Source: Lachnospiraceae bacterium
Lineage (GTDB): Bacteria; Bacillota; Clostridia; Lachnospirales; Lachnospiraceae
Assembly: GCA_017450485.1 (NCBI GenBank)
Contig: JAFSTN010000019.1
Coordinates: 1 to 64,000 of the forward strand
Direction: 5' to 3'
DNA: 64,000 bases
In this document: in pieces, positions 1-64,000 of the stretch
Position numbering within the stretch: position 1 is the stretch's first letter
How the letters are laid out: every line of letters starts with the position of its first letter
Made by a program: the position numbers and the translations under genes
The notes under the pieces: generated by a model
The model's database searches: none
What the model saw: the letters and a program-made list of their open reading frames with translations, nothing else
What the model was told of the DNA's origin: nothing

Positions 1-140
1 GTAAATCTTTGTCGTAAGGGGCGGTGTCAACCGTCCCATGATGCGACCCCACGGAAGTTACACCGACAAAATGTAGGAGTTATTGCAACGAACTACAGGG
101 GAGTCGCAAGCCACGTACCTTTAGGTGCGTGGTAGTTGAC
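1..140 (+). mobile_element. Right end of an IS200/IS605-family element (probable tnpB tail / omegaRNA 3' end)
   Basis: Bases 111-132 form a 10-bp imperfect hairpin (CCACGTACCT / AGGTGCGTGG, one G-T pair) followed at 133-140 by TAGTTGAC. A subterminal hairpin followed by this kind of short tail is the usual right end of IS605-type elements. A plus-strand frame is open from base 1 to a TAG at 133-135, so the 3' end of a tnpB-like gene may be read here, but these 44 codons show no diagnostic TnpB motif. The body of the element lies outside the window. The boundary is 20 bases from the stop codon of the last gene of the feo operon. Confidence 0.5.
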
Positions 141-160
141 AAACCTCCCTAAAACGGATA

Positions 161-2425
161 TTAATCTTCCTGCTTGAGACTTTCTGCCATATCGACTCTG
201 TCCAGCTTACGGTTTCCGAAGATAAGTGACACGATATAGGCGCACACGACTATAAGGAAGTACAGTATCAGAGTAACTGGCTTCACCACAACATCGATAT
301 ACACGCCCGAGTGTTCTGTAGAGCCCATCATCATGAGCTTCGTCATGTATATCGTTACAGGAATCGCCAAAATATAGCAGCAGGGCAAAAGCAGGTGGTT
401 CGGGCGAAGTATGATCTGTCTTATCTCCGATCCGTGATATCCCAGCACCTTCAACATAGAGATATTTCTCTCATTTTCATCAATCAGCATACCTGAGAGA
501 AGGTTGACCATAAGAATACATACGATGATCCCAACCGTCAGAAGTATTGCATATACTACCTTTGTCGTGGCAAGCGCCTCCTCAAAGGAATCACGGTATG
601 AATCAAAATCCGCTATCTTAAGTATATCTTTTGCAGGCACATCGACAGGTACAGCACTTAATATATTGTTATATTCGTCCGGTGACACACCCACAATTCG
701 TGCAGCATTTTCCTTGCTCGTAAGCACCAGGCGGAGCGCATCATTATCTATGATATCATCTATCTTAACGGTCGTCTTTTCTCCGGTTATCCTGTGAATG
801 AAGGTAAAATCGTCACCGGCATCGATACCGAAAATATTCGCTGCGCCGCTTGTCATATAATATCCGCCGTATGTGAGAGGCTCTCCGGACAGGGCTTCTC
901 TTTTCAACAGGGTATTGTCCTCATCGTATCCGATCAGATTGAATGCGATCTTAGTATCCGGCACCTCGAATGTGACATCGATGAGCGTCTGCCCGTTATC
1001 AACGTTTCCCGTACGGAAAGATTTAAGCCCGGTCTCATATTTAGCTTCTCCCATCATATCGGGAAGTACATTATCAAGTACGTTTTGCTGTGAGTCCTGA
1101 CACATTCCTCCGAGAAGTATGATCATGCTCGCTACGGTCATACCGATAATGAACACCAGAGTCCTGACCGGATTACCTGCAAGGACTCTGAGCATGTATA
1201 CGGTCCTGAATTTAAGATCCGAACCGCTGAAAAGTTTTCTGACCTTTCTTACGGTCTTTCCTTTCTTCATGAGGACGGATGCATCCCTGCGGAGTAAAAC
1301 AGATGTAACGATAAGAGTCACCGCAGCATTGAATACTATGGGCAGAATGAATGCGATGACCATGATAGCGACGCTGTATCTTACACTGTAAGGGAAGCTG
1401 TCGATATCATTAAAAAAATACGCTGAAAAAGCCCGCGAAAACGGGACCCCCGCAAGGATTCCGAGAAGGCCTCCGGTCACAGACGGGATCAGAGCATAAA
1501 GAACATAATGTCTGTTAAGTTCGCCCTCCTTATATCCAAGAGCCTTCAGTGTACCGATGTTGACCGATTCGCGATCCATGATGCGCGAAAGCATGAATGC
1601 GACTATAACCGTGACGAGCAGAAAAAGGATGATGCTGTAGGAAGAGAATTCCTCCCTTAGCATGATAACCTCACCCCTGAGCATGGATATCCTTGAGTTC
1701 ATATCCGAATTAAAATACTCGATCGGTCTGTAGTCGGCGTAAAGAGTCTGTCTGAAGGAATTGATCTTACTACTGTCATGAAAGATCACGCTGTAATAAG
1801 CATTATCCGTAAGAGACGGATCAGATTCCAAGACAGCTTCATATGTCTTGGCGTTTACGATCGCTGTCGTGAAATGAGAATAGTCGCCTATGGTCTCCGT
1901 AAGATCTTTAAGCGTATTCAGATAATCGGGACGAAGGGCGTAACCGCTTATGGTCAGGGTTTCATTCCCGGGCAGGAGTCCGTCTCCTATGCGAAGACCG
2001 TTGGCCTCTCCGTATTTTTTGCAGATATACACGTTACCGTCAGGAGCATTCGAAGGAACCACATCATGTACAGCATCGTCTTCGGTCTCGAATATCCATG
2101 AAAGATTGACCTCGGAAGATTCCCTGAACAGTCTTATCGTATTATCCCCGTTCGTGATGTCCGTATAGTTTTGCCTCTCCAACATAAGGTCGAAATCGGT
2201 CTCGTACCGTGTGAGGTCTTCATCCGTTATTATCTGCTCAGTCACAAACTGCGCATCTTCGACATACAGATTTCCGTATATTTCCTCACAGTTATCTCCG
2301 ATCGTTCGAGCGGTCGTAAGCGCACCCGTGAGCATGGTCACGGCCACGACTGTAAGAAAACAGGTGACAAGATAGAAGGACAGATTTTTACGGACGGATC
2401 TGAAAGCTTTAAGGTCAAGTGTCAT
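161..2425 (-). CDS. FtsX-like ABC transporter permease
   Basis: A 754-residue permease with the duplicated FtsX/MacB-type layout. One N-terminal membrane segment (about 15-37) is followed by a large extracytoplasmic domain (about 40-260), a membrane block starting near 262-281, a second extracytoplasmic domain, and a C-terminal membrane block. The cytoplasmic motif around GTLKALGYKEGEL, repeated near the C-terminus as SMLKVLGYHGSEI, is typical of FtsX domains. The start overlaps the stop of the upstream ATPase gene by 4 bases (ATGA), so the two are translationally coupled and form one transporter. The substrate is unknown; such pairs export lipids, peptides or antibiotics, or transmit mechanical signals. 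It is the last gene of the feo-led operon. Confidence 0.85.
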   Translation of the reverse strand: MTLDLKAFRSVRKNLSFYLVTCFLTVVAVTMLTGALTTARTIGDNCEEIYGNLYVEDAQFVTEQIITDEDLTRYETDFDLMLERQNYTDITNGDNTIRLFRESSEVNLSWIFETEDDAVHDVVPSNAPDGNVYICKKYGEANGLRIGDGLLPGNETLTISGYALRPDYLNTLKDLTETIGDYSHFTTAIVNAKTYEAVLESDPSLTDNAYYSVIFHDSSKINSFRQTLYADYRPIEYFNSDMNSRISMLRGEVIMLREEFSSYSIILFLLVTVIVAFMLSRIMDRESVNIGTLKALGYKEGELNRHYVLYALIPSVTGGLLGILAGVPFSRAFSAYFFNDIDSFPYSVRYSVAIMVIAFILPIVFNAAVTLIVTSVLLRRDASVLMKKGKTVRKVRKLFSGSDLKFRTVYMLRVLAGNPVRTLVFIIGMTVASMIILLGGMCQDSQQNVLDNVLPDMMGEAKYETGLKSFRTGNVDNGQTLIDVTFEVPDTKIAFNLIGYDEDNTLLKREALSGEPLTYGGYYMTSGAANIFGIDAGDDFTFIHRITGEKTTVKIDDIIDNDALRLVLTSKENAARIVGVSPDEYNNILSAVPVDVPAKDILKIADFDSYRDSFEEALATTKVVYAILLTVGIIVCILMVNLLSGMLIDENERNISMLKVLGYHGSEIRQIILRPNHLLLPCCYILAIPVTIYMTKLMMMGSTEHSGVYIDVVVKPVTLILYFLIVVCAYIVSLIFGNRKLDRVDMAESLKQED

Positions 2426-3135
2426 ATCCCGAGTTCCTCTGCCTTAAGTCTTTCTTTGGTGGTATTCTCCACAACCCTTCCGTCTTTAATGCGCACCAGT
2501 CTGTCCGCCATGCCTGCTATCCTCTCGTCGTGTGTGATCATGACGATAGTCGTGTGATACCGCTCATTTACGGTCTGAAGGACCCGGAGGACATCCCTGG
2601 TAGATGCGGAATCGAGAGCACCCGTCAGTTCATCGCAGAGCAAAAGTGCGGGATTTTTCACGAGAGCCCGTGCGATCGAGCACCTCTGCTGCTGTCCTCC
2701 CGAAAGCTCCGAAGGAAAATGCGTCATGTGTCTCTCAAGCCCCAGCACCTGAAGGAGTTCCGTCTCATCAAGAGGATCTTTCGCTATATCCTTAACGACT
2801 CTGACATTCTCGATCACGTTCAATTCCGGGATGAGATTATAAGCCTGAAAGACCATGCCGATTTTCTCGCGGCGGTAGTCCGTAAGCTGCTTCCTGCCAA
2901 GAGATGTGATCTCAAGGCCGTCCACGGTTATCGTACCGCTGTCCACTCGGTCAAGTCCTCCAACCATGTTAAGCAATGTACTCTTACCTGAGCCGGAAGG
3001 ACCGAGTATCACGCAGATCTCTCCCTTTGCAATATCCAGACTCACATCATCCAGTGCCTTGACTGCGGACTCGCCCTCTCCGTACTTTCTGCAGGTGTTT
3101 TTGACAGAAATATGTTCCATGGTATCCCGTCTCAT
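2422..3135 (-). CDS. ABC transporter ATP-binding protein, MacB/LolD type
   Basis: ATPase partner of the downstream FtsX-like permease. It has Walker A GPSGSGKST, the Q-loop in VFQAYNLIP, the signature LSGGQQQR, and Walker B LLLCDE, where the usual DEPTGALD reads DELTGALD; the catalytic Glu is kept. The switch His is in MITHDE. The ATG at 3135 overlaps the upstream stop as ATGA and is preceded by GGAAGAA, so I prefer it. ATGs at 3144 and 3120 are also possible. The protein is cytoplasmic and membrane-associated. Its closest relatives in the window are the ATPase at 9602-10309 and, more distantly, that at 50711-51325. Confidence 0.9.
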   Translation of the reverse strand: MRRDTMEHISVKNTCRKYGEGESAVKALDDVSLDIAKGEICVILGPSGSGKSTLLNMVGGLDRVDSGTITVDGLEITSLGRKQLTDYRREKIGMVFQAYNLIPELNVIENVRVVKDIAKDPLDETELLQVLGLERHMTHFPSELSGGQQQRCSIARALVKNPALLLCDELTGALDSASTRDVLRVLQTVNERYHTTIVMITHDERIAGMADRLVRIKDGRVVENTTKERLKAEELGI

Positions 3136-4046
3136 TTCTTCCATTCATTGATCGCGCGGGAAATCTTAATATCCAGATCTTCTCTTGTCTTCCTGCATTC
3201 TGTGGGGTAGTCTTTTCCCGCTTTGAACAGGCGGATAAACAAGCTGCTGCCTATGGGAAGCATCATTTTAAGAAGACTCTCGGGGAAGATAAAATGGGTT
3301 CCGTGCTCATAGATAAGGATTTCCGGAGTGCACGCATTCTCCTTTTCGTTAAGTCTCGCCTCCATCCGTCTTATATACTTTGCAGTGTCCCACAGAACAT
3401 CGTCCTCGGCTCCTATCAAAAGAAGCTTTCCCTGTATCCTTTCGACCTTGATCTTCTCTTCTTCCCTGACAGGATGAAGTCTCTCGGACTCATCGAACAT
3501 TTTCCGTGAGGCCAAGAAATCCCCGCCTGCTTTCGATTCTTCCTTTATCTTACGGCCATACTCAGGATGCCGGTAAGCATAGGGCAGATACGGCAGGGGC
3601 TTCCCCTGCCAGCTGAGAGTAGATTCATTCTCCCCGGGCCATTCTGTATAACCGTCCCTTTTGCCTTGATAAAATCCCTCCATGACAAAGTCGCTTGGTG
3701 AAAGTGCCATAGTAAGCGTTATCACCGGATAGTAGGACGCAGCCACAAGTGAAAGCATTCCGGTAGTAGATGCGCCGACGATACCGAATTTGCCGATCCC
3801 TTTTCGCCTCATATATTCGATGGCATTGCCGATACGCTCCAGAGGCATATTGTGATGGCCATAGTCCTTGTGAGCAGGTGACAGAGTCATGACACTGACT
3901 CCATATTTTTTATGGACCCACTTTACGGCACACTTTGCCATATAGTCTTCACAATCATCACCGAGCATCGCAATGAGTGCTGCATGCGCTCCATCATACG
4001 GCCAGTAACAGCCGTAAAAACCTTCGGTTATCTTTTCTTTGATCAT
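3132..4046 (-). CDS. Alpha/beta hydrolase, BAAT/acyl-CoA thioester hydrolase C-terminal-like
   Basis: A 304-residue cytoplasmic protein with no signal peptide. The nucleophile elbow is GAS in FGIVGASTTG (about residue 92), in the position that BAAT-family enzymes use. A C-terminal acid region (IGAEDDVLWDT) and a His in YEHGTHFIFPES, followed by Pro, match the BAAT_C pattern of Ser/Cys-Asp-His. Family members hydrolyse or transfer acyl groups from acyl-CoA thioesters, or are uncharacterised. It lies 28 bases after the ATC-hydrolase-like gene and overlaps the following ATPase gene, within the feo-led operon. The substrate cannot be inferred. Confidence 0.7.
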   Translation of the reverse strand: MIKEKITEGFYGCYWPYDGAHAALIAMLGDDCEDYMAKCAVKWVHKKYGVSVMTLSPAHKDYGHHNMPLERIGNAIEYMRRKGIGKFGIVGASTTGMLSLVAASYYPVITLTMALSPSDFVMEGFYQGKRDGYTEWPGENESTLSWQGKPLPYLPYAYRHPEYGRKIKEESKAGGDFLASRKMFDESERLHPVREEEKIKVERIQGKLLLIGAEDDVLWDTAKYIRRMEARLNEKENACTPEILIYEHGTHFIFPESLLKMMLPIGSSLFIRLFKAGKDYPTECRKTREDLDIKISRAINEWKK

Positions 4047-4074
4047 CTTTCATTCTCCAGATGCCTTTCGCGCT

Positions 4075-4710
4075 TTAAGACTGCTTCTTCTTATATCCGC
4101 AGTCGCAATAAGGACCGCCGGATGCCAGTGTATATTCCCTGACAAAATCGGAAGCGCCACCCAGTTCACTCATAGTATAGTCCAGATGACACATCGCGGG
4201 AACAAGATCATAAAACCCGTATTCTTTCATGAGCACGCATATTCCGCATTTATAGAACCTCGCCTCATACCCGCTCCCGTCATCATACGGAAGATAATCC
4301 ATGTTCCACGAATAAGGATTACGGTCAGCGGCTTTTAAGACAGCGGTCTTTTTCATTCCTTCGATATCGCTGTTGGTGAATTTCTTCTTACCGCCCATAC
4401 GGCAGAATTTCTTGGTCGCCGGATTAGTCATTGCATGCTCATAATACCGGGTCGCTTCTTCTACCGATGGTCTTTTGTTCATGCTTAGAAGAAAGGCTGT
4501 TAAGACCGCACAGTTTACGATGTTCGTCTTGAATCTGTCTTCCGCCTCAAACTCGGGAAGTTTTGCTATGATCTCCCTGTATTTTGGTTTTGCGGCCTTC
4601 GTTATCCTCTTTGCATCTGAAAGGCTGTATCCCAGATCCCCTGTAAGTGCCTTTCTAAATGAATTCTTAAACAGGATCCACATCCCTGCCGGCATTCCAC
4701 TGTACTTCAT
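4075..4710 (-). CDS. L-2-amino-thiazoline-4-carboxylic acid hydrolase-like protein
   Basis: A 211-residue soluble protein resembling the ATC_hydrolase family (named for the Pseudomonas enzyme that opens 2-aminothiazoline-4-carboxylate to an N-carbamoyl-cysteine). Features seen are the cysteine-rich C-terminus (YKCGICVLMKEYG, MCHLDYTM, and a GGPYCDCGY end), typical of that family. Most family members in anaerobes have no proven ATC activity, so the name gives homology only. The first 44 bases overlap the preceding small ORF in another frame; an internal ATG at 4695 is an alternative start. It sits between two alpha/beta hydrolases. Confidence 0.65.
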   Translation of the reverse strand: MKYSGMPAGMWILFKNSFRKALTGDLGYSLSDAKRITKAAKPKYREIIAKLPEFEAEDRFKTNIVNCAVLTAFLLSMNKRPSVEEATRYYEHAMTNPATKKFCRMGGKKKFTNSDIEGMKKTAVLKAADRNPYSWNMDYLPYDDGSGYEARFYKCGICVLMKEYGFYDLVPAMCHLDYTMSELGGASDFVREYTLASGGPYCDCGYKKKQS

Positions 4711-4888
4711 CTCTGTTCCCTTTCTTTTTCACTTTCCACATTTCCTCAGAGGTTATCCGATAGGCTTCTTCCTCGATCAGTTCATTCACCCTGTCGTAGA
4801 TATCCTGTTTTATATCTTCAGGCAAGCGCGGTATGTAATTCCGGTATCTGCTGATGGCGACCATCTTCTCCGGTATATACTTTTTCAT
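4667..4888 (-). CDS. Small hypothetical protein (73 residues)
   Basis: The frame opens with an ATG at 4888 immediately after the upstream hydrolase stop (TGA, 4892-4890) and runs into the ATC-hydrolase-like gene with a 44-base overlap. The product is charged, predicted helical and has no membrane segment or recognised domain. It may be an independent small protein, or may correspond to an N-terminal helical part of the ATC-hydrolase-like protein separated by a frame change. I cannot decide between these from sequence alone. Confidence 0.45.
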   Translation of the reverse strand: MKKYIPEKMVAISRYRNYIPRLPEDIKQDIYDRVNELIEEEAYRITSEEMWKVKKKGNRDEVQWNAGRDVDPV

Positions 4889-4889
4889 A

Positions 4890-5648
4890 TCATCTTCTGC
4901 AGACGCTCTCGATTCCCCTGACGAACTTCTCCGGATTAAACGGAGCCAGTCCGCCATGGCCTACGTTATCTATCTTTCTGAATATCGTATGCGGGAAAAT
5001 CTTCCTGATATACGCGACATCCCAGCGTCTGTCATGTACTTCCCTCTCTGCGACCCAGTATTCAATGTTCAAACAATCGGTATGGACATCCTCAGGCATG
5101 GAGTAATTGTTGCATGAGTCGAAGGTATTCCATATAGTCCGGGCACTTATCATATCAAGCACCTTTGCCGCATACTGCACATCCTCCTCAGACAGCTCAT
5201 CGGTCGAAAAAGCCTTTTCAAGCAGCTTCGCACCTCCGATCTTGCCTGTGCTTATCATCAGGAAATCCCTGACAGCGATAAGCCGCGTGATGAATCTCGG
5301 CAGCTGATACGGTGTGATCCCTCCGTCTATTACCGCATTTCTGATATGAAGCCTGTTGTCGGCCAGTATCCTGGTCACTATACTGCCCCCCATAGAGCAG
5401 CCGTATATGCACGTCACATCTGTCAGGCCTTTTTCGATAAGCTTATCTTCCAGATCCTTTGCGATCTCTTCCACGCTCGTAAAGTCGCTTTTTACATCGG
5501 GGTCGTATCCGGGGATAGCCGGGATGACCAGATGATATTTATCCTCCATCAGCGGGATCACGTACTCGAAGTAATCCCACATCACTATGGACGGATGTAT
5601 CAGCACGACAACCCTGCTGTTTACTTTTCCGAATTCATGTAATGTCAT
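4890..5648 (-). CDS. Alpha/beta hydrolase fold protein
   Basis: A soluble alpha/beta hydrolase of about 252 residues. It has an oxyanion-loop region LIHPS, a nucleophile elbow YGCSMGG, and a C-terminal His in DNVGHGGLAPFNPEKF, where a catalytic His is expected. The ATG at 5648 is preferred to the one at 5711 because it has a Shine-Dalgarno-like GGAAGGA about 11 bases upstream and does not overlap the methyltransferase gene deeply. It may act on esters or thioesters; the substrate is unknown. It is part of the feo-led operon, between the methyltransferase gene and the small ORF. Confidence 0.75.
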   Translation of the reverse strand: MTLHEFGKVNSRVVVLIHPSIVMWDYFEYVIPLMEDKYHLVIPAIPGYDPDVKSDFTSVEEIAKDLEDKLIEKGLTDVTCIYGCSMGGSIVTRILADNRLHIRNAVIDGGITPYQLPRFITRLIAVRDFLMISTGKIGGAKLLEKAFSTDELSEEDVQYAAKVLDMISARTIWNTFDSCNNYSMPEDVHTDCLNIEYWVAEREVHDRRWDVAYIRKIFPHTIFRKIDNVGHGGLAPFNPEKFVRGIESVCRR

Positions 5649-5655
5649 GCCGGCT

Positions 5656-6441
5656 CTATTTCCTTCCCACCAGCAGAGCTGAGCCGGAGAGGCCCATCCA
5701 GGCAGCTTCAAATCCGGTCATGAACTTACCTTTTGTCGTATCTATCAGGTGAACTTCTTCATATCCCATATCTTTGAGTTTATGGACGAATTCCTGCATG
5801 TTCCCGTATTTCATATTCGACATGATGTCGTGTATGGCGAAGCATCCGCCTTTCTTCAGAGTGCGCAGCGTCTCAAGCAGGATCGCCTGCCGGCCACGGC
5901 TCGGGATATTATGATATACATAGTTGCTGGTCACGGCATCGAACGTCTCGTCTTCAAACGGAAGTTTTACCGCGTCACCCTGCATAAAGGTCGTATTGCT
6001 TACACCTTCGGCTTTGGAATTGTTCTCGCACAGAGCCTTGTTAAAGGATGCATACTCCTTGCCCCATCTGTCTATTCCCGTAAATGTCGCGTTGGGATTT
6101 CTTTTTGCGCATGCTATGGTAAGCGCCCCGCTTCCGCAGCCTATATCAAGCCCTTTTCCTCCGTCGGGTATATTCACATATGATGCAACTCCGTCTATTA
6201 TCTGCCTGGACATCTTCCTTTTGCCGTCATATGAAAAAGCTCTGTACATCAGGAACATCCAGACCGTTACGATCAGAAAGAAGATCGTTGCGACACCAGA
6301 AATGACTACCGTAACTGTCTTTACGTTTGCGGATATCGGTAAGGCCGCAAATACTATGGTTAGGATCAGGAATACAGTTGCTGCGCATGCAAATCCTGCA
6401 ACCATCCCCTTCGGCATCCAGTTCTTATAATCTGCTTTCAT
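5656..6441 (-). CDS. Membrane-anchored class I SAM-dependent methyltransferase
   Basis: A 261-residue protein with two N-terminal membrane helices (about 12-35 and 43-68) followed by a Rossmann-type methyltransferase domain. Motif I is GLDIGCGSGAL, the acidic residue after strand 2 is in FTGIDRWG, and the post-motif region contains FDAVTSNYVYHNIP. This resembles UbiE/MenG-like or lipid methyltransferases, but the substrate is unknown. The membrane anchor suggests a hydrophobic or membrane substrate. It lies 28 bases downstream of the HMA protein gene in the same operon. Confidence 0.8.
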   Translation of the reverse strand: MKADYKNWMPKGMVAGFACAATVFLILTIVFAALPISANVKTVTVVISGVATIFFLIVTVWMFLMYRAFSYDGKRKMSRQIIDGVASYVNIPDGGKGLDIGCGSGALTIACAKRNPNATFTGIDRWGKEYASFNKALCENNSKAEGVSNTTFMQGDAVKLPFEDETFDAVTSNYVYHNIPSRGRQAILLETLRTLKKGGCFAIHDIMSNMKYGNMQEFVHKLKDMGYEEVHLIDTTKGKFMTGFEAAWMGLSGSALLVGRK

Positions 6442-6469
6442 ATGATCTTACACATCCTTCTTATGAACG

Positions 6470-6844
6470 TCACATTATTGCCATAAAACTGCGCATCGTA
6501 TACCCGGCCCGCGATATTGTTTCGGAAATCTCGCTCTCTGTTTCCTCATGCTTCGACAGCAGGTTTACCTGCTTCCTTGCCACGTCGGCAGTTGCCCATC
6601 TTCCTTCGGTCTTATTTAACGCATTTTCAATCCTCCGGGCACAGTTTGAGCAATGCATGCCATCGACATCCAGAAGATACCTGTACGGATAATTGGCAGT
6701 GTTCTTATCCTTGATTTTTATACGTTTTTCGTTCGGAGTCTTAGTTCCGCAACATGCAGATCCGTACCGTATCCTTCTGACCGTGCCGTATACCGCAGCC
6801 GCAACTATCAGGATAAGTATTGCTATTATAATCGCATTTCCCAT
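6470..6844 (-). CDS. Membrane-anchored heavy-metal-associated (HMA) domain protein, FezC-like
   Basis: A 124-residue protein with one N-terminal membrane helix (about 3-21), a CC pair at residues 31-32, and an HMA fold (about 55-122) with the metal site MHCSNC (Cys65 and Cys68). HMA domains bind soft or transition metal ions and pass them to P1B ATPases, and proteins of this layout commonly accompany metal ATPase or feo genes in Firmicutes. In ferrosome clusters a comparable HMA protein is called FezC; applying that name here is inference from context. It is separated from the FtsX gene by 52 bases. Confidence 0.75.
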   Translation of the reverse strand: MGNAIIIAILILIVAAAVYGTVRRIRYGSACCGTKTPNEKRIKIKDKNTANYPYRYLLDVDGMHCSNCARRIENALNKTEGRWATADVARKQVNLLSKHEETESEISETISRAGYTMRSFMAIM

Positions 6845-6896
6845 AACTTATTTCCTCCCGTCTTTGATCTGTGTTTACATAAGCTCAGAGCTGTAT

Positions 6897-9590
6897 TCAC
6901 TCCATGTTCTTAAGCGCCTCATTCAGAGGTATTCTTCTGATACGTATATAATCGACAACCGACACGGCAAGATAGCCGAATAACAGGTATCCGACAGACA
7001 GGATCATAGATGACGTCCTCATATAGTACGAAAAATATCCGTCCATCTTGAGCATGAATACCTTAAACACCATGGTCATGAGAAAATATCCGGCCGCAAA
7101 CCCCGCTACCGCGCATAACACAACCACGAATGCGGTAGGTATGATATAGAGAGAGCCTATCTCCGTGTTCTTAAATCCGAGGATCTTGACCATGGAGATC
7201 GGGCGTTCGTTTCGCTCTATGATGATCTTTGTCAGAAGATATATCAGAGCCGCTGCGAGGACGATCAGTACATATTTAAAAGCATTTACGATCCCTCCGA
7301 GAGAATGGTCGAGCTGGGTGGCGACCTTGGAAATATCTTCGGCGGTTATCACCGTGGCAATATCCTGTTCGTCTATATCGGTTATTTCGTTTCGCGAGAA
7401 GTATCCGGTAAATTCGTCCGGCTTTTTGTCAAACACCTCGAGAAATGTGTCCTGATCCATGAATACCGCTATACCGCCCTCGTAATCTATCGTGCCGTAT
7501 ACCGTAAATTCATACGTCTTATTCTCATATTCTTCGTGCAGAGCGATAGTATCGCCTGTGTCCAGCTCGAATTTCTCCATGAATGCGGACGACAGATATA
7601 CATTTTTTTCCGGAAGTTCGCCGGGCATGTTCACATATGAGCTGTCAGGTAAGATACCGTATACTGTCACGCTTTCATCCTGGCCGCTTCCCATGCCGGT
7701 GCGGAACGAACCGGCCTCCTTGGGGTACAGCAGGGTCTTCGCACTGAAACGCTCGGCACTGCTCTCAGAGGTTTCGATCACATTACCTTCAGAATCCTTA
7801 TACCCCATCAGCATATACTGATAATCTGCGAATATCATCTCCGGTGCCCTGCTCCCATAATGGTCGAGCGAGTCCGGTAAACCAAACGCAAAACACATCA
7901 TCAGTTCTATGAATATAACTCCGAATATCAGCACGACATAGTTCGGCAGATTCTGAAGCATGACTCTTAACCTGAATCTCCTGAGGAACGACCATGCCGG
8001 TATCCTCCTTGCCTTGGAATGTCTGGCTTTCGTAAGATCATGTCTGAGAAACTGAAGCGGAGATAACTGCAGTTTCTTCACAATGACTATGAGATTGATG
8101 AAAAACATCAGGACAAGAGGAATGACAGTCGTTTTCACAAGTGCAGTCGGACTCCATACCAGATGACATGACGGCAGACTGTAGCTTTCATAGTAAAGTG
8201 ACACGGCCAGGCCTCGAAAAGCGGTATATCCGAGCACGTTTCCGATCACGGCACCTATCAGCGTAACGGCGACAGGCAGGGACATGTAATGAAATGCGAG
8301 CTCATTTTTGCTGTATCCCGAAGCACGAAGAGTTCCTATCACGGAAGCCTCCTTATCGATGGTGTTGCTTATGGTGATCGCAAAAATAAACGCGATCACG
8401 GCGATAAGGATGTAGCAGAGGATGCTCGTTGCACTCGAATCCCCCTCGATGTCGGAAGGTGCGAAATTGCTCGCCTGCCTTAAATATTCCGGGAGATAGC
8501 TTTTGAGCTCATTATCATGAACGAGAGTCTGAGTGATCAGGGATTTAAGGAAATTCTCCGATGTATCGGCCTGTTCTATCTTATCCGCGGGTTCGGTCTC
8601 ATACACATACGCATAGTTATAATGGATCCTGGCCCGCAGCAAGTCAAACGCTTCCGGAGTCACCATTCCGACATCAAATCCGAACGCATCAAACATGAGA
8701 TCCGTATTGGATTCGTGCAACGTCAGATAGTGGACATAGGACAAAAGTCCAACAACGGTAAATTCCTTACCGCCGACAGTGATCGTATCTCCCAGACTTA
8801 TACCCATGTTATCGGCATGCATCCGGTCGATGGCGATCTCCGATCCGGTCACGGGAGCACGCCCTTCGTTAAAGGACGCCTGATCGATCGACGTATCACT
8901 TCTGAATACCCTTACCGTCGCATCCTTGGTTCCGTCATTGTCGACATCCTCGGATTCGTCTCTGTAGAAATCTTCATAAATGCTTACCCGAACGGCCGAA
9001 AATCCTTCGTCATCAAGACCATATTCTTCCGAGATCTCATCCCATTCATCATCAACCGCTTCCCTGACCGCATCATGTGCTTCTTCGTAAGCCTCGTCAG
9101 AAGCTTCGGTAAACTCATCGGATTCTCTCGCCTCTTTTATCGCACTGTCATAGTTTTCATCTACAGCTTCATCTATCCGGTCAAGGATCATATCCTCATC
9201 GGTAATGCCGTATGCTTCACACTGCGTGCGGACAGCTTCTTCGATAGTATTTCTCACCTGTTCATCGAGTTCTTTTTCGATCGCTTCCGAAACCTCGGAA
9301 TCTGCTTCCTCCATGCCCTTCTCCAGATAATACTGCCGCACATCCGCCATTTCACCGGTACTTATATCTGTAAGGAGTTCGGGATTGGCCTTTTTTGACA
9401 GCTCAAAGGAACCGTCTTCGAGCTTAAGCTCCTCTTTTCCCTGTTCGATCGAAGCCAGCATGCTGTCATGACCAACATACATGCCGGAAACAAGTCCGAT
9501 CATCAGGACAAGAAAAACTATGATCACAAGGTACTTATGCCAGTCGGAGATCAGTTCCCTTGGTATACGCCTTATAAGCGGATTTTTCAT
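6897..9590 (-). CDS. FtsX-like ABC permease with long acidic helical ectodomain
   Basis: An 897-residue permease. The ATG at 9590 is preferred because AAGGAGG lies 6 bases upstream. It has a TM segment near residues 20-45, then an unusually acidic, Glu/Asp-rich helical stretch (about residues 65-200) before the usual MacB-like periplasmic-type domain, then FtsX membrane blocks centred near 390-510 and 780-890. The motif VIGTLRASGYSKNEL is a typical FtsX cytoplasmic loop. Its ATPase partner is immediately upstream. It probably exports or senses an envelope-associated substrate; co-transcription with feoAB and metal genes suggests a link to iron or metal stress. Confidence 0.85.
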   Translation of the reverse strand: MKNPLIRRIPRELISDWHKYLVIIVFLVLMIGLVSGMYVGHDSMLASIEQGKEELKLEDGSFELSKKANPELLTDISTGEMADVRQYYLEKGMEEADSEVSEAIEKELDEQVRNTIEEAVRTQCEAYGITDEDMILDRIDEAVDENYDSAIKEARESDEFTEASDEAYEEAHDAVREAVDDEWDEISEEYGLDDEGFSAVRVSIYEDFYRDESEDVDNDGTKDATVRVFRSDTSIDQASFNEGRAPVTGSEIAIDRMHADNMGISLGDTITVGGKEFTVVGLLSYVHYLTLHESNTDLMFDAFGFDVGMVTPEAFDLLRARIHYNYAYVYETEPADKIEQADTSENFLKSLITQTLVHDNELKSYLPEYLRQASNFAPSDIEGDSSATSILCYILIAVIAFIFAITISNTIDKEASVIGTLRASGYSKNELAFHYMSLPVAVTLIGAVIGNVLGYTAFRGLAVSLYYESYSLPSCHLVWSPTALVKTTVIPLVLMFFINLIVIVKKLQLSPLQFLRHDLTKARHSKARRIPAWSFLRRFRLRVMLQNLPNYVVLIFGVIFIELMMCFAFGLPDSLDHYGSRAPEMIFADYQYMLMGYKDSEGNVIETSESSAERFSAKTLLYPKEAGSFRTGMGSGQDESVTVYGILPDSSYVNMPGELPEKNVYLSSAFMEKFELDTGDTIALHEEYENKTYEFTVYGTIDYEGGIAVFMDQDTFLEVFDKKPDEFTGYFSRNEITDIDEQDIATVITAEDISKVATQLDHSLGGIVNAFKYVLIVLAAALIYLLTKIIIERNERPISMVKILGFKNTEIGSLYIIPTAFVVVLCAVAGFAAGYFLMTMVFKVFMLKMDGYFSYYMRTSSMILSVGYLLFGYLAVSVVDYIRIRRIPLNEALKNME

Positions 9591-9601
9591 TTCATGCCTC
9601 C

Positions 9602-10309
9602 TTACCACTCGAGCTCGGAAGCAGGGGTTTTGACTTCGTTGATGTCATTATGACGGACAACCCCGTCCCTTAATTTGATCACATGATCCGCCATATACCT
9701 TATGGCTTCATTATGAGTGACCATGATGACCGTACTGCCGTACTTGCTGTTGCAGTCTTCTATAAGTGCAAGGATCTCCTTGGACGTCTTATAGTCGAGT
9801 GCTCCGGTCGGTTCGTCGCACATCAGAATGTCCGGATTCTTTACCACTGCCCTCCCTATGGATACTCTCTGCTGCTGACCTCCGGACAGCTGGTTCGGAT
9901 ACTTATATTTATGTTCCTGAAGACCGAGAGTCGTGATCACCTCTTCAACATCCAGCGGATCGTCGGAAAGATAGGCGCCGACTTCGATATTCTCTTTAAC
10001 ATTCAGATTCGGTATGAGGTTGTACATCTGAAAAACATAACCAAGATGCTTTCTTCGATATAACGTAAGCTGTTTTTCCGTCATATCCTCGAGTTTGTCT
10101 CCGTTAATGCTCACATATCCGGAATCGGGTGTATCGATACCGCCTATGATATTGAGCAGAGTGGATTTCCCGGAGCCGGAGGGACCGAGGAGCACGCAGA
10201 ACTCGCCTTTCTTCACCGTGAAATCCATGCCTCTGAGCACATCCTGTTTTGCTTCACCGGAGCCAAAGCTTTTGTTCAGACTCCTAATCTGCAGAAAACT
10301 CTCATCCAT
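9602..10309 (-). CDS. ABC transporter ATP-binding protein, MacB/LolD type
   Basis: A 235-residue ATPase with Walker A GPSGSGKST, Q-loop VFQMYNLIP, signature LSGGQQQRVSIGRAV, Walker B ILMCDEPTGALD and switch MVTHNE. Its start overlaps the 3' end of the P-type ATPase gene by 8 bases, and its stop is 11 bases before the start of the FtsX-like permease. It therefore belongs to the operon and energises that permease. It is similar in sequence to the ATPase at 2422-3135, which suggests duplication of the transporter within one operon. Confidence 0.92.
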   Translation of the reverse strand: MDESFLQIRSLNKSFGSGEAKQDVLRGMDFTVKKGEFCVLLGPSGSGKSTLLNIIGGIDTPDSGYVSINGDKLEDMTEKQLTLYRRKHLGYVFQMYNLIPNLNVKENIEVGAYLSDDPLDVEEVITTLGLQEHKYKYPNQLSGGQQQRVSIGRAVVKNPDILMCDEPTGALDYKTSKEILALIEDCNSKYGSTVIMVTHNEAIRYMADHVIKLRDGVVRHNDINEVKTPASELEW

Positions 10310-12413
10310 TCCCCGTTGCCTCCATCCTGTTGTCTTTCGTTCCTATAAGGTGCGTCATACTCTTCAGTCCTATCGCCACGGTAGATCCGTTATGAAGCAT
10401 CGCGGATGTCGCGGGTGGCATAACGCCGGCTATGCCAAGTCCTATGAGTGCCGTATTGAATCCCACTATGGTTCTGTAATTGAACCTGATCCTTTTCATC
10501 AAAAGAGTACTGATATCTCTTAATACAACAATGCTTTCAAGATCATCGGAGCCTATCGTGATATCAGCTATCTGCCTGGCTATTTCCGCGCCGTCGCTGA
10601 TTGCTATTCCTGCATCCGATGCGGACAGGGCCGGGGAATCGTTGATCCCGTCGCCCACCATGATCACCCGGTGTCCCTCTTTCTTCATTTTCTCCACATA
10701 TCCGGATTTATCCTCGGGAAGAACTTCCGAGTAGTATTCGGTGATCCCCGCTTCGGAAGCGATCCTGGCTGCGGTTCTTTCGCTGTCACCCGTCATCATC
10801 ACGATATGCTCAAACCCGCGTGCCCGAAGTTTCCCGACCACATCCGGTGTTTCTTTTCTCATCGGGTCTTCTATCAGGATGCAGGCCGACAGTTTACCGT
10901 TCTTGGCAAAATACAGATGAGAGTATTCGTCCGGCAGTGCATCGAACAGCTCTCTCCTGTCATCATCTATGACAACTCCTTCGTCTTCAAACACAAAATG
11001 ATAGCTTCCTATAACGGCTCTTTCATTACCGATCTCGGAAGCAATACCATGCGCAACTATATATTCCACACTTGTATGAAGTTCATCATGCAGCAGACCT
11101 TTCTCCAGTGCTTTGTCAACCACGGCTACGGCAACGGAATGCGGGAAGTGTTCTTCGAGACACGCTGCCTGTCTTAACAGCTCGTCTTCGGATTCAGCGC
11201 AGAACGATACAACTCCCGCCACGGCCGGTTTTGCTTTTGTGATCGTGCCGGTCTTGTCAAAAATGATCGTATCCGCATCAGCTACAGCTTCAAGAAACTT
11301 TCCTCCCTTGACGGTCATGTCATACTCCGCTGCTTCTTTTATGGCGGATAATACCGATATCGGCATCGCCATCTTGAGTGCGCATGAATAATCAACCATG
11401 AGTACGGATACCGCCTTGGTAACATTCCTGCTTATCGCCCATGTCAGCCCGGCGGCAAGCAGAGTATACGGAACAAGCCTGTCTGCAAGCCTCTCTGCTT
11501 TGCTCTCCAGAGATGACTTCAGTTTCTCGGACTCCTCGATCATCTTTACTATCTTGTCAAAGCGCCCGCATCCTTCGGTCTGGGTCACCCTGATGGCCAG
11601 GTCGCCTTCTTCCACGACAGTTCCGGCAAATACGCTCATGCCGCATCCCTTGTGTACCGCTGCGGACTCCCCGGTCATGGAAGCCTGATTGATCATTGCA
11701 TCACCGTCAACGATCTCTCCGTCAAACGGGATCATATTTCCCATTCTCACAACGACTCTGTCGCCGCATTCGATCGCGGATGCATCTGTCTGTACTTCTC
11801 CGCTGTCCGTCAGCAGCCATACCGTGTCGATGTTCAGAGACATCCTTCTCGCCAGATCGTCAACCGATCGCTTATGCGTCCATTCCTCCAGAGTGTCTCC
11901 GATCTTCAGGAGAAACATTACATTTGATGCGGTATTATAATCTCCGATCAAAACTGCGGAGCTGATAGCGATCGCATCCAGCAGTTCAACCTGCAGACGT
12001 CTGTTTTTTAGAGTCTTAAGCCCGCGCCATATGTATCTGACTGTTTTAATGATGTCCAGCACTCTGCGTATGGCAAACGGGAGTATTAAACGTCTTGCAT
12101 AATGGAGTATCACCGTGGTCACCACCCTGTCGTGGTAACCGGCACTGAGTTCTCTGCCGGAGTACTCAAATACGCGCTCCGGCACCTGAACGTCATCAAA
12201 CGAAAAAGCTCTGACTATCTCTGTGATACGTGACCTGTCACAGTCAAAAAAGATCACCGCATCCGCTGTCCGCTCGTATACACGGACATCGCTTATCTCA
12301 TCAAAGCCCCTTAAGTAGTATTCGAGGATATCCGCTTCTCTGAAGCTAAGACGTTTCACGGGCAGATGCAGACGTATCCTGTTTTTTAGTTCATGTCTGA
12401 TCGTAAAGTTCAT
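10302..12413 (-). CDS. Heavy-metal-translocating P-type ATPase with SCA motif, FezB-like (P1B-6 candidate)
   Basis: A 703-residue ion pump. The N-terminus (about 1-75) resembles an HMA_2-type domain without a CxxC metal site. Later landmarks are the actuator TGES (247-250), the phosphorylation site DKTGT (386-390), the P1B HP dipeptide (about 424-425), and the hinge GDGINDSPA (587-595). The intramembrane metal motif is SCA (343-345) followed by Pro351, instead of CPC, CPH, SPC or TPC. I associate this with the P1B-6 group, which includes FezB of ferrosomes; that assignment needs alignment. Position after feoAB and a small FezA-like gene supports iron as substrate. It overlaps both neighbours. 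Confidence 0.85.
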   Translation of the reverse strand: MNFTIRHELKNRIRLHLPVKRLSFREADILEYYLRGFDEISDVRVYERTADAVIFFDCDRSRITEIVRAFSFDDVQVPERVFEYSGRELSAGYHDRVVTTVILHYARRLILPFAIRRVLDIIKTVRYIWRGLKTLKNRRLQVELLDAIAISSAVLIGDYNTASNVMFLLKIGDTLEEWTHKRSVDDLARRMSLNIDTVWLLTDSGEVQTDASAIECGDRVVVRMGNMIPFDGEIVDGDAMINQASMTGESAAVHKGCGMSVFAGTVVEEGDLAIRVTQTEGCGRFDKIVKMIEESEKLKSSLESKAERLADRLVPYTLLAAGLTWAISRNVTKAVSVLMVDYSCALKMAMPISVLSAIKEAAEYDMTVKGGKFLEAVADADTIIFDKTGTITKAKPAVAGVVSFCAESEDELLRQAACLEEHFPHSVAVAVVDKALEKGLLHDELHTSVEYIVAHGIASEIGNERAVIGSYHFVFEDEGVVIDDDRRELFDALPDEYSHLYFAKNGKLSACILIEDPMRKETPDVVGKLRARGFEHIVMMTGDSERTAARIASEAGITEYYSEVLPEDKSGYVEKMKKEGHRVIMVGDGINDSPALSASDAGIAISDGAEIARQIADITIGSDDLESIVVLRDISTLLMKRIRFNYRTIVGFNTALIGLGIAGVMPPATSAMLHNGSTVAIGLKSMTHLIGTKDNRMEATGNG

Positions 12414-12652
12414 TCTTCGCCTGAATCTTCCTTCCCGGCTCTCTCCTCGTTTATCGCCTTGGCTTCCTCGTAGATATCACTGCAGTTTTCCTGCAATGTG
12501 GTAACCTGATCCATCACACAGTCTTTGGCTCTCAGAACCCCGGCTGTGCAGTGTGTATATATCTTCTTGGCATCCTTGGAGGACAAAAGTTTGATCCCCT
12601 CCAGTCCAAACAGAGTTCCCAGTGCAAATAATCCGACACCTTTCAGTTTCAT
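12410..12652 (-). CDS. Small protein with N-terminal hydrophobic glycine-rich segment (DUF6110-like, FezA-like candidate)
   Basis: An 80-residue protein. Residues 4-24 form a hydrophobic glycine-rich stretch (GVGLFALGTLFGLEGIKLL) followed by a basic patch (SSKDAKKIY), a Cys-containing helix and a charged tail. This looks like a short membrane-inserted hairpin or anchor. It resembles the DUF6110 family as I remember it, whose members sit next to metal P-type ATPases. Ferrosome loci encode a small membrane protein (FezA) beside FezB, and this gene has the same position, overlapping the ATPase start by 4 bases. FezA identity is inference from size, hydrophobicity and context. Confidence 0.65.
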   Translation of the reverse strand: MKLKGVGLFALGTLFGLEGIKLLSSKDAKKIYTHCTAGVLRAKDCVMDQVTTLQENCSDIYEEAKAINEERAGKEDSGEE

Positions 12653-12667
12653 ATGATCATCCTCCTA

Positions 12668-14488
12668 TCATCCTAAAAACGGCAATGCAATGTGATATAC
12701 GATACAGGACAGGATCAACGCGGCCAGAATATAGAATCCGGCAGTTTTAGCTGTCCACTTAAGCGAATGAGATTCTTTGTACGTAGTGGAAAGAGCCATA
12801 AGGCAGGGAACACTGAAAGTGCACGCAAACATAAATGCCAGTGCCTCGGCTCCCGATATGGTCTGAGTCATCATCTGCGAAAGAGCCGATGTATCCACGC
12901 CGCCCGTGGCAGCATTGAATGCAACATCAGCCACATTACTCTGTCCGGCAAATACGGCATTCAGCGTACCGAGTACGGCTTCCTTGGCAAAAGCCGCAGT
13001 GATGAATGCCATGAACGTACGCCATCCCATACCGAAGATCCTGGTCACGGGCTCAATGAATGTTCCCACCTTATACAGCAGAGAACTCTCTACATTTCCT
13101 GAAGGGCTGAACGAGAACGCCCAGAAGATGATCGATACCAGCGTGACTGTCTTAAGTGCGCGTTTGAACATGTCGAAGCACTTGATCCATGCTTCCTTGA
13201 TGATGTATTTCCAATGAGCTTTATGATAAGGGGGAAGTTCCATGATCATACCCGACCTGGTACTCTCGGGTACAAGTTTGCCGCCGAATACACGGGATAC
13301 TATAAACATCAGTACAAAGATATAAAGAATAATGCCTATGCACACCAGTGCTGTTCCCCATGCAGGGAAGAACATACCGGAAATAACCGGAATGATGCTC
13401 CAGATCGAAGCGCAGGGTACTGCCCATACGACCATCATAGTGAGCATCTTCTGGCCCCAGTTGTCCATGACTCTGGTCCCACTCGCACCGCCGATAGTAC
13501 ATCCCATGCCCATCAGGATCGGAGCAACAGCTTTGCCCTGAAGTCCGAGCTTGGACAGCGCACCGTCAAACTGATAAGCGGCTCTGGCCAGGAATCCTAT
13601 CTCCTCCAGAAATCCGAAGACCACATTTACACCGAAGACAAATGCCGACATCGAGATGCAGAAATAGAATGTATTGGGAATGAGCAGACTGAATACGGAT
13701 ACAAGCCAGGGATGAACATTCAGGCCGTTCAGGAACCCGGCTATGGGAGCACCAAGTACCTGAGGAAGCATGCCTGCCACACTCATGAAAGGTGACATTA
13801 TCAGCATCGCAGCGAGAAATCCCACTAAAATGATCAGGATCGTCATCACTTTTCCCCAGAAAGGTTTAAGCATGATCCTGTCGAATCCGGATATCGTATA
13901 GGTCTTTTCGGATGTGCTTGCTGCACCTTCAAGTATGCTGTTGATCCAGGCATATTTTGCATTTGCATCTGTCATAGACTCAGTCACGAGCTTATGCGGT
14001 GTCTTAAGTTCACCTGCGATCAGGGATTTTAATCCGTCAAAGCCTTTCCCGTCCGCAGCTGTAAAAGGAAGCACCGGTATGCCGAGTCTCTCCGAGATCA
14101 GCTTATCATCGATCTTTTTGCCCTGTGATGTCGCGACATCCATCATATTTAATATCAGGATCGAAGGAACATCCATCGAGGCGAAATCCGCGAGCATATA
14201 CATGCTTCTTTCGAGCTGTGAAGCATCTACGAGAACGCATACCAGATCGGCCTGTCCGCTTTTGATGAACTGCTCCGTAATGATCTCCTCATCGGAGTTT
14301 CCCGACAGTCCGTAGCTTCCCGGCAGATCCACTACCGTGTATTTTTTGTTGTTATAGCTGTATGTGCCTTCGCTTTTCTCTACTGTCTTGCCCGGCCAGT
14401 TACCCACGTGCTGCCTGGATCCGGTCAGCTGATTGAATACGGTTGATTTACCGGAGTTGGGCTGTCCCAACAGTGCTATACAGTTCAT
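12668..14488 (-). CDS. feoB: Ferrous iron transport protein B
   Basis: A 606-residue inner-membrane Fe(II) transporter. The N-terminal G domain has G1 GQPNSGKST, G3 DLPGSYG and G4 NMMD; a helical region follows, then Gate/core membrane segments from about residue 215 to the C-terminus. Motifs such as GMGCTIGGASGTRVMDN and VPCLMALSTTYKES match FeoB core and gate regions with conserved Cys. It overlaps feoA by 4 bases (ATGA) and is 15 bases from the small FezA-like gene. It imports iron under anaerobic conditions; coupling with a putative ferrosome ATPase suggests direct handling of imported iron. Confidence 0.95.
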   Translation of the reverse strand: MNCIALLGQPNSGKSTVFNQLTGSRQHVGNWPGKTVEKSEGTYSYNNKKYTVVDLPGSYGLSGNSDEEIITEQFIKSGQADLVCVLVDASQLERSMYMLADFASMDVPSILILNMMDVATSQGKKIDDKLISERLGIPVLPFTAADGKGFDGLKSLIAGELKTPHKLVTESMTDANAKYAWINSILEGAASTSEKTYTISGFDRIMLKPFWGKVMTILIILVGFLAAMLIMSPFMSVAGMLPQVLGAPIAGFLNGLNVHPWLVSVFSLLIPNTFYFCISMSAFVFGVNVVFGFLEEIGFLARAAYQFDGALSKLGLQGKAVAPILMGMGCTIGGASGTRVMDNWGQKMLTMMVVWAVPCASIWSIIPVISGMFFPAWGTALVCIGIILYIFVLMFIVSRVFGGKLVPESTRSGMIMELPPYHKAHWKYIIKEAWIKCFDMFKRALKTVTLVSIIFWAFSFSPSGNVESSLLYKVGTFIEPVTRIFGMGWRTFMAFITAAFAKEAVLGTLNAVFAGQSNVADVAFNAATGGVDTSALSQMMTQTISGAEALAFMFACTFSVPCLMALSTTYKESHSLKWTAKTAGFYILAALILSCIVYHIALPFLG

Positions 14489-14712
14489 GCCTCTACCTCC
14501 GCTACTTCGATCATGTCACAGTCTCTCCTGTTGAGCGCAAGAAGTGTCTCTCTCGCATACACGAGTACCGGCATCTTCCTGTCGTTCTTCACCACCTGAA
14601 ACCGGGCACCCTCGGTCAGACCGACTGAGGTGATCCGTTTTAAGAATCTCTCGTCTCTGCCGAGAGACTTCACCGTTCCGGTCCTGTCAGCTTTCATTTC
14701 ACTTAGTTTCAT
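14485..14712 (-). CDS. feoA: Ferrous iron transport protein A
   Basis: A 75-residue SH3-like cytoplasmic protein that assists FeoB. The pattern LKRITSVGLTEGARFQVVKNDRKMPVLV matches the FeoA core, in which a glycine-rich turn follows a hydrophobic helix. It is the first gene of a run of fourteen closely packed minus-strand genes. The palindrome at 14789-14808, 77-96 bases upstream of the start, is a candidate operator. An AAAGG sequence lies about 15 bases before the ATG, so the Shine-Dalgarno is weak. Confidence 0.92.
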   Translation of the reverse strand: MKLSEMKADRTGTVKSLGRDERFLKRITSVGLTEGARFQVVKNDRKMPVLVYARETLLALNRRDCDMIEVAEVEA

Positions 14713-14788
14713 TTCTCATCCAGCCTTTCTTTGATCATGTCATTTTATGTATATAAATGCCTCTTTGGGTTAGTCTCGCATCAGACTC

Positions 14789-14808
14789 GGGTTAGTTGCG
14801 GCTAACCC
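14789..14808. promoter_or_regulatory. Palindromic candidate operator upstream of feoA
   Basis: The perfect inverted repeat GGGTTAG-N6-CTAACCC. A further direct half-site GGGTTAG lies at 14767-14773, and a smaller inverted repeat (AGTCT-N6-AGACT) at 14772-14787. The core TTAG-N6-CTAA resembles DtxR/IdeR/MntR-family sites more than a Fur box. The same core occurs at 15379-15396 in the promoter of the neighbouring gene, which supports one shared metalloregulator. The regulator itself is not in the window. Confidence 0.6.
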
Positions 14809-14814
14809 AATGGG

Positions 14815-14852
14815 CAAAAAATACCGCTGTTTACCGGCCACGTCCGGGGTAT
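14815..14852 (-). terminator. Possible Rho-independent terminator after the 14853-15353 gene
   Basis: On the minus strand, ATACC pairs with GGTAT around an inner CCGG/CCGG hairpin, followed by six T. It begins immediately after the stop codon at 14853, so transcription of that gene probably ends before feoA. The stem is weak. Confidence 0.4.
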
Positions 14853-15353
14853 CTATACAAACTGTACGCAGATCCACGCGGCAAGTGCAGAAGCCGCCGG
14901 GAAGATAACAAGAAGCTTCAGTAACTGGCTTTTGATGTTATACCCGTATTTCCTGCCGCTGTATACGCTGTCCACTTCCGGAAAATAATACTGAAAGAAT
15001 TTGAACTTCGTGAGCAGAAAATAATCAAAGCAGATCATGTCGTATAGCTTGTATATGGTAAAAATGAGAACAAATCTCAGAAAGAACTGAAAGAACGTAA
15101 AACCGCTGCGTATGCCGTCCCATATGGATATCACGCCTGTACCCAATATCATGAGGATACTGAATATCATGAGCGTCCAGCCTATAGTCCTGGCTCCGTA
15201 GAACAGTTCTTTATCCCTCGGAACTATCAGTTCCTGAGCTTCCTTTGGTGCCGAAGAAAAGAACTTCTTGTCCTGGATAAAGGCAACCGCCGAAAGCAAC
15301 ATCAGGGATATGGCAGCAGAAAAAACAATTGCGAGAAATATGGTCAGTAACAT
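14853..15353 (-). CDS. Membrane protein of unknown function, probably co-regulated with feoAB
   Basis: A 166-residue protein with an N-terminal membrane segment (about 2-26), two to three further helices (about 57-77, 85-105 and 145-165) and no recognised domain. A good Shine-Dalgarno (AGAAAGGA) is 6-7 bases before the ATG at 15353. The promoter carries the same GGTTAG-N6-CTAAC palindrome as the feoA upstream region. This implies expression under the same metal condition, so it may be an accessory membrane protein of the iron system. The function is unknown. Confidence 0.7.
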   Translation of the reverse strand: MLLTIFLAIVFSAAISLMLLSAVAFIQDKKFFSSAPKEAQELIVPRDKELFYGARTIGWTLMIFSILMILGTGVISIWDGIRSGFTFFQFFLRFVLIFTIYKLYDMICFDYFLLTKFKFFQYYFPEVDSVYSGRKYGYNIKSQLLKLLVIFPAASALAAWICVQFV

Positions 15354-15378
15354 GGAGTATCCTTTCTGCGTCTCACGG

Positions 15379-15396
15379 GGTTAGCTCTGGCTAACT
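15379..15396. promoter_or_regulatory. Palindromic candidate operator (second copy)
   Basis: GGTTAG-N6-CTAACT, with the same core as the feoA upstream palindrome. It lies 14 bases downstream of the -10 box at 15410-15415, so on the transcript it covers roughly +7 to +24, a position suited to repression. Confidence 0.6.
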
Positions 15397-15409
15397 GTGG
15401 GCCATAAAA

Positions 15410-15438
15410 AAAATACACCAAAGTCATATCTTTGTCAA
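15410..15438 (-). promoter_or_regulatory. SigmaA-type promoter of the 14853-15353 gene
   Basis: On the minus strand there is a perfect -35 TTGACA (15433-15438), a 17-base spacer and a -10 TATTTT (15410-15415). The candidate operator follows directly downstream. Confidence 0.65.
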
Positions 15439-15457
15439 GGACACGGGAACCGATGCA

Positions 15458-16879
15458 TCAGCCGAATGTATATGTATGCTTGCCCTGTTTTTTGGACTCA
15501 TACAGCGCTGCATCAGCCTTTTCATAGAGATGTTCCTTATCATTTACGCTTTTGCCGTTGACTATACCGACACTGATCGACGCAGCCGGCAATCCGTCAT
15601 CGGGGTTTCCCAGCTCGTCATTTATCTGAGTTATCTTGGACTCTATCAACCTCCGCTGCATACCGGCGGCATGCACCATGAATATAACGAACTCATCTCC
15701 TCCCATACGGCATATACAATCATCATCCCGGAAAACACCCTGTAGTATACGAACAAGCTTGATAAGTATCTTATCGCCTGTTTCATGACCATATGTATCA
15801 TTAATACCCTTGAAGTTGTCCACATCAAGCATCATCATACAAGTGGTGGACAAGTCCAGATTATCCATGAATACATCATATCCCGCGCGGTTATATGCTC
15901 CGGTAAGTTCATCATGACAAACCTTATAATTCAGCCGCTCCAGGCTGGTCTTATTACGGGAGTACATTCTGTTGTAAGCCAGTGCAAGATATCTGAACTC
16001 ACTGGCTCCGATCTCGGGGATAGGACGGTCAGACCGTATGCTGTCCGCAGCCTTAAGGATCGGATTGATCCCCAGATGTGTAGTCAGCCACAGCATAAAG
16101 ATAATACCTGTCGCATGAATTATGATTATGATCCGAACGAAGTTCAGATTTTCTTTCAGTTTTCCGAGTTCAGTCTCTTCGGTTTCCCGGGCAAGCTTGT
16201 CAATTTCATTCAGGCTTTCCTGCATCTCCGTACGTATCCGGTCCTTCTGCTCAAAATAGTCATCATTCAGGACCAGCTCGGTTGCATGGCTCAGTTTATT
16301 AAACGGGGAAAGTGCGGCATCTTCCGGAGTCAGTTCAACGCTGTCAAGCACCTCGGGATAATCGGTATAGCCCTTGGCATCGATCACAAGGCGCATCGCA
16401 TAGTATTCCTGGTTCATCAGATCCATGGAACTGTCCATGGCGGCCTGGAGACGTGCGACTGCAGCATCGGTTCCGGTACCGGCAGCCAGTCTGTCCACCG
16501 CCTCCTCCCGCCGGTTGGATTCAAATGCCTCTGTAAAATATTGATTAAGAAACCGGATGTCTCCGCTGATGGTAAATCTCTGTACCTGTTCGGTCAGATA
16601 ATCCGAAGCATCCATGAGTTCACGTGCGGCATCCTGGAACTCCATGCTTTCCTTATATGCCGCCGTGATCCTCAGAAAAGAACTTGTAAGATGAAACGTT
16701 GCATAAACAACCGTTCCGGACACTAGTATCAGGATAATTATCAACATGATATGGATCCTGCGCAGAGACAGATCTTTTTTCAGTTTGCTGACTATATCCT
16801 TCATTGTGGGTATCAATGCGATACAACGGTTACATCCGATACATTTTTCGTTAGTCTCCACCAAGCTCATACTTATCAT
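15458..16879 (-). CDS. Membrane diguanylate cyclase (GGDEF) with a remnant ferredoxin-like N-terminus
   Basis: A 473-residue protein that makes c-di-GMP. Two membrane segments (about 41-63 and 250-272) flank an extracytoplasmic helical sensor domain, followed by a GGDEF domain (about 315-473) with an intact RMGGDEF near 390 and an RxxD inhibitory site (RDDD) five residues before the signature. Before the first membrane segment lies CIGCNRCIALIP (Cys13, Cys16, Cys19), which matches the start of a 4Fe-4S ferredoxin motif except that the fourth Cys is Ile. No second cluster motif follows. ATGs at 16879 and 16870 are both possible starts. Confidence 0.88.
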   Translation of the reverse strand: MISMSLVETNEKCIGCNRCIALIPTMKDIVSKLKKDLSLRRIHIMLIIILILVSGTVVYATFHLTSSFLRITAAYKESMEFQDAARELMDASDYLTEQVQRFTISGDIRFLNQYFTEAFESNRREEAVDRLAAGTGTDAAVARLQAAMDSSMDLMNQEYYAMRLVIDAKGYTDYPEVLDSVELTPEDAALSPFNKLSHATELVLNDDYFEQKDRIRTEMQESLNEIDKLARETEETELGKLKENLNFVRIIIIIHATGIIFMLWLTTHLGINPILKAADSIRSDRPIPEIGASEFRYLALAYNRMYSRNKTSLERLNYKVCHDELTGAYNRAGYDVFMDNLDLSTTCMMMLDVDNFKGINDTYGHETGDKILIKLVRILQGVFRDDDCICRMGGDEFVIFMVHAAGMQRRLIESKITQINDELGNPDDGLPAASISVGIVNGKSVNDKEHLYEKADAALYESKKQGKHTYTFG

Positions 16880-16922
16880 CCATCAAGTAAGAAAAACAAG
16901 GTCTATGCTTTCAGGTCTTATC

Positions 16923-17495
16923 TTACTGCTTATTGAGTACACTCTTCAGTGGTTTCCAGATGATAAAGAAATATACAAAACCGATAAGCGCCGTAACAAA
17001 CTGCGTGATAGAAAAAGTCGTCTGGAATACGGGCATCTTCTCCCTGATCGGAGATGCTTCGGGAATAAACGTCGGAAGCAGCCATAGAGAAATGGTCAGT
17101 CCCATGAAACAGCCTTTGGCGAGAGCGGATAAAACAGCCATGATCACGGAACGGACATTTATAAAAGAACCTTCTCCGGATATGGCCGGTTTGAACAGAA
17201 AATGAACCATCACGACCAGAACTGCGTTTCCCAGCATAATGAGCGGGATGATACCGGGAACTGCATTCATCACAGGCGAAGATGCGATGATAAATGCCGT
17301 AACGGGTGTTATGACTGCCAAAATGATGCCCCACATAAGGCCCGCCGTTACTGCGGCCAGTATCAGGCACAGATTAATGATCGGTCCGGTGATATATACA
17401 CTAAAGGTCTTGAATATCTGGCTTGCGATACATACCGCCAAAAGGACAGCGGTTACTGCGATCTGTTTTGTAAGAGGTGTTTTTGTGTCATTCAT
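16923..17495 (-). CDS. ECF-type transporter substrate-specific (S) component
   Basis: A 190-residue integral membrane protein with about five to six helices. It begins with a short cytoplasmic tail and a helix of the type ITAVLLAVCIASQ, as in S-components of energy-coupling factor vitamin transporters. A Shine-Dalgarno AAAGGAG lies upstream. No ECF ATPase or T-component genes are in the window, so it presumably uses a shared module encoded elsewhere (group II). It lies 21 bases after the EAL fusion gene and 43 bases before the GGDEF gene, so it is probably co-transcribed with both. The substrate is unknown. Confidence 0.75.
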   Translation of the reverse strand: MNDTKTPLTKQIAVTAVLLAVCIASQIFKTFSVYITGPIINLCLILAAVTAGLMWGIILAVITPVTAFIIASSPVMNAVPGIIPLIMLGNAVLVVMVHFLFKPAISGEGSFINVRSVIMAVLSALAKGCFMGLTISLWLLPTFIPEASPIREKMPVFQTTFSITQFVTALIGFVYFFIIWKPLKSVLNKQ

Positions 17496-17516
17496 TTTCA
17501 GTTTACTCCTTTAGTT

Positions 17517-19868
17517 TTATTCATTCACGCTGATACTCTGAAGCCCACCCGAGAATGAAGTATTCTCTGGTCTCGCACCGTATAAAACGGGCGTTCCGGA
17601 TGCAAGCTTGATATTACAGATCGAAGTCTTCGACTTTATGGTGGCGTTCATATCCCTGGTGCCGAGTGCAAGCACATTATTCCCTTCGCCGCGCAGATTG
17701 ATCACGGATTCTGTAAACCTGATAACCACATCTCCTTCAGTGGCCCCTATCAGATAGAGTTCCTGACCGTTGGCAAGTATGGATACTTCACTGTCGGATA
17801 TCTCTATATTGCCGCTGCTCTTACCCACGCCGCCTATGGCAGCGATATGGGATCCTGCACACAGAATATTCATATTCGCATTTCTGATGAAGGTATGCTG
17901 GTCACCCTCCATGCTGCCTATGCCTATGCCCTTCTCTATCTTGACGTCCAGCTGGATCTTGCAATCCATGATCTCTATCAGCGGCTTTCCGCTTACTGCA
18001 CCCAGCGCAACGGCCTTGCCGCTGGCAGGCTCTATCCTGACCATACCCGAAAGAATATGCACACCGCTGTTTCTGCCGAAGCAACCTCCGCCGATGCCTA
18101 TCCCTTCATCTGCTTCCACAAGGATATCCAGAGCTCCTGTGCCCCGCCAGGTAATATCTCCGACCTCGGAATTGCATGCATTGCCTATGGCGAAGCTGGA
18201 TACGCCCTGTGATCTGATCTGCAGATTACCGTCACCTTCTATGATCAGTTTACTGCTGTCAGGCACACGTATACCGTATTTTTTCATACGGCTCTCACCC
18301 TCAAGGACCAGTGTCAGCTCACTGCCTGTGCCGATCTCGATACATGGCAGCTGCTGCGTACTCTCAATAAATACATCTCTGATGGTCAGCCGGCATTTCG
18401 TACCGTCCTTTATCTTGATAGACATCTCAGCCGAATAGCCGGTATTACCTACCAGAGTAAACTCTTCCTGTTCGATCAGGATGCCCGTGTATTTCTCCAG
18501 AGCCAGTCTCATGATCGGGAGCTCTCTTTCTCCGTTTACGGTATAGATGCGTCTGACTTCCAGATTCGTACCCTTGACGGAGGATGCTATGATCTCCGAA
18601 CGTATATCCGAATCTATGGATTCCAGGACATCGAATGAAGGTCTGGCAGTATAGTATCCCTGTATATAATCGACACCGAGTTCTATTACGGCTTTGAGTT
18701 CCGCGCTCGTCTCAACACCCTCTGCAAGTGTTTTGACTCCGTTTGTCTTGGCAAATTCTATAATGCTCTTAACGAAATGTTGCTTCTTGGTCTCCTCATG
18801 GATATTGGACACAAGCAGCCGGTCGATCTTGAGGAAATTCGGCAGATAGCTCAAGAGACTCGAAGTGTTGGAATACCCGGTACCGAAATCGTCTATAGCC
18901 AGTCCGTACCCATCTCTGGCACTTCTTTCAAGCAGAACGGAGAGTTCCCGGTCCTTAAACTCGGTATTCTCCGTGATCTCTATCACTACATTAGGCAAAT
19001 ACTCGCTGTATTTCCTCAGTAGGTCGTTATAATCCTTCTTATTTAACTGTGAACCGGGAATACTGTTGATAAATATCTTCCTGTCGCCGAACGCCGTGAG
19101 TCTCTGAACGTAGAGGTCCATGACATTGAACATCGTCTGTTTCTCAATGGTATAGAGAAGATTCTTACGCGTGGCACAGTCAATAACTGCCATCGGGGAT
19201 ATATTGACGCCGGCATCGGTCCTCATCAGGGCCTCATATCCCGCAATCTCTCCGGAAGCGGCATCCACTATGGGCTGAAAGGCATAGCTGAACTGATTAC
19301 CGGCTATGATCTCCATGATGATGTCGTCTCCCGCTACCGCCATGTCCTCCGGCACGGAATAAGTCAGCATCTCGGGAAGCATTTCAAGCTCAACTACATT
19401 AAGATCCCTACCTGATACCATCAGCTTATCGGTAAATCCGGTCTCCGCAAATCCCATTTCCTTAAATGCTTTCAGTGAAAAATCATTATCCGCAGACAAA
19501 AGGATCGTCACTCCGGTAGCCTTCAACAATTCAAAAGCATATTTAAGTGCCAGTGAGACCATTCCGAATCCGTATCCGTGACCGTAACATGACGGATTCA
19601 GAAGGAAGAATCCCATCCGAAGCTTGTTCAGATCATTATTCGAATAACGGAGTGTGATATAACCGACCAGCTTATCGTCATCTGCAGCAATCAGCTGAAA
19701 TATCGTCTTATCATCGAAAGCCTTCCCTGAAAAAGCGTTAAAAGTATCTACGTCTAAAGGGTAATCACCCAGCTCACCCAAAGACCATTCAATAAACGTT
19801 TTCTCTGAATCGATCCATGAGACCACTTCGGGGGCATCAGTATTCTTATAAGGTCTTAATCTGAGCAT
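17517..19868 (-). CDS. GNAT - EAL - repetitive beta-domain fusion protein (c-di-GMP phosphodiesterase)
   Basis: A 783-residue soluble protein with three parts. Residues 1-165 look like a GNAT acetyltransferase of the RimJ/RimL type (NPSCYGHGYGFGMVSLALKYAF forms the acetyl-CoA loop). Residues 185-430 are an EAL phosphodiesterase with EALMR (about 210), FINSIP, EITEN, DDFGTGYSN (about 322), KID, AEGVE (about 380) and QGY, all key residues present. Residues 440-783 are rich in short beta-like repeats with GIGIGG, AVALGA, GIGIGS and IAAIGG turns, like a right-handed beta-helix. A Shine-Dalgarno AGAGGA precedes the ATG. It probably degrades c-di-GMP in response to a bound or acetylated ligand. Confidence 0.85.
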   Translation of the reverse strand: MLRLRPYKNTDAPEVVSWIDSEKTFIEWSLGELGDYPLDVDTFNAFSGKAFDDKTIFQLIAADDDKLVGYITLRYSNNDLNKLRMGFFLLNPSCYGHGYGFGMVSLALKYAFELLKATGVTILLSADNDFSLKAFKEMGFAETGFTDKLMVSGRDLNVVELEMLPEMLTYSVPEDMAVAGDDIIMEIIAGNQFSYAFQPIVDAASGEIAGYEALMRTDAGVNISPMAVIDCATRKNLLYTIEKQTMFNVMDLYVQRLTAFGDRKIFINSIPGSQLNKKDYNDLLRKYSEYLPNVVIEITENTEFKDRELSVLLERSARDGYGLAIDDFGTGYSNTSSLLSYLPNFLKIDRLLVSNIHEETKKQHFVKSIIEFAKTNGVKTLAEGVETSAELKAVIELGVDYIQGYYTARPSFDVLESIDSDIRSEIIASSVKGTNLEVRRIYTVNGERELPIMRLALEKYTGILIEQEEFTLVGNTGYSAEMSIKIKDGTKCRLTIRDVFIESTQQLPCIEIGTGSELTLVLEGESRMKKYGIRVPDSSKLIIEGDGNLQIRSQGVSSFAIGNACNSEVGDITWRGTGALDILVEADEGIGIGGGCFGRNSGVHILSGMVRIEPASGKAVALGAVSGKPLIEIMDCKIQLDVKIEKGIGIGSMEGDQHTFIRNANMNILCAGSHIAAIGGVGKSSGNIEISDSEVSILANGQELYLIGATEGDVVIRFTESVINLRGEGNNVLALGTRDMNATIKSKTSICNIKLASGTPVLYGARPENTSFSGGLQSISVNE

Positions 19869-19969
19869 CTTCTATCCTCTGTAATCAGACTTCACTGATT
19901 CCATATCGGCATCCGAATCTGATTACTTCATACACGAAAAGCTAAAAAGCAGCATAAATTGTAACAGAT

Positions 19970-19999
19970 TTTACGTTTAAGTGCCATACATGATACACT
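19970..19999 (+). promoter_or_regulatory. Candidate extended -10 promoter of the fliB-like gene (leaderless)
   Basis: TTTACG (19970-19975), an 18-base spacer and TACACT (19994-19999) preceded by TGA, forming an extended -10. The ATG at 20007 begins 7 bases after the -10 box and no Shine-Dalgarno is present. Confidence 0.45.
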
Positions 20000-20006
20000 T
20001 TATTTT

Positions 20007-21173
20007 ATGAAGATCAGGCAGATTTCCTACTTCGAAAACTTCAAATGTCTGGAGGGAAAATGCGGGGAGACCTGTTGCATGGGTTGGCTCATTCCGCTGG
20101 ACGATGACGATATCGCCCGCTACAAGGCCGAAAAGAGTGTCCTGCTCAAGACACGGCTTCTGCTGGCCATGTCCGAGCACTCTGTACCCGTCTTCAACTC
20201 ATCCTGCGGCGAGTGTACCTTCCATGGCAAAAACGGTCTATGTTCCCTCCAGCTGGCACGCGGTCACGAATACATACCCGAGACATGCCGCTCATATCCA
20301 CGCTATTATCGCAACTACGGGGATTTCGAGGAGCGTTATCTGGACCTGTCATGCCTGGAAGCCTCCAGGAACCTCGTCAGGCATGCAGATGAACTGATGA
20401 TCACGGAGACCGAGGGCCCGGAGGACTGCGAGAAAACGATGACCAACGACGACAGTACCTTTCTGAACACTCTGGTATCGATCCGGGCTTCATTCACGGA
20501 TGCATTGCAGAAGGTACGCACCTACGACGAACTCATATCCGTACTGTATGCCATCGACTCCTATTCCGCTGATCTGCAGAATGCGTATCTGCACGGGGAT
20601 GAAAGTTATTATGATATGCATCCGTTCGGTGTGGAGTTATCCGGAGGGCCGGATTCGTCCGGGGGACCGGTTCATTTGAATAACGCCCGTCATATATTCC
20701 CATTGTCCGCCGGAGAAGTCGACTCCCTTGCACATACCAGCCTGTACCACAACAGACTTAAGAAAACCAACCCGAGGCTGTATGAGCTATTTCAGTTGTA
20801 TTTCAGGAAGTATTACAGGGATGTGGCGAGCGAGAACGGCTGGAAAAGGGCCTGCCGCGAGCTTACGGAAGAATATCCGGAGACTGTAAAGTACCTCCGG
20901 GCATACTACAGCTACTATCTGTATCAATATTGGCTTAAAACATATGAGGATTACAGCTTCCTGCGGAATGCGAGGCTCGGGATCATACATACGTCAATGC
21001 TGCTGCTCATGACCGTGATGTATGTAAAGAAGCACAGATCACTCAGCCCCGAAGAATTCGCCCATGTCTGCACGGTATATAACCGCAGGGCCTTCTTCAG
21101 CGAGGACCTGATAAACGACATGTACAGAGTGCTGGATCAAAGGTGTGAAGGAGCATTCACTCCCACGGTATGA
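20007..21173 (+). CDS. FliB-like protein (flagellin lysine-N-methylase family)
   Basis: A 388-residue cytoplasmic protein with the cysteine-rich N-terminus typical of FliB: Cys14, Cys19, Cys23 and Cys24 in FKCLEGKCGETCCMGW, then SSCGECTFHGKNGLCSLQ and PETCRSYPR, and a later LSCLEA. FliB methylates flagellin lysines in Salmonella and probably binds an Fe-S cluster. No flagellar genes are near, so the actual target may differ, as with many standalone clostridial homologues. The start ATG lies 7 bases after a probable -10 box, which suggests a leaderless mRNA. It is divergent from the GNAT-EAL gene. Confidence 0.8.
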   Translation: MKIRQISYFENFKCLEGKCGETCCMGWLIPLDDDDIARYKAEKSVLLKTRLLLAMSEHSVPVFNSSCGECTFHGKNGLCSLQLARGHEYIPETCRSYPRYYRNYGDFEERYLDLSCLEASRNLVRHADELMITETEGPEDCEKTMTNDDSTFLNTLVSIRASFTDALQKVRTYDELISVLYAIDSYSADLQNAYLHGDESYYDMHPFGVELSGGPDSSGGPVHLNNARHIFPLSAGEVDSLAHTSLYHNRLKKTNPRLYELFQLYFRKYYRDVASENGWKRACRELTEEYPETVKYLRAYYSYYLYQYWLKTYEDYSFLRNARLGIIHTSMLLLMTVMYVKKHRSLSPEEFAHVCTVYNRRAFFSEDLINDMYRVLDQRCEGAFTPTV

Positions 21174-21226
21174 GCGCATGCAGATAACGTGCACTATTCT
21201 TTATGAAAAGTTTATAAGCTGTTTCA

Positions 21227-21255
21227 TTGCTAAAACGTTTTACTGCATTTATAAT
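21227..21255 (+). promoter_or_regulatory. SigmaA-type promoter of the RND gene (leaderless)
   Basis: -35 TTGCTA (21227-21232), a 17-base spacer and a perfect -10 TATAAT (21250-21255), then 7 bases and an ATG at 21263. An in-frame TTG at 21227 coincides with the -35 box, which argues against it as the start codon. Confidence 0.65.
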
Positions 21256-21262
21256 TCACAAT

Positions 21263-24200
21263 ATGTCGAAGTTCAGTGTTAAAAAACCCTTCACCGTACT
21301 GGTGGGTGTCATAGTAGCCATCGTACTTGGGGTAGTCAGTATGACAAAGATGCAGCTCGATCTCCTGCCGGAGATCTCGCTTCCGTATCTGCTGGTCATA
21401 ACAACTTACCCCGGTGCCAGTTCCGAGAAGATCGAAGCCGAGATATGCGAGCCCATGGAAAGCTCATTGGGCACCATCACCGGTATCAAGAACATATACA
21501 GTATCTCCAACGAAAACTACGGCATGGTACAGCTCGAGTTCACAGATGATACCGATCTGGACAGTGCCATGGTCAAGGTATCCAGTGCCCTGAATACCCT
21601 CCAGCCTTATCTGCCCGATGATGCGGGCGTTCCCTCTATTATAGAGCTGAGCACCGATATGGCCGCCAGCGTATACCTGGCTGTCAGCATGGACGGCATG
21701 GAGATGGACGAGCTCTCACAGTTCATCCGCGATGATGTGACTCCGTACTATGAGAAGCAGGCCGGTGTGGCAAGCGTATCCACTCTGGGACTTGTGGATA
21801 AGACCATTCAGGTAGAGCTGAATCCCGCTAAAGTCGATAAACTCAATGATAAGATACTCGCCACGGTCGATGATACATTTGCGTCAGCCGTCGAACAGCT
21901 CGAAAAAGCCGAACAGCAGCTTCACGACTCCGAAGATACCATCAAGGATAACAAGGCCAAGCTGGCCGAATCACAGCAGGAACTCAACGACAGCAAGCAG
22001 GACCTGATAGACGGTCAGAATGAACTCAATGACTCCAAATCAGAGCTGGACAAGAACAAATCTGATCTGGCCAACAGCCGTGCGGATCTGGAAAAAGGCG
22101 AAACCGAGCTCAACGACAAGAAAGCCGAAGCCAACAGACAGATGGCAGACTTAAGCTTCCAGCTCGATCAGGCCTCGGCTCAGGTGGCCACGCTCAAAAC
22201 TCAGCTGACACAGGCCGAAGCACAGCTTCCCCAGCTTAAGAGCGGGCTTAATCAGATAAACAGCGGGCTGGAGCAGATAAACGGCGCTTTGGATGCTATT
22301 CAGGCTGCAGAGACAAACGGCACGACTATTGCCTCACTGGAAAGTAATATGACCAATACTCAAGCTGCTCTGGAAAATGAGATAGCCAAATCGGATGACG
22401 AACAGAATGCCGACCTTATAAAGCAGTATCAGGATGCTCTGGAACAACTCGGAAAGCTCAAAGCCCTCATGGAAAAGAAAGATGAGTTCCAGTCGCAGAA
22501 ATCCCAGCTCGAATCCCAGAAAACCGGTCTGGCAACACAGGTGACCACTACCGAAGCCACTATCTCCGCTCTCAAAAGTGCCATAGACGAGGCTCAGGGG
22601 CAGGTCGAAAGCGGATATACGGAGCTCGAACGTTCGAAGCTCGAAGCCGCCGAGTCCATCGGCAGTGCAGATGCACAACTACAGATAGGCAAGACCCAGC
22701 TCGAATCTGCCCAGGCTCAGCTCGATTCCGCAAAGGACCAGCTCGAATCCGCTCAGGAGCAGATCGATACCGGTTGGGATCAGATAGCTGACGGTCAGGA
22801 ACAGATCGACGAAGGCTGGAAATCCATAGCCGACGGTGAGGAGCAGCTTCAGGACGGCTGGGATGACTATAACGACGCTGTGAAATCCTACGAGAAGCAG
22901 AAAGCGGAGGCACAACATAACGCCAACGCCAACCAGCTGCTCACTCTGGAAGCGCTGACAGGGCTGATCTATGCCCAGAACTTCGAGATGCCCGCGGGCT
23001 ACATAGACGATAAGCTCGACAACTCCTGGCTGGTCAAGATCGGTCAGAACTACGAAGAAGTATCCGAACTCGAAAACATAGTCCTTACCAATATAAACAA
23101 AGTAGGCGATGTAAAACTCGGTGACGTGGCGGACATCACCGTTATCGACAACTCCGAGGACTCGTATGTACGTCTTGGTAATCAACCGGCTGTTATTTTA
23201 TCCATATTCAAGACAAGTACGGCAGGTACCAATGATGTCAGCAAGACCATCACCCGGGCATCCGACGAGCTCATATCCATGCACCCGGGCGTCAATGTGA
23301 CCACACTGGTTGACATGGGTGATTATATCGACCTGATCGTGAAGAGCATACTCCAGTCCATGGCTATAGGTGCCGCGCTTGCCATAGTGATACTTGCTCT
23401 TTTCCTTAAGGACTTCAAACCCACTCTGGTCGTGGCCATAAGCATTCCCGTCAGCGTACTGACGGCCCTGGTATGTATGTATTTCTCACATATATCACTC
23501 AACATGCTCTCCCTCTCGGGACTGGCGCTGGGCATCGGCATGCTTGTGGATAACTCCATAGTCGTCATAGAGAATATATACAGACTCAGGAACAGAGGCA
23601 TTGAAGCTCCGAGGGCTGCTGTACAGGGAGCCAGACAGGTAGCCGGAGCCATCACAGCTTCCACTCTGACTACAGTGTGTGTGTTCCTGCCTATGATCTT
23701 CACATCCGGTCTGGTCAATGATCTGCTGACTCCCATGTGTCTGACCATAGTCTTCTGCCTGATGGCTTCACTGCTGATCGCATTGACGGTCGTACCCGCT
23801 GCGGGATCAACTCTTCTGCGCAGCTCCAAGCAAAAAGAACACAAGTTATTCGATAAAGTCATGGGATGGTACGGCAAAGCCCTTGAGTTCTGTCTGGCCC
23901 ATAAATACGTACCGATCCTGACCGCTCTGAGCCTGCTCGTCCTCTCTGGACTCTTGGTATTCCGCATGGGTATAGTAGTCATCCCCGACATGACCATGAA
24001 CCAGCTTCAGGCTACGATAGAGTATTCCGAAGAAACCACCCGTGAGGAAGCATACGATCAGACAGATGCCGTAATAGACAGACTGCTTGCCATAGACGGC
24101 ATCGGATCAATCGGCGTGCTGGCCGGAGGAGATGAGACGCTGATGGTATCCCAGGCAGCCGAGAACCCCGACAACTTCCGGACTATGTCATTCATGATGA

Positions 24201-25513
24201 TGACAGAAGATCCAAACGCAGGTGAGGAGGAGATCCGCAGGATCATGTCCGAGATAGAGGCTTCCGTAGCGGATATGGATGTAGACTTCAAGCTCGAGAC
24301 ACTATCCTCCGATATGGATCAGCTCACGGGAGGATCCGGACTGTCGATCAACGTATACGGTCAGGACATCGATACTCTCAAGGATATCACTCACGATATC
24401 TGCGACATGGTCGAATCCATCGACGGTTATACAAACGTATCCAACGGCGAAGAAGATGCCGATAAGGTGCTGCACCTGAGCATAGACAAAAATACGGCTA
24501 TGAGTCTGGGGCTCAACGTCGTCCAGATCTATCAGGACATCAATGCAAAGCTGACCCATGAGAAAAGCGCCGTCACGATCACCATCGACGGCATCGACAT
24601 GGATATAGTGGTAGTCAACGACCTCGACCCGCTGACCTACGAGAACATCCTGGACTATGAATTCGATGTCCAGAAGACGGACGAGGATTACGATACGGTC
24701 ACCGAGACACATAAACTGCGTGAATTTGCGAAAATAGAAGTCAACGACAGCTTAAGTACCATAGACCGCAAGAACCAGTCCAGATATATGACTGTCACGG
24801 CTGAGGTAGAGGAAGGCTACAACCTCACACTTCTGACCAGACAGCTGAAGCCCAAACTCGACTCCTACACGCCCCCTCAGGGATATTCTATAGAGATGGG
24901 CGGCGAGTACGATACTGTCATCCAGATGCTTAAACAGATGGCTCTGGTCCTAGCATTGGGACTACTGCTCGTGTATATGGTCATGGTCGCCCAATTCCAG
25001 AGTTTCCTAAGCCCGTTCATAGTGCTGTTCACTATCCCGCTTGCCTTTACCGGCGGTTTCCTGGCTCTGTGGATCACACGCGAGAACCTCTCGGTTATCA
25101 GTATCATGGGTATCATCGTTCTGATGGGTACGGTCGTAAATAACGGTATCGTGTTTGTGGATTATGTAAACCAATTGAGAAAAGAAGGGCTCGACAGGCA
25201 TACCGCCCTGATCGCTACGGGTAAAGCACGTATGCGTCCTATCCTGATGACCGCGCTTACCACCATACTCGCCGAATCAAACCTGATCATAGGCGATGAT
25301 ATGGGGGCTCAGCTGGGACGAGGCATGGCTCTCGTCATAGCCGGCGGTCTGGCATACGCTACACTAATGACGCTTTTCGTTATACCTGTTATGTATGACA
25401 TTTTCTTCAAAAAACAGCCCGTTGACGTAGATACGGGCAGCGATGATCTCGATGACATCCCCAACGATGCCGAAGAATATATGAATCAGGCGGAGCCTGT
25501 CAGTCTCTCCTGA
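21263..25513 (+). CDS. RND-family efflux transporter with a large coiled-coil insertion
   Basis: A 1416-residue membrane transporter of the AcrB/HAE type. After the first TM segment comes the typical [15 protein letters not shown] and TTYPGAS start of the porter domain. Residues about 210-555 are a long Gln/Glu/Ser-rich coiled coil absent from AcrB, then the porter domain and TM2-6 resume. The proton-relay TM4 motif is [11 protein letters not shown] (first Asp kept). A second half repeats the layout ([31 protein letters not shown]). The ATG at 21263 is chosen from promoter geometry. It is likely a drug or lipid exporter of a monoderm cell. The 3' end overlaps the convergent ugd gene by 14 bases. 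Confidence 0.88.
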
Positions 25514-26747
25514 AGATATCTCTGGTATAAACCTTATCCTGTACATCATCCAGCACAGCCTCATATCTGTTGGCTATGATGGCATCACACTCTGACTTGA
25601 ACTTCTCCAGATCATTTACCACCAGACTGCCGAAGAACGTGCTCCCGTCCTCGAGAGTCGGCTCATATATGATGACCGATGCGCCTTTTGCCTTGATACG
25701 CTTCATGATGCCCTGGATCGAGGACTGGCGGAAGTTATCAGAGCCGGACTTCATGGTAAGTCTGTATACTCCGACCTTGACCGCCTTCTCCTTGGCGCTG
25801 TTATATACTTCACTCTCCTCATAGTAGCCCGCCGTATGCAGCACCCTGTCTGCGATGAAATCCTTACGGGTGCGGTTGGCGTTGACTATGGCTTCTATGA
25901 GATTCTCCGGTACGTCGGAATAGTTGGCGAGCAGCTGCTTGGTATCCTTGGGCAGGCAGTATCCGCCGTATCCGAAGCTCGGATTGTTGTAATGGGTTCC
26001 GATCCTGGGGTCTAAACATACTCCCTCTATGATCGACTTCGTATCCAGTCCCTTTACCTCCGCATAGGTATCCAGCTCGTTGAAATAGCTGACACGCAGG
26101 GCCAGATATGTATTGGCAAAAAGCTTGACCGCTTCGGCCTCGGTAGTGCCCATAATAAGTATGTCTATGCCGTCCTTGATCGCCCCCTCTTCGAGCAGAT
26201 GAGCGAACTCTTCCGCACGCGCCTTAAGCTCCGGATCACCCAGATCTGTACCGACGATGATACGTGACGGGTAGAGATTGTCATACAGCGCCTTGCCTTC
26301 GCGCAGGAACTCCGGTGAAAAAATGATATTCTTCGTACCGAACTTCTGTCTGACGGACTCCGTATAACCTACGGGGATCGTGGACTTGATGACCATGACG
26401 GCATTGGGATTGACCTCCAGCACAAGCTTGATTACTGCTTCCACAGCCGATGTATCAAAGAAGTTCTTCTGGGGATCGTAATTAGTCGGAGCCGCGATCA
26501 CAACGAAATCGGCATCCTTATATGCCCCGGCTCCGTCCAGCGTAGCTGTCAGATCCAGTTCATGACCTGCCAGGTATTCTTCTATCTCTTTATCTACGAT
26601 CGGTGACTTACGGTTATTGATCATCTCGACCTTTTCCGGTATTATGTCAACCGCATATACCTTGTGGTGCTGGGCCATGAGTATCGCATTCGATAATCCC
26701 ACATATCCTGTTCCTGCTATGGCTATTGTTTTCCGGTCCTGTGACAT
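25500..26747 (-). CDS. ugd: UDP-glucose 6-dehydrogenase (nucleotide sugar dehydrogenase)
   Basis: A 415-residue cytosolic enzyme oxidising UDP-glucose to UDP-glucuronate with NAD+. It has an N-terminal Rossmann motif [11 protein letters not shown], the strand PEFLREG, the catalytic Cys in [14 protein letters not shown], and a C-terminal UDP-binding domain. A strong Shine-Dalgarno GAGGAGAA precedes the ATG. UDP-glucuronate feeds exopolysaccharide or cell-wall glycan synthesis. It lies 35 bases downstream of the alpha-galactosidase, at the end of the priA-led run of genes, and its 3' end overlaps that of the convergent RND gene. Confidence 0.92.
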
Positions 26748-26782
26748 ATCTTCTCCTCGTTTATCCTGTCGGGGCTCTATCT

Positions 26783-29014
26783 TTATACTGCCTGTATGCT
26801 CATCAGCCTGCCCTTGAAATCACCCCATCCCCAGGGATTGAGTATCAGCAGACCGGCATTCATCAACACTTCTCCGCTGTATGTACGCCCGGGGTCATTG
26901 CCCACGGCTGCCTGATCTTCCTCATCTACATATGTTATGCGGTATTTCTTCTGCGGATCAAGTCCTTTAAGCCTGATCCTGCGCGAATGGTAATTGATCC
27001 TGTTCAATACCTGTATATAAGTCATGAGTGCTTCTGTCTTATCCTTGGATACGACCATATAGCAATCGAACTCATGATTATCATAATACGATGCTATACG
27101 ATAATAGTCACCCATGCGCACTATATCGTTATATTTATGATACATTTCCACCTGTGCGGGGATCATGTTGCGGTCCTCTTCGGGGATACGTGTCACATCC
27201 AGCTCATATCCGAATGTGCCGGCCAGAGCCACATATCCTCTCGTTCTGAAAGGCGTAGTCCTGCCGAGCGCATGATTCGGGCAGTCGCTCACGTGTGCGC
27301 CCATGGTGGAAAGCGGGTATACCAGCGATGTACCCTCCTGAATGGATAATCTCTCGATCGCATCGGTATCGTCGGAGCACCATATCTGCGGGCTGTAATA
27401 CAGCATACCGGCATCGAAGCGGGCTCCGCCGCCGGAACAGTTCTCCAGAAGCAGCTCCGGGAACTCCGTGATCAGGCGTTCCTGAAGTTCATATACTCCC
27501 AGCATATAACGATGGAAGAACTCTCCCATCCGCTCTGCGGGCAGGGACGCACTGCCGATATCGGTCAGCTGTCTGTTCATATCCCATTTCACGTACTCGA
27601 TATTTGCGCTGTGAAGAATCGTGCTCACCTGGTTGTAGGTGTAATCCACCACTTCCGGTCTGGTCAGATCAAGTACATATTGATTACGCGATCTCGCAGG
27701 TTCTCTGCCCTGTATCGCTATAGCCCAGTCGGGATGTGCTCTGTAGAGGTCCGAATCCGGAGATATCATCTCGGGCTCGAACCAGATACCGAACTTCATG
27801 CCACGCTTGTTCACCTCATCCACCAGGTACTTAAGGCCGCCCTTCAGCTTGGATTCATTGACGATCCAGTCTCCCAGAGAAGTATTATCATCCTCCCTGT
27901 AACCGAACCATCCGTCGTCCATGACCAGCATCTCTATGCCGAGCTTAGAAGCCTGATCGGCGATGGCTATCAGCTTGTCTGTATCGAAGTTGAAATACGT
28001 AGCCTCCCAGTTATTGATGAGTATCGGGCGCTTGCGATCCTTATACGGGCTTCTGATCAGATGCTGTCTGTACAGATCATGGAAAGCTCTGGTCATTCCT
28101 CCCAATCCCTCCGATGAGTGAACCATCACAACCTCGGGAGCATGGAACTCTTCGCCACTCTTCAACAGCCAGGAGAAGTCCACGGGATTTATCCCCATCA
28201 GAACACGCAGCGAATCAAACTGGTTTACATAACACTCCGCAAGAAAATTGCCCGAGTATACAAATGAGAATCCGTATACCTCGCCTCTGTCCTGATTCGC
28301 ATCATGCTCGAGCACAGCCATAAACGGATGATCCTGATGGCTGGACTCACCTCTGACGGAATTAAGGCCCTGGAAACCGGTTGTGAGAGGGCGTCTGTTG
28401 ATGCGGCGCTCTCTTGCCCATGATCCGTGCAGGGTGATCAGGTCGTAATCCTCATTATCCATATCGATCGCAGCGCTTAAGACTCTGGTCAGATAAATAT
28501 CATCACAGCCGTTATTTATCACCTTTACGGAACGGGCGATCGCCTCCGTGTCTTCAAATACCGTATAGTACAGGATCACATCCAGTTTCAGATCCTTGTC
28601 GGTGCATTTGATCATCAGTGTCGAGCATACGCCGTTCTCGCCGAACGTGGCAGGCAGTCCCGGTATAGCCGGCTTCCCCGCAGCTATTTCATGAGATACG
28701 TATCTTAACTGAAGCGCGGTATTTCCGCCCTTTGTCCTGACGGATATCGCATCATCCCTGAAGTCCCCGACTCCGTGTGTCGGATATTCCATCGGAAAAG
28801 TATCCAGGAATGATGTCCTGTCTCTCCCGTTTTTCGACGGTACAAAAGGCCCCTCGCCTGTTCTCATGAGATAACCCACGTTCGCATCATCTATACGGGG
28901 CCCGTAATATGCGTGACCTATGAAACCCTCCTCATCCACTATGCCGATCACATATGTGGATGCTTTGGTGTCAAGCTTGAATAATCTTTCTTTTTCGTAA
29001 AAAACAATTCCCAT
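26783..29014 (-). CDS. Alpha-galactosidase, glycoside hydrolase family 36
   Basis: A 743-residue cytosolic enzyme hydrolysing terminal alpha-galactosides (melibiose, raffinose type). The N-terminal beta-supersandwich is followed by the (beta/alpha)8 barrel with [18 protein letters not shown], the nucleophile Asp in YVKWDMNR, and the acid/base region [15 protein letters not shown] with [11 protein letters not shown]. The length fits family GH36 of Firmicutes. No signal peptide, so substrates must be imported. It is 15 bases downstream of the LacI-type GGDEF gene, so the two are probably translated from one message. No sugar transporter is nearby. Confidence 0.92.
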
Positions 29015-29029
29015 AATCTGCTCCTATGA

Positions 29030-31294
29030 TCAGTCTTTGGCTATCTTCTTGCTTCTCTTCTGCTTCTCTCTGTAGAGGTCCTCATCGGCCAGTGTCAATG
29101 CTTCCTCCAGCTTCATGTCCGGCTCCTCGATCCTGTATATACCGACCGATGCGGTAATATTATAAGGCTTATCGCTGGAACGGTTAAAATCATCAAAGCT
29201 CTCCCGGAACTTTTTCTTGATGCTCTCCGGCCCCTCCGTTCCGCGGACTATACATGCGAATTCATCTCCGCCGATCCTTCCGATGACTCCGTCCTCATCT
29301 CCCAAAGCTTCATGCAGAGTTTCGGCTATCTTGATCAGAGCAAAATCACCATCGTCATGCCCATAGCGGTCGTTCACAATCTTCAGGTTGTCCATATCGA
29401 CATACATTACCAGATAATGAGCATCGTCCTTCAATGTCTCGGAAAGGAATTCTTCCGCAGCTTCGTAGAATCCGCGTCTGTTATATATTCCCGTCATCTG
29501 GTCAATTCTGGAGAGACTATCTAAAAAGATATTGTTACGCTTCAGGACATCATTGGTCTGCTCAAGCTGGTCCATTATCTCCTGGGCACGGGACAGCACA
29601 TGCAGCATCCTGTATGCGGCAGACAGCTGATTGACCAGTATCTCGCCGTTGTCAAGGATCTGATCGCTGACATCACACAGAATATATCCGTATACCTCAT
29701 CCGTGGAATACAGCGGAAGCATGGTCATGCTGAATCTGTCATCACCCATATAATCATTACAATACAGGTCATATATGGATGTCTTCTGATTTGAGGCGGT
29801 TATATTTCTAACCTCTCCGTCCTTCATCACGGCCTTCAGATAGAAGTACTCCGGCATATCCATCTTCTCCCCATCGAGATGAACGACCGGTTTCTCCAGC
29901 ATATACAGATATGCGTTACGTATGCCCATATACGGAAGATTCTTTAACGGGATCGAGTAGTTCTGATCATAGCCGTTCTCAAACTGCATGATATCCCGGG
30001 CTACCATTTTAATGGAAAAATCCATGGACTGGTTGGTCTCAACGATATCCCTGATGGTCTCCTGCTGTTTGAAGATAAGCATCCTGAAGAGATCGCTGTA
30101 AGCCTGACGGACCTCCCGGCGGTCCTGTCTGCGCTCCTCTCCGGCCGATATCCTGGTATATATCTCGTCCATCACATCCAAAAGAGTCTCCATATCCGCG
30201 TACATGAGTATTCCGGTATCGAGCGCTTCCCTGAAATCTTCTTTAAGCTGTTCATGGATGGAAACATCCTTTTCACGGGCTGCCATCAGTGACATGCAGT
30301 CACGGATGACCTTTTTATAAGCTTTATACTCTATTCCCCTGGCACCCTGCAGACGATAGAATACCTTATTGTACAGAGCCTTGATCCTGTCGGTGTCCAT
30401 ATCCTCCAGATCGAAGTGTTCAACCTCGGACCCGAAGGAATCTCTTCTGACCAGCATGGTGTCAAGCGATCTGCTGGGAGTTTTGCGGCCTCTGATCAGG
30501 TTGAGGGCCATATCGAAGGCCTGTCTCGACAGTTCCATCGGATCAGCCCATATGCTGGACAGCGACGGTCTCATCTGACCGGCTACACGGGAATTGTCGT
30601 AACCGAGTACATATATATCCCTGCCGGGAACAAGCTCTCTCTCCTCGAGGACATCATACATAGCCACTGCACTCTCATCATTAACGCAGAAGATCACTTC
30701 CACTCCGGGGTTATTGTCGAGCAGCTCCCTGCACGCATCATGACAATGCCTGGTCAGGTCACCCTCCGTATAATTCTTCTCGGTAAAAGTAATACGCCGC
30801 TTGGCCAGCGTCTGAACCAGCGCTTCCTTACGCTCCACGCAGTCCGTGTTGGACATGGGGCCGCCCAGCATCGCAAATTTAGTACATTCCCTTACATCTA
30901 TCAGATATTCGACACCTGCTTCGATACCCTTGAAATTGTCGTAGCATATGCATGATTTACCGGGCTGTTTGCTGGCTATCAGTACACTGGGGATCTCATC
31001 ATACAGATGCACGAACTCCGCTATTTTCTCACGACTCGAATAATTGCCTATACAATCGGCGGCTATGACCACGGCATCGACATTATCCTCGATGACCAAA
31101 CTATAGAGTGTATTATACTGATACTCATATCTCGTCTCGGCAGACTGCGGTCTGTCCATAAACTTGCCGGGGAGAAAAACCAGATTGACATTCTCCTCCT
31201 CCGCACGCTGCAAGGCTCCCATCTCGATCTCCTTGCAATAATAGTCGCCAAGCTCATGGATCAGATACGCTATTACGTATTTGCCATTCTTCAT
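29030..31294 (-). CDS. Diguanylate cyclase with LacI-type sugar-binding sensor domain
   Basis: A 754-residue cytoplasmic protein. Residues 1-285 are a periplasmic-binding-protein fold of LacI regulators (VVIAADCIG, SVLIASKQPGKSCICYDNFKGIEAGVEYL, VFCVND, VLGYDNSRVA) without the DNA-binding HTH. Residues about 300-590 are helical with a GAF-like segment, and residues 595-750 are a GGDEF domain with intact RIGGDEF (near 674); no RxxD I-site is seen. It should make c-di-GMP when a sugar or nucleoside binds. Its position directly before an alpha-galactosidase suggests a galactoside ligand, but that is inference. It is only 3 bases after rsgA. Confidence 0.88.
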   Translation of the reverse strand: MKNGKYVIAYLIHELGDYYCKEIEMGALQRAEEENVNLVFLPGKFMDRPQSAETRYEYQYNTLYSLVIEDNVDAVVIAADCIGNYSSREKIAEFVHLYDEIPSVLIASKQPGKSCICYDNFKGIEAGVEYLIDVRECTKFAMLGGPMSNTDCVERKEALVQTLAKRRITFTEKNYTEGDLTRHCHDACRELLDNNPGVEVIFCVNDESAVAMYDVLEERELVPGRDIYVLGYDNSRVAGQMRPSLSSIWADPMELSRQAFDMALNLIRGRKTPSRSLDTMLVRRDSFGSEVEHFDLEDMDTDRIKALYNKVFYRLQGARGIEYKAYKKVIRDCMSLMAAREKDVSIHEQLKEDFREALDTGILMYADMETLLDVMDEIYTRISAGEERRQDRREVRQAYSDLFRMLIFKQQETIRDIVETNQSMDFSIKMVARDIMQFENGYDQNYSIPLKNLPYMGIRNAYLYMLEKPVVHLDGEKMDMPEYFYLKAVMKDGEVRNITASNQKTSIYDLYCNDYMGDDRFSMTMLPLYSTDEVYGYILCDVSDQILDNGEILVNQLSAAYRMLHVLSRAQEIMDQLEQTNDVLKRNNIFLDSLSRIDQMTGIYNRRGFYEAAEEFLSETLKDDAHYLVMYVDMDNLKIVNDRYGHDDGDFALIKIAETLHEALGDEDGVIGRIGGDEFACIVRGTEGPESIKKKFRESFDDFNRSSDKPYNITASVGIYRIEEPDMKLEEALTLADEDLYREKQKRSKKIAKD

Positions 31295-31297
31295 ATC

Positions 31298-32182
31298 TCA
31301 GTATCTCCTGATTCGCTTAAGTTCCTCATAGAAACGTTTATAACGGTTATAGCGGAGCCGGGATATATCTCCTGACCGTGCAGCCTCCGCCACGCGGCAT
31401 CCGGGCTCGTGTGTGTGCGAGCAACCGGAAAATCTGCATTCCGATGCGAAGTCAGCAAACTCGGGGTACATATCACCGAGTTCCTCAGGCAGCATCGAAT
31501 CAATGCTGTAAGAGGTGAAGCCCGGTGTATCCACTATGAAACTCGTTTCGTCTATGACCAGAATCTCGGCATGTCTGGTGGTATGACGGCCTCGTCCGAG
31601 CTTATCGGATATAACGCCTGTTTTCATATCCGCATCGGGACATATCCTATTAATAAAAGACGACTTGCCGGCCCCACTTGGTCCAGCTATCGCGGTAGTG
31701 TGCCCGATCAAAGCCTGCCTGAGTCCATCTATACCCTCGCCCGTTCTGACACACACTTCATAGACCGGATATCCGGCCTGCTCAAATCCCTCTCTCTCGC
31801 TTACCAGATCCTGTGCATCGTCATACTCCAGATCGGCCTTGTTGAAAACGATGATCGAATCTATACCCGTTTTCTCCATAGTAATCAGGAGTCTGTCGAT
31901 CAGTCCCATATCCGGCTTGGGATCATTACGTGCGAAGAAAATGAGAGCCCGGTCCACATTGGCCAAAGCCGGACGGATCAGGCTGTTAGTACGGGGCAGG
32001 ATATCCTCGATGCTGCCCTCGCGAGCTTCTGTATCGGTAACGCTGATATCAACGTTGTCTCCTACGAGCGGAGTGATCCCACGGCTGCGGAATACACCTC
32101 TGGCCTTGCATTCATACAGACATGAATCCTCGCAGAAAACATAATAGAAACCGGCTATACCCTTAATGATCTTACCCTGCAT
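31298..32182 (-). CDS. rsgA: Small ribosomal subunit biogenesis GTPase RsgA
   Basis: A 294-residue circularly permuted GTPase acting in late 30S maturation. It has an N-terminal OB fold, the G4 motif FNKAD, the G1 GPSGAGKSSFINRI after it (as in permuted GTPases), DTPGF, and a C-terminal zinc region with CRFSGCSHTHEPGCRV. In Bacillus subtilis the orthologue CpgA is phosphorylated by PrkC, whose gene lies directly upstream here, 5 bases away. Its function is supported by synteny with stp and prkC. Confidence 0.95.
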   Translation of the reverse strand: MQGKIIKGIAGFYYVFCEDSCLYECKARGVFRSRGITPLVGDNVDISVTDTEAREGSIEDILPRTNSLIRPALANVDRALIFFARNDPKPDMGLIDRLLITMEKTGIDSIIVFNKADLEYDDAQDLVSEREGFEQAGYPVYEVCVRTGEGIDGLRQALIGHTTAIAGPSGAGKSSFINRICPDADMKTGVISDKLGRGRHTTRHAEILVIDETSFIVDTPGFTSYSIDSMLPEELGDMYPEFADFASECRFSGCSHTHEPGCRVAEAARSGDISRLRYNRYKRFYEELKRIRRY

Positions 32183-32187
32183 AGGTG

Positions 32188-34503
32188 TTACTCTGCCTCA
32201 AAAGTAAGCTCTCTGGTAACCGTTTTCTCATAATTCTGAGCCGGTGTCGTCGTAGTCTCGCCGGTCTCGGGATCAGTCACGGTCACTTCCTCCGTGCTGA
32301 CTGTGAATATAAATGTAACCGTACCCGTGGATGCATTGATGCCGGTATAGTTGACATCCAGCGGGAATGAAGTCGTAGTAGTGCTGAGCAGTGATGTTCC
32401 GTCCGCTGTCGTGATCATGACCTGCACGAACATTCCGCTCTGATAGTCCGGATCCTCGGTGGGAGCCGTAATGGACCCTGAGTACTTATAGGTGGCTGAT
32501 TTCGGCCCTATGCTGACACGCAGGTCAACAGTAGTCCCGGGATCCACGAATGAACCTGCGGTCACAGACTGATAACATACGTTACCTAATAATGAAGGAT
32601 CGTCGTTATTCGTCTCGGATATACTGCCCATCGTCAGACCGGCCTCTGTAAGTATGGCCATAGCGTCCATTTCGGATTTGCCGATAACACTGGGCACACT
32701 GATCTTATCCGACGCGGTTCCTCCGGAAGAAACAGTGATCATAATGGTACTGCCGGGCGGCGCATATGTATCACCCTCGGGTGACTGGCTGATGACATTG
32801 CCCTTTTCCACCGTGGCACTCTCAGCCTGCAGGATCGATACCTGGAAGCCGTGCTGCTCGAGATTGGAACGGGCTTCTGCCTGAGAGAGCCCCGTAACTA
32901 TAGGAACAAGCACTCCGTCGGTACTCTGGGCAACGGTCAGTACGACCGTATCTCCCTCTGCCAGCTCCGTACCTGTCGGAACACTGGCGGATATGACAGT
33001 GCCTTCCTCATACTGAAGGCTGGTCTCATACTCTATCTGAGGCGTCAGGCCGAGATCTATGAGCATCTTCTTCGCATCATCGAGCTTCGCGCCTACGATG
33101 CCGTCAGGCATAGTGATAGCGGTTTCGGCGGTCTCCTCGGTTCCATCTTCGCCCAGCCCCGATCCACCTATGAATCCGGTCACGCGTCCGAGTATCAGAA
33201 GTACGACCAAACCGACGATCACGGCACCTACCACGACCAGTATAGTGGTGAGCCTGTCTCCTACACCTTCATCTTCGTCATCATCTTCATCATCATCTTC
33301 ATAAGGATCGTCGTCATACTTTTCGGCTTCATACCGGCGGCGTTTGAATTCTTCCTTTTCCATCCTGTCTCTGGTCGCATCTCTGGACGTCCTGACAGGT
33401 GTTTTGGATGACTTGGAGCCGGATTTGGACCCGGACTTGGAGCCGGATTTGGATCCGGACTTTGATTTGTTATTGCCGGATTTGGAGGATTTGGAAGAAG
33501 CGGTGCCCTCCTGCTTGCGCTTACGCTCCCTCTCCTCTTTCTCTATATCTTCCTTGAGTGCGATACCACCAACCAGGTCAGCACGCTCGTTAGAGGCATT
33601 CCGGATCTTCTTCACATCATCATCCGTGATATTACGCGTCGCCGCATCTTCATCCGGATCGGTGATCCTGACGAAATCACCCTCGGGATCCACCAGAGAT
33701 TTCTTCAGATCGGCGATCACCTCACCCATGGACTGGTATCTGCGGTCAGGTGACTTCTGACAGCACTTGAGCACGATCTGCTCCACGCTGTACGGTATGT
33801 CATCCGCATAATCCGACGGATAAGGCAAAGCCTCCTGGATATGCTTGATCGCTATCGCCACGGTTGTATCGCCGTTGAAAGGCACGCGTCCGGTGAGCAT
33901 CTCGAACATCGTGATACCGAGGCTGTATATATCGGATCTCTCATCAGAGAAACCGCCTCTGGCCTGCTCGGGAGAAGTATAATGAACGCTGCCCATAACG
34001 TTGGAACTGACGGTATTGTTGGTGGCTGCCTTCGCTATACCGAAGTCGGTCACCTTTACCTTGCCCTCTTTGGAAATGATGGTATTCTGAGGCTTGATAT
34101 CCCTGTGGATAATGTGATTATTATGGGCCGCTTCGATACCGTTGGATATCTGAATGGCTATGCTGACAGCTTCTTTGGCCGAGAGACGTACCTTTTTCTC
34201 AATGTATTTCTTGAGAGTGATGCCCTCGACAAGCTCCATAACGATATAATGTACGCCGCCCTCACTGCCAACATCGTACACGTTGACAATATTAGGGTGC
34301 ATAAGGCCGGCGGCAGCCTGTGCCTCCGTACGGAACTTGTTCACGAAGTTGTTATTCTCCGAAAACTCCTGCTTGAGAACCTTGACTGCTATATTTCTGT
34401 TCAGTTTATGATCTTTTGCCTTGTAGACATCCGACATACCGCCGGTGCCTATCTTCTCGAGGATCTCATATCTGTCCCCGAGCATCATACCGATCTTGAT
34501 CAT
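32188..34503 (-). CDS. prkC: PASTA-domain Ser/Thr protein kinase
   Basis: A 771-residue membrane kinase sensing muropeptides or lipid II. The N-terminal kinase domain (about 10-270) has the Lys in IAVKVLKQEF, HRDIKPQN and DFGIAK. A charged juxtamembrane linker contains four tandem SGSK units and a run of acidic residues, then one TM segment (about 418-440). Outside are three PASTA repeats (GAKLDDAKKMLIDLG, GLSQAEARSNLEQHG, GKSEMDAMAILTEAG) and an Ig-like tail. It is preceded by stp, with 15 bases between. It regulates growth and germination in related bacteria. Confidence 0.95.
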   Translation of the reverse strand: MIKIGMMLGDRYEILEKIGTGGMSDVYKAKDHKLNRNIAVKVLKQEFSENNNFVNKFRTEAQAAAGLMHPNIVNVYDVGSEGGVHYIVMELVEGITLKKYIEKKVRLSAKEAVSIAIQISNGIEAAHNNHIIHRDIKPQNTIISKEGKVKVTDFGIAKAATNNTVSSNVMGSVHYTSPEQARGGFSDERSDIYSLGITMFEMLTGRVPFNGDTTVAIAIKHIQEALPYPSDYADDIPYSVEQIVLKCCQKSPDRRYQSMGEVIADLKKSLVDPEGDFVRITDPDEDAATRNITDDDVKKIRNASNERADLVGGIALKEDIEKEERERKRKQEGTASSKSSKSGNNKSKSGSKSGSKSGSKSGSKSSKTPVRTSRDATRDRMEKEEFKRRRYEAEKYDDDPYEDDDEDDDEDEGVGDRLTTILVVVGAVIVGLVVLLILGRVTGFIGGSGLGEDGTEETAETAITMPDGIVGAKLDDAKKMLIDLGLTPQIEYETSLQYEEGTVISASVPTGTELAEGDTVVLTVAQSTDGVLVPIVTGLSQAEARSNLEQHGFQVSILQAESATVEKGNVISQSPEGDTYAPPGSTIMITVSSGGTASDKISVPSVIGKSEMDAMAILTEAGLTMGSISETNNDDPSLLGNVCYQSVTAGSFVDPGTTVDLRVSIGPKSATYKYSGSITAPTEDPDYQSGMFVQVMITTADGTSLLSTTTTSFPLDVNYTGINASTGTVTFIFTVSTEEVTVTDPETGETTTTPAQNYEKTVTRELTFEAE
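33411..33458. repeat. Four imperfect 12-bp tandem repeats in prkC
   Basis: Units of the form AYTTGGANCCGG repeated four times (33411-33422, 33423-33434, 33435-33446, 33447-33458), alternating between two variants and so giving a 24-bp higher-order period. In the coding direction they encode SGSK units of the juxtamembrane linker. Copy number could vary by slippage. Confidence 0.85.
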
Positions 34504-34518
34504 ACTGCTTCTGTTTCC

Positions 34519-35253
34519 TTACTGCCCGGCAAACGGCTCTATCAGAATCACGGAAATGTTATCCCGCCCTCCGTTCTCGTTCGCCATATCTACAAGTCTG
34601 TGGGCACGCTCTCTGAGTGTTCCCTCAGAATTGATCATATCTCCAATAGTCTCATCATCCACCATATTGGTCATGCCGTCCGAGCACAACATAATGACGT
34701 CGTCCTTCTCGAGACTCACTCTGAACAGATCCACGTCTATATCAGCCATTGCTCCCACGGCTCTGGTTATGATGTTCTTGTCGGGATGATTGCGGGCTTT
34801 GGATCTCTCCAGACCGCCCATCTGAACCATCTCCTCCACGAGAGAATGATCAACGGATACCTGCTGCATCTCATCTGAGCAGATATACGCACGGCTGTCA
34901 CCGACGTTCGCCACCAGCAGGTCATCTCCGAGACAGGTGCACGCCACAACCGTGGTTCCCATACCCTTGCAGCCTTCTCTGGTCTGAGCCTGCCCCCAGA
35001 TAGCGCTGTTCGCAGCCTTGATAGCCGTCTCCAACGCCACCTCGGGTGATACCCCATTCAGGCTCTTCAGCTCATCCTGGATAACCCTGACGCATATCGC
35101 GCTGGCCAGCTCACCGGCATTATGTCCGCCCATGCCATCCGCTACTATATACAGATTAGGCAAAAGGCCCACCGGGCCGTCCGACACAAATACCCTGTCC
35201 TGATTCAATTGTCTACGACGACCTTTATCGGTCACACCGTAGGAATCGATCAT
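34519..35253 (-). CDS. stp: PP2C-type Ser/Thr phosphatase
   Basis: A 244-residue cytosolic phosphatase that reverses PrkC phosphorylation. PP2C metal-binding motifs are seen: TDKGRRRQLNQDRVF, VADGMGGHNAGELAS (metal Asp), NVGDSRAY, and CSDGMTNMV and NGGRDNISVILI at the C-terminus. Its start overlaps the rlmN stop by 4 bases, and it precedes prkC by 15 bases, the standard Firmicute order. Confidence 0.95.
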   Translation of the reverse strand: MIDSYGVTDKGRRRQLNQDRVFVSDGPVGLLPNLYIVADGMGGHNAGELASAICVRVIQDELKSLNGVSPEVALETAIKAANSAIWGQAQTREGCKGMGTTVVACTCLGDDLLVANVGDSRAYICSDEMQQVSVDHSLVEEMVQMGGLERSKARNHPDKNIITRAVGAMADIDVDLFRVSLEKDDVIMLCSDGMTNMVDDETIGDMINSEGTLRERAHRLVDMANENGGRDNISVILIEPFAGQ

Positions 35254-36383
35254 CTCAAGTCTCCCGTGTATCTCTTTCGAAGTTGGCCGCAGGCTCCGTC
35301 GATATCCTGCCCCAATTCTCTTCTAATAGTAACATTTATTCCCTGTTTTTCAAGTTTATTTTTGAACGCGCGCACCCCGTCATCGGCAGTCGGAGCGTAT
35401 CCGCGCCCGGTCACCGGATTGACCGGTATGAGGTTCACATGAGCCCCCGTCTGTCTGCACAGAGCGGCAAGCTTACGTGCGCACTCATCGGAATCGTTGG
35501 TATCCCTGACCAGCGCATACTCATAAGTGATCCTTCTGCCTGTCCTGTCAAAAAAGTACTTCGCCGCCTCGGTGATCTCGGCAATCGAATAGCGGTTGGC
35601 TATGGGCATCATGGTACGCCTGAGCTCATCCGTAGGTGCGTGCAGGGATATCGCGAGCGTTACTCCCATATCCTCATCGGCGAACTCCCTGATACGTTCG
35701 ATCAGGCCGCAGGTGGATACAGTGATATTACGCCGGCTCAGGTTATAGCCCTCCGGCGACGTCAGTATCCCGAGAAAGGTGATCAATGTGTCGTAATTAT
35801 CCATCGGTTCACCCATCCCCATGACAACCACATGGGATATGCGTTCATTGATATCGATCGTTATTCTATATATCTGATCCAGCATTTCCGCCGGAGTCAG
35901 GTTTCTGGTAAGTCCATCCATGGTAGATGCACAGAATCTGCATCCCATGCGGCACCCCACCTGTGAGCTGACGCAAACGGTATTGCCGTACTTATATCTC
36001 ATCAGGACGCTCTCTATGAGCTCACCATCAGGAAGTTCAAAGAGATATTTGCGCGTGCCGTCGCGTGACTCCCGGATGTCGACGGGGGCGAGATGAGTTA
36101 TGTCAGATAACTCCGGGCACGGTCTGTGTTGTGTTATGTCAACCTGGTGGTCCGACTCGGCAGACTCCCCGTAGCTGTCTTCTCCTGCTTCTCCGGCTGC
36201 CCCGGCAGTATCCTCACGAAGCTTCTCCTTCAGGGCCTTGGGGATATTCGACATATCATCCAGCGAGGCGACGCATTTCTCATGCATCCACTGATAGAGC
36301 TGCTTCGCACGGAAGGAAGGCTCCCCGAGAGAGGTAATGTATTCGGTTAATTCAGGCAATGTGTATGATTTGATGTCCCGCAT
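35250..36383 (-). CDS. rlmN: Dual-specificity 23S rRNA/tRNA adenine C2 methyltransferase
   Basis: A 377-residue radical SAM enzyme that methylates A2503 of 23S rRNA and A37 of tRNAs. The radical SAM cluster motif is CRMGCRFC, the glycine-rich motif is VVMGMGEPMDNYD, and the C-terminal catalytic Cys is in DIDGACGQLRKR. Between the N-terminal helical domain and the catalytic domain (about residues 58-103) there is an extra polar stretch with the repeated VDIT/SDIT/VDIR pattern, not usual for the family. It lies 77 bases downstream of rsmB. Confidence 0.94.
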   Translation of the reverse strand: MRDIKSYTLPELTEYITSLGEPSFRAKQLYQWMHEKCVASLDDMSNIPKALKEKLREDTAGAAGEAGEDSYGESAESDHQVDITQHRPCPELSDITHLAPVDIRESRDGTRKYLFELPDGELIESVLMRYKYGNTVCVSSQVGCRMGCRFCASTMDGLTRNLTPAEMLDQIYRITIDINERISHVVVMGMGEPMDNYDTLITFLGILTSPEGYNLSRRNITVSTCGLIERIREFADEDMGVTLAISLHAPTDELRRTMMPIANRYSIAEITEAAKYFFDRTGRRITYEYALVRDTNDSDECARKLAALCRQTGAHVNLIPVNPVTGRGYAPTADDGVRAFKNKLEKQGINVTIRRELGQDIDGACGQLRKRYTGDLR

Positions 36384-36460
36384 AGTCTCTATAAGGCGCT
36401 TACGTCAGCATATATCCGTTGCAGGTACGCTTGGATGTCTGCAAAAGGCATCCGGCTGCA

Positions 36461-37909
36461 TCAGTCGAGTGCAGAGGTACGTCGCGCCAGTACACATATA
36501 TAAAAGCCGTCCGACTTCCATGCATCCGGGAGAATCCGGAGGCCGTGGGTGGGTGCCGGAGCACCTGCGTGGTTCCGGACCGGCATCACAAAGTCACCTT
36601 CAGGCGGGGTAATGGCCGACCCGGCGAGTGCGTTCTCCGTGATATCGCGAAAACCGTACTTCTCCATTATATATGCCGCCTGATCCTCATTCTCCCTGCG
36701 TGATATCGTGCAGGTCGAGTATACGAGCTTTCCCCCGGGGCGTACATATCTGACCGCAGTGTCTATGATGCTCCGCTGAAGCCCGACCAGTGAATCAATA
36801 TCAGACGGCTTAAGGCGATATCGTATGTCACTCTTGTGTCCCAGGACTCCGAGTCCGGAACAGGGCACATCAGCAATGACGATATCGGCTTTTCCTTCCA
36901 TATCAGGGATAAATACCGTAGCATCATGAACTTCAGCAGTTATCATATCCTCCATATCCAGACGCCTGATGTTCTCTGTCATCCTGTCGCATCTGGATGC
37001 GGATATATCATAACTGTATACATGCGATGTCAGCAATCCTCCTGCCGGATCCGCACCTCTCTCTAGTTTACATAACTCGTCGGCAATATGCACACTCTTC
37101 CCGCCGGGAGCGGCGCACAGATCCATCACGATATCCCCGTGATGAACCCCCGCCAGTTCGCTGACCATCATGGATCCCGTGTCCTGTACAACGAAACTGC
37201 CGTCAGCATATCCGGCCATCTCCGAGACCGATCCTGTATTCTTCAGAAACATCCCATCCGGGATATGAGGATTAGGGCTTACTTCAATGCCTGCCTCAGT
37301 CCATGACGAGATCAGAGCCTGTCTGCGCTCACCGTCATCTATCCTGATCCTGACAGAGAGCCGCTTTTCTTCCATATATGATGCAAGGATGCTCTCTGCG
37401 CGGTCCGTCCCGTGCTCATCAGACAACTGACGCACTATCCACTCCGGACATGAGTACATCACAGACATATACCTGATGCGGTCATCTGTCTTCGAAGGAT
37501 ATCGTATGTTATCTTTATTCCGGGATATATTGCGGAGAACTCCGTTCACATAGCCTTTCAGTCCGCTTAATCCGCGGGCTGATGTCAGTTTCACGGCTTC
37601 GTTGCAGACTGCGGAATCAGGTACGGCATCCATCCAGATCAGCTGATAAACACTCATACGCAGAATCGCCCGGATCAAGGGCTTCATCCGGGATACGGGA
37701 GTTTTGGAATACTGATCCAGGATATAGTCTATCCTGAGACGGTACTCACTCGTTCCGTCCATGACTTTCTTATAGAAAGCTTTATCGCGCGGGTCTGTAT
37801 GATCGTATTTATCCAGTACTGCACTCTCTTCGACAGACAGATATGTATCCGTCCGTTCCATCTCGATCATCGAATCGACGATCAGAGCGCGTATATTGAT
37901 CTCATTCAT
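36461..37909 (-). CDS. rsmB: 16S rRNA m5C967 methyltransferase
   Basis: A protein of about 482 residues with an N-terminal NusB-like domain (LIVDSMIEMERTDTY ... KGYVNGVLRNISR) and a C-terminal methyltransferase domain with APGGKSVHIAD, DVPCSGLGVLGHKSDIRYR and YSTCTISRRENEDQ, the last containing a catalytic Cys. I prefer the ATG at 37909 over 37984, which would overlap fmt by 50 bases and add a non-homologous extension. A stretch after HIADEL appears inserted relative to the usual sequence. It is 25 bases downstream of fmt. Confidence 0.93.
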   Translation of the reverse strand: MNEINIRALIVDSMIEMERTDTYLSVEESAVLDKYDHTDPRDKAFYKKVMDGTSEYRLRIDYILDQYSKTPVSRMKPLIRAILRMSVYQLIWMDAVPDSAVCNEAVKLTSARGLSGLKGYVNGVLRNISRNKDNIRYPSKTDDRIRYMSVMYSCPEWIVRQLSDEHGTDRAESILASYMEEKRLSVRIRIDDGERRQALISSWTEAGIEVSPNPHIPDGMFLKNTGSVSEMAGYADGSFVVQDTGSMMVSELAGVHHGDIVMDLCAAPGGKSVHIADELCKLERGADPAGGLLTSHVYSYDISASRCDRMTENIRRLDMEDMITAEVHDATVFIPDMEGKADIVIADVPCSGLGVLGHKSDIRYRLKPSDIDSLVGLQRSIIDTAVRYVRPGGKLVYSTCTISRRENEDQAAYIMEKYGFRDITENALAGSAITPPEGDFVMPVRNHAGAPAPTHGLRILPDAWKSDGFYICVLARRTSALD

Positions 37910-37934
37910 ATTATCATCGGAATATGCGGCCCGG

Positions 37935-38915
37935 TCAGCTGAGTCTGTCCCCGGCCTCCATGTGCTGACCGAGAAGGAAATCACGCACGCTCATCCGCTT
38001 CTTGCCTTCGAGCTGAAGTTCATCTATGCGAAGTATCCCGTCTCCTGTGCTGACATATACGGATGATCTATCCGTGAATATCACCGTGCCGGGGTGTGAG
38101 ATGCGGTTACCAGTCTGTGTTATGTCAACCTTATTGGCGGTGATGACCGTAAGATCATCCACGCTCATGCAGGCCGTCTTCCACAATTTCAGCTGTTTAT
38201 CTTTATATGTCGTATATGCCCCGGGCCAGGGATCCATCCCCCGTACCTGACGCTCGATCTCCACGGCCGGTCTTGAGAAATCTATCTGCCCCATGCTTTT
38301 CTTAAGCATGCCCACATGGTCGGCACACGTTTCATCCTGAGGAATGGGTGTAAGCTTACCCTGCTCTATCAGTGGCAAAGCCCTCACTATCAGTTCGGCT
38401 CCGAGCACGGCGAGCTTGTCAAACAGCGAGCCTCCCGTATCATCCGCCGTGATCGGGATGCTCTCCTGTATCAGGATATCACCGGTATCCAGCCCCTCAT
38501 CCATCTGCATGATCGTAACACCGCTCTCCTTATCTCCCATCAGGATCGCATGCTGTATCGGAGATGCCCCGCGCAGATGCGGCAGCAATGACGCGTGTAT
38601 GTTCACACAGCCGAACCTCGGATAGTTAAGTACTTCCGCGGGCAATATCTGTCCAAAAGCGGCTACTACTATGATATCCGCCGGATAAGCGCTCAACTCC
38701 GCTATGGATTCGGGATCACGAAGTCTGACAGGCTGAAGCACAGGTATACCGTGTTCCACAGCCACTGCTTTGACGGGACTCGGGATCAGTTTATCACTCC
38801 TGCCTTTGGGTTTATCGGGCTGAGTAACTACCGCGGTCACCTCATATCCTGCATCTATGATGGCTTTCAGAGGTCCTACCGCGAAATCCGGTGTCCCCAT
38901 ATAGATTATCTTCAT
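37935..38915 (-). CDS. fmt: Methionyl-tRNA formyltransferase
   Basis: A 326-residue enzyme that formylates initiator Met-tRNA using 10-formyl-THF. It has MGTPDFAV, the loop TQPDKPKGRSDKL, VNIHASLLPHLRGASPIQ, and the catalytic Asp region LDTGDIL. The C-terminal OB-type domain contains a segment (VITANKVDITQTGNRISHP) that seems inserted. It lies 15 bases downstream of def, in the standard def-fmt order. Confidence 0.95.
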   Translation of the reverse strand: MKIIYMGTPDFAVGPLKAIIDAGYEVTAVVTQPDKPKGRSDKLIPSPVKAVAVEHGIPVLQPVRLRDPESIAELSAYPADIIVVAAFGQILPAEVLNYPRFGCVNIHASLLPHLRGASPIQHAILMGDKESGVTIMQMDEGLDTGDILIQESIPITADDTGGSLFDKLAVLGAELIVRALPLIEQGKLTPIPQDETCADHVGMLKKSMGQIDFSRPAVEIERQVRGMDPWPGAYTTYKDKQLKLWKTACMSVDDLTVITANKVDITQTGNRISHPGTVIFTDRSSVYVSTGDGILRIDELQLEGKKRMSVRDFLLGQHMEAGDRLS

Positions 38916-38930
38916 ATATTATTACGCTCG

Positions 38931-39464
38931 TTATTCTTCTGGGGTATCGGCATGATCATCCAATGCCGCGCTTCCGTCCTCATCATCAGTGTCTTCGCCG
39001 GCAGCGGCCACATTCATCAGCTCGCCTTCAACCTTTTCCACATACATATGGCCGTCCAGATGGTCCAGCTCATGAACTATGGCTCTGGCAAGCAGTTCCT
39101 CACCCTCGAGCTCGAACTCATTCATATCCGTGTCATAGGCTTTGACCTTCACATAGTTGGGTCTGGTCACGATACCGGTCTTGCCGGGCAGAGAAAGGCA
39201 CCCCTCGGCTCCGGTCTGCTCCCCTGACGTCTCCAGGATCTCGGGGTTGATAAGTACATGCGGATCCTCTCCGGTGGTGTCTATGACCACAACACGCTTA
39301 AGAATACCCACCTGCGGTGCGGCCAGTCCTACTCCGTTGGCCTCATACATGGTATCAAACATATCATCTATCAGTTCTTTTATTCGGGGTGTGACCTCTT
39401 TGATCTCCTTGCATCTCTTCTCAAGTACGGGGTCTCCCATTATACGTATATTTCTCAGTGCCAT
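38931..39464 (-). CDS. def: Peptide deformylase
   Basis: A 177-residue metalloenzyme removing the formyl group from nascent peptides. Motif 1 is GVGLAAPQVG, motif 2 EGCLSLPG and motif 3 HELDHLDGH, with the metal ligands Cys, His and His. The ATG at 39464 gives the usual N-terminus (MALRNIRIMGDPVLEK) and has an AAAGG Shine-Dalgarno. The upstream ATG at 39518 gives an unusual extension. The C-terminus has an extra acidic tail of about 25 residues. It is 83 bases downstream of priA. Confidence 0.95.
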   Translation of the reverse strand: MALRNIRIMGDPVLEKRCKEIKEVTPRIKELIDDMFDTMYEANGVGLAAPQVGILKRVVVIDTTGEDPHVLINPEILETSGEQTGAEGCLSLPGKTGIVTRPNYVKVKAYDTDMNEFELEGEELLARAIVHELDHLDGHMYVEKVEGELMNVAAAGEDTDDEDGSAALDDHADTPEE

Positions 39465-39547
39465 TTTTGCAACCTTTCTGCTGTATGCTGCCGTTTCAAT
39501 ATCTCCGGCCAAATGCACGCCGTAGCTTTAATATCATATCATGATAC

Positions 39548-41776
39548 CTAATCGAAATCAAAAAAGGTAAGTACCCGACGCGCCGGATGAGTCTGCATGT
39601 AGCTTTCTATAAGGTCCTTGATGCATACCAGCTCTTCCATATCCGTATGCTTGACATACAGAACATGCCGGTACTTATCGCGCAGCTTGATTATCGCCGC
39701 CGGAGCCGGACCGATGGAATATCCCTGTCCCGCAGCGCCTGCTATATGTTCATCGGCTATGGTCTTGTATGCGCCTGCTACGCCGAAACCTTCATCTTCA
39801 TCATCGGATACCACCATGATCTCGAGCAGATGACGAACCGGAGGATATGATGCGAGCGTCCTGAACTCTATCTCTTCATCATAGAAAGCACGATAATCCT
39901 GAGATGCCGCGGACACAATGCTGTAATGCTCCGGCTGGTAGGTCTGGATCACGACCTCCCCGGGATGTTCGCCACGTCCCGCTCTGCCGGCAGCCTGTGT
40001 CAGCAGCTGGAACGTCCTCTCTGCCGCGCGGTAATCCGATATCGACAGAGACATATCGGCTGCCAGTATCCCGACCAGCGTGACCAGCGGAAAATCATGC
40101 CCTTTGACTATCATCTGTGTACCGATCAGGATATCCGCATTATGATCCTTAAAGGTACGCAGGATCTCTTCCATACTTCCGCGCTCTTTCGTAGTATCGG
40201 CATCCATCCTGAGTACTCTCGACTGAGGATACATGCGTGCCACCTCGGTCTCTATCTGCTCCGTACCTACCCTGAATCCCGCTATGTACTTCGATCCACA
40301 CTCGGGACATGTCTTCGGCATGGGGGCGGTATGACCGCAGTAATGGCATACCAGCCTGCCTCCGCGATGCTCTGTCATGGACACGTCACAGTGGGGGCAT
40401 TTGACCACATGTCCGCAGCTCCGGCAGGAAACGAAACCGGCAACTCCGCGCCTGTTTATGAACAGCATGACCTGCTCGCCGCGGGACAGCTTCTCATCCA
40501 TCAGTTCCCGGAGTTTATCCGAGAAAACAGTCCTGTTCCCGCTCCTCAGTTCATCACGCAGATCTACGATATGTACCTGCGGCAGTGTGCCGCCTGTAAG
40601 CCTTTCATCCATGGTGAACAGAGTATAATCCCCACGCATGGCCTTGTAGTACGACTCCATCGAAGGTGTCGCCGATCCAAGCACCAGACTTGCTCCGCGG
40701 ACACCGGCTATATATTCCGCGCAGTTCACTGCCTTATATCTCGGGACATTCTCAGACCTGTAACTGGTCTCATGCTCCTCGTCTATGATGATGGCTCCCA
40801 ATCTCGTGAACGGCGTAAAAAGCGCGGATCTGGGGCCTATGATGACATCGATCTCTCCTCTTCTCGCTCTCAGATACTGATCATATCTCTCTCCCTGAGT
40901 CATGGAAGAGTTGACCACGCTGACTCTGTCACCGAATCTCTTATAGAATCTGAGCAGAGTCTGATATGTCAGCGATATTTCCGGTATCAGCACGATCACC
41001 TGAAACCCGCGCCTGACAGTCTCGTCGGCTATGCCGATATATACCTCGGTCTTGCCGCTCCCGGTAATGCCATGTATCAGGTATTTACCGGGGTTTCCGC
41101 GATCAAAGCTGTCTATAACGGTTGTTATTATCTCTTTCTGGCGGGGGCTCAATTCATACTGTGTGTGTGCCTGAGCATCGGTCACAACAGGATTCCTGTA
41201 GTACTCTGTCTCGGTCACTCGCAGGTAGCCCTTTTCCTCCAGGCTTCTGATGGTGGGCGAGGTGACACCCAGCTTATCTCTCACCAGCTCGTAAGGCAGA
41301 GTCGGCTCGCTCAGCAGTGCGGACAGCAGACGGAGCCTCGCAGTGTGATGCTTACGCTCGCATTCCTCTATAACGACACCGAGAGTTTCGCGATCCAGAG
41401 TCAGATCGACACGCTTATGCGTCTTCACCGTCATCTTCTTTTTCACCGGAATGACAGTCTTGAGGGCCTGGATCATGGTACCACCGTAGTGAGACCTCAT
41501 CCACCATGCCAGGGCGATCATATTTCCCTCGGCACCCATCTCGCCCGATCTGATCTCAATGATGCTCTTGAGCTTATCCTCGGGATAATCGGGAGTGTCC
41601 TTTAATTCGATACAGTAGCCGCTGATAACCTTGTTTGCACGGCCAAAAGGTACATTTACGCTGTCTCCGACGCGCAGAATACCGCGCAGCTCATCCGGAA
41701 CGGTATATTGGAACGGCCGATCAAGCTGCTCGTGTGAGATCTCTATGATAATGTCTGCATAAAGGGGGGCAGTCAT
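39548..41776 (-). CDS. priA: Primosomal protein N' (replication restart helicase)
   Basis: A 742-residue SF2 helicase that reloads the replisome at stalled forks. It has Walker A GITGSGKTEV, Walker B IIDEEHE, and a zinc-binding segment with eight Cys (CRSCGHVVKCPHC ... CHYCGH ... CPECG). The N-terminal DNA-binding region contains PFGRANKVISGYCI. It is the head of the priA-def-fmt-rsmB-rlmN-stp-prkC-rsgA run. The ATG lies 11 bases after the stop of the preceding small gene; the intervening bases are GTTAACATAAT, without a Shine-Dalgarno. Confidence 0.95.
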   Translation of the reverse strand: MTAPLYADIIIEISHEQLDRPFQYTVPDELRGILRVGDSVNVPFGRANKVISGYCIELKDTPDYPEDKLKSIIEIRSGEMGAEGNMIALAWWMRSHYGGTMIQALKTVIPVKKKMTVKTHKRVDLTLDRETLGVVIEECERKHHTARLRLLSALLSEPTLPYELVRDKLGVTSPTIRSLEEKGYLRVTETEYYRNPVVTDAQAHTQYELSPRQKEIITTVIDSFDRGNPGKYLIHGITGSGKTEVYIGIADETVRRGFQVIVLIPEISLTYQTLLRFYKRFGDRVSVVNSSMTQGERYDQYLRARRGEIDVIIGPRSALFTPFTRLGAIIIDEEHETSYRSENVPRYKAVNCAEYIAGVRGASLVLGSATPSMESYYKAMRGDYTLFTMDERLTGGTLPQVHIVDLRDELRSGNRTVFSDKLRELMDEKLSRGEQVMLFINRRGVAGFVSCRSCGHVVKCPHCDVSMTEHRGGRLVCHYCGHTAPMPKTCPECGSKYIAGFRVGTEQIETEVARMYPQSRVLRMDADTTKERGSMEEILRTFKDHNADILIGTQMIVKGHDFPLVTLVGILAADMSLSISDYRAAERTFQLLTQAAGRAGRGEHPGEVVIQTYQPEHYSIVSAASQDYRAFYDEEIEFRTLASYPPVRHLLEIMVVSDDEDEGFGVAGAYKTIADEHIAGAAGQGYSIGPAPAAIIKLRDKYRHVLYVKHTDMEELVCIKDLIESYMQTHPARRVLTFFDFD

Positions 41777-41787
41777 ATTATGTTAAC

Positions 41788-42003
41788 CTATGGGGCATCC
41801 AGATCTTCGGCAGTAAAGATCACACTGTCTTCTGCCACGGCATTCTGCTCGCCGGCTTCATCTATCATCTCATCATATCCCGTCAAAGCGGCAAACGGTG
41901 CAAACTGTGCTGCCCTGTCGGACCGGGACATATGCGGATGCTTAGTCGACACATGTCGCGGCATATCGATTATATCACTGTAATCAGGTTTCATCTCGTT
42001 CAT
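41788..42003 (-). CDS. Small conserved protein partnered with the SOS DNA polymerase
   Basis: A 71-residue protein with the strongly patterned segment YSDIIDMPRHVSTKHPHM then DRAAQFAPFAALTGYD, which I recognise as a recurring neighbour of Y-family polymerase genes in Clostridia. The function is unknown. The ATG at 42003 has a strong GGGAGG 11 bases upstream; the more upstream TTG at 42045 is less likely. It lies 60 bases after the polymerase gene, so it is probably induced together with it. Confidence 0.7.
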   Translation of the reverse strand: MNEMKPDYSDIIDMPRHVSTKHPHMSRSDRAAQFAPFAALTGYDEMIDEAGEQNAVAEDSVIFTAEDLDAP

Positions 42004-42063
42004 AGGATCAAATGCCTCCCGGTTTCGGTTTACATAACGCACCAACTCCCCGTCATCAGGGTG

Positions 42064-43608
42064 TCAGGCCTTATGCCCTCCCACCTGAGCGTTCCTGTCG
42101 CGGGCGGTAGCTCCCTCCTCGAAGTTCATCCCCTTGAGGATCGCATTCTTGCCGTATCGCTCCTTTATCGCCAGGACAGCTTCCTGCATGCGGCGTTCTT
42201 TCTCGATCGTCTCATCGTGCACCTTCTGTTCCTGCTGCATGGCCGCATAATCGGTAAACAGATCCAGCTGGACGAATTCCTCATCCTGCTTTCGGACCTC
42301 CTTTGCCTTTCTGTCCGTAAGTACACGGCAGGCAGCTATGGACATGCGTCTGGACAGCAGATTCGGGTCCGCTATCCTGTCAAAGAGCTCCATGGCCGCA
42401 TCTATGATGATCCGCCCCGATGAGGTGTATTCACCGAGATTAGCCGTGCCGTGGGCATGCTTGGGAACAAGTCTGCCGTAATAATCGGCCTTCACCTCGC
42501 CTGTATAGTTCTTACGACGATCGTCATCCTTCAGGTTGGCTATATCATACCCTATGGTCAGCACTATCTGATCGGTCATCAAACGCTTTCTCACCAGATC
42601 GAGTACCAGATTATCCGCCATCTCCTTCACTATCAGCCTGGTCTTGTCATGCGGATATGGCTCACTGAGGACCTGGCCCGTGCTGATCGAATTCGCCTCC
42701 GGGCGGTAAGCCTTGATATCAGCTATGGTCGCGTTCTCCCAGCCCCAGGCGTGATCGATGAGCAGCTCGGCATTGATGCCGAACATATCGTACAGCAGGT
42801 CTTCATTATAGTAATCCTGCGGTCCCCCAAGGGAACATCTGGCGACATCTCCCATGGTATACAGGCCCTGGGCCTCCAGCTTACGGGCATATCCCCGCCC
42901 CACACGCCAGAAATCCGTGATCGGTCTGTGCCCCCACAGCAGCCTGCGGTAGCTCATCTCATCGAGCTCGGCTATCCGCACACCGTATTCATCGGCATCC
43001 ATATGCTTCGCCTCGATATCCATGGCGATCTTCGCCAGGTACATATTCGTACCTATGCCGGCAGTCGCCGTGATCCCGGTCTGGCTGAGCACATCCCTGA
43101 TCATGGTGATCGCCAGCTCCCTCGCGGTCATATGGTATGTATCCAGGTAATGCGTGACATCGGCAAATATCTCGTCCACAGAGTAGACGTGTATATCCTC
43201 CGGAGCGACATACTTCATATATATATTGAAAATATTCGTCGAATACTCCATATAGAGCTTCATGCGCGGCGGGGCCGTGATATAGGAAAGCTCAAGCCCC
43301 GGATCGGAGTCAAGCTCATCGGCGTCATCGGATGAAGCATGGAAAACACCGCCCGGCGCCTTCATCCTGCGCAGGGCATTGACCTCACGGACCTTCTCGA
43401 CCACTTCAAAAAGTCTGGCACGCCCGGGTATGCCGTAGGCCTTGAGCGACGGCGTGACCGCCAGACATATGGTCTTCTCCGTACGGGTAGGGTCAGCCAC
43501 TACAAGGTTCGTCTTAAGAGGATCCAGTCCACGGTCACGACACTCCACGGAAGCATAGAAGCTCTTCAGATCTATGGCTATATATTGTCTATCTTCATTA
43601 TTCGACAT
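42064..43608 (-). CDS. Y-family (UmuC/DinB-like) translesion DNA polymerase
   Basis: A 514-residue lesion-bypass polymerase. Palm residues are in IAIDLKSFYASVEC (metal Asp) and YSVDEIFADV (the SxDE motif), followed by thumb and little-finger domains and an extended C-terminus typical of the clostridial UmuC-like group. The start at 43608 is set by the promoter, whose -10 box ends 6 bases before the ATG; an ATG at 43671 lies upstream of the promoter and is rejected. The spacer of the promoter holds a perfect SOS-type palindrome, so LexA should repress it. Confidence 0.9.
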   Translation of the reverse strand: MSNNEDRQYIAIDLKSFYASVECRDRGLDPLKTNLVVADPTRTEKTICLAVTPSLKAYGIPGRARLFEVVEKVREVNALRRMKAPGGVFHASSDDADELDSDPGLELSYITAPPRMKLYMEYSTNIFNIYMKYVAPEDIHVYSVDEIFADVTHYLDTYHMTARELAITMIRDVLSQTGITATAGIGTNMYLAKIAMDIEAKHMDADEYGVRIAELDEMSYRRLLWGHRPITDFWRVGRGYARKLEAQGLYTMGDVARCSLGGPQDYYNEDLLYDMFGINAELLIDHAWGWENATIADIKAYRPEANSISTGQVLSEPYPHDKTRLIVKEMADNLVLDLVRKRLMTDQIVLTIGYDIANLKDDDRRKNYTGEVKADYYGRLVPKHAHGTANLGEYTSSGRIIIDAAMELFDRIADPNLLSRRMSIAACRVLTDRKAKEVRKQDEEFVQLDLFTDYAAMQQEQKVHDETIEKERRMQEAVLAIKERYGKNAILKGMNFEEGATARDRNAQVGGHKA

Positions 43609-43614
43609 AGAGTA

Positions 43615-43643
43615 ATTATATCGGGGAACATATGTTCTGTCAA
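43615..43643 (-). promoter_or_regulatory. Consensus sigmaA promoter of the polymerase gene
   Basis: On the minus strand there is a perfect -35 TTGACA (43638-43643), a 17-base spacer and a perfect -10 TATAAT (43615-43620). The ATG follows after 6 bases, implying a leaderless transcript. Confidence 0.85.
43626..43637. promoter_or_regulatory. LexA (SOS) box
   Basis: The perfect palindrome GAACATATGTTC lies wholly in the spacer between -35 and -10. It matches the Gram-positive SOS consensus GAACRNRYGTTC. The gene controlled is a Y-family polymerase, a classic SOS target. Confidence 0.85.
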
Positions 43644-43672
43644 GATGTGCCCGCACGCTCTCCATACGCAAA

Positions 43673-43702
43673 AAACCTGCGGGGATCGCTCCTCGCAGGT
43701 TT
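43673..43702 (-). terminator. Rho-independent terminator of the PAP2 gene
   Basis: A 13-bp stem (AAACCTGCGGGGA / TCCTCGCAGGTTT, one G-T pair) with loop TCGC, followed on the minus strand by TTT and then GCG. It lies 24 bases after the PAP2 stop and directly upstream of the polymerase promoter. Confidence 0.85.
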
Positions 43703-43725
43703 CATCAGGCATTTGGTCATATATA

Positions 43726-44691
43726 TTATGCGGCCGCCTTTTCGGTTTCCTTCTGAGCAGCCTTCATAATAAACATCGGCCAGACGGCTACTGCGAAGAA
43801 GTTGATCAACAGGCTCGATACCATATTTCCCCAGTTTCTTCCGAATGCGGTAACGAATATAGCCGGTCCCATGTACTGAGTCCACGAGAAAACTATTCCG
43901 ACACCCACTCCGGTCATCAGAGGCAGCGACGCGGCTCCCTTCGGAATCTCATAGTGGATATAATGACGCTCTACATATGAACCGATGATCAGTCCGAGCA
44001 GACCTCCGCAGCCCATGAAGCAGTCCTTCATCATCTTCACGGGATCTACCAGCAGCTCGCCATCCACGTAATCCATGGGATAGGGCTTAACCAGTATGTA
44101 GACGAGTGCGGCTATGATGAAGATCACTCCGGCAACGGACAGAATGTCGTATACTTTCTCACTGCCGTCCGCCTTCTTGACCACTATACCGATCACAATC
44201 AGGAGTAAACTGGTCTCTGCAAAGGATACAAGCACGTCCTGAGGTGTATGCACACCGAGGAAATTCCTTGAAAAAGCAGTGAGAGCTATAGCTACTGCAC
44301 ACAGTACTGCCAGCCAGCGCCTTTTATCCCGCTGCCAGATGAATACACTTCCGTACATGGCCGTGGCACACAAGGTATGTCCGCTGGGGAAAGAATATCC
44401 CGTAGCTGCAACCTTCGAATCACCGGCCGGTTCTATCAGGTCGGATCGGATCCAGGGTCTGTAGGCGCATACGGTAAGTTTCACGAGCCCGTTGATGACT
44501 TCGCCAACCCATCTGACGGCCATAAACCTATACCCCCAGGCCTTATCCACAGCCCAGAAGATCAGAAAAGGCAGGAAAACCATGACATCAACAGCGATCT
44601 TGGACAAGGCATTAAAGAATTCGTCAAATATGCCGCCGGTGGCATTTCTCAGATCCTGAAGTATCAGCAGATACTGGATATCAAAACTCAT
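43726..44691 (-). CDS. Phosphatase PAP2 family membrane protein
   Basis: A 321-residue polytopic enzyme with the PAP2 active-site motifs KLTVCAYRPW, SFPSGHT and SRNFLGVHTPQDVL (SRxxxxxHxxxD). Family members dephosphorylate undecaprenyl pyrophosphate or phosphatidic acid at the membrane. A long C-terminal membrane region (about residues 160-310) extends beyond the catalytic core. A possible Shine-Dalgarno GAAGGGA lies about 11 bases upstream of the ATG. It is a probable single-gene unit with its own terminator. Confidence 0.88.
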   Translation of the reverse strand: MSFDIQYLLILQDLRNATGGIFDEFFNALSKIAVDVMVFLPFLIFWAVDKAWGYRFMAVRWVGEVINGLVKLTVCAYRPWIRSDLIEPAGDSKVAATGYSFPSGHTLCATAMYGSVFIWQRDKRRWLAVLCAVAIALTAFSRNFLGVHTPQDVLVSFAETSLLLIVIGIVVKKADGSEKVYDILSVAGVIFIIAALVYILVKPYPMDYVDGELLVDPVKMMKDCFMGCGGLLGLIIGSYVERHYIHYEIPKGAASLPLMTGVGVGIVFSWTQYMGPAIFVTAFGRNWGNMVSSLLINFFAVAVWPMFIMKAAQKETEKAAA

Positions 44692-44740
44692 AGTGATCGA
44701 CTTCCCTTCTTATAGTATATGTACAGTATAGCATATATGG

Positions 44741-46093
44741 TTAAACAACGCTGCGTGAACCGCCAAAACGGCGTCCTGTCCCGGCCGGCCCCAGCGTCTC
44801 ACCCATGATCAGGCATATCCCCAGTATCGTACCGAGCAAAGCCCTGCATGTAAAAAAATAATGGAGCACCGAGTGGTTACGAAGCGCAATGAATCTGACA
44901 AGCGGTATAACGGCAATCGCCAGATAGATGAGCACTACCCCGATACGTGCTCCGGGTCTGCAGTGCACATATCCGGCATATACACAGCCAAGCAATAAAA
45001 TCACACCCGCTATCGCTCCGGCCGTTCCCAGCGAAAAAGGCAGTATCGTCCTGAAATTCTTGATCATAGGTCCGAAGAATGTAAAGTAGGCCATGTCAAG
45101 CACCAGCCCATTTACTCTCTCAGCGGCATTGCCGGTCACATGATCCAGAGCATTACCGGACAGGATAAGTGAAGCCAGTCCCCATTTGATCACAAACATC
45201 CCTGCATATCCCATCGCCCAGGCTATAGCAGATCGGATCGACAGAAAGAGCAAATCCCTCACATCCGACCCCCGGCGTGCTAAAAGGCATACAGCAAGCA
45301 ACAGCGGCACAGTTAATGTCAGGGTCTCCGCGGTCAGGAAATCAAGATATGCACATACGATGCCGCTGACCATAAGAACCGCTGTGATCCTGCCGCCGGT
45401 CCCAGGCTTGGAATAACTCACTCCCATGATGACATGAGCCGATACCAGCATCACAAGATATACCCAGGTATATTCCAGGCTGAAAGGAACAAACCATGAG
45501 AAGGTCAGTACCGCACCCAATACGATCCCGACAGTACAAAAATACTCTTTCGCGCGTATGAGACGCCACAGGAGCGTGATCAGAAGCAAAAGCAAAACAA
45601 CTCCCCAGAATATATATATTCCCTGCAGTGACATGATGATCAGGAGCGGACGTACCAGAGCAACGGAACCGTGCCAGTATCTGAGATATTCCCGGTTGGG
45701 AGAAAGCTCATCGTATACCGCATCACGCAGATTAAAGTTTTCATTCTGACCATCCCGGTAATAGTATGATGATTCCATCACGGACCGGATGGGATGAGCA
45801 CTGTCATAGTTCCATGCGATGTTTAAGAGAATGGAGTCGGCATAGTGGTCGATCTTACTGGCCGGCACACCATCCCAAATCACTCCGAACAGCTCCGTAT
45901 CACATAAATAATCCGCGGAAGCTGCCATATGATCAGCAAGCAGCTTACGCGGAATAAATGCAGACAGTACGAGAAAACCGGTAAGAACGGTCACCGTAGC
46001 GATATAGATCAGGAACAGACGAATGATGCGGGATACATATCCCGTATGCGGAGCACTCTCCGTCCGGTTGTCCAGGTTCCTGCCGGGGTTCAT
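44741..46093 (-). CDS. Polytopic membrane protein of unknown function
   Basis: A 450-residue protein with one N-terminal helix (about 26-48), an extracytoplasmic segment of about 100 residues containing SYYYRDGQNENFNLRDAVYDELS and YLRYWHGSVALVRPL, then eight or more membrane helices to the C-terminus. This layout resembles clostridial envelope proteins and some lipid-linked glycosyltransferases, but I see no catalytic motif. It is 3 bases downstream of the secreted protein gene at 46097-47059, so the two are co-transcribed and may act together at the cell surface. Confidence 0.7.
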   Translation of the reverse strand: MNPGRNLDNRTESAPHTGYVSRIIRLFLIYIATVTVLTGFLVLSAFIPRKLLADHMAASADYLCDTELFGVIWDGVPASKIDHYADSILLNIAWNYDSAHPIRSVMESSYYYRDGQNENFNLRDAVYDELSPNREYLRYWHGSVALVRPLLIIMSLQGIYIFWGVVLLLLLITLLWRLIRAKEYFCTVGIVLGAVLTFSWFVPFSLEYTWVYLVMLVSAHVIMGVSYSKPGTGGRITAVLMVSGIVCAYLDFLTAETLTLTVPLLLAVCLLARRGSDVRDLLFLSIRSAIAWAMGYAGMFVIKWGLASLILSGNALDHVTGNAAERVNGLVLDMAYFTFFGPMIKNFRTILPFSLGTAGAIAGVILLLGCVYAGYVHCRPGARIGVVLIYLAIAVIPLVRFIALRNHSVLHYFFTCRALLGTILGICLIMGETLGPAGTGRRFGGSRSVV

Positions 46094-46096
46094 CGG

Positions 46097-47059
46097 TTAT
46101 TTACCGGCAGTTCTTTCGGTAGGGAACAAAGTCTTCAGGTAAAGGAATCCCACATAGCCTTTTTCATCCAGATACGGATGCAGATCCGTACCGGCGGGTA
46201 TGGTGGTGATCAGACGGTCACCTTTAAAGCCACCCTCAAGATATGAGAGCTTAACGGTCAGATCCGGCCTGCCGGAAATGGCATCAACAACAGCCTTGTT
46301 GATAACAAGCCATCTGCTGGTCTTTATCTCGACCGTGCTCCCTTTGGGAGCCTTTTCAATCTTATCAATGGAATTCTTAATAAACGCAAATATACCAGAT
46401 TCGGGGATGCGATACTTCGCATCACCGCATTCGCATATGTATGCCCACTCTCCGTCTACTTCCTCAGTCGTTTCTCTGGTCTTAATCCAGGTATAGGTAT
46501 GCTCGTGAGGCGGAAGCTGAAGTCCGTCTTCTTCCTCTTTTGATTCATTTTTTGCTGCGGGGCGGGACGGACGTGCAACCAAATATATTTTGCTTATAGT
46601 ATAACCATTCTGCGCCAGGTCTTCTATTTCCCAATATCCAAAAGTAAAATTATCAGGACCGTTATAGGTTGGATCACCGCCGCCTTCTCTTATCTGGATT
46701 ATCACTTGTTCATAACTCAACACCGTATACTTTGCCGTGTCCGCTGAGCCAATATCATTATGATCTCCCTTGCCCAGGTTTATCGGTGTCTCATTATACT
46801 GTTTTCCATCAGGAACTCTATAATATACCACTGGAAAATTTGTTACTGCAACAGCATCACCCGGCTCCCACGTAATCACGCTGCCGGAAGGACACCCTAT
46901 TCCTAGAGGAAAACGGCCATTATCAAAATCAGCAATCTGTATTGCGTGCGAATCAATAACAGGAGCGCTCACCAGTAGAACGAAAACCAGCAGCAACGAA
47001 AAAAACTTCTTCCTGCGTGCTGCAATTCTCTTTTTTGTGTTTTCTAAAGAAGCATCCAT
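46097..47059 (-). CDS. Secreted or surface protein of unknown function
   Basis: A 320-residue protein with a basic N-terminus and a hydrophobic signal segment (about 20-39) ending near SHA, a likely signal-peptidase site. The mature part contains a polar region and a small CECGD cysteine pair in EWAYICECGDAKYRIP, preceded by PPHEHTYTW, a pattern seen in other clostridial surface proteins. No LPXTG motif or lipobox. The Shine-Dalgarno AAGGAG precedes the ATG. The 5' half is more A+T rich than its neighbours. It is followed after 3 bases by a polytopic membrane protein. Confidence 0.7.
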   Translation of the reverse strand: MDASLENTKKRIAARRKKFFSLLLVFVLLVSAPVIDSHAIQIADFDNGRFPLGIGCPSGSVITWEPGDAVAVTNFPVVYYRVPDGKQYNETPINLGKGDHNDIGSADTAKYTVLSYEQVIIQIREGGGDPTYNGPDNFTFGYWEIEDLAQNGYTISKIYLVARPSRPAAKNESKEEEDGLQLPPHEHTYTWIKTRETTEEVDGEWAYICECGDAKYRIPESGIFAFIKNSIDKIEKAPKGSTVEIKTSRWLVINKAVVDAISGRPDLTVKLSYLEGGFKGDRLITTIPAGTDLHPYLDEKGYVGFLYLKTLFPTERTAGK

Positions 47060-47110
47060 ATGACAGTCTCCTTAAAGCCTCAATATTATGTCATTTGTTT
47101 TCCTCGGGAA

Positions 47111-47139
47111 ATTATACTCCTGCGTTTTCAAAATATAAA
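47111..47139 (-). promoter_or_regulatory. Candidate promoter of the secreted protein gene
   Basis: On the minus strand: TTTATA (47134-47139), a 17-base spacer and a perfect TATAAT (47111-47116). It lies about 50 bases upstream of the ATG at 47059, which has a good Shine-Dalgarno. Confidence 0.5.
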
Positions 47140-47144
47140 CCCCG

Positions 47145-47167
47145 AAAACATAAATAGTATATGTTTT
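47145..47167. terminator. A+T-rich hairpin downstream of nagA
   Basis: An 8-bp stem AAAACATA / TATGTTTT with a 7-base loop, located 29 bases after the nagA stop. On the minus strand it ends in only four T, so it is at best a weak terminator. Confidence 0.3.
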
Positions 47168-47195
47168 TTATTGATGTGCTTAACATAACAAGAAG

Positions 47196-48446
47196 CTATA
47201 TACGCGCACCCGAAATATACACTTCACGATCTGCCAGATCACAGTCGCATACGATGAAATCGGCATGCTTTCCGACCTCTATGGATCCGACATATTTATC
47301 CGCACCAGCTACGGATGCGGGTATGATAGTAGCGGAGTCTATCGCTTCGCTTAAGTCTATGCCGAAGCTGACCGCATTTTGCACACATTTCCATAAATCC
47401 GTGGCACTGCCGGCCAGATGACCGTCAGGCAGATACGCAGCGCCCCCTGTCAGACTTATGTCCTGACCTCCGAACTCGTACTCTCCCTCCTCCATGCCGC
47501 AGCATCTGAGAGCATCGGATATCAGACATATCCTGCCCGGAAAGACTTTAAATGCCATTCTCACTACACTCTCGTGCACATGGATCCCGTCACAGATGAT
47601 CTCGGTCGTGACATCATCCGATTCCGATGCAGCACCGATCACACCGGGAGCTCTGTGGTGAATGCCCGGCATTGCATTATAGAGATGTGTCAGATGCGAA
47701 GCACCGGCGCCGATTGCCCGTAAGCCTGTCTCATAGTCGGCTTCGGTATGTGCGAGAGAGATACGGCATATCTTCGATACTTCATGTATGAACTCTTCGG
47801 CGCCCTCCAGTTCCGGTGCGATATCCACTATGCGAATACGCTCGCCGGATAGCCGGTATAATCCAACGAACTGTTCAATGCTTGGTTTACATAAATCAGC
47901 GGCATTCTGAGATCCTTTTCTCCCGGGAGACAGATACGGGCCCTCCATACGCAAGCCCAGCACCCTCGCGCCGGTTCCCGCGTATCCGGCTGCCTGTATG
48001 CTCCCGGAATCTGCCCCCTCAGAAAATAAGGGCATATCCGCTATCATGCCACATGCTCTCTCCAGGTCCGCTTCGGGAAGTGTGGCCAATGTCGGCAGAA
48101 ACGATGTGACACCTCTTGATGCCAGAAATGCAGCCATGGTGCGTAAACCGACCGGATCCCCATCCGAGCAGTCCGCTCCGGCACATCCGTGTATATGGAT
48201 ATCCACCAGTCCGGGGATCACATGCCGTCCGCCCAGGTCGATAACGTCTTCACCGCCGGTATCATCCGTGCCCGGTAAACTGCCATGATAGCGGTCTCTA
48301 TCGTAGCCGCTATAGTCGTCTCCGATGTGTTCGCTATGATGGTCATCCTCGACGGATATCAGCGCAAACCGTCCATCCTCAACAACGAACGAACCGCGTC
48401 TGAATCCGTATCCGCTTTGATATATCAGTGCATTAGTGTATCTCAA
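47196..48446 (-). CDS. nagA: N-acetylglucosamine-6-phosphate deacetylase
   Basis: A 416-residue amidohydrolase that converts GlcNAc-6-P to GlcN-6-P in amino-sugar catabolism and wall recycling. It has the HxH metal motif in DIHIHGCAGAD, the loop MEGPYLSPGRKGSQ, metal and substrate residues in AHTEAD and THLYNAMPGIHHRAPG, and ISDALR near the C-terminus with the catalytic Asp. The start is TTG at 48446, preceded by GGAG. The 5' region encodes an acidic His/Asp-rich insert (about residues 35-65) not usual in NagA. It lies 41 bases after the truncated ABC-2 permease. Confidence 0.92.
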   Translation of the reverse strand: MRYTNALIYQSGYGFRRGSFVVEDGRFALISVEDDHHSEHIGDDYSGYDRDRYHGSLPGTDDTGGEDVIDLGGRHVIPGLVDIHIHGCAGADCSDGDPVGLRTMAAFLASRGVTSFLPTLATLPEADLERACGMIADMPLFSEGADSGSIQAAGYAGTGARVLGLRMEGPYLSPGRKGSQNAADLCKPSIEQFVGLYRLSGERIRIVDIAPELEGAEEFIHEVSKICRISLAHTEADYETGLRAIGAGASHLTHLYNAMPGIHHRAPGVIGAASESDDVTTEIICDGIHVHESVVRMAFKVFPGRICLISDALRCCGMEEGEYEFGGQDISLTGGAAYLPDGHLAGSATDLWKCVQNAVSFGIDLSEAIDSATIIPASVAGADKYVGSIEVGKHADFIVCDCDLADREVYISGARI

Positions 48447-48487
48447 TCCGTTATCTCCACTTCAAGCCATCCACCGTTTGTCCGGAA

Positions 48488-49393
48488 TCAGCGTAGCGCA
48501 TAAGCCAGAACAAATGCGATCCCCGCCACCATAACATTCGTTATCAATACTTGTGCTCCGGCGAGCAGGATTCTTTTCCCTGCCGAAAATGCCCGATAAA
48601 AAGTCCTGTCGGTATATGCCGTATCATATATGCACAGCCCGCATACACCGGCAAGCATTATTGCGAATATCAGCCGTTCAAGCCGTCCGGCCCGCGACTC
48701 TGCTTCTGACTCAGCCGTCGAGCCTGCATCAGCTTCAATGTTCAGCCACCCGTCTGCCCGGCCTTTACTTATATCCCTGATCTCATATATCTCCAGATCA
48801 AGTTCATCCATATGTTCCCTGTACCGCTCTGCAACATATGCAGCCGCCTCGTCTGCCCGGCCTGATAAGACATCCTCCGACAGTGCCGGATATGATCCGT
48901 GAACATAGTCATTCAAATCATCTTCAGCCAAATATTCCGCGATGATGGGATAAACCATCTCTCTCACTACATACCCGTCCACCGAACCGGCAGTCTGGTA
49001 TATCCTCGCATTCGCATCCTCTCCGAAAATAACTCCGCATGATACATCCCCGGTACTGACACGGGATATCAGTTGATCCTCACTATCCACCGGCTCGTAT
49101 ACAAATCCTTCCGGTGTATGTTCAGACAGATACCGGCAGCACCATTCTCCGGCGGTGAACTCATCCGGCTGCATATCATGGCCGGAGGAAACAGAGTCCG
49201 TCTGCTCTCCGGAACCGGAGGAAACGGCATCCGGTGCATACAGCAGCACCACCGTATCTGCACTGTACTGTCCTATCACCCGCCGCATCAATATCAAAGC
49301 CAGTGCCATAAGTACGGTCATCAGCCAGAACGAAACACTTCGAATATTCACTTTCATGCGGGTTACAACCCATCTGCACAACAGTTTGGCCAT
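48488..49393 (-). CDS. ABC-2 type permease-like protein, apparently C-terminally shortened
   Basis: A 301-residue protein with an N-terminal TM (about 20-40), an extracytoplasmic domain (about 45-240) and only two further membrane helices near the C-terminus (about 243-262 and 277-299). Typical ABC-2 permeases, including the partner at 49408-50724, carry five helices after the ectodomain. No remaining coding sequence fits between its stop and nagA. It is either a naturally short form or a truncated gene. It lies 14 bases after the full-length permease. Confidence 0.65.
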   Translation of the reverse strand: MAKLLCRWVVTRMKVNIRSVSFWLMTVLMALALILMRRVIGQYSADTVVLLYAPDAVSSGSGEQTDSVSSGHDMQPDEFTAGEWCCRYLSEHTPEGFVYEPVDSEDQLISRVSTGDVSCGVIFGEDANARIYQTAGSVDGYVVREMVYPIIAEYLAEDDLNDYVHGSYPALSEDVLSGRADEAAAYVAERYREHMDELDLEIYEIRDISKGRADGWLNIEADAGSTAESEAESRAGRLERLIFAIMLAGVCGLCIYDTAYTDRTFYRAFSAGKRILLAGAQVLITNVMVAGIAFVLAYALR

Positions 49394-49407
49394 ATGTGTC
49401 AGTATAT

Positions 49408-50724
49408 TTAATCGTGTTTTAATAATTCCCGTCTATACAGTAAAACCGCTATTCCAAGCAGGATCACATCGGTTATAAGCGTAACGATCAATCCCTCTAT
49501 ACTGCTCATTCCTCTGAGGCGCCTGCTGTTCCACATCCCGGATATCAGCATCCTGTGTAATGCTCCCGCAGGGAGGTAGTCCGAGACAGCCCGTACAGGC
49601 TCCGGGAGGTAGACGATGGGTATGACAGCCCCCGCTCCGATCAGCATGATCAAAACGGTAACCACATATGTCACACGGAAGTGCGGTGTATCCGTTCCTA
49701 TGATCGAAGATATGAAGTGTATCCAGACAGCCACTGACAGTGCGGTTATCCATATTGCTATGTGGAAACGCACACCGGAGGAGAGCCTGATAAGCTGTCC
49801 GTCCACATTGATATTTGCTTTTATTAAAGCCAGTTTTAATAAATATCCTATAATTTCTCCCCATATCCCCAAGGATATCCACATGGCGCATACCTTACTG
49901 ACGGTAGCGGAAAGCAAAGCTAACCGGCCGCCCCGGCATATCGCGCTCTCCAACCTGATATCCTGCCTGCCGTATATGCCGAACAGGGTCACGCTGCCTA
50001 TGATGATCATGCACAGCACTGCTGCCGTCAGATAGAACCTGATTACATCATAAGAACCGTACGCGGATACATTTTCCACATCTATCCTCTCAGTTCTGTC
50101 CGTGAATCCCGCATATGTGGCACTCAGCAGCTGCCATTCCATATCCGATCTTGCTACAGGCATGTCATAGGCAGCCATTCCGTCATACATGCTCAATATT
50201 TCAGCATCAGTGATCTCCATCAGTCCCGTGACGCTCCCGAGCATGGCGAGCAGTTTATACTCTGTTTTGGTGGGCTTACCGTCCGTATATATGATCAGTC
50301 GGGCATCTCTCATCGACGATGCCTCCTCATAGAAGTCGTCCGGTATCTCTATGATCATGCTCACATCACCCGAACTCAGGTTATCCACAGCCTCATTCAT
50401 GTCCATTCTGACCAGACTGCATATCCCGGTCACGCCGGAGATATCTTCCGTCAGGCCGAGTATGTAATCCGTAAAGACCGTATCATCCGACACTACCGCC
50501 ACATCTATCAGACCGCCCGATCCGTCACTCTCCCGCATTCCACCGTCACTCATATCGCCGGACAATGCGGTTCCGCTTTCGGTATCTCCGCTTGTCGTCG
50601 CTCTCATATACACTCGGAAAATGCCAAACAGCACTCCAAAAAGGACTGCCATGATAAGCAGTCCGAGTGTTACTCTCCTAAATGATGATTTAAGCTGAAG
50701 GATAAACAGTTTAAAGCTTCTCAT
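49408..50724 (-). CDS. ABC-2 type transporter permease
   Basis: A 438-residue permease with one N-terminal TM (about 18-38), a large extracytoplasmic domain (about 40-230) and five or six C-terminal helices (from about 231 on), the layout of the ABC-2 exporter family that includes YhgE/Pip-like and DrrB-like proteins. Its first 14 bases overlap the ATPase gene, so the two are coupled. Likely exports a lipid, peptide or antibiotic; the substrate is unknown. Confidence 0.82.
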   Translation of the reverse strand: MRSFKLFILQLKSSFRRVTLGLLIMAVLFGVLFGIFRVYMRATTSGDTESGTALSGDMSDGGMRESDGSGGLIDVAVVSDDTVFTDYILGLTEDISGVTGICSLVRMDMNEAVDNLSSGDVSMIIEIPDDFYEEASSMRDARLIIYTDGKPTKTEYKLLAMLGSVTGLMEITDAEILSMYDGMAAYDMPVARSDMEWQLLSATYAGFTDRTERIDVENVSAYGSYDVIRFYLTAAVLCMIIIGSVTLFGIYGRQDIRLESAICRGGRLALLSATVSKVCAMWISLGIWGEIIGYLLKLALIKANINVDGQLIRLSSGVRFHIAIWITALSVAVWIHFISSIIGTDTPHFRVTYVVTVLIMLIGAGAVIPIVYLPEPVRAVSDYLPAGALHRMLISGMWNSRRLRGMSSIEGLIVTLITDVILLGIAVLLYRRELLKHD

Positions 50725-51325
50725 TGATACCGTCGGTTATTCTATAACATGTGTTACACATATTCAGCTCATCATAATCATGGCTCACCAGAATGACAGT
50801 CGTACCCATCTCGGCCATACGGCGCATATCACTCCGGATCAGCTGTTTATAGTGCATATCAAGTGCGGCCGTGGGTTCATCCAGGATCAGAATATCCGGG
50901 CGCGATACTGTGGCACAGGCTACCGATACTCTGCGTCTCATACCTCCCGAGAGCCTGGATATCTTCATCCGGGCGATCCCGTCCAGCTCATAATCATACA
51001 GGGTATTGTCCATGTCCTCCCGGGATCCGGCCCACAGCTTCAGGCATTCTTTTACCCGCAGTTCTCCGGGCAGAGGATCTGTCTGTGGGACATATCCGAT
51101 ACGGTCAGTCAGATTACGGATCGCATATATGCTCCTGCCGTCAAGCTTCACTTCTCCCTTATCCGGTCTCTCCACACCTGCCAGGATCGAGAGCAGGGTA
51201 CTCTTACCGCAGCCGTTATCGCCGGAGAAGCCGATGATCTCACCACCCGCAGCTTCGAAGCCGATCCCCCGCAATATCACACTGCGGCCGTATGCCTTTC
51301 TCACACCCTTACACACAAAATCCAT
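50711..51325 (-). CDS. ABC transporter ATP-binding protein
   Basis: A 204-residue ATPase with Walker A GDNGCGKST, Q-loop YVPQTDPLPG, signature LSGGMRRRVSVA, Walker B ILILDEPTAALD and switch LVSHDY. The ATG at 51325 gives a normal N-terminus (MDFVCKGVRKAYG); the ATG at 51400 would add a non-homologous extension overlapping the murE start region. A perfect extended -10 (TGATATAAT) ends 7 bases before the ATG and no Shine-Dalgarno is present, so the mRNA is probably leaderless. Operates with the two ABC-2 permeases downstream. Confidence 0.88.
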   Translation of the reverse strand: MDFVCKGVRKAYGRSVILRGIGFEAAGGEIIGFSGDNGCGKSTLLSILAGVERPDKGEVKLDGRSIYAIRNLTDRIGYVPQTDPLPGELRVKECLKLWAGSREDMDNTLYDYELDGIARMKISRLSGGMRRRVSVACATVSRPDILILDEPTAALDMHYKQLIRSDMRRMAEMGTTVILVSHDYDELNMCNTCYRITDGINEKL

Positions 51326-51332
51326 AATCTGT

Positions 51333-51341
51333 ATTATATCA
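51333..51341 (-). promoter_or_regulatory. Extended -10 promoter of the ABC-2 operon (leaderless)
   Basis: TGATATAAT on the minus strand (51333-51341). Seven bases separate TATAAT from the ATG at 51325. No convincing -35 is seen, as expected for an extended -10 promoter. Confidence 0.6.
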
Positions 51342-51361
51342 TATGCCGTATCTCCATATGT

Positions 51362-51367
51362 TATAAT
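51362..51367 (+). promoter_or_regulatory. -10 box of the murE promoter
   Basis: A perfect TATAAT, 35 bases before the murE ATG at 51403, which has a strong Shine-Dalgarno (AAAAAGGAG). The -35 is weak. It is divergent from the ABC-2 promoter, whose start lies 36 bases away. Confidence 0.5.
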
Positions 51368-51402
51368 ACAAAGTATAAAAACACCACAAAAAGGAGTCAC
51401 AT

Positions 51403-52917
51403 ATGAAAACCCTTAAGCATCTTCTCTCCGGTCTCACATACACCTGCCTCCACGGCAATTCCGATATAGACATATCATCCGTTATCTATGACTCCCGCAA
51501 GGTTAATCCGGGCAGCCTGTTCATATGCATCGTGGGAGCCAACTCCGACGGACATAAGTTCATCCCCGACGTAGTTGCAAAAGGAGCTGCCTGCATAGTG
51601 GTCTCCCGGGATATCCCGGAGATTGAGGCTATGCTGATTGACGGAGACACTCCGTATATGATCCCCGACACCGTCACCGTCATCAAGGTTGAAGATACCC
51701 GCTATGCCATGGCATTCATATCGGCCGCCTGGTTCGGAAATCCTGCCGAGAAGCTGACCGTCATCGGTGTCACGGGCACGAAGGGCAAGACCACGACCAC
51801 CTACATGGTCAAATCCATTCTCGAGCATGCCGGTCTTAAATGCGGACTGATCGGTACCATAGAGATCATAATAGGCGATGAACATATCCATGCCGAAAAC
51901 ACCACTCCGGAATCCTATCTCGTACAGGAATACTTCTCCCGTATGGTTGAAGCTGGGATCACGCACGTGGTCATGGAAGTATCTTCTCAGGGTCTGATGC
52001 TCCACCGTACCCAGGGATTTATCTTCGATATAGGTATATTCACGAATCTGGAGCCCGACCACATCGGTCCCAACGAACACAGGGATCTGGATGATTATAT
52101 ACATTGCAAAAGTCTGCTGTTCAAGCAGTGCAGGCACGGCATATTCAACACAGACGATTCACATACGTCACGGATCCTCGAGGGACATACCTGTGATGTC
52201 CTGACTTACGGCATCACTACGGATGATGCGGATATCAAAGCCGATAACATACAGCTGATCAACCGTCCGGGCATACTGGGAGTTGAATTCGACGCACGTA
52301 TCCCCGACAGAGAGCAGCCGGTACACATCACCCTGCCCACTCCCGGCTACTTCAGCGTATATAACGCACTCTGCGCAATATCCATATGTCACATGCTCGG
52401 GATAGCCGAGGGTGTCATGCAGGCCGGGCTGGCGAACACGAAGGTCAAAGGGCGTGTAGAGCCTATCCACGTATCGGATGACTACACCCTTCTCATAGAC
52501 TATGCACATAATGCCATGGCTCTGGAGAGCCTGCTCACCACACTTAAAGCTTATGATCCCGGCAGACTGGTATGCCTCTTCGGATGCGGCGGCAACCGTG
52601 CCAAATCCCGTCGTTACGAGATGGGGGAAGTCAGCGGCAGACTGGCGGATCTGACCATCATCACCTCCGACAACCCGAGAGACGAGGAGCCTCAAGCCAT
52701 CATAGATGATATCAAAACCGGCATATCCAAGACTGACGGAAAATACGTAGAGATATCGGACCGCAAGGAAGCGATCGCCTACAGCATGAAAAATGCCCTC
52801 CCCGGAGACATCATCGTACTCGCAGGCAAGGGCCATGAAGATTATCAGGAGATCCACGGTGTCAAGCACCCCATGGATGAACGCGATCTTATCGCCGATA
52901 TTCTGAAGGAGCTATGA
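51403..52917 (+). CDS. murE: UDP-N-acetylmuramoyl-L-alanyl-D-glutamate--2,6-diaminopimelate ligase
   Basis: A 504-residue cytosolic Mur ligase that adds meso-diaminopimelate to UDP-MurNAc-dipeptide. ATP-binding loop is VTGTKGKTTTTY; the lysine and His regions follow in TTPESYLVQEYF and VMEVSSQGL. The motif DNPRDEEP in the C-terminal domain marks specificity for meso-DAP over lysine. It lies alone on the plus strand, and its last 6 bases overlap the 3' end of the convergent EAL gene. It is not in a mur/dcw cluster here. Confidence 0.94.
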   Translation: MKTLKHLLSGLTYTCLHGNSDIDISSVIYDSRKVNPGSLFICIVGANSDGHKFIPDVVAKGAACIVVSRDIPEIEAMLIDGDTPYMIPDTVTVIKVEDTRYAMAFISAAWFGNPAEKLTVIGVTGTKGKTTTTYMVKSILEHAGLKCGLIGTIEIIIGDEHIHAENTTPESYLVQEYFSRMVEAGITHVVMEVSSQGLMLHRTQGFIFDIGIFTNLEPDHIGPNEHRDLDDYIHCKSLLFKQCRHGIFNTDDSHTSRILEGHTCDVLTYGITTDDADIKADNIQLINRPGILGVEFDARIPDREQPVHITLPTPGYFSVYNALCAISICHMLGIAEGVMQAGLANTKVKGRVEPIHVSDDYTLLIDYAHNAMALESLLTTLKAYDPGRLVCLFGCGGNRAKSRRYEMGEVSGRLADLTIITSDNPRDEEPQAIIDDIKTGISKTDGKYVEISDRKEAIAYSMKNALPGDIIVLAGKGHEDYQEIHGVKHPMDERDLIADILKEL

Positions 52918-54867
52918 ACGTCCCTCCAGAAAACTCAGGAACTCTTTGGCGGGTAGCGGCTTACAGAAATAGAATCCCTGCATAAGCTCACATCCCTGGA
53001 TCAGATCAGCTGCAAGATCCGAGAACTTACGGGCTACAGCTTCCTGCTCGACACCCTCGACCAGTACTTCTATGCCCATTTCCTTGAACATCGCTATGGT
53101 ATCCTGTATCACTATGCACATCTGAGGATCATCTATCATATCCACGAAACTCTTATCCAGCTTGACCTGATTGATGGGCAGGCCGGTGGTCCGCTTTATA
53201 TTGGAATATCCGGTACCGTAGTCGTCCAGGGCTATCTGCACACCGAATTCATGTAACTTATGAATGTTCATATCCACGATCTCGGGGTTCATGTCGGTAG
53301 CCGCTTCGGTCAGCTCGAAGCTCAGATGTCTGGGTTCAACACCGTGTTCAAACATCAGCGAACGTATCTTATCGACCAGATCCACCTCTATACACTGTGA
53401 TGCGGACAGGTTCACCTCTATATATCTGAGACCCAGCTTATCCATATCCAGTGTGGAAATGAATCTGATGACGTCTTCGAAGACAAACTCTCCTATGTCA
53501 TGTATATATCCGTTGATCTCGGCTGCGGGAATGAATAATGCCGGCGGGACCTGACCGTAAACAGGATCATTCAGACGGATCATAGCTTCTGCAGCCACGA
53601 ATTTCTTCTCTTTTACGGAGTAGATAGGCTGATAGTACATCTCGAAGCCGTGATTCTCTACAGCTCTGCGCAGGATCTCGTCCAGATCATTCCTGACCTG
53701 ATATTCCTTATTATCCTTGAAATCCCTGTAATAATGCACTTCTTTGGTGTCGGGAAGTGTACGGTGGAAGTTCGTGCTCAGCGAGAACAGCGTCTGGGCA
53801 TCATGTACATCCTGCGGATGGAAGACCACACACATCCTGACATCCGGGATAACCGTCAGATTCGCAAAATGAGTCTCGGCGGACAGCTTCTCCATGATCT
53901 GCTCTGCCGTACGGGATACACGCTCCTCATCGGTGCCTTCACACACCACTGCATAGAGACCGTTCTCCATATAGTAGATATCGTCATTCAGTCCGTTATC
54001 CATGCACAGCTTGTGGGTCTGTCCGGTCACGAAGCTCAGGAACTCATTATGCCCCTTCAGTCCCAGATACATATGCAGGTTGTTATTGTTCATGATCTTT
54101 ACGAAGATCAGCGATATGGGCTTCATTGAATACGAGTTCTTGGTCATGCGTTCCGTGAAGCTCGTATATTTCAGCGCGCCCGTGATGGGATTGACCTGAT
54201 TGTCATCCCTTCTCTCCATTACCATGAAGAAAAGTACCGCCAATGCTATGGAGTAGCACTCTACAAGCATTACGGAGTAGAACATCTGTATCGTAAGTCC
54301 TACTAGCACTATCGAGAAAAGGAAAAAAAGCGTGGTCATTTTTCTCCGGTCTATATACTTCCTGTATTTGATGAGAATGATAAATACCCAGGCAATATAG
54401 ACGGCTGCCACCACATAGAACACGCTCACCCACGGTCCGCGTTTATATACCACATCGGGTGTTATTGTAAATACCGTGATAAACGATCCGTTCAGCAGGA
54501 GGACTATCACATCTACGATCACAAGAGTCCACCACAGTATCCTCTGATACCTGCTGTTCATGAACAGATGCCATATATCTATACTTGAATAAACATACAG
54601 CACATAGAATGGCAGGAGCAGATTGTGGGCCGCAAAATAGATATAGTTGAACAGATATGCCAGGATTATGTTATTCTCTCCGCCCGATACATAATTATTC
54701 ATGGAAGCGGCACCCAGATCCGCCGTCACTGCGACAAGGACAAGGGTGAGCATCCTGAACATTATTCGATTGGAACGGGTGGTGTGCTCTTTACGCGCTA
54801 TTGCCGATATCCAGAACAGCAATACTATGACGAAAGCACACTCATCAAATGTAAGTATCTGTTGCAT
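52912..54867 (-). CDS. Membrane EAL-domain protein with degenerate GGDEF (paralogue 1)
   Basis: A 651-residue protein. About seven N-terminal membrane helices (about residues 7-215) form the sensor, followed by a GGDEF-like domain whose signature is lost (about 310: MENGLYAVV) and an EAL domain (about 400-650). The EAL domain has EAM instead of EAL (about 423), then VNLSASQ, ELTE, LDDYGTGYSN (about 547), KLDKS, VEGVE and QGFYF. A c-di-GMP phosphodiesterase or sensor is likely; the EAM change is conservative. Its ATG directly follows the stop of its paralogue. Confidence 0.85.
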   Translation of the reverse strand: MQQILTFDECAFVIVLLFWISAIARKEHTTRSNRIMFRMLTLVLVAVTADLGAASMNNYVSGGENNIILAYLFNYIYFAAHNLLLPFYVLYVYSSIDIWHLFMNSRYQRILWWTLVIVDVIVLLLNGSFITVFTITPDVVYKRGPWVSVFYVVAAVYIAWVFIILIKYRKYIDRRKMTTLFFLFSIVLVGLTIQMFYSVMLVECYSIALAVLFFMVMERRDDNQVNPITGALKYTSFTERMTKNSYSMKPISLIFVKIMNNNNLHMYLGLKGHNEFLSFVTGQTHKLCMDNGLNDDIYYMENGLYAVVCEGTDEERVSRTAEQIMEKLSAETHFANLTVIPDVRMCVVFHPQDVHDAQTLFSLSTNFHRTLPDTKEVHYYRDFKDNKEYQVRNDLDEILRRAVENHGFEMYYQPIYSVKEKKFVAAEAMIRLNDPVYGQVPPALFIPAAEINGYIHDIGEFVFEDVIRFISTLDMDKLGLRYIEVNLSASQCIEVDLVDKIRSLMFEHGVEPRHLSFELTEAATDMNPEIVDMNIHKLHEFGVQIALDDYGTGYSNIKRTTGLPINQVKLDKSFVDMIDDPQMCIVIQDTIAMFKEMGIEVLVEGVEQEAVARKFSDLAADLIQGCELMQGFYFCKPLPAKEFLSFLEGRS

Positions 54868-56823
54868 TTATTCACTCCCGGCAGTCTGTGCATTCCTTTC
54901 ACGCACAAACTCCAGATAATCTTTCGCAGGCAGGGGTTTGCTGAAATAGAAGCCTTGGATGTAGTCACATCCTATATCGATGAACTTATTCAGTGCTCTC
55001 TTATCTTCCACGCCCTCAACCAGTATCTTTTTATTCATTCGTTTGAGCATTCTGACTGTATTGCATATCACTGCCCACATGGACGGTATGTCCATATCAT
55101 CGACCAGTGATTTATCCAGCTTCACTATATCGAGCGGAAGCTGTACCACCCGGGTGATATTCGAATACCCGGTTCCGTAATCGTCAAGAGAGAATCTGAT
55201 ACCGTCTGCGGACAGTTTGTTGATGTTCCTGTCAGTCACTTCGGGATCGTAATCGGCTGCGGTCTCGGTGATCTCCAGGTTAACCTGATCGGGACGTACA
55301 CCGTACCTGTCCATACTCTCGCGAATGCGTTCATACAGATCGTTCTCTATACATTGCGCGGCAGAGAGGTTGATCTCGATATAATCCAGGCCGAGCTCTT
55401 CGAAATTCAGAGAACCTATGAACCTGCAGACTTCATCGATCACATAGTCGCCTATATCATGTATGGCACCGCTGTCCTCAGCCGCGGGAATAAAGATACC
55501 GGGAGACACAAATCCATATTCTTCATCAATAAGTCTGATCAAAGCCTCTGCGGTGGCGAACCTGCCCTTTTCCACGGAATAGATAGGCTGGTAATACATC
55601 TGGAACTTATGCTTCTCTATCGCACGGCTGATGATGGTATCCATATCGCTGCGTATACGGAAATCTGAATCCTTCAGGAGCTGCGACACACATACGACAC
55701 GGTCGCTCCGGGGTATCTTCGTATTATAGGTACCCTCGAAGTTAAGCAATCCGTCCTCGGTATCGATATCCTCGGGACATCTGACCAGACAAATGGCCGT
55801 CTCGAGCATGACCTCCATATGGTGAAGAGCAATGGGATGCGACACGTAGGAGTTGATAGCATGACCTGCATTCAGGATATGATCAAACATATGGGCGGCA
55901 CCTGATACGACAAATGAGCCCTGCTCCAGATAATATGTCTCAAACATGGGACTCACGGATGCGGATATCTGGTTTATCCTGGTGGCTATCGCTCTGATGA
56001 GCTCGGTATAGTTATTCATCCCCAGGCTGCGGCGAAGGAGCCTGTAATTGTTCACACGGATCATCAGATAGTTGATCGGTGCGGATGAAGTATAATCCCG
56101 GTGAACCGCGCTCAGGAAAGCCTTGTAGCTCTGCATGTTCATCACTTCATCCACCATATCCTCTGGGCGGTGAACGAGTATCGCCAGGCCCATACACATG
56201 ATAGTCGTGGCGAATATCTCTATACGCAGAGCGGGAATAAAGTACTGAACAAATACCGCGATACCGTTAAGCGGCAGAAAAAGCAAGAGGAGCCAGAAAA
56301 GAGCCCCCCTCAGAAGTCTCCTGTAATGGATCAGAACACCGATCTCAAAAAACATGTAAAAGATTGCAACGACATACAGCATCAAAAACCACGATCCGTG
56401 ATGGAACTCCAGATTCTGATCGTAGTAGAACATCTTGTGATTGGCCACATTGATGAGCAGAAGAATGATATCTATGTTATACGGCACTATCCACAGATAT
56501 ATAAGCGGACCGCCGGAGCGGAGCTTGTGCCATATACCCATAATGGATGCTATATACAGGAAATACAGCGGAGCCATCAGGTTATGAAGCAGATAATAAG
56601 CCAGATTCAGAAAATATCTTATTGGTGTAAGTCCCGGGCGTACGCCGGCGAAATGATCCATGTATTCGGACCCGATATCGAACAGGCCTGCCAGAAAAAG
56701 GACAACACAAAAGAAGAGGAACAACCTGTTGTTTCTTCCCTTGTACAAGCCTCTTGTGATAAGTGCCATAATGAGCGTTGCAAGCGCAACTACGGCACAT
56801 ACGTTATACATCAGATATATCAT
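54868..56823 (-). CDS. Membrane EAL-domain protein with degenerate GGDEF (paralogue 2)
   Basis: A 651-residue protein, identical in length to its downstream neighbour and with the same layout: about seven membrane helices, a GGDEF-like domain with lost signature (YYLEQGSFVV), and an EAL domain with EALIR (about 422), INLSAAQ, EITE, LDDYGTGYSN, KLDKS, VEGVE and QGFYF, all key residues kept. It is probably an active phosphodiesterase. The two genes abut with no intergenic base, indicating tandem duplication with coupled translation. The gene is 16 bases after the DUF4317 gene. Confidence 0.87.
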   Translation of the reverse strand: MIYLMYNVCAVVALATLIMALITRGLYKGRNNRLFLFFCVVLFLAGLFDIGSEYMDHFAGVRPGLTPIRYFLNLAYYLLHNLMAPLYFLYIASIMGIWHKLRSGGPLIYLWIVPYNIDIILLLINVANHKMFYYDQNLEFHHGSWFLMLYVVAIFYMFFEIGVLIHYRRLLRGALFWLLLLFLPLNGIAVFVQYFIPALRIEIFATTIMCMGLAILVHRPEDMVDEVMNMQSYKAFLSAVHRDYTSSAPINYLMIRVNNYRLLRRSLGMNNYTELIRAIATRINQISASVSPMFETYYLEQGSFVVSGAAHMFDHILNAGHAINSYVSHPIALHHMEVMLETAICLVRCPEDIDTEDGLLNFEGTYNTKIPRSDRVVCVSQLLKDSDFRIRSDMDTIISRAIEKHKFQMYYQPIYSVEKGRFATAEALIRLIDEEYGFVSPGIFIPAAEDSGAIHDIGDYVIDEVCRFIGSLNFEELGLDYIEINLSAAQCIENDLYERIRESMDRYGVRPDQVNLEITETAADYDPEVTDRNINKLSADGIRFSLDDYGTGYSNITRVVQLPLDIVKLDKSLVDDMDIPSMWAVICNTVRMLKRMNKKILVEGVEDKRALNKFIDIGCDYIQGFYFSKPLPAKDYLEFVRERNAQTAGSE

Positions 56824-56839
56824 ATATCTACCGTGATGA

Positions 56840-58063
56840 TCAGATATCGGTCTCGTGCCCGTTGATGACTATGGAATCATCATCGGTAACGGGGATCAGT
56901 ACGAATTTCTGATCATCTATGATCCGTGAACTGATGCGTCCCTCCAGGGACGGGTCTACATTGACTATAACATCGCCCTCAGTGTTCGTCACGGATAATC
57001 TCTCTTTAAGCTGTGCGTTTTCTTTGACGAGCTCTCTCTCCCGTCTCTCAGCTCTGCCCTTCTCCAATTCCTTCTCAGTCACGAGGTTTTCAAGCAGAGG
57101 CGCTTCATCGGCAAATTCATCATGACAGATATCTTTGATCGACTGAGCCTGCGAGCCTTTTACATCATTTTCTTCAAGGATCTCATCGATGACCCTGTCA
57201 TTCAAAACGACCGGAGATGCACTCGAAACACCGTTCTCGGCATCAGCGCGCAGCTCCTCGACACGATTGCCTATGCTCTCGGCTATGTCACTCAGCACCA
57301 GCTTCGCCTGCTCCTCATCCCGCCCGTAAGCACTCTTAACGATCGCTTGAAATTTCTGTTTAAGCTCGGTAGCGGTACGTCTGACACTGCATCCCAGCAC
57401 TTCCTCTATAAACTCGGGATGTGAATCCTTCGCATCCCTGATATAATAATCAGCCTTGTGTATATCGGAACTTCTGTCATTAAACGCGGGAAAAAGGAAT
57501 CCGGTCTCCGGAGCACCTACGATCCAGTCTCTGATACGCGCTCCGATCCTTTTCTCATCCTCCCTGTACCCCAGACCGGGCTTGGACAGATCCACGGGAC
57601 ATATGCTCACCAGGATATACTCATATACTTCCTCGGACTCGTCCAGCTTCATATTATCGCTGGTACGGCTCATGATATCATAGGTGTCCTTGAATACGAG
57701 GATCAGATAATTGCCGGTATGAACATAGTTCTCGATGATCAGATCATAGAGCCTCTCCAGCAGATCCTCGTTCTTTAAATCACTGCTCTTAAGCCCCATG
57801 TAGAACTGCTGACGTCCTCCGGGCTCCTCTTCTTCGCCGGGGAAGTCCAGCTCCAGCAGGTTGTTGCCTATGGTTCCGCCCAGAGTTTTCTTGGCCAGAT
57901 CCATATATTTATAGAACTCCTCCTCCGGGAGGTTTAGGAAGTTCTCATTAAATGTCAGCAGCTTATTCTTATATGCGTCCACATAGCACCCTGCCAGACG
58001 GCTGATGGTGCAGTTATCCTTCTTGAATCTGCGACGCAGCTCCATCACATCGCGTTTATTCAT
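56840..58063 (-). CDS. DUF4317 family protein
   Basis: A 407-residue soluble protein of a family found mainly in Clostridia, with unknown function. The characteristic start is MNKRDVMELRRRFKK with TISRLAGCYVDAYKN. A helical segment rich in Glu/Lys (about 300-370) may be a coiled coil, and the C-terminus is short and beta-like. It overlaps the 3' end of aspS by 8 bases, so it is translated from the same message, and is followed by the tandem EAL genes. Confidence 0.8.
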   Translation of the reverse strand: MNKRDVMELRRRFKKDNCTISRLAGCYVDAYKNKLLTFNENFLNLPEEEFYKYMDLAKKTLGGTIGNNLLELDFPGEEEEPGGRQQFYMGLKSSDLKNEDLLERLYDLIIENYVHTGNYLILVFKDTYDIMSRTSDNMKLDESEEVYEYILVSICPVDLSKPGLGYREDEKRIGARIRDWIVGAPETGFLFPAFNDRSSDIHKADYYIRDAKDSHPEFIEEVLGCSVRRTATELKQKFQAIVKSAYGRDEEQAKLVLSDIAESIGNRVEELRADAENGVSSASPVVLNDRVIDEILEENDVKGSQAQSIKDICHDEFADEAPLLENLVTEKELEKGRAERRERELVKENAQLKERLSVTNTEGDVIVNVDPSLEGRISSRIIDDQKFVLIPVTDDDSIVINGHETDI

Positions 58064-59831
58064 CTGCTGCCTCGCTCTCAGGTAATTCTATCCTGATATG
58101 TACGTCACGAAGCTGCTGCTCTCCCACCTCTGCGGGAGCACCCATCATGATATCGCAGGCATTCTTGTTCATCGGGAAAGGAATGATCTCCCTGATGCTC
58201 TCTTCACCGCAGATGAGCATGATCATACGATCCACTCCGGGCGCAATGCCGGCATGCGGAGGCGCTCCGTAGCAGAAAGCATTGTACATGGCGGGGAACT
58301 TCGCCTTCACATCATCTTCTCCGAGACCTACGAGCTTAAATGCTTCGATCATGATCTCGGGATCATGGTTTCTGACAGCACCGCTCGACAGCTCCACTCC
58401 GTTGCATACGAGATCGTACTGATATGCCAGGATGCTGAGCGGATCCTTATCTTTAAGAGCATCCAGTCCTCCCTGAGGCATCGAGAAAGGATTATGACAG
58501 AACTCAAGCTCTCCGGACTCCTCCCCTATCTCGTACATCGGGAAATCCACGATCCAGCAGAACTCATATGTGTCTTTCTTCATGTGCTTATCGGAAGCGG
58601 CACCGAGCAGTTTGCGCAGTGCGCCCGCGCTCTTGAGCGCTGATCCCTTATCTCCGCAGGTCAGTCCCACGAAATCTCCGGGTTTGATATTCAATTCCGA
58701 CTTCACGCTGTCGGCACGATCCTGCAGGAATTTGGCTATACCGCCTGCTATCGCACCGGACTCATCCACCTTGAACCAATACCCCTTTCCGCCGGATGTT
58801 ACCTCGACCTCAGCCATGATCGCATCTATCTGCTTACGGGTAGCTTCAAAGCCGTCTACCACGATGGCCTTGATCACATCAGCTTCATCGAAGGGTCCGA
58901 ATCCGCAGCCCTTCATCAGGTCTGTTGCGTCGGTAAGCACCAGATCTATACGCAGATCGGGCTTATCCGTGCCGTACTTCTCCATGGACTCTAAGTAAGG
59001 GATCCTCTTGAACGGCGCTTTGGATGCCGATTTATATACTCCGTGCTCCTCGAAAACAGGCGGAAGTACCTGCTCTACAACCGCAAATACATCCTCCTGT
59101 GTGGCAAAAGCCATCTCCATATCCAGCTGATAAAACTCTCCGGGAGAGCGGTCAGCTCTCGCATCCTCGTCTCTGAAGCAGGGTGCTATCTGAAAATATC
59201 TGTCAAAGCCGGATGCCATCAGGATCTGTTTGAACTGCTGAGGAGCCTGAGGCAGGGCATAGAATTTGCCCGGATGATTACGTGCGGGTACGAGATAGTC
59301 CCTGGCACCCTCCGGTGATGAGCAGGTAAGTATAGGAGTCGTGATCTCAAGGAAGTCCAGATCGTTCATGCGGCGTCTGAGTTCCGATACTATACGGCTG
59401 CGCAGAACCATCTTGCTCTTGACCGCAGGATTTCTGAGGTCCAGATATCTGTACTTCAGTCTGGTATTCTCATCTGCCTCGGTGGATCTGTTGATCTCAA
59501 AAGGAAGCTCGTTGTAGATGCATTTGCCGAGTATCTCTATCGCTTCGGGAACGACCTCGATATCACCGGTAGGGATATTGGAGTTTTTGCTTGATCGTTC
59601 TCTGACGATACCCGTCACCGACAGAGTGGACTCATTGTTCACCCCGTCTATGATGTCCATCATATCCTCGGTCTCGATGACCACCTGTGTAGTGCCGTAG
59701 AAATCCCTGAGTATCAGGAATCCAAGGTTTTTGGACACCTTACGCAGATTCTCGTACCATCCGACGATGGTGACCTTCTCGCCTGCGTTCTCTATTCTTA
59801 ATTCATTACAGTTATGTGTTCTGCTTTGCAT
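58056..59831 (-). CDS. aspS: Aspartyl-tRNA synthetase
   Basis: A 591-residue class II synthetase of bacterial type: N-terminal OB anticodon domain (about 1-110), motif 2 FRDEDARADR, the bacterial GAD insertion (about 290-430), and motif 3 GIAPGVDRMIML near the C-terminus. Shine-Dalgarno AGGAG before the ATG. It lies 43 bases after purA and is co-oriented with purB, purA and DUF4317. Confidence 0.96.
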   Translation of the reverse strand: MQSRTHNCNELRIENAGEKVTIVGWYENLRKVSKNLGFLILRDFYGTTQVVIETEDMMDIIDGVNNESTLSVTGIVRERSSKNSNIPTGDIEVVPEAIEILGKCIYNELPFEINRSTEADENTRLKYRYLDLRNPAVKSKMVLRSRIVSELRRRMNDLDFLEITTPILTCSSPEGARDYLVPARNHPGKFYALPQAPQQFKQILMASGFDRYFQIAPCFRDEDARADRSPGEFYQLDMEMAFATQEDVFAVVEQVLPPVFEEHGVYKSASKAPFKRIPYLESMEKYGTDKPDLRIDLVLTDATDLMKGCGFGPFDEADVIKAIVVDGFEATRKQIDAIMAEVEVTSGGKGYWFKVDESGAIAGGIAKFLQDRADSVKSELNIKPGDFVGLTCGDKGSALKSAGALRKLLGAASDKHMKKDTYEFCWIVDFPMYEIGEESGELEFCHNPFSMPQGGLDALKDKDPLSILAYQYDLVCNGVELSSGAVRNHDPEIMIEAFKLVGLGEDDVKAKFPAMYNAFCYGAPPHAGIAPGVDRMIMLICGEESIREIIPFPMNKNACDIMMGAPAEVGEQQLRDVHIRIELPESEAADE

Positions 59832-59874
59832 GATGACTCCTAACTCATTCTCATATATATTGCCTGCCGAAGGA

Positions 59875-61170
59875 TCATTTCTTCAGCTTGCTGTCACGAT
59901 AGATCACATCGCTTCTCTTCGGTCCGTTGGAAACCATGGTGATCGGATATCCGATCTGCTCTTCAATGAAGTTTACATAATTCTGTGCTTCGATCGGCAG
60001 TTCCTCGAACTTATTGATGCCCCTGATATCACATTTCCATCCGGGGAATACCTTAAGTACAGGCTTGGCTTTCTCCAGCAGACTGGTAACGGGGAACTCC
60101 GTGGTGACCTCACCGTCTATCTCATATCCCACACATACAGGTATCTCATCGAGATATCCGAGCGCATCGAGAACCGACAATGCCACATCGGTACAGCCCT
60201 GCAGGCGGCATCCGTATTTGGAGGCCACGCAGTCATACCATCCCACTCTTCTCGGACGTCCCGTGGTAGCACCGTACTCTCCGCCGTCTCCGCCGTGATC
60301 GCGAAGCTCCTGGGCGGCGTCATCGAATATCTCCGATACAAAAGCACCTGCGCCTACAGCCGATGAATATGCTTTGGATATAACTACTATCTGCTTGATC
60401 TCATACGGAGGGATACCTGCTCCGATAGCGCCGTATGCTGCCAGCGGTGATGATGATGTGACCATGGGATAGATACCGTGATCGGGATCCTTCATGGTAC
60501 CGAGCTGACCTTCGAGCAAAATGGTCTTGCCTTCCTTTATGGCCTTATCCAGATAGAGCGATACATCCCCGATAAAAGGTTTTACACGCTCACGTACCGA
60601 CTTGATCCAGTTCAGTATTCCGGCCTGGTCGAGAGGGTCGGTATTGTAGAGGTTCACAAGCAGCGCGTCCTTGATGGCTGCTATGCGGGCGATCTTTTCC
60701 TTCAGGACATCATCATCCTGATAGAACTCGTTGATCTGCCAGCCGATCTTTGCATATTTATCCGAATAGAAAGGAGCGATACCGGACTTGGTCGATCCGA
60801 ATGACTTACCTGCAAGTCTGGCCTCCTCCAGAGTGTCAAAAAGTACATGATACGGCATCATGACCTGCACACGGTCAGATACCATGATCTGCGGCATCGG
60901 TACATTCTTGGACGTGATATCATCGAGCTCCTTCATGAACTTCTCTATATCAAAAGCCACACCGTTTCCGATGATGTTCATGATCTTCTGATGAAAAACT
61001 CCCGACGGCATCGTATGGAGCGCGAACTTTCCGTAATCGTTAACTATCGTGTGACCTGCGTTGGCGCCACCCTGAAAACGGATAACTATATCCGCATCCT
61101 CAGCGAGCATATCGGTAAACTTACCTTTTCCCTCATCTCCCCAGTTAGCGCCTACTACTGCTTTAACCAT
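59875..61170 (-). CDS. purA: Adenylosuccinate synthetase
   Basis: A 431-residue enzyme condensing IMP and aspartate with GTP to form adenylosuccinate. It has the GTP-binding loop GDEGKGK with the catalytic Asp, then GGANAGHTIV with the catalytic His, and a C-terminal GVEYEI-like hydrophobic segment. It lies 20 bases after purB, forming a purB-purA unit for AMP synthesis. The C-terminus NYVNFIEEQIGYPI is typical. Confidence 0.96.
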   Translation of the reverse strand: MVKAVVGANWGDEGKGKFTDMLAEDADIVIRFQGGANAGHTIVNDYGKFALHTMPSGVFHQKIMNIIGNGVAFDIEKFMKELDDITSKNVPMPQIMVSDRVQVMMPYHVLFDTLEEARLAGKSFGSTKSGIAPFYSDKYAKIGWQINEFYQDDDVLKEKIARIAAIKDALLVNLYNTDPLDQAGILNWIKSVRERVKPFIGDVSLYLDKAIKEGKTILLEGQLGTMKDPDHGIYPMVTSSSPLAAYGAIGAGIPPYEIKQIVVISKAYSSAVGAGAFVSEIFDDAAQELRDHGGDGGEYGATTGRPRRVGWYDCVASKYGCRLQGCTDVALSVLDALGYLDEIPVCVGYEIDGEVTTEFPVTSLLEKAKPVLKVFPGWKCDIRGINKFEELPIEAQNYVNFIEEQIGYPITMVSNGPKRSDVIYRDSKLKK

Positions 61171-61190
61171 CTCAATCCTCCTATGTATCC

Positions 61191-62642
61191 TCAGACATTG
61201 ATCTCGGCTGATGCACCGAGCATACTCTCATGCGAAGCGCGTATCGGATCTACGACCGATGCGATGAATTTGTCTACCTGCAATTCGGATCTGCCCACAT
61301 ATTTAGCAGGATCCATAGCTGCCTCAAGCGACTCGAGGTCGGTACAGAAAGCTTCATCGGCAGCTATCAGCTCGAGCAGGTTATTCTCAAGTCCAAGCTT
61401 CTTGACATTATTTCCGGCTTCCATAGACAGCTGACGTATACTCTCATGCAGCTCCTGTCTGTTACCGCCGTTCTTGACCGCATCCATCATGATGTTCTCG
61501 GTAGCCATGAATGGAAGCTCACTCATCAGATGCTTGTGAATGACCTTATCATTGACTACCAGCCCGTCTACGACATTCAGGCACAGATCCAGTATACCGT
61601 CCGTAGCCAGAAATGCTTCCGGAATGGATATCCTCTTATTTGCCGAATCATCCAGCGTACGCTCGAACCACTGTGTGGCCGAGGTGATCGCGGGATTCAG
61701 CGCATCTATCATCACATATCTGGACAGCGAAGCTATACGCTCGCTCCTCATGGGATTACGCTTATAAGCCATCGCGGATGAACCGATCTGACCTTTTTCA
61801 AAAGGTTCTTCAACTTCCTTCAAGTGCTGCAGAAGTCTGATGTCATTGCTCATCTTGTGAGCCGATGCCGCAATACCTGCAAGTATATTGCATACTCTGG
61901 TGTCGACCTTACGCGAATATGTCTGTCCCGATACCGGATAGCACTCTTCGAATCCCATCTTGTGCGCTATCATCGGGTCGATCTTATCTATGGTCTCCTG
62001 ATCTCCGTTGAAGAGTTCCTGGAAAGATGCCTGTGTACCTGTGGTGCCTTTGGAGCCGAGAAGTTTAAGCGTGCCGAGTACATACTCCAGATCCTCTAAG
62101 TCCATAGCGAATTCCTGAGTCCACAGCGTCGCTCTCTTGCCCACAGTGGTAGGCTGTGCGGGCTGGAAATGCGTGAATGCAAGTGTCGGCAGCGCCTTAT
62201 ACTCATCGGCGAACTTACCCAGCTCGTCTATAACACACACCAGTTTGCGGCGTATCAGCTCGAGCGCTTCCCTCATGATGATGATGTCGGTATTGTCCCC
62301 GACATAACAGCTGGTAGCTCCGAGGTGAATGATGCCGGCAGCTTTGGGACACTGCTGTCCGTATGCATATACATGGCTCATAACATCGTGACGTACCACT
62401 TTCTCACGTGCTCGTGCCACATCATAGTTGATGTCATCGGCATGAGCCTTGAGCTCATCTATCATCTCCTGGGTTATGACAGGCTTACCGTCCTGTGACA
62501 GCCCCAGTTCCATCTCGGTTTCCGCGAGTGCTATCCAAAGCTTTCGCCATGTGGTAAATTTCTTGTCCTGGGAAAAGATATACTGCATTTCCCTGCTGGC
62601 ATATCTCTCCGATAAAGGACTGGTATAAACATCTGTAGGCAT
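61191..62642 (-). CDS. purB: Adenylosuccinate lyase
   Basis: A 483-residue fumarase/aspartase-superfamily enzyme that cleaves adenylosuccinate and SAICAR. The signature loop is IGSSAMAYKRNPMRSE (the usual SSxMPxKxN). Conserved HLGATSCYVGDN and TGTQASFQELFNG carry the general acid and base region. Shine-Dalgarno AAGGAG precedes the ATG. It lies 68 bases downstream of the coiled-coil protein. Confidence 0.95.
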   Translation of the reverse strand: MPTDVYTSPLSERYASREMQYIFSQDKKFTTWRKLWIALAETEMELGLSQDGKPVITQEMIDELKAHADDINYDVARAREKVVRHDVMSHVYAYGQQCPKAAGIIHLGATSCYVGDNTDIIIMREALELIRRKLVCVIDELGKFADEYKALPTLAFTHFQPAQPTTVGKRATLWTQEFAMDLEDLEYVLGTLKLLGSKGTTGTQASFQELFNGDQETIDKIDPMIAHKMGFEECYPVSGQTYSRKVDTRVCNILAGIAASAHKMSNDIRLLQHLKEVEEPFEKGQIGSSAMAYKRNPMRSERIASLSRYVMIDALNPAITSATQWFERTLDDSANKRISIPEAFLATDGILDLCLNVVDGLVVNDKVIHKHLMSELPFMATENIMMDAVKNGGNRQELHESIRQLSMEAGNNVKKLGLENNLLELIAADEAFCTDLESLEAAMDPAKYVGRSELQVDKFIASVVDPIRASHESMLGASAEINV

Positions 62643-62710
62643 GATCCGTCTCCTTCTAACTTATCCGGGTCCAAAACCCCAATAAATACTACCAAAGCTC
62701 ATATCGAGCG

Positions 62711-64000
62711 TCAAGGAATCTCGAAGCCGCCGAGCGCAGCTCCCGATTCCGAGTTGAACCTCGCTTCATATTCGGCTACAAGCGCCATGATCTCGCCGGA
62801 ATACTTGGGATAAGATTCAACCAGATCCTTGATCTCATTCTGTGCGTTACCGGCTACGACCTCACGGTTATACTCCATACGCTTGCGCAGCGACTGTCTG
62901 CGGACTATCAGACTGTGACGTATCTCGACCATCTCCTTGTGATCCAGGATAGCATCGGTCTGATTTAACCATATCGCGGTATCACCTATCTGGTATCTGC
63001 GGAGTATATGCATGAGTTCGTTTTCACACAGGTCGAGTGCCATTTGCGACTGACGCATGGCGGCTCTGCGTTCTTTCTCCTCATTGAACTGCTTCCACAG
63101 CTTGTTCAGCTCCTTGGCGGAGTCTACCCTGTACTTCATGCAGAGATAATCGAGCAGGTTCGTATTGTTGACATACCTGATCTTGACACGGTTCTGAAGC
63201 ATGATCAGTCTGTTCGTCTCTGCACGCAGCTTCTTATATTCGGAGGAAGCCTCCCTGTATTTATGGAAAACAAACAGATAGAAAATGGCGGCGCCGCCTG
63301 CTGCCAGCACGTACCCCATAGACGCGTTCATCTTGAAGCCGAACTGCAGGACAATGAGGGCCAGCATACATACCGCTACCGCTACGGTACACACCACGGT
63401 CATCCCCTGGCAGTCCTCCATCTCGCCTATCAGTTCGCCTCTTCTGTATCTGAACGCACCCCTCTCATTATCCAGGCGACGCAGATCGGCCTTTATCTTC
63501 TGCTGATATTCTTCGGCTTCGTTCAGCTTGCGGATACCGTCTTCCACATCCGAATCAAGCATCATCAGCTGAGCATACTTTGCATCCGACATACCCTTTT
63601 TGAGTGCCTGGGCATCCTCTTTGGCACGCTCTCTGCGGATCGAGGATACCTTCGCAGCCGCAGTCTCAAGTGCTGCCTTTTCCTCGACGGGCAGATTCTC
63701 GATCTCCTCCATATCCTTCAGATATGAGGTGACCATGTTGTACTCGTACTCCAGATTCTCAAGCTCTCTGGTCGCTTCGGCTATCTGCTCGAGACAGCTG
63801 ATCACATAGTCATGTCTCTGCTTGTGGTCATGGATATCTATATGCTCGCGGGTGTAGATGACCTGTTCCCAGTCTCGTCCGCCGATGCCGGTCGCATCCG
63901 AAGGATCGCCGTCCCCGTAGTCTTCCTTCTCATCAATACTGCTGTCGGCATCCCATTCATTCCAGTCATCTAAGTCATCCCAGTCATCGGAAAAGCTTGA
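62711..64000 (-). CDS. Coiled-coil membrane protein of unknown function (5' end outside the window)
   Basis: The frame is open from the right window edge to a stop at 62711 (429 codons), so the gene is partial. Upstream of a GTG at 63805 the frame continues through an acidic, Trp/Asp-rich stretch, so 63805 is not the true start. The visible protein has an acidic N-terminal part, a long coiled coil, two adjacent membrane helices (about residues 199-240 of the visible part) forming a hairpin, and another coiled coil. It resembles no family I can name with confidence. The context is purB-purA-aspS. Confidence 0.65.
   Translation of the reverse strand, partial: SSFSDDWDDLDDWNEWDADSSIDEKEDYGDGDPSDATGIGGRDWEQVIYTREHIDIHDHKQRHDYVISCLEQIAEATRELENLEYEYNMVTSYLKDMEEIENLPVEEKAALETAAAKVSSIRRERAKEDAQALKKGMSDAKYAQLMMLDSDVEDGIRKLNEAEEYQQKIKADLRRLDNERGAFRYRRGELIGEMEDCQGMTVVCTVAVAVCMLALIVLQFGFKMNASMGYVLAAGGAAIFYLFVFHKYREASSEYKKLRAETNRLIMLQNRVKIRYVNNTNLLDYLCMKYRVDSAKELNKLWKQFNEEKERRAAMRQSQMALDLCENELMHILRRYQIGDTAIWLNQTDAILDHKEMVEIRHSLIVRRQSLRKRMEYNREVVAGNAQNEIKDLVESYPKYSGEIMALVAEYEARFNSESGAALGGFEIP

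Follow-up and report, generated by a model that had tools for sequence, protein, structure and literature searches.

A probable iron-starvation operon of a Lachnospiraceae bacterium combining feoAB, a fezAB-like gene pair and a recurrent ABC-FtsX partner

The window, a stretch of 64,000 nucleotides of DNA from a gut-type Lachnospiraceae bacterium, contains what is probably an iron-starvation operon in which the import of Fe2+ and its storage in ferrosomes are coupled to an ABC exporter under shared control. The ferrosome is a bacterial organelle of recently recognised type that has been shown in few species; in D. magneticus, ferrosomes form when starvation for iron is followed by refeeding (PMC12748827). 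The fezAB-type storage pair is of an already known kind; the recurring ABC-FtsX partner looks new.

In the scheme that we favour, scarcity of iron would take a DtxR-family repressor off a predicted box in front of feoA, and FeoA and FeoB would then import Fe2+. The DUF6110 protein might cluster or recruit the P1B-6 ATPase in membrane destined for ferrosome vesicles, and the ATPase might lay up a reserve of Fe2+, its presumed substrate, by moving it into the vesicle lumen. The anchored HMA protein would probably pass on or buffer metal at the membrane near FeoB, and the ABC-FtsX pair would most likely be an envelope exporter or extractor acting on a lipid-like or peptide substrate that is useful under iron limitation.

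All seven open reading frames of the run from feoA to the HMA gene (14712-6470, minus strand) were confirmed at their coordinates and named by Pfam and NCBIfam profile matches against family cut-offs (Table 1), which bears out the gene order given by an earlier sequence-only reading. The feoA and feoB genes overlap by 4 nt, a gap of 15 nt separates feoB from the DUF6110 gene, and further overlaps join the DUF6110 and ATPase genes (4 nt), the ATPase and ABC genes (8 nt) and the ABC and FtsX genes (7 nt, counted from the listed GTG; the overlap disappears with an ATG located 18 nt further in). The HMA gene follows FtsX after 52 nt, and the gene run extends beyond the end assigned to it earlier, with a methyltransferase gene 28 nt after the HMA gene and then an alpha/beta hydrolase gene. 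A locus of the same genus (L048) has the same gene order from feoB to the hydrolase. In L060, the order from feoA to FtsX is kept up to the contig end, and the ATPase is 97% identical to that of the window; in L057, DUF6110-ATPase-ABC-FtsX is kept and feoB is absent from the 19 kb of this locus. The FeoB of the operon is the shorter of two copies in the genome, the other one, named from its sequence, being an 800 aa protein on contig C31. No tandem repeats were found at 6000-15000, and no tRNA genes in the window. For the ABC ATPase and the methyltransferase, PADLOC gave matches that seem to reflect generic domains rather than defence.

Table 1. Coordinates of the genes and of the predicted regulatory site in the window
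Feature	Position	Strand	Basis or remark
Predicted DtxR-type iron box, TTGGGTTAG-N6-CTAACCCGA	14787..14810	-	75 bp upstream of feoA
feoA	14485..14712	-	PF04023, 49.8 bits
feoB, 606 aa	12668..14488	-	TIGR00437, 371 bits vs cut-off 316
fezA-like DUF6110 protein, 80 aa	12410..12652	-	PF19605, 117 bits vs cut-off 26
fezB-like P1B-6 ATPase	10302..12413	-	TIGR01525 heavy-metal P-type ATPase, 490 bits vs cut-off 346
ABC ATPase, DevA/MacB/LolD-like	9602..10309	-	PF00005 (ABC_tran)
FtsX/MacB_PCD permease, 903 aa	6897..9608	-	FtsX in two stretches plus MacB_PCD
Membrane-anchored HMA protein	6470..6844	-	PF00403, 39 bits
Methyltransferase, probable operon continuation	5656..6441	-	PF13847; same order in L048
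Alpha/beta hydrolase, probable operon continuation	4890..5711	-	PF12697; same order in L048

The SCA motif is a mark of P1B-6 ATPases. The ATPase of the window carries the SCA that had been read from the sequence, in TM4 (DYSCALKM), together with LHNGST in TM6 and an N-terminal domain without CxxC; the HN motif is described as a P1B-6 hallmark (PMC9374683). In an alignment of 70 P1B-6 rows, HN is present in all 70, SCA in 66 and CCA in the other 4; CPC is found instead in CopA, ZntA, both other pumps of the same genome (on contigs C31 and C27) and, among the four further C. difficile pumps compared, three. The closest C. difficile pump is 53% identical over 690 residues, compared with 31% for the next best. 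In a quick tree of 50 rows, the window ATPase and this closest C. difficile pump belong to a clade of 21 rows (SH-aLRT 87) nested in a clade of 26 (98), with CopA- and ZntA-type pumps outside. The clustering with copper or zinc pumps that was to speak against the sequence-only reading is not seen in this tree. That the protein is simply a copper, zinc or cobalt exporter and no FezB is extremely improbable: general P1B profiles (CopA, ZntA) give it 223-278 bits and its best solved relatives in the PDB are copper, cadmium and zinc pumps, but these profile scores are far under the cut-offs, the motifs are SCA and HN rather than CPC, and the clade is separate from the CopA- and ZntA-type pumps in a tree that has the C. 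difficile pump as its presumed FezB representative. No P1B-6 entry was recognised among the 25 PDB matches listed for the ATPase.

The 80-aa protein has a single N-terminal TM helix with a GxxxG stretch (GTLFG) according to hydropathy, and DUF6110 is the only Pfam family that it matches above the cut-off. A DUF6110 protein is also encoded beside the C. difficile pump, and the two are 51% identical over 70 residues, so that the similarity to FezA-type proteins that had been suspected is found. Given the P1B-6 motifs, the common clade and 53% identity of the ATPases, and the 51% identity of the DUF6110 proteins, there is good support for calling the pair fezAB-like, of the C. difficile type. PDB searches with the DUF6110 protein gave chance matches only, and a plasmid search for its relatives returned only two Deinococcus records. 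Of the 396 sampled Lachnospiraceae genomes, 168 carry a DUF6110 gene (166 over the cut-off), and ferrosome-type storage may therefore be widespread among commensals that live alongside C. difficile in the gut and draw on the same iron. Coprococcus comes and a Butyrivibrio are among the relatives with DUF6110-P1B-6 loci.

A relationship of the DUF6110 family to DUF1490/PacL, a component of metal efflux platforms, has been described (PMC9374683); its members are said to be typically encoded with P1B6 pumps, with assembly of a membrane platform suggested (PMC9374683, PMC13043812). On account of this relationship, an efflux role is conceivable: just as PacL acts on CtpC, the DUF6110 protein would stabilise and cluster the P1B-6 ATPase, here in the plasma membrane, and excess Fe2+ would be expelled, with no vesicles involved. 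The position of a Rhodococcus DUF1490-linked pump, which groups with the P1B-6 rows while lying outside them (SH-aLRT 90), fits this scenario as well. We nevertheless consider it unlikely, because importer and pump appear to share one promoter and it would be futile to expel Fe2+ with a pump encoded in the operon of an Fe2+ importer. In addition, the pair in C. difficile is repressed by iron and gives rise to ferrosomes (PMC12574912), and the tail of the 80-aa protein, which ends EERAGKEDSGEE, is acidic and contains neither histidine nor a His-rich metal motif. Identity of this protein with PacL itself was rejected, given the lack of a DUF1490 match and of a C-terminal metal-binding motif. The mycobacterial PacL-CtpC system likewise combines a small one-TM protein and a P1B pump in one operon, and DUF6110 has been called PacL-like, but PacL is a DUF1490 protein with a metal-binding tail, and CtpC has CPC and exports zinc (as described in PMC9374683).

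For ferrosome storage, the preferred reading, the closest comparison is C. difficile, described as the first Gram-positive ferrosome case, where FezA and FezB are needed for ferrosomes and are Fur-repressed (PMC12574912). We infer that the compared C. difficile locus is fezAB, given as CD630_05910-05920 (PMC11651100), because that genome has no other close pair, and not from a locus tag. In both species, the DUF6110 gene is directly followed by that of a P1B-6 ATPase of the same clade. In contrast to the window, where feoAB, ABC-FtsX and HMA all lie in one run behind a predicted DtxR-type box, no relative of feoAB, ABC-FtsX or HMA is among the neighbours listed for the C. difficile locus (L153), and regulation there is by Fur (PMC12574912). 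Fez-like operons on Azospirillum, Arcobacter and Vibrio THAF190c plasmids also have a SCA/HN P1B-6 ATPase directly after a small protein. However, this protein is not DUF6110 (it is annotated YtxH in two records, and is under the Pfam cut-off or unmatched) and the plasmid ATPases form a separate clade of three rows; the Azospirillum operon has HMA-type genes upstream. Six-gene fez operons occur in R. palustris and S. putrefaciens.

The predicted iron box was spotted by reading the sequence upstream of feoA and by comparison among loci, and an extra half-site, CTAACCCAA, is located at 14765-14773. It is one of two sites at no more than 3 mismatches in the 2.62-Mb genome, where the reversed control is commoner, with 4 sites. 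Across 1.77 Mb of related loci, at no more than 2 mismatches, there are 21 box sites and none for the reversed pattern, whereas 150 genomes searched at 2 mismatches contain 179 box sites against 121 for the reversed control; lone sites outside iron loci are therefore untrustworthy in the genome itself and in the larger set alike. Elsewhere, the predicted box precedes feo, fez, DtxR and some ABC-FtsX genes, and the genome encodes one DtxR-family match, on contig C31. No Fur box (consensus TGATAATNATTATCA) was found upstream of feoA, and the whole window contains 10 matches at no more than 3 mismatches, with 5.4 expected. The predicted box supports a putative common iron control of the operon; the loading of vesicles and the export or stress sensing at the envelope that the sequence-only reading placed under this control are conjectural. 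The association of feoAB with a fez-like pump, noticed in the sequence-only reading, proves to be a repeated pattern: feoB lies within 6 kb of the P1B-6 pump in 36 of 114 loci, and DtxR in 15. A cluster of neighbours is present in 23 P1B-6 loci, and the one member scanned belongs to the Fur family.

The ABC ATPase and the FtsX permease resemble the MacB, LolCDE and DevBCA exporters in having an ATPase of one superfamily, an FtsX domain and a MacB_PCD domain. They differ from them in the separate ATPase, the duplicated 903-aa permease with 8 TM helices predicted from hydropathy (two 1+3 halves), the lack of an adjacent adaptor gene and the NCBIfam scores, the best of which (DevA, 202 bits) is below the cut-off of 296; none of the 25 families listed reaches its equivalog cut-off. 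MacB has its ATPase fused to a 4-TM permease and works with the partner MacA, so that MacB proper was rejected on the separate ATPase, the helix count and the absent adaptor. The first extracellular domain of the permease includes an acidic stretch (64 D/E and 18 K/R at residues 41-240); PDB searches with the permease gave chance matches only.

The ABC-FtsX pair is located within 5 kb of DUF6110 in 14 of the 57 Lachnospiraceae genomes in which both could be placed, across 12 genera, with about 0.2 expected; it is on the same strand in all 14, upstream in seven and downstream in seven. On a quick FtsX tree, the linked state requires at least 11 changes, and the related label 'none' 12, seven of them forced by supported branches. 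These observations argue against an ordinary exporter of peptides or antibiotics lying beside iron genes by chance or through shared descent of one cluster, as do the predicted boxes that precede some pairs (15 bp before ABC-FtsX in L284, 31 bp in L037) and the loci in which the pair adjoins feoB, either with fez absent (L254, L285) or with DUF6110 6.4 kb away (L144). Such an exporter is hence an unlikely explanation, even though FtsX-type permeases are common (6 to 36 first-look candidates per genome with a match), there is neither fez nor feoB within 6 kb of 29 of the 47 close homologues in the tree, and a methyltransferase and a hydrolase without an iron link belong to the same gene run. 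Because most fez genomes are without a close FtsX (104 of the 168 with DUF6110; conversely, 39 of 103 FtsX genomes are without DUF6110), the pair is best viewed as a probable accessory of the iron regulon and not an obligate ferrosome part. A dedicated Lachnospiraceae ferrosome helper, recruited many times, which by analogy with the lipid or protein extraction by LolCDE or MacB might spend ATP on giving the FezAB vesicle membrane its shape, on loading it or on tethering it, or might export its by-product, appears still less probable than the ordinary exporter. A literature search in one open-licence library found no published report of an ABC-FtsX/fez link. Since one predicted iron box stands before genes for import, for storage and for an ABC exporter that has been recruited repeatedly, the other needs of a ferrosome cell become testable, and the orphan ABC-FtsX family gains a first candidate pathway.

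The last of the seven proteins had been likened to FezC. The FezC of D. magneticus is described as a DUF4405-like cytochrome (PMC11334425); the HMA protein does not match DUF4405, which rules out this assignment, and no DUF4405 match was obtained in the genome itself (91% complete). The HMA protein combines an N-terminal membrane anchor with the motif GMHCSNC, and its N-terminus is weakly similar to the FeoB-associated Cys-rich membrane protein family (PF12669, 19.2 bits, under the cut-off of 27).

The gene order claimed in the sequence-only reading is confirmed by open reading frames and profile matches: feoA, feoB, a small protein identified as DUF6110, a P1B ATPase, an ABC ATPase, an FtsX permease and an HMA protein, on the minus strand. 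Neighbouring genes in the feoA-to-HMA run either overlap or are separated by no more than 52 nt. Genes for a methyltransferase and an alpha/beta hydrolase probably continue the same run past the HMA gene. Among loci of the same genus, the order is kept from feoB to the hydrolase in L048 and from feoA to FtsX in L060, where the contig ends, and from DUF6110 to FtsX in L057, whose 19 kb contain no feoB. L059 and L066, from two more genomes of the genus, encode the DUF6110-ATPase pair without adjoining feoAB or ABC-FtsX, and no DUF6110 match was found in genome G005 (88% complete).

The small protein matches DUF6110 with 117 bits, as does, with 83 bits, the protein preceding the closest pump of Clostridioides difficile HC132 (locus L153, entered via the scan of named genomes); the two are 51% identical over 70 residues, in agreement with the proposal that the small protein is FezA-like. 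PMC9374683 describes DUF6110 proteins as relatives of PacL/DUF1490 that do not have the predicted metal motif of PacL and whose usual partner genes encode P1B6 pumps. In C. difficile, FezA and FezB are needed for ferrosomes and are Fur-repressed (PMC12574912), and fezAB corresponds to CD630_05910-05920 (PMC11651100). We infer that the L153 pair is fezAB, not from a locus tag match but because its genome holds one such close pump: among its 13 matches to the window ATPase, the best is 53% identical over residues 1-691 (368/690 residues) and the next 31%. In our set of 114 P1B-6 loci (two duplicate named loci dropped, seven fetched for FtsX nearby), DUF6110 lies within 700 bp of the pump in 101, many of them chosen by DUF6110; the locus contains DUF6110 in 39 of the 45 cases picked by the ATPase alone, and one of the six others (L190) is a pump cut at its start.

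By profile, the window ATPase is a general heavy-metal P-type ATPase, with scores too low for the CopA and ZntA models; it has SCA in TM4 and LHNGST in TM6. In an alignment of 70 rows from fez-type loci, SCA is present in 66 and CCA in four, and HN in all 70, whereas CPC without HN characterizes E. coli CopA and ZntA and the two other P1B pumps found in the host genome. Of four further C. difficile pumps included, three likewise have CPC without HN, the fourth being a distant P-type ATPase with neither motif. In a quick tree of 50 rows, built without bootstrap and with several long branches, the smallest clade holding the window and L153 pumps comprises 21 rows (SH-aLRT 87), nested in a clade of 26 (98), and all 38 rows labelled DUF6110-linked, two of which (L191, L197) have no detectable adjoining DUF6110, form one group (99). 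The sister of this group is three YtxH-operon plasmid pumps; a pump linked to DUF1490 falls outside it, and the CopA/ZntA-type pumps split off apart from the P1B-6 rows (90 at that split). Tree, motifs and identity support the reading of the ATPase as FezB-like. We also observe that the P1B-6 pumps of the window, L153, L075 and L076 have weakly hydrophobic helices: 1-2 segments exceed a Kyte-Doolittle value of 1.5, far below the seven of E. coli CopA and five of ZntA at the same threshold.

The HMA protein, a PF00403 domain with CxxC and a weak FeoB_associated anchor, had been equated with FezC; this assignment is rejected, given that FezC is a DUF4405-like heme cytochrome according to PMC11334425 and that a DUF4405 search of the host genome (91% complete) gave no match.

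Within 6 kb of the pump, feoB is found in 36 of the 114 P1B-6 loci, HMA-like proteins in 19, DtxR-family regulators in 15 and close FtsX in 14. When unlabelled neighbours on the same strand were grouped by single linkage, the biggest cluster covered 23 loci (L036 and L155 being one contig); the one member scanned belongs to the Fur family (PF01475). Genomes G1131 (L273) and G1084 (L274), of two genera, carry a one-direction iron supercluster in the order feoA-feoB, ABC-FtsX, HMA, second feoA-feoB, DUF6110-P1B-6. L285, in which a pump remnant adjoins feoB and ABC-FtsX, is probably a lost fez locus. A DUF3793 protein and a flavodoxin are each encoded in ten neighbour loci near fez, L036 and L155 again being one contig.

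DUF6110 was found in 168 of 396 sampled Lachnospiraceae genomes and close FtsX (E <=1e-60) in 103 of the same draw. Both are present in 64, of which 57 have a DUF6110 position among the matches listed and seven were left out. The two genes lie at most 5 kb apart in 14 of the 57, from 12 genera, whereas random placement in 2.9-Mb genomes would give about 0.2. One FtsX match per genome was used: the linked FtsX of G998 is the second-best match of its genome, a second match about 10 kb off in G1207 was left uncounted, and the DUF6110 of G016 is below the family cut-off. As tabulated, both genes share a strand in all 14 linked genomes; ABC-FtsX precedes DUF6110 in seven of them and follows it in the other seven. 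A quick FtsX tree of 47 proteins, partly picked for linkage, requires a minimum of 11 changes of the linked state, and linkage is therefore spread over the tree and not limited to a single clade. These counts, both gene orders and the scattered tree suggest that the pair was repeatedly brought to fez; 104 of the 168 fez genomes lack close FtsX, and 39 of the 103 pair genomes lack DUF6110.

A predicted DtxR-type site, TTGGGTTAG-CCGCAA-CTAACCCGA, is located upstream of feoA. When half-site pairs TTAGGTTAG/CTAACCTAA were scored at different spacings in the fetched loci and the window (site, at least 15/18 matches), spacing 6 was enriched, with 18 sites against six at spacing 1 and 0-2 at each of the eleven remaining spacings; shuffled sequences gave 0-3. 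With 2 mismatches, TTNGGTTAGN6CTAACCNAA yields 21 sites in the fetched loci, which total 1.77 Mb without the window. At least four of these sites (L049, L055, L060, L149) had suggested the pattern; about 0.7 are expected from the family-wide rate if the genome mean is 2.95 Mb, and the reversed pattern yields none. About seven of the 21 precede genes without a label. Weighing against the box, the pattern outnumbers its reversed control only modestly across 150 whole genomes (179 versus 121 sites; 100 versus 75 genomes with a site), and the host genome at 3 mismatches has two pattern sites versus four of the control. Besides the site before feoA, the only pattern site of the host genome is 39 bp before a FeoB_associated gene. 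The one DtxR-family match in this genome is encoded near its second feoB, at a distance of about 1 kb.

Positions of features and predicted iron-box sites in the window and in fetched loci
Locus	Feature	Position (strand)	Remark
Window	feoA-to-HMA run	6470..14712 (-)	
Window	HMA protein	6470..6844 (-)	
Window	P1B-6 ATPase	10302-12413 (-)	
Window	iron box	14787..14810 (-)	75 bp before feoA
Window	166-aa protein upstream of feoA	14853-15353 (-)	unmatched in both Pfam and NCBIfam at E 0.1
Window	second ABC ATPase	2422-3144 (-)	BAAT_C (acyl-hydrolase-like) and ATC-hydrolase genes upstream
Window	783-aa protein	17517-19868 (-)	GNAT acetyltransferase, EAL domain, C-terminal half without Pfam match
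L285	P1B-6 C-terminus remnant	11295-11477 (-)	60 aa, TM6 with LHNGST; after iron-box site
L036	iron-box site	12135	near DUF3793/flavodoxin-type genes
L276	iron-box site	4026	near DUF3793/flavodoxin-type genes
L046, L055, L060, L064, L143, L254	box before feoA or feoB		
L049	box before DUF6110		
L274, L055	box before DtxR genes		
L143	box before DtxR gene adjoining DUF6110		3 mismatches
L037	box before ABC-FtsX		31 bp
L284	box before ABC-FtsX		15 bp; no fez or feoB within 6 kb
L265	box before ABC-FtsX		194 bp; no fez or feoB within 6 kb

The fezAB genes here represent a known type of system, and the union of feo, fez and ABC-FtsX is a new combination. What the analysis establishes directly are the gene identities, the kinship of the DUF6110-ATPase pair, the linkage and a predicted box. 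The operon is presumably repressed by iron, with Fe2+ as the putative cargo of the pump, which would be stored in vesicles. Efflux by the P1B-6 pump is the alternative to storage; because induced import together with induced export would be futile, the shared operon of importer and pump speaks for storage. The likeliest role of the ABC-FtsX pair is that of an envelope exporter co-regulated within the iron response. Hydropathy predicts eight TM helices, arranged in two halves, for its 903-aa permease, whose first extracellular domain is acidic and, as a guess, may be a binding site for metal or for a basic peptide.
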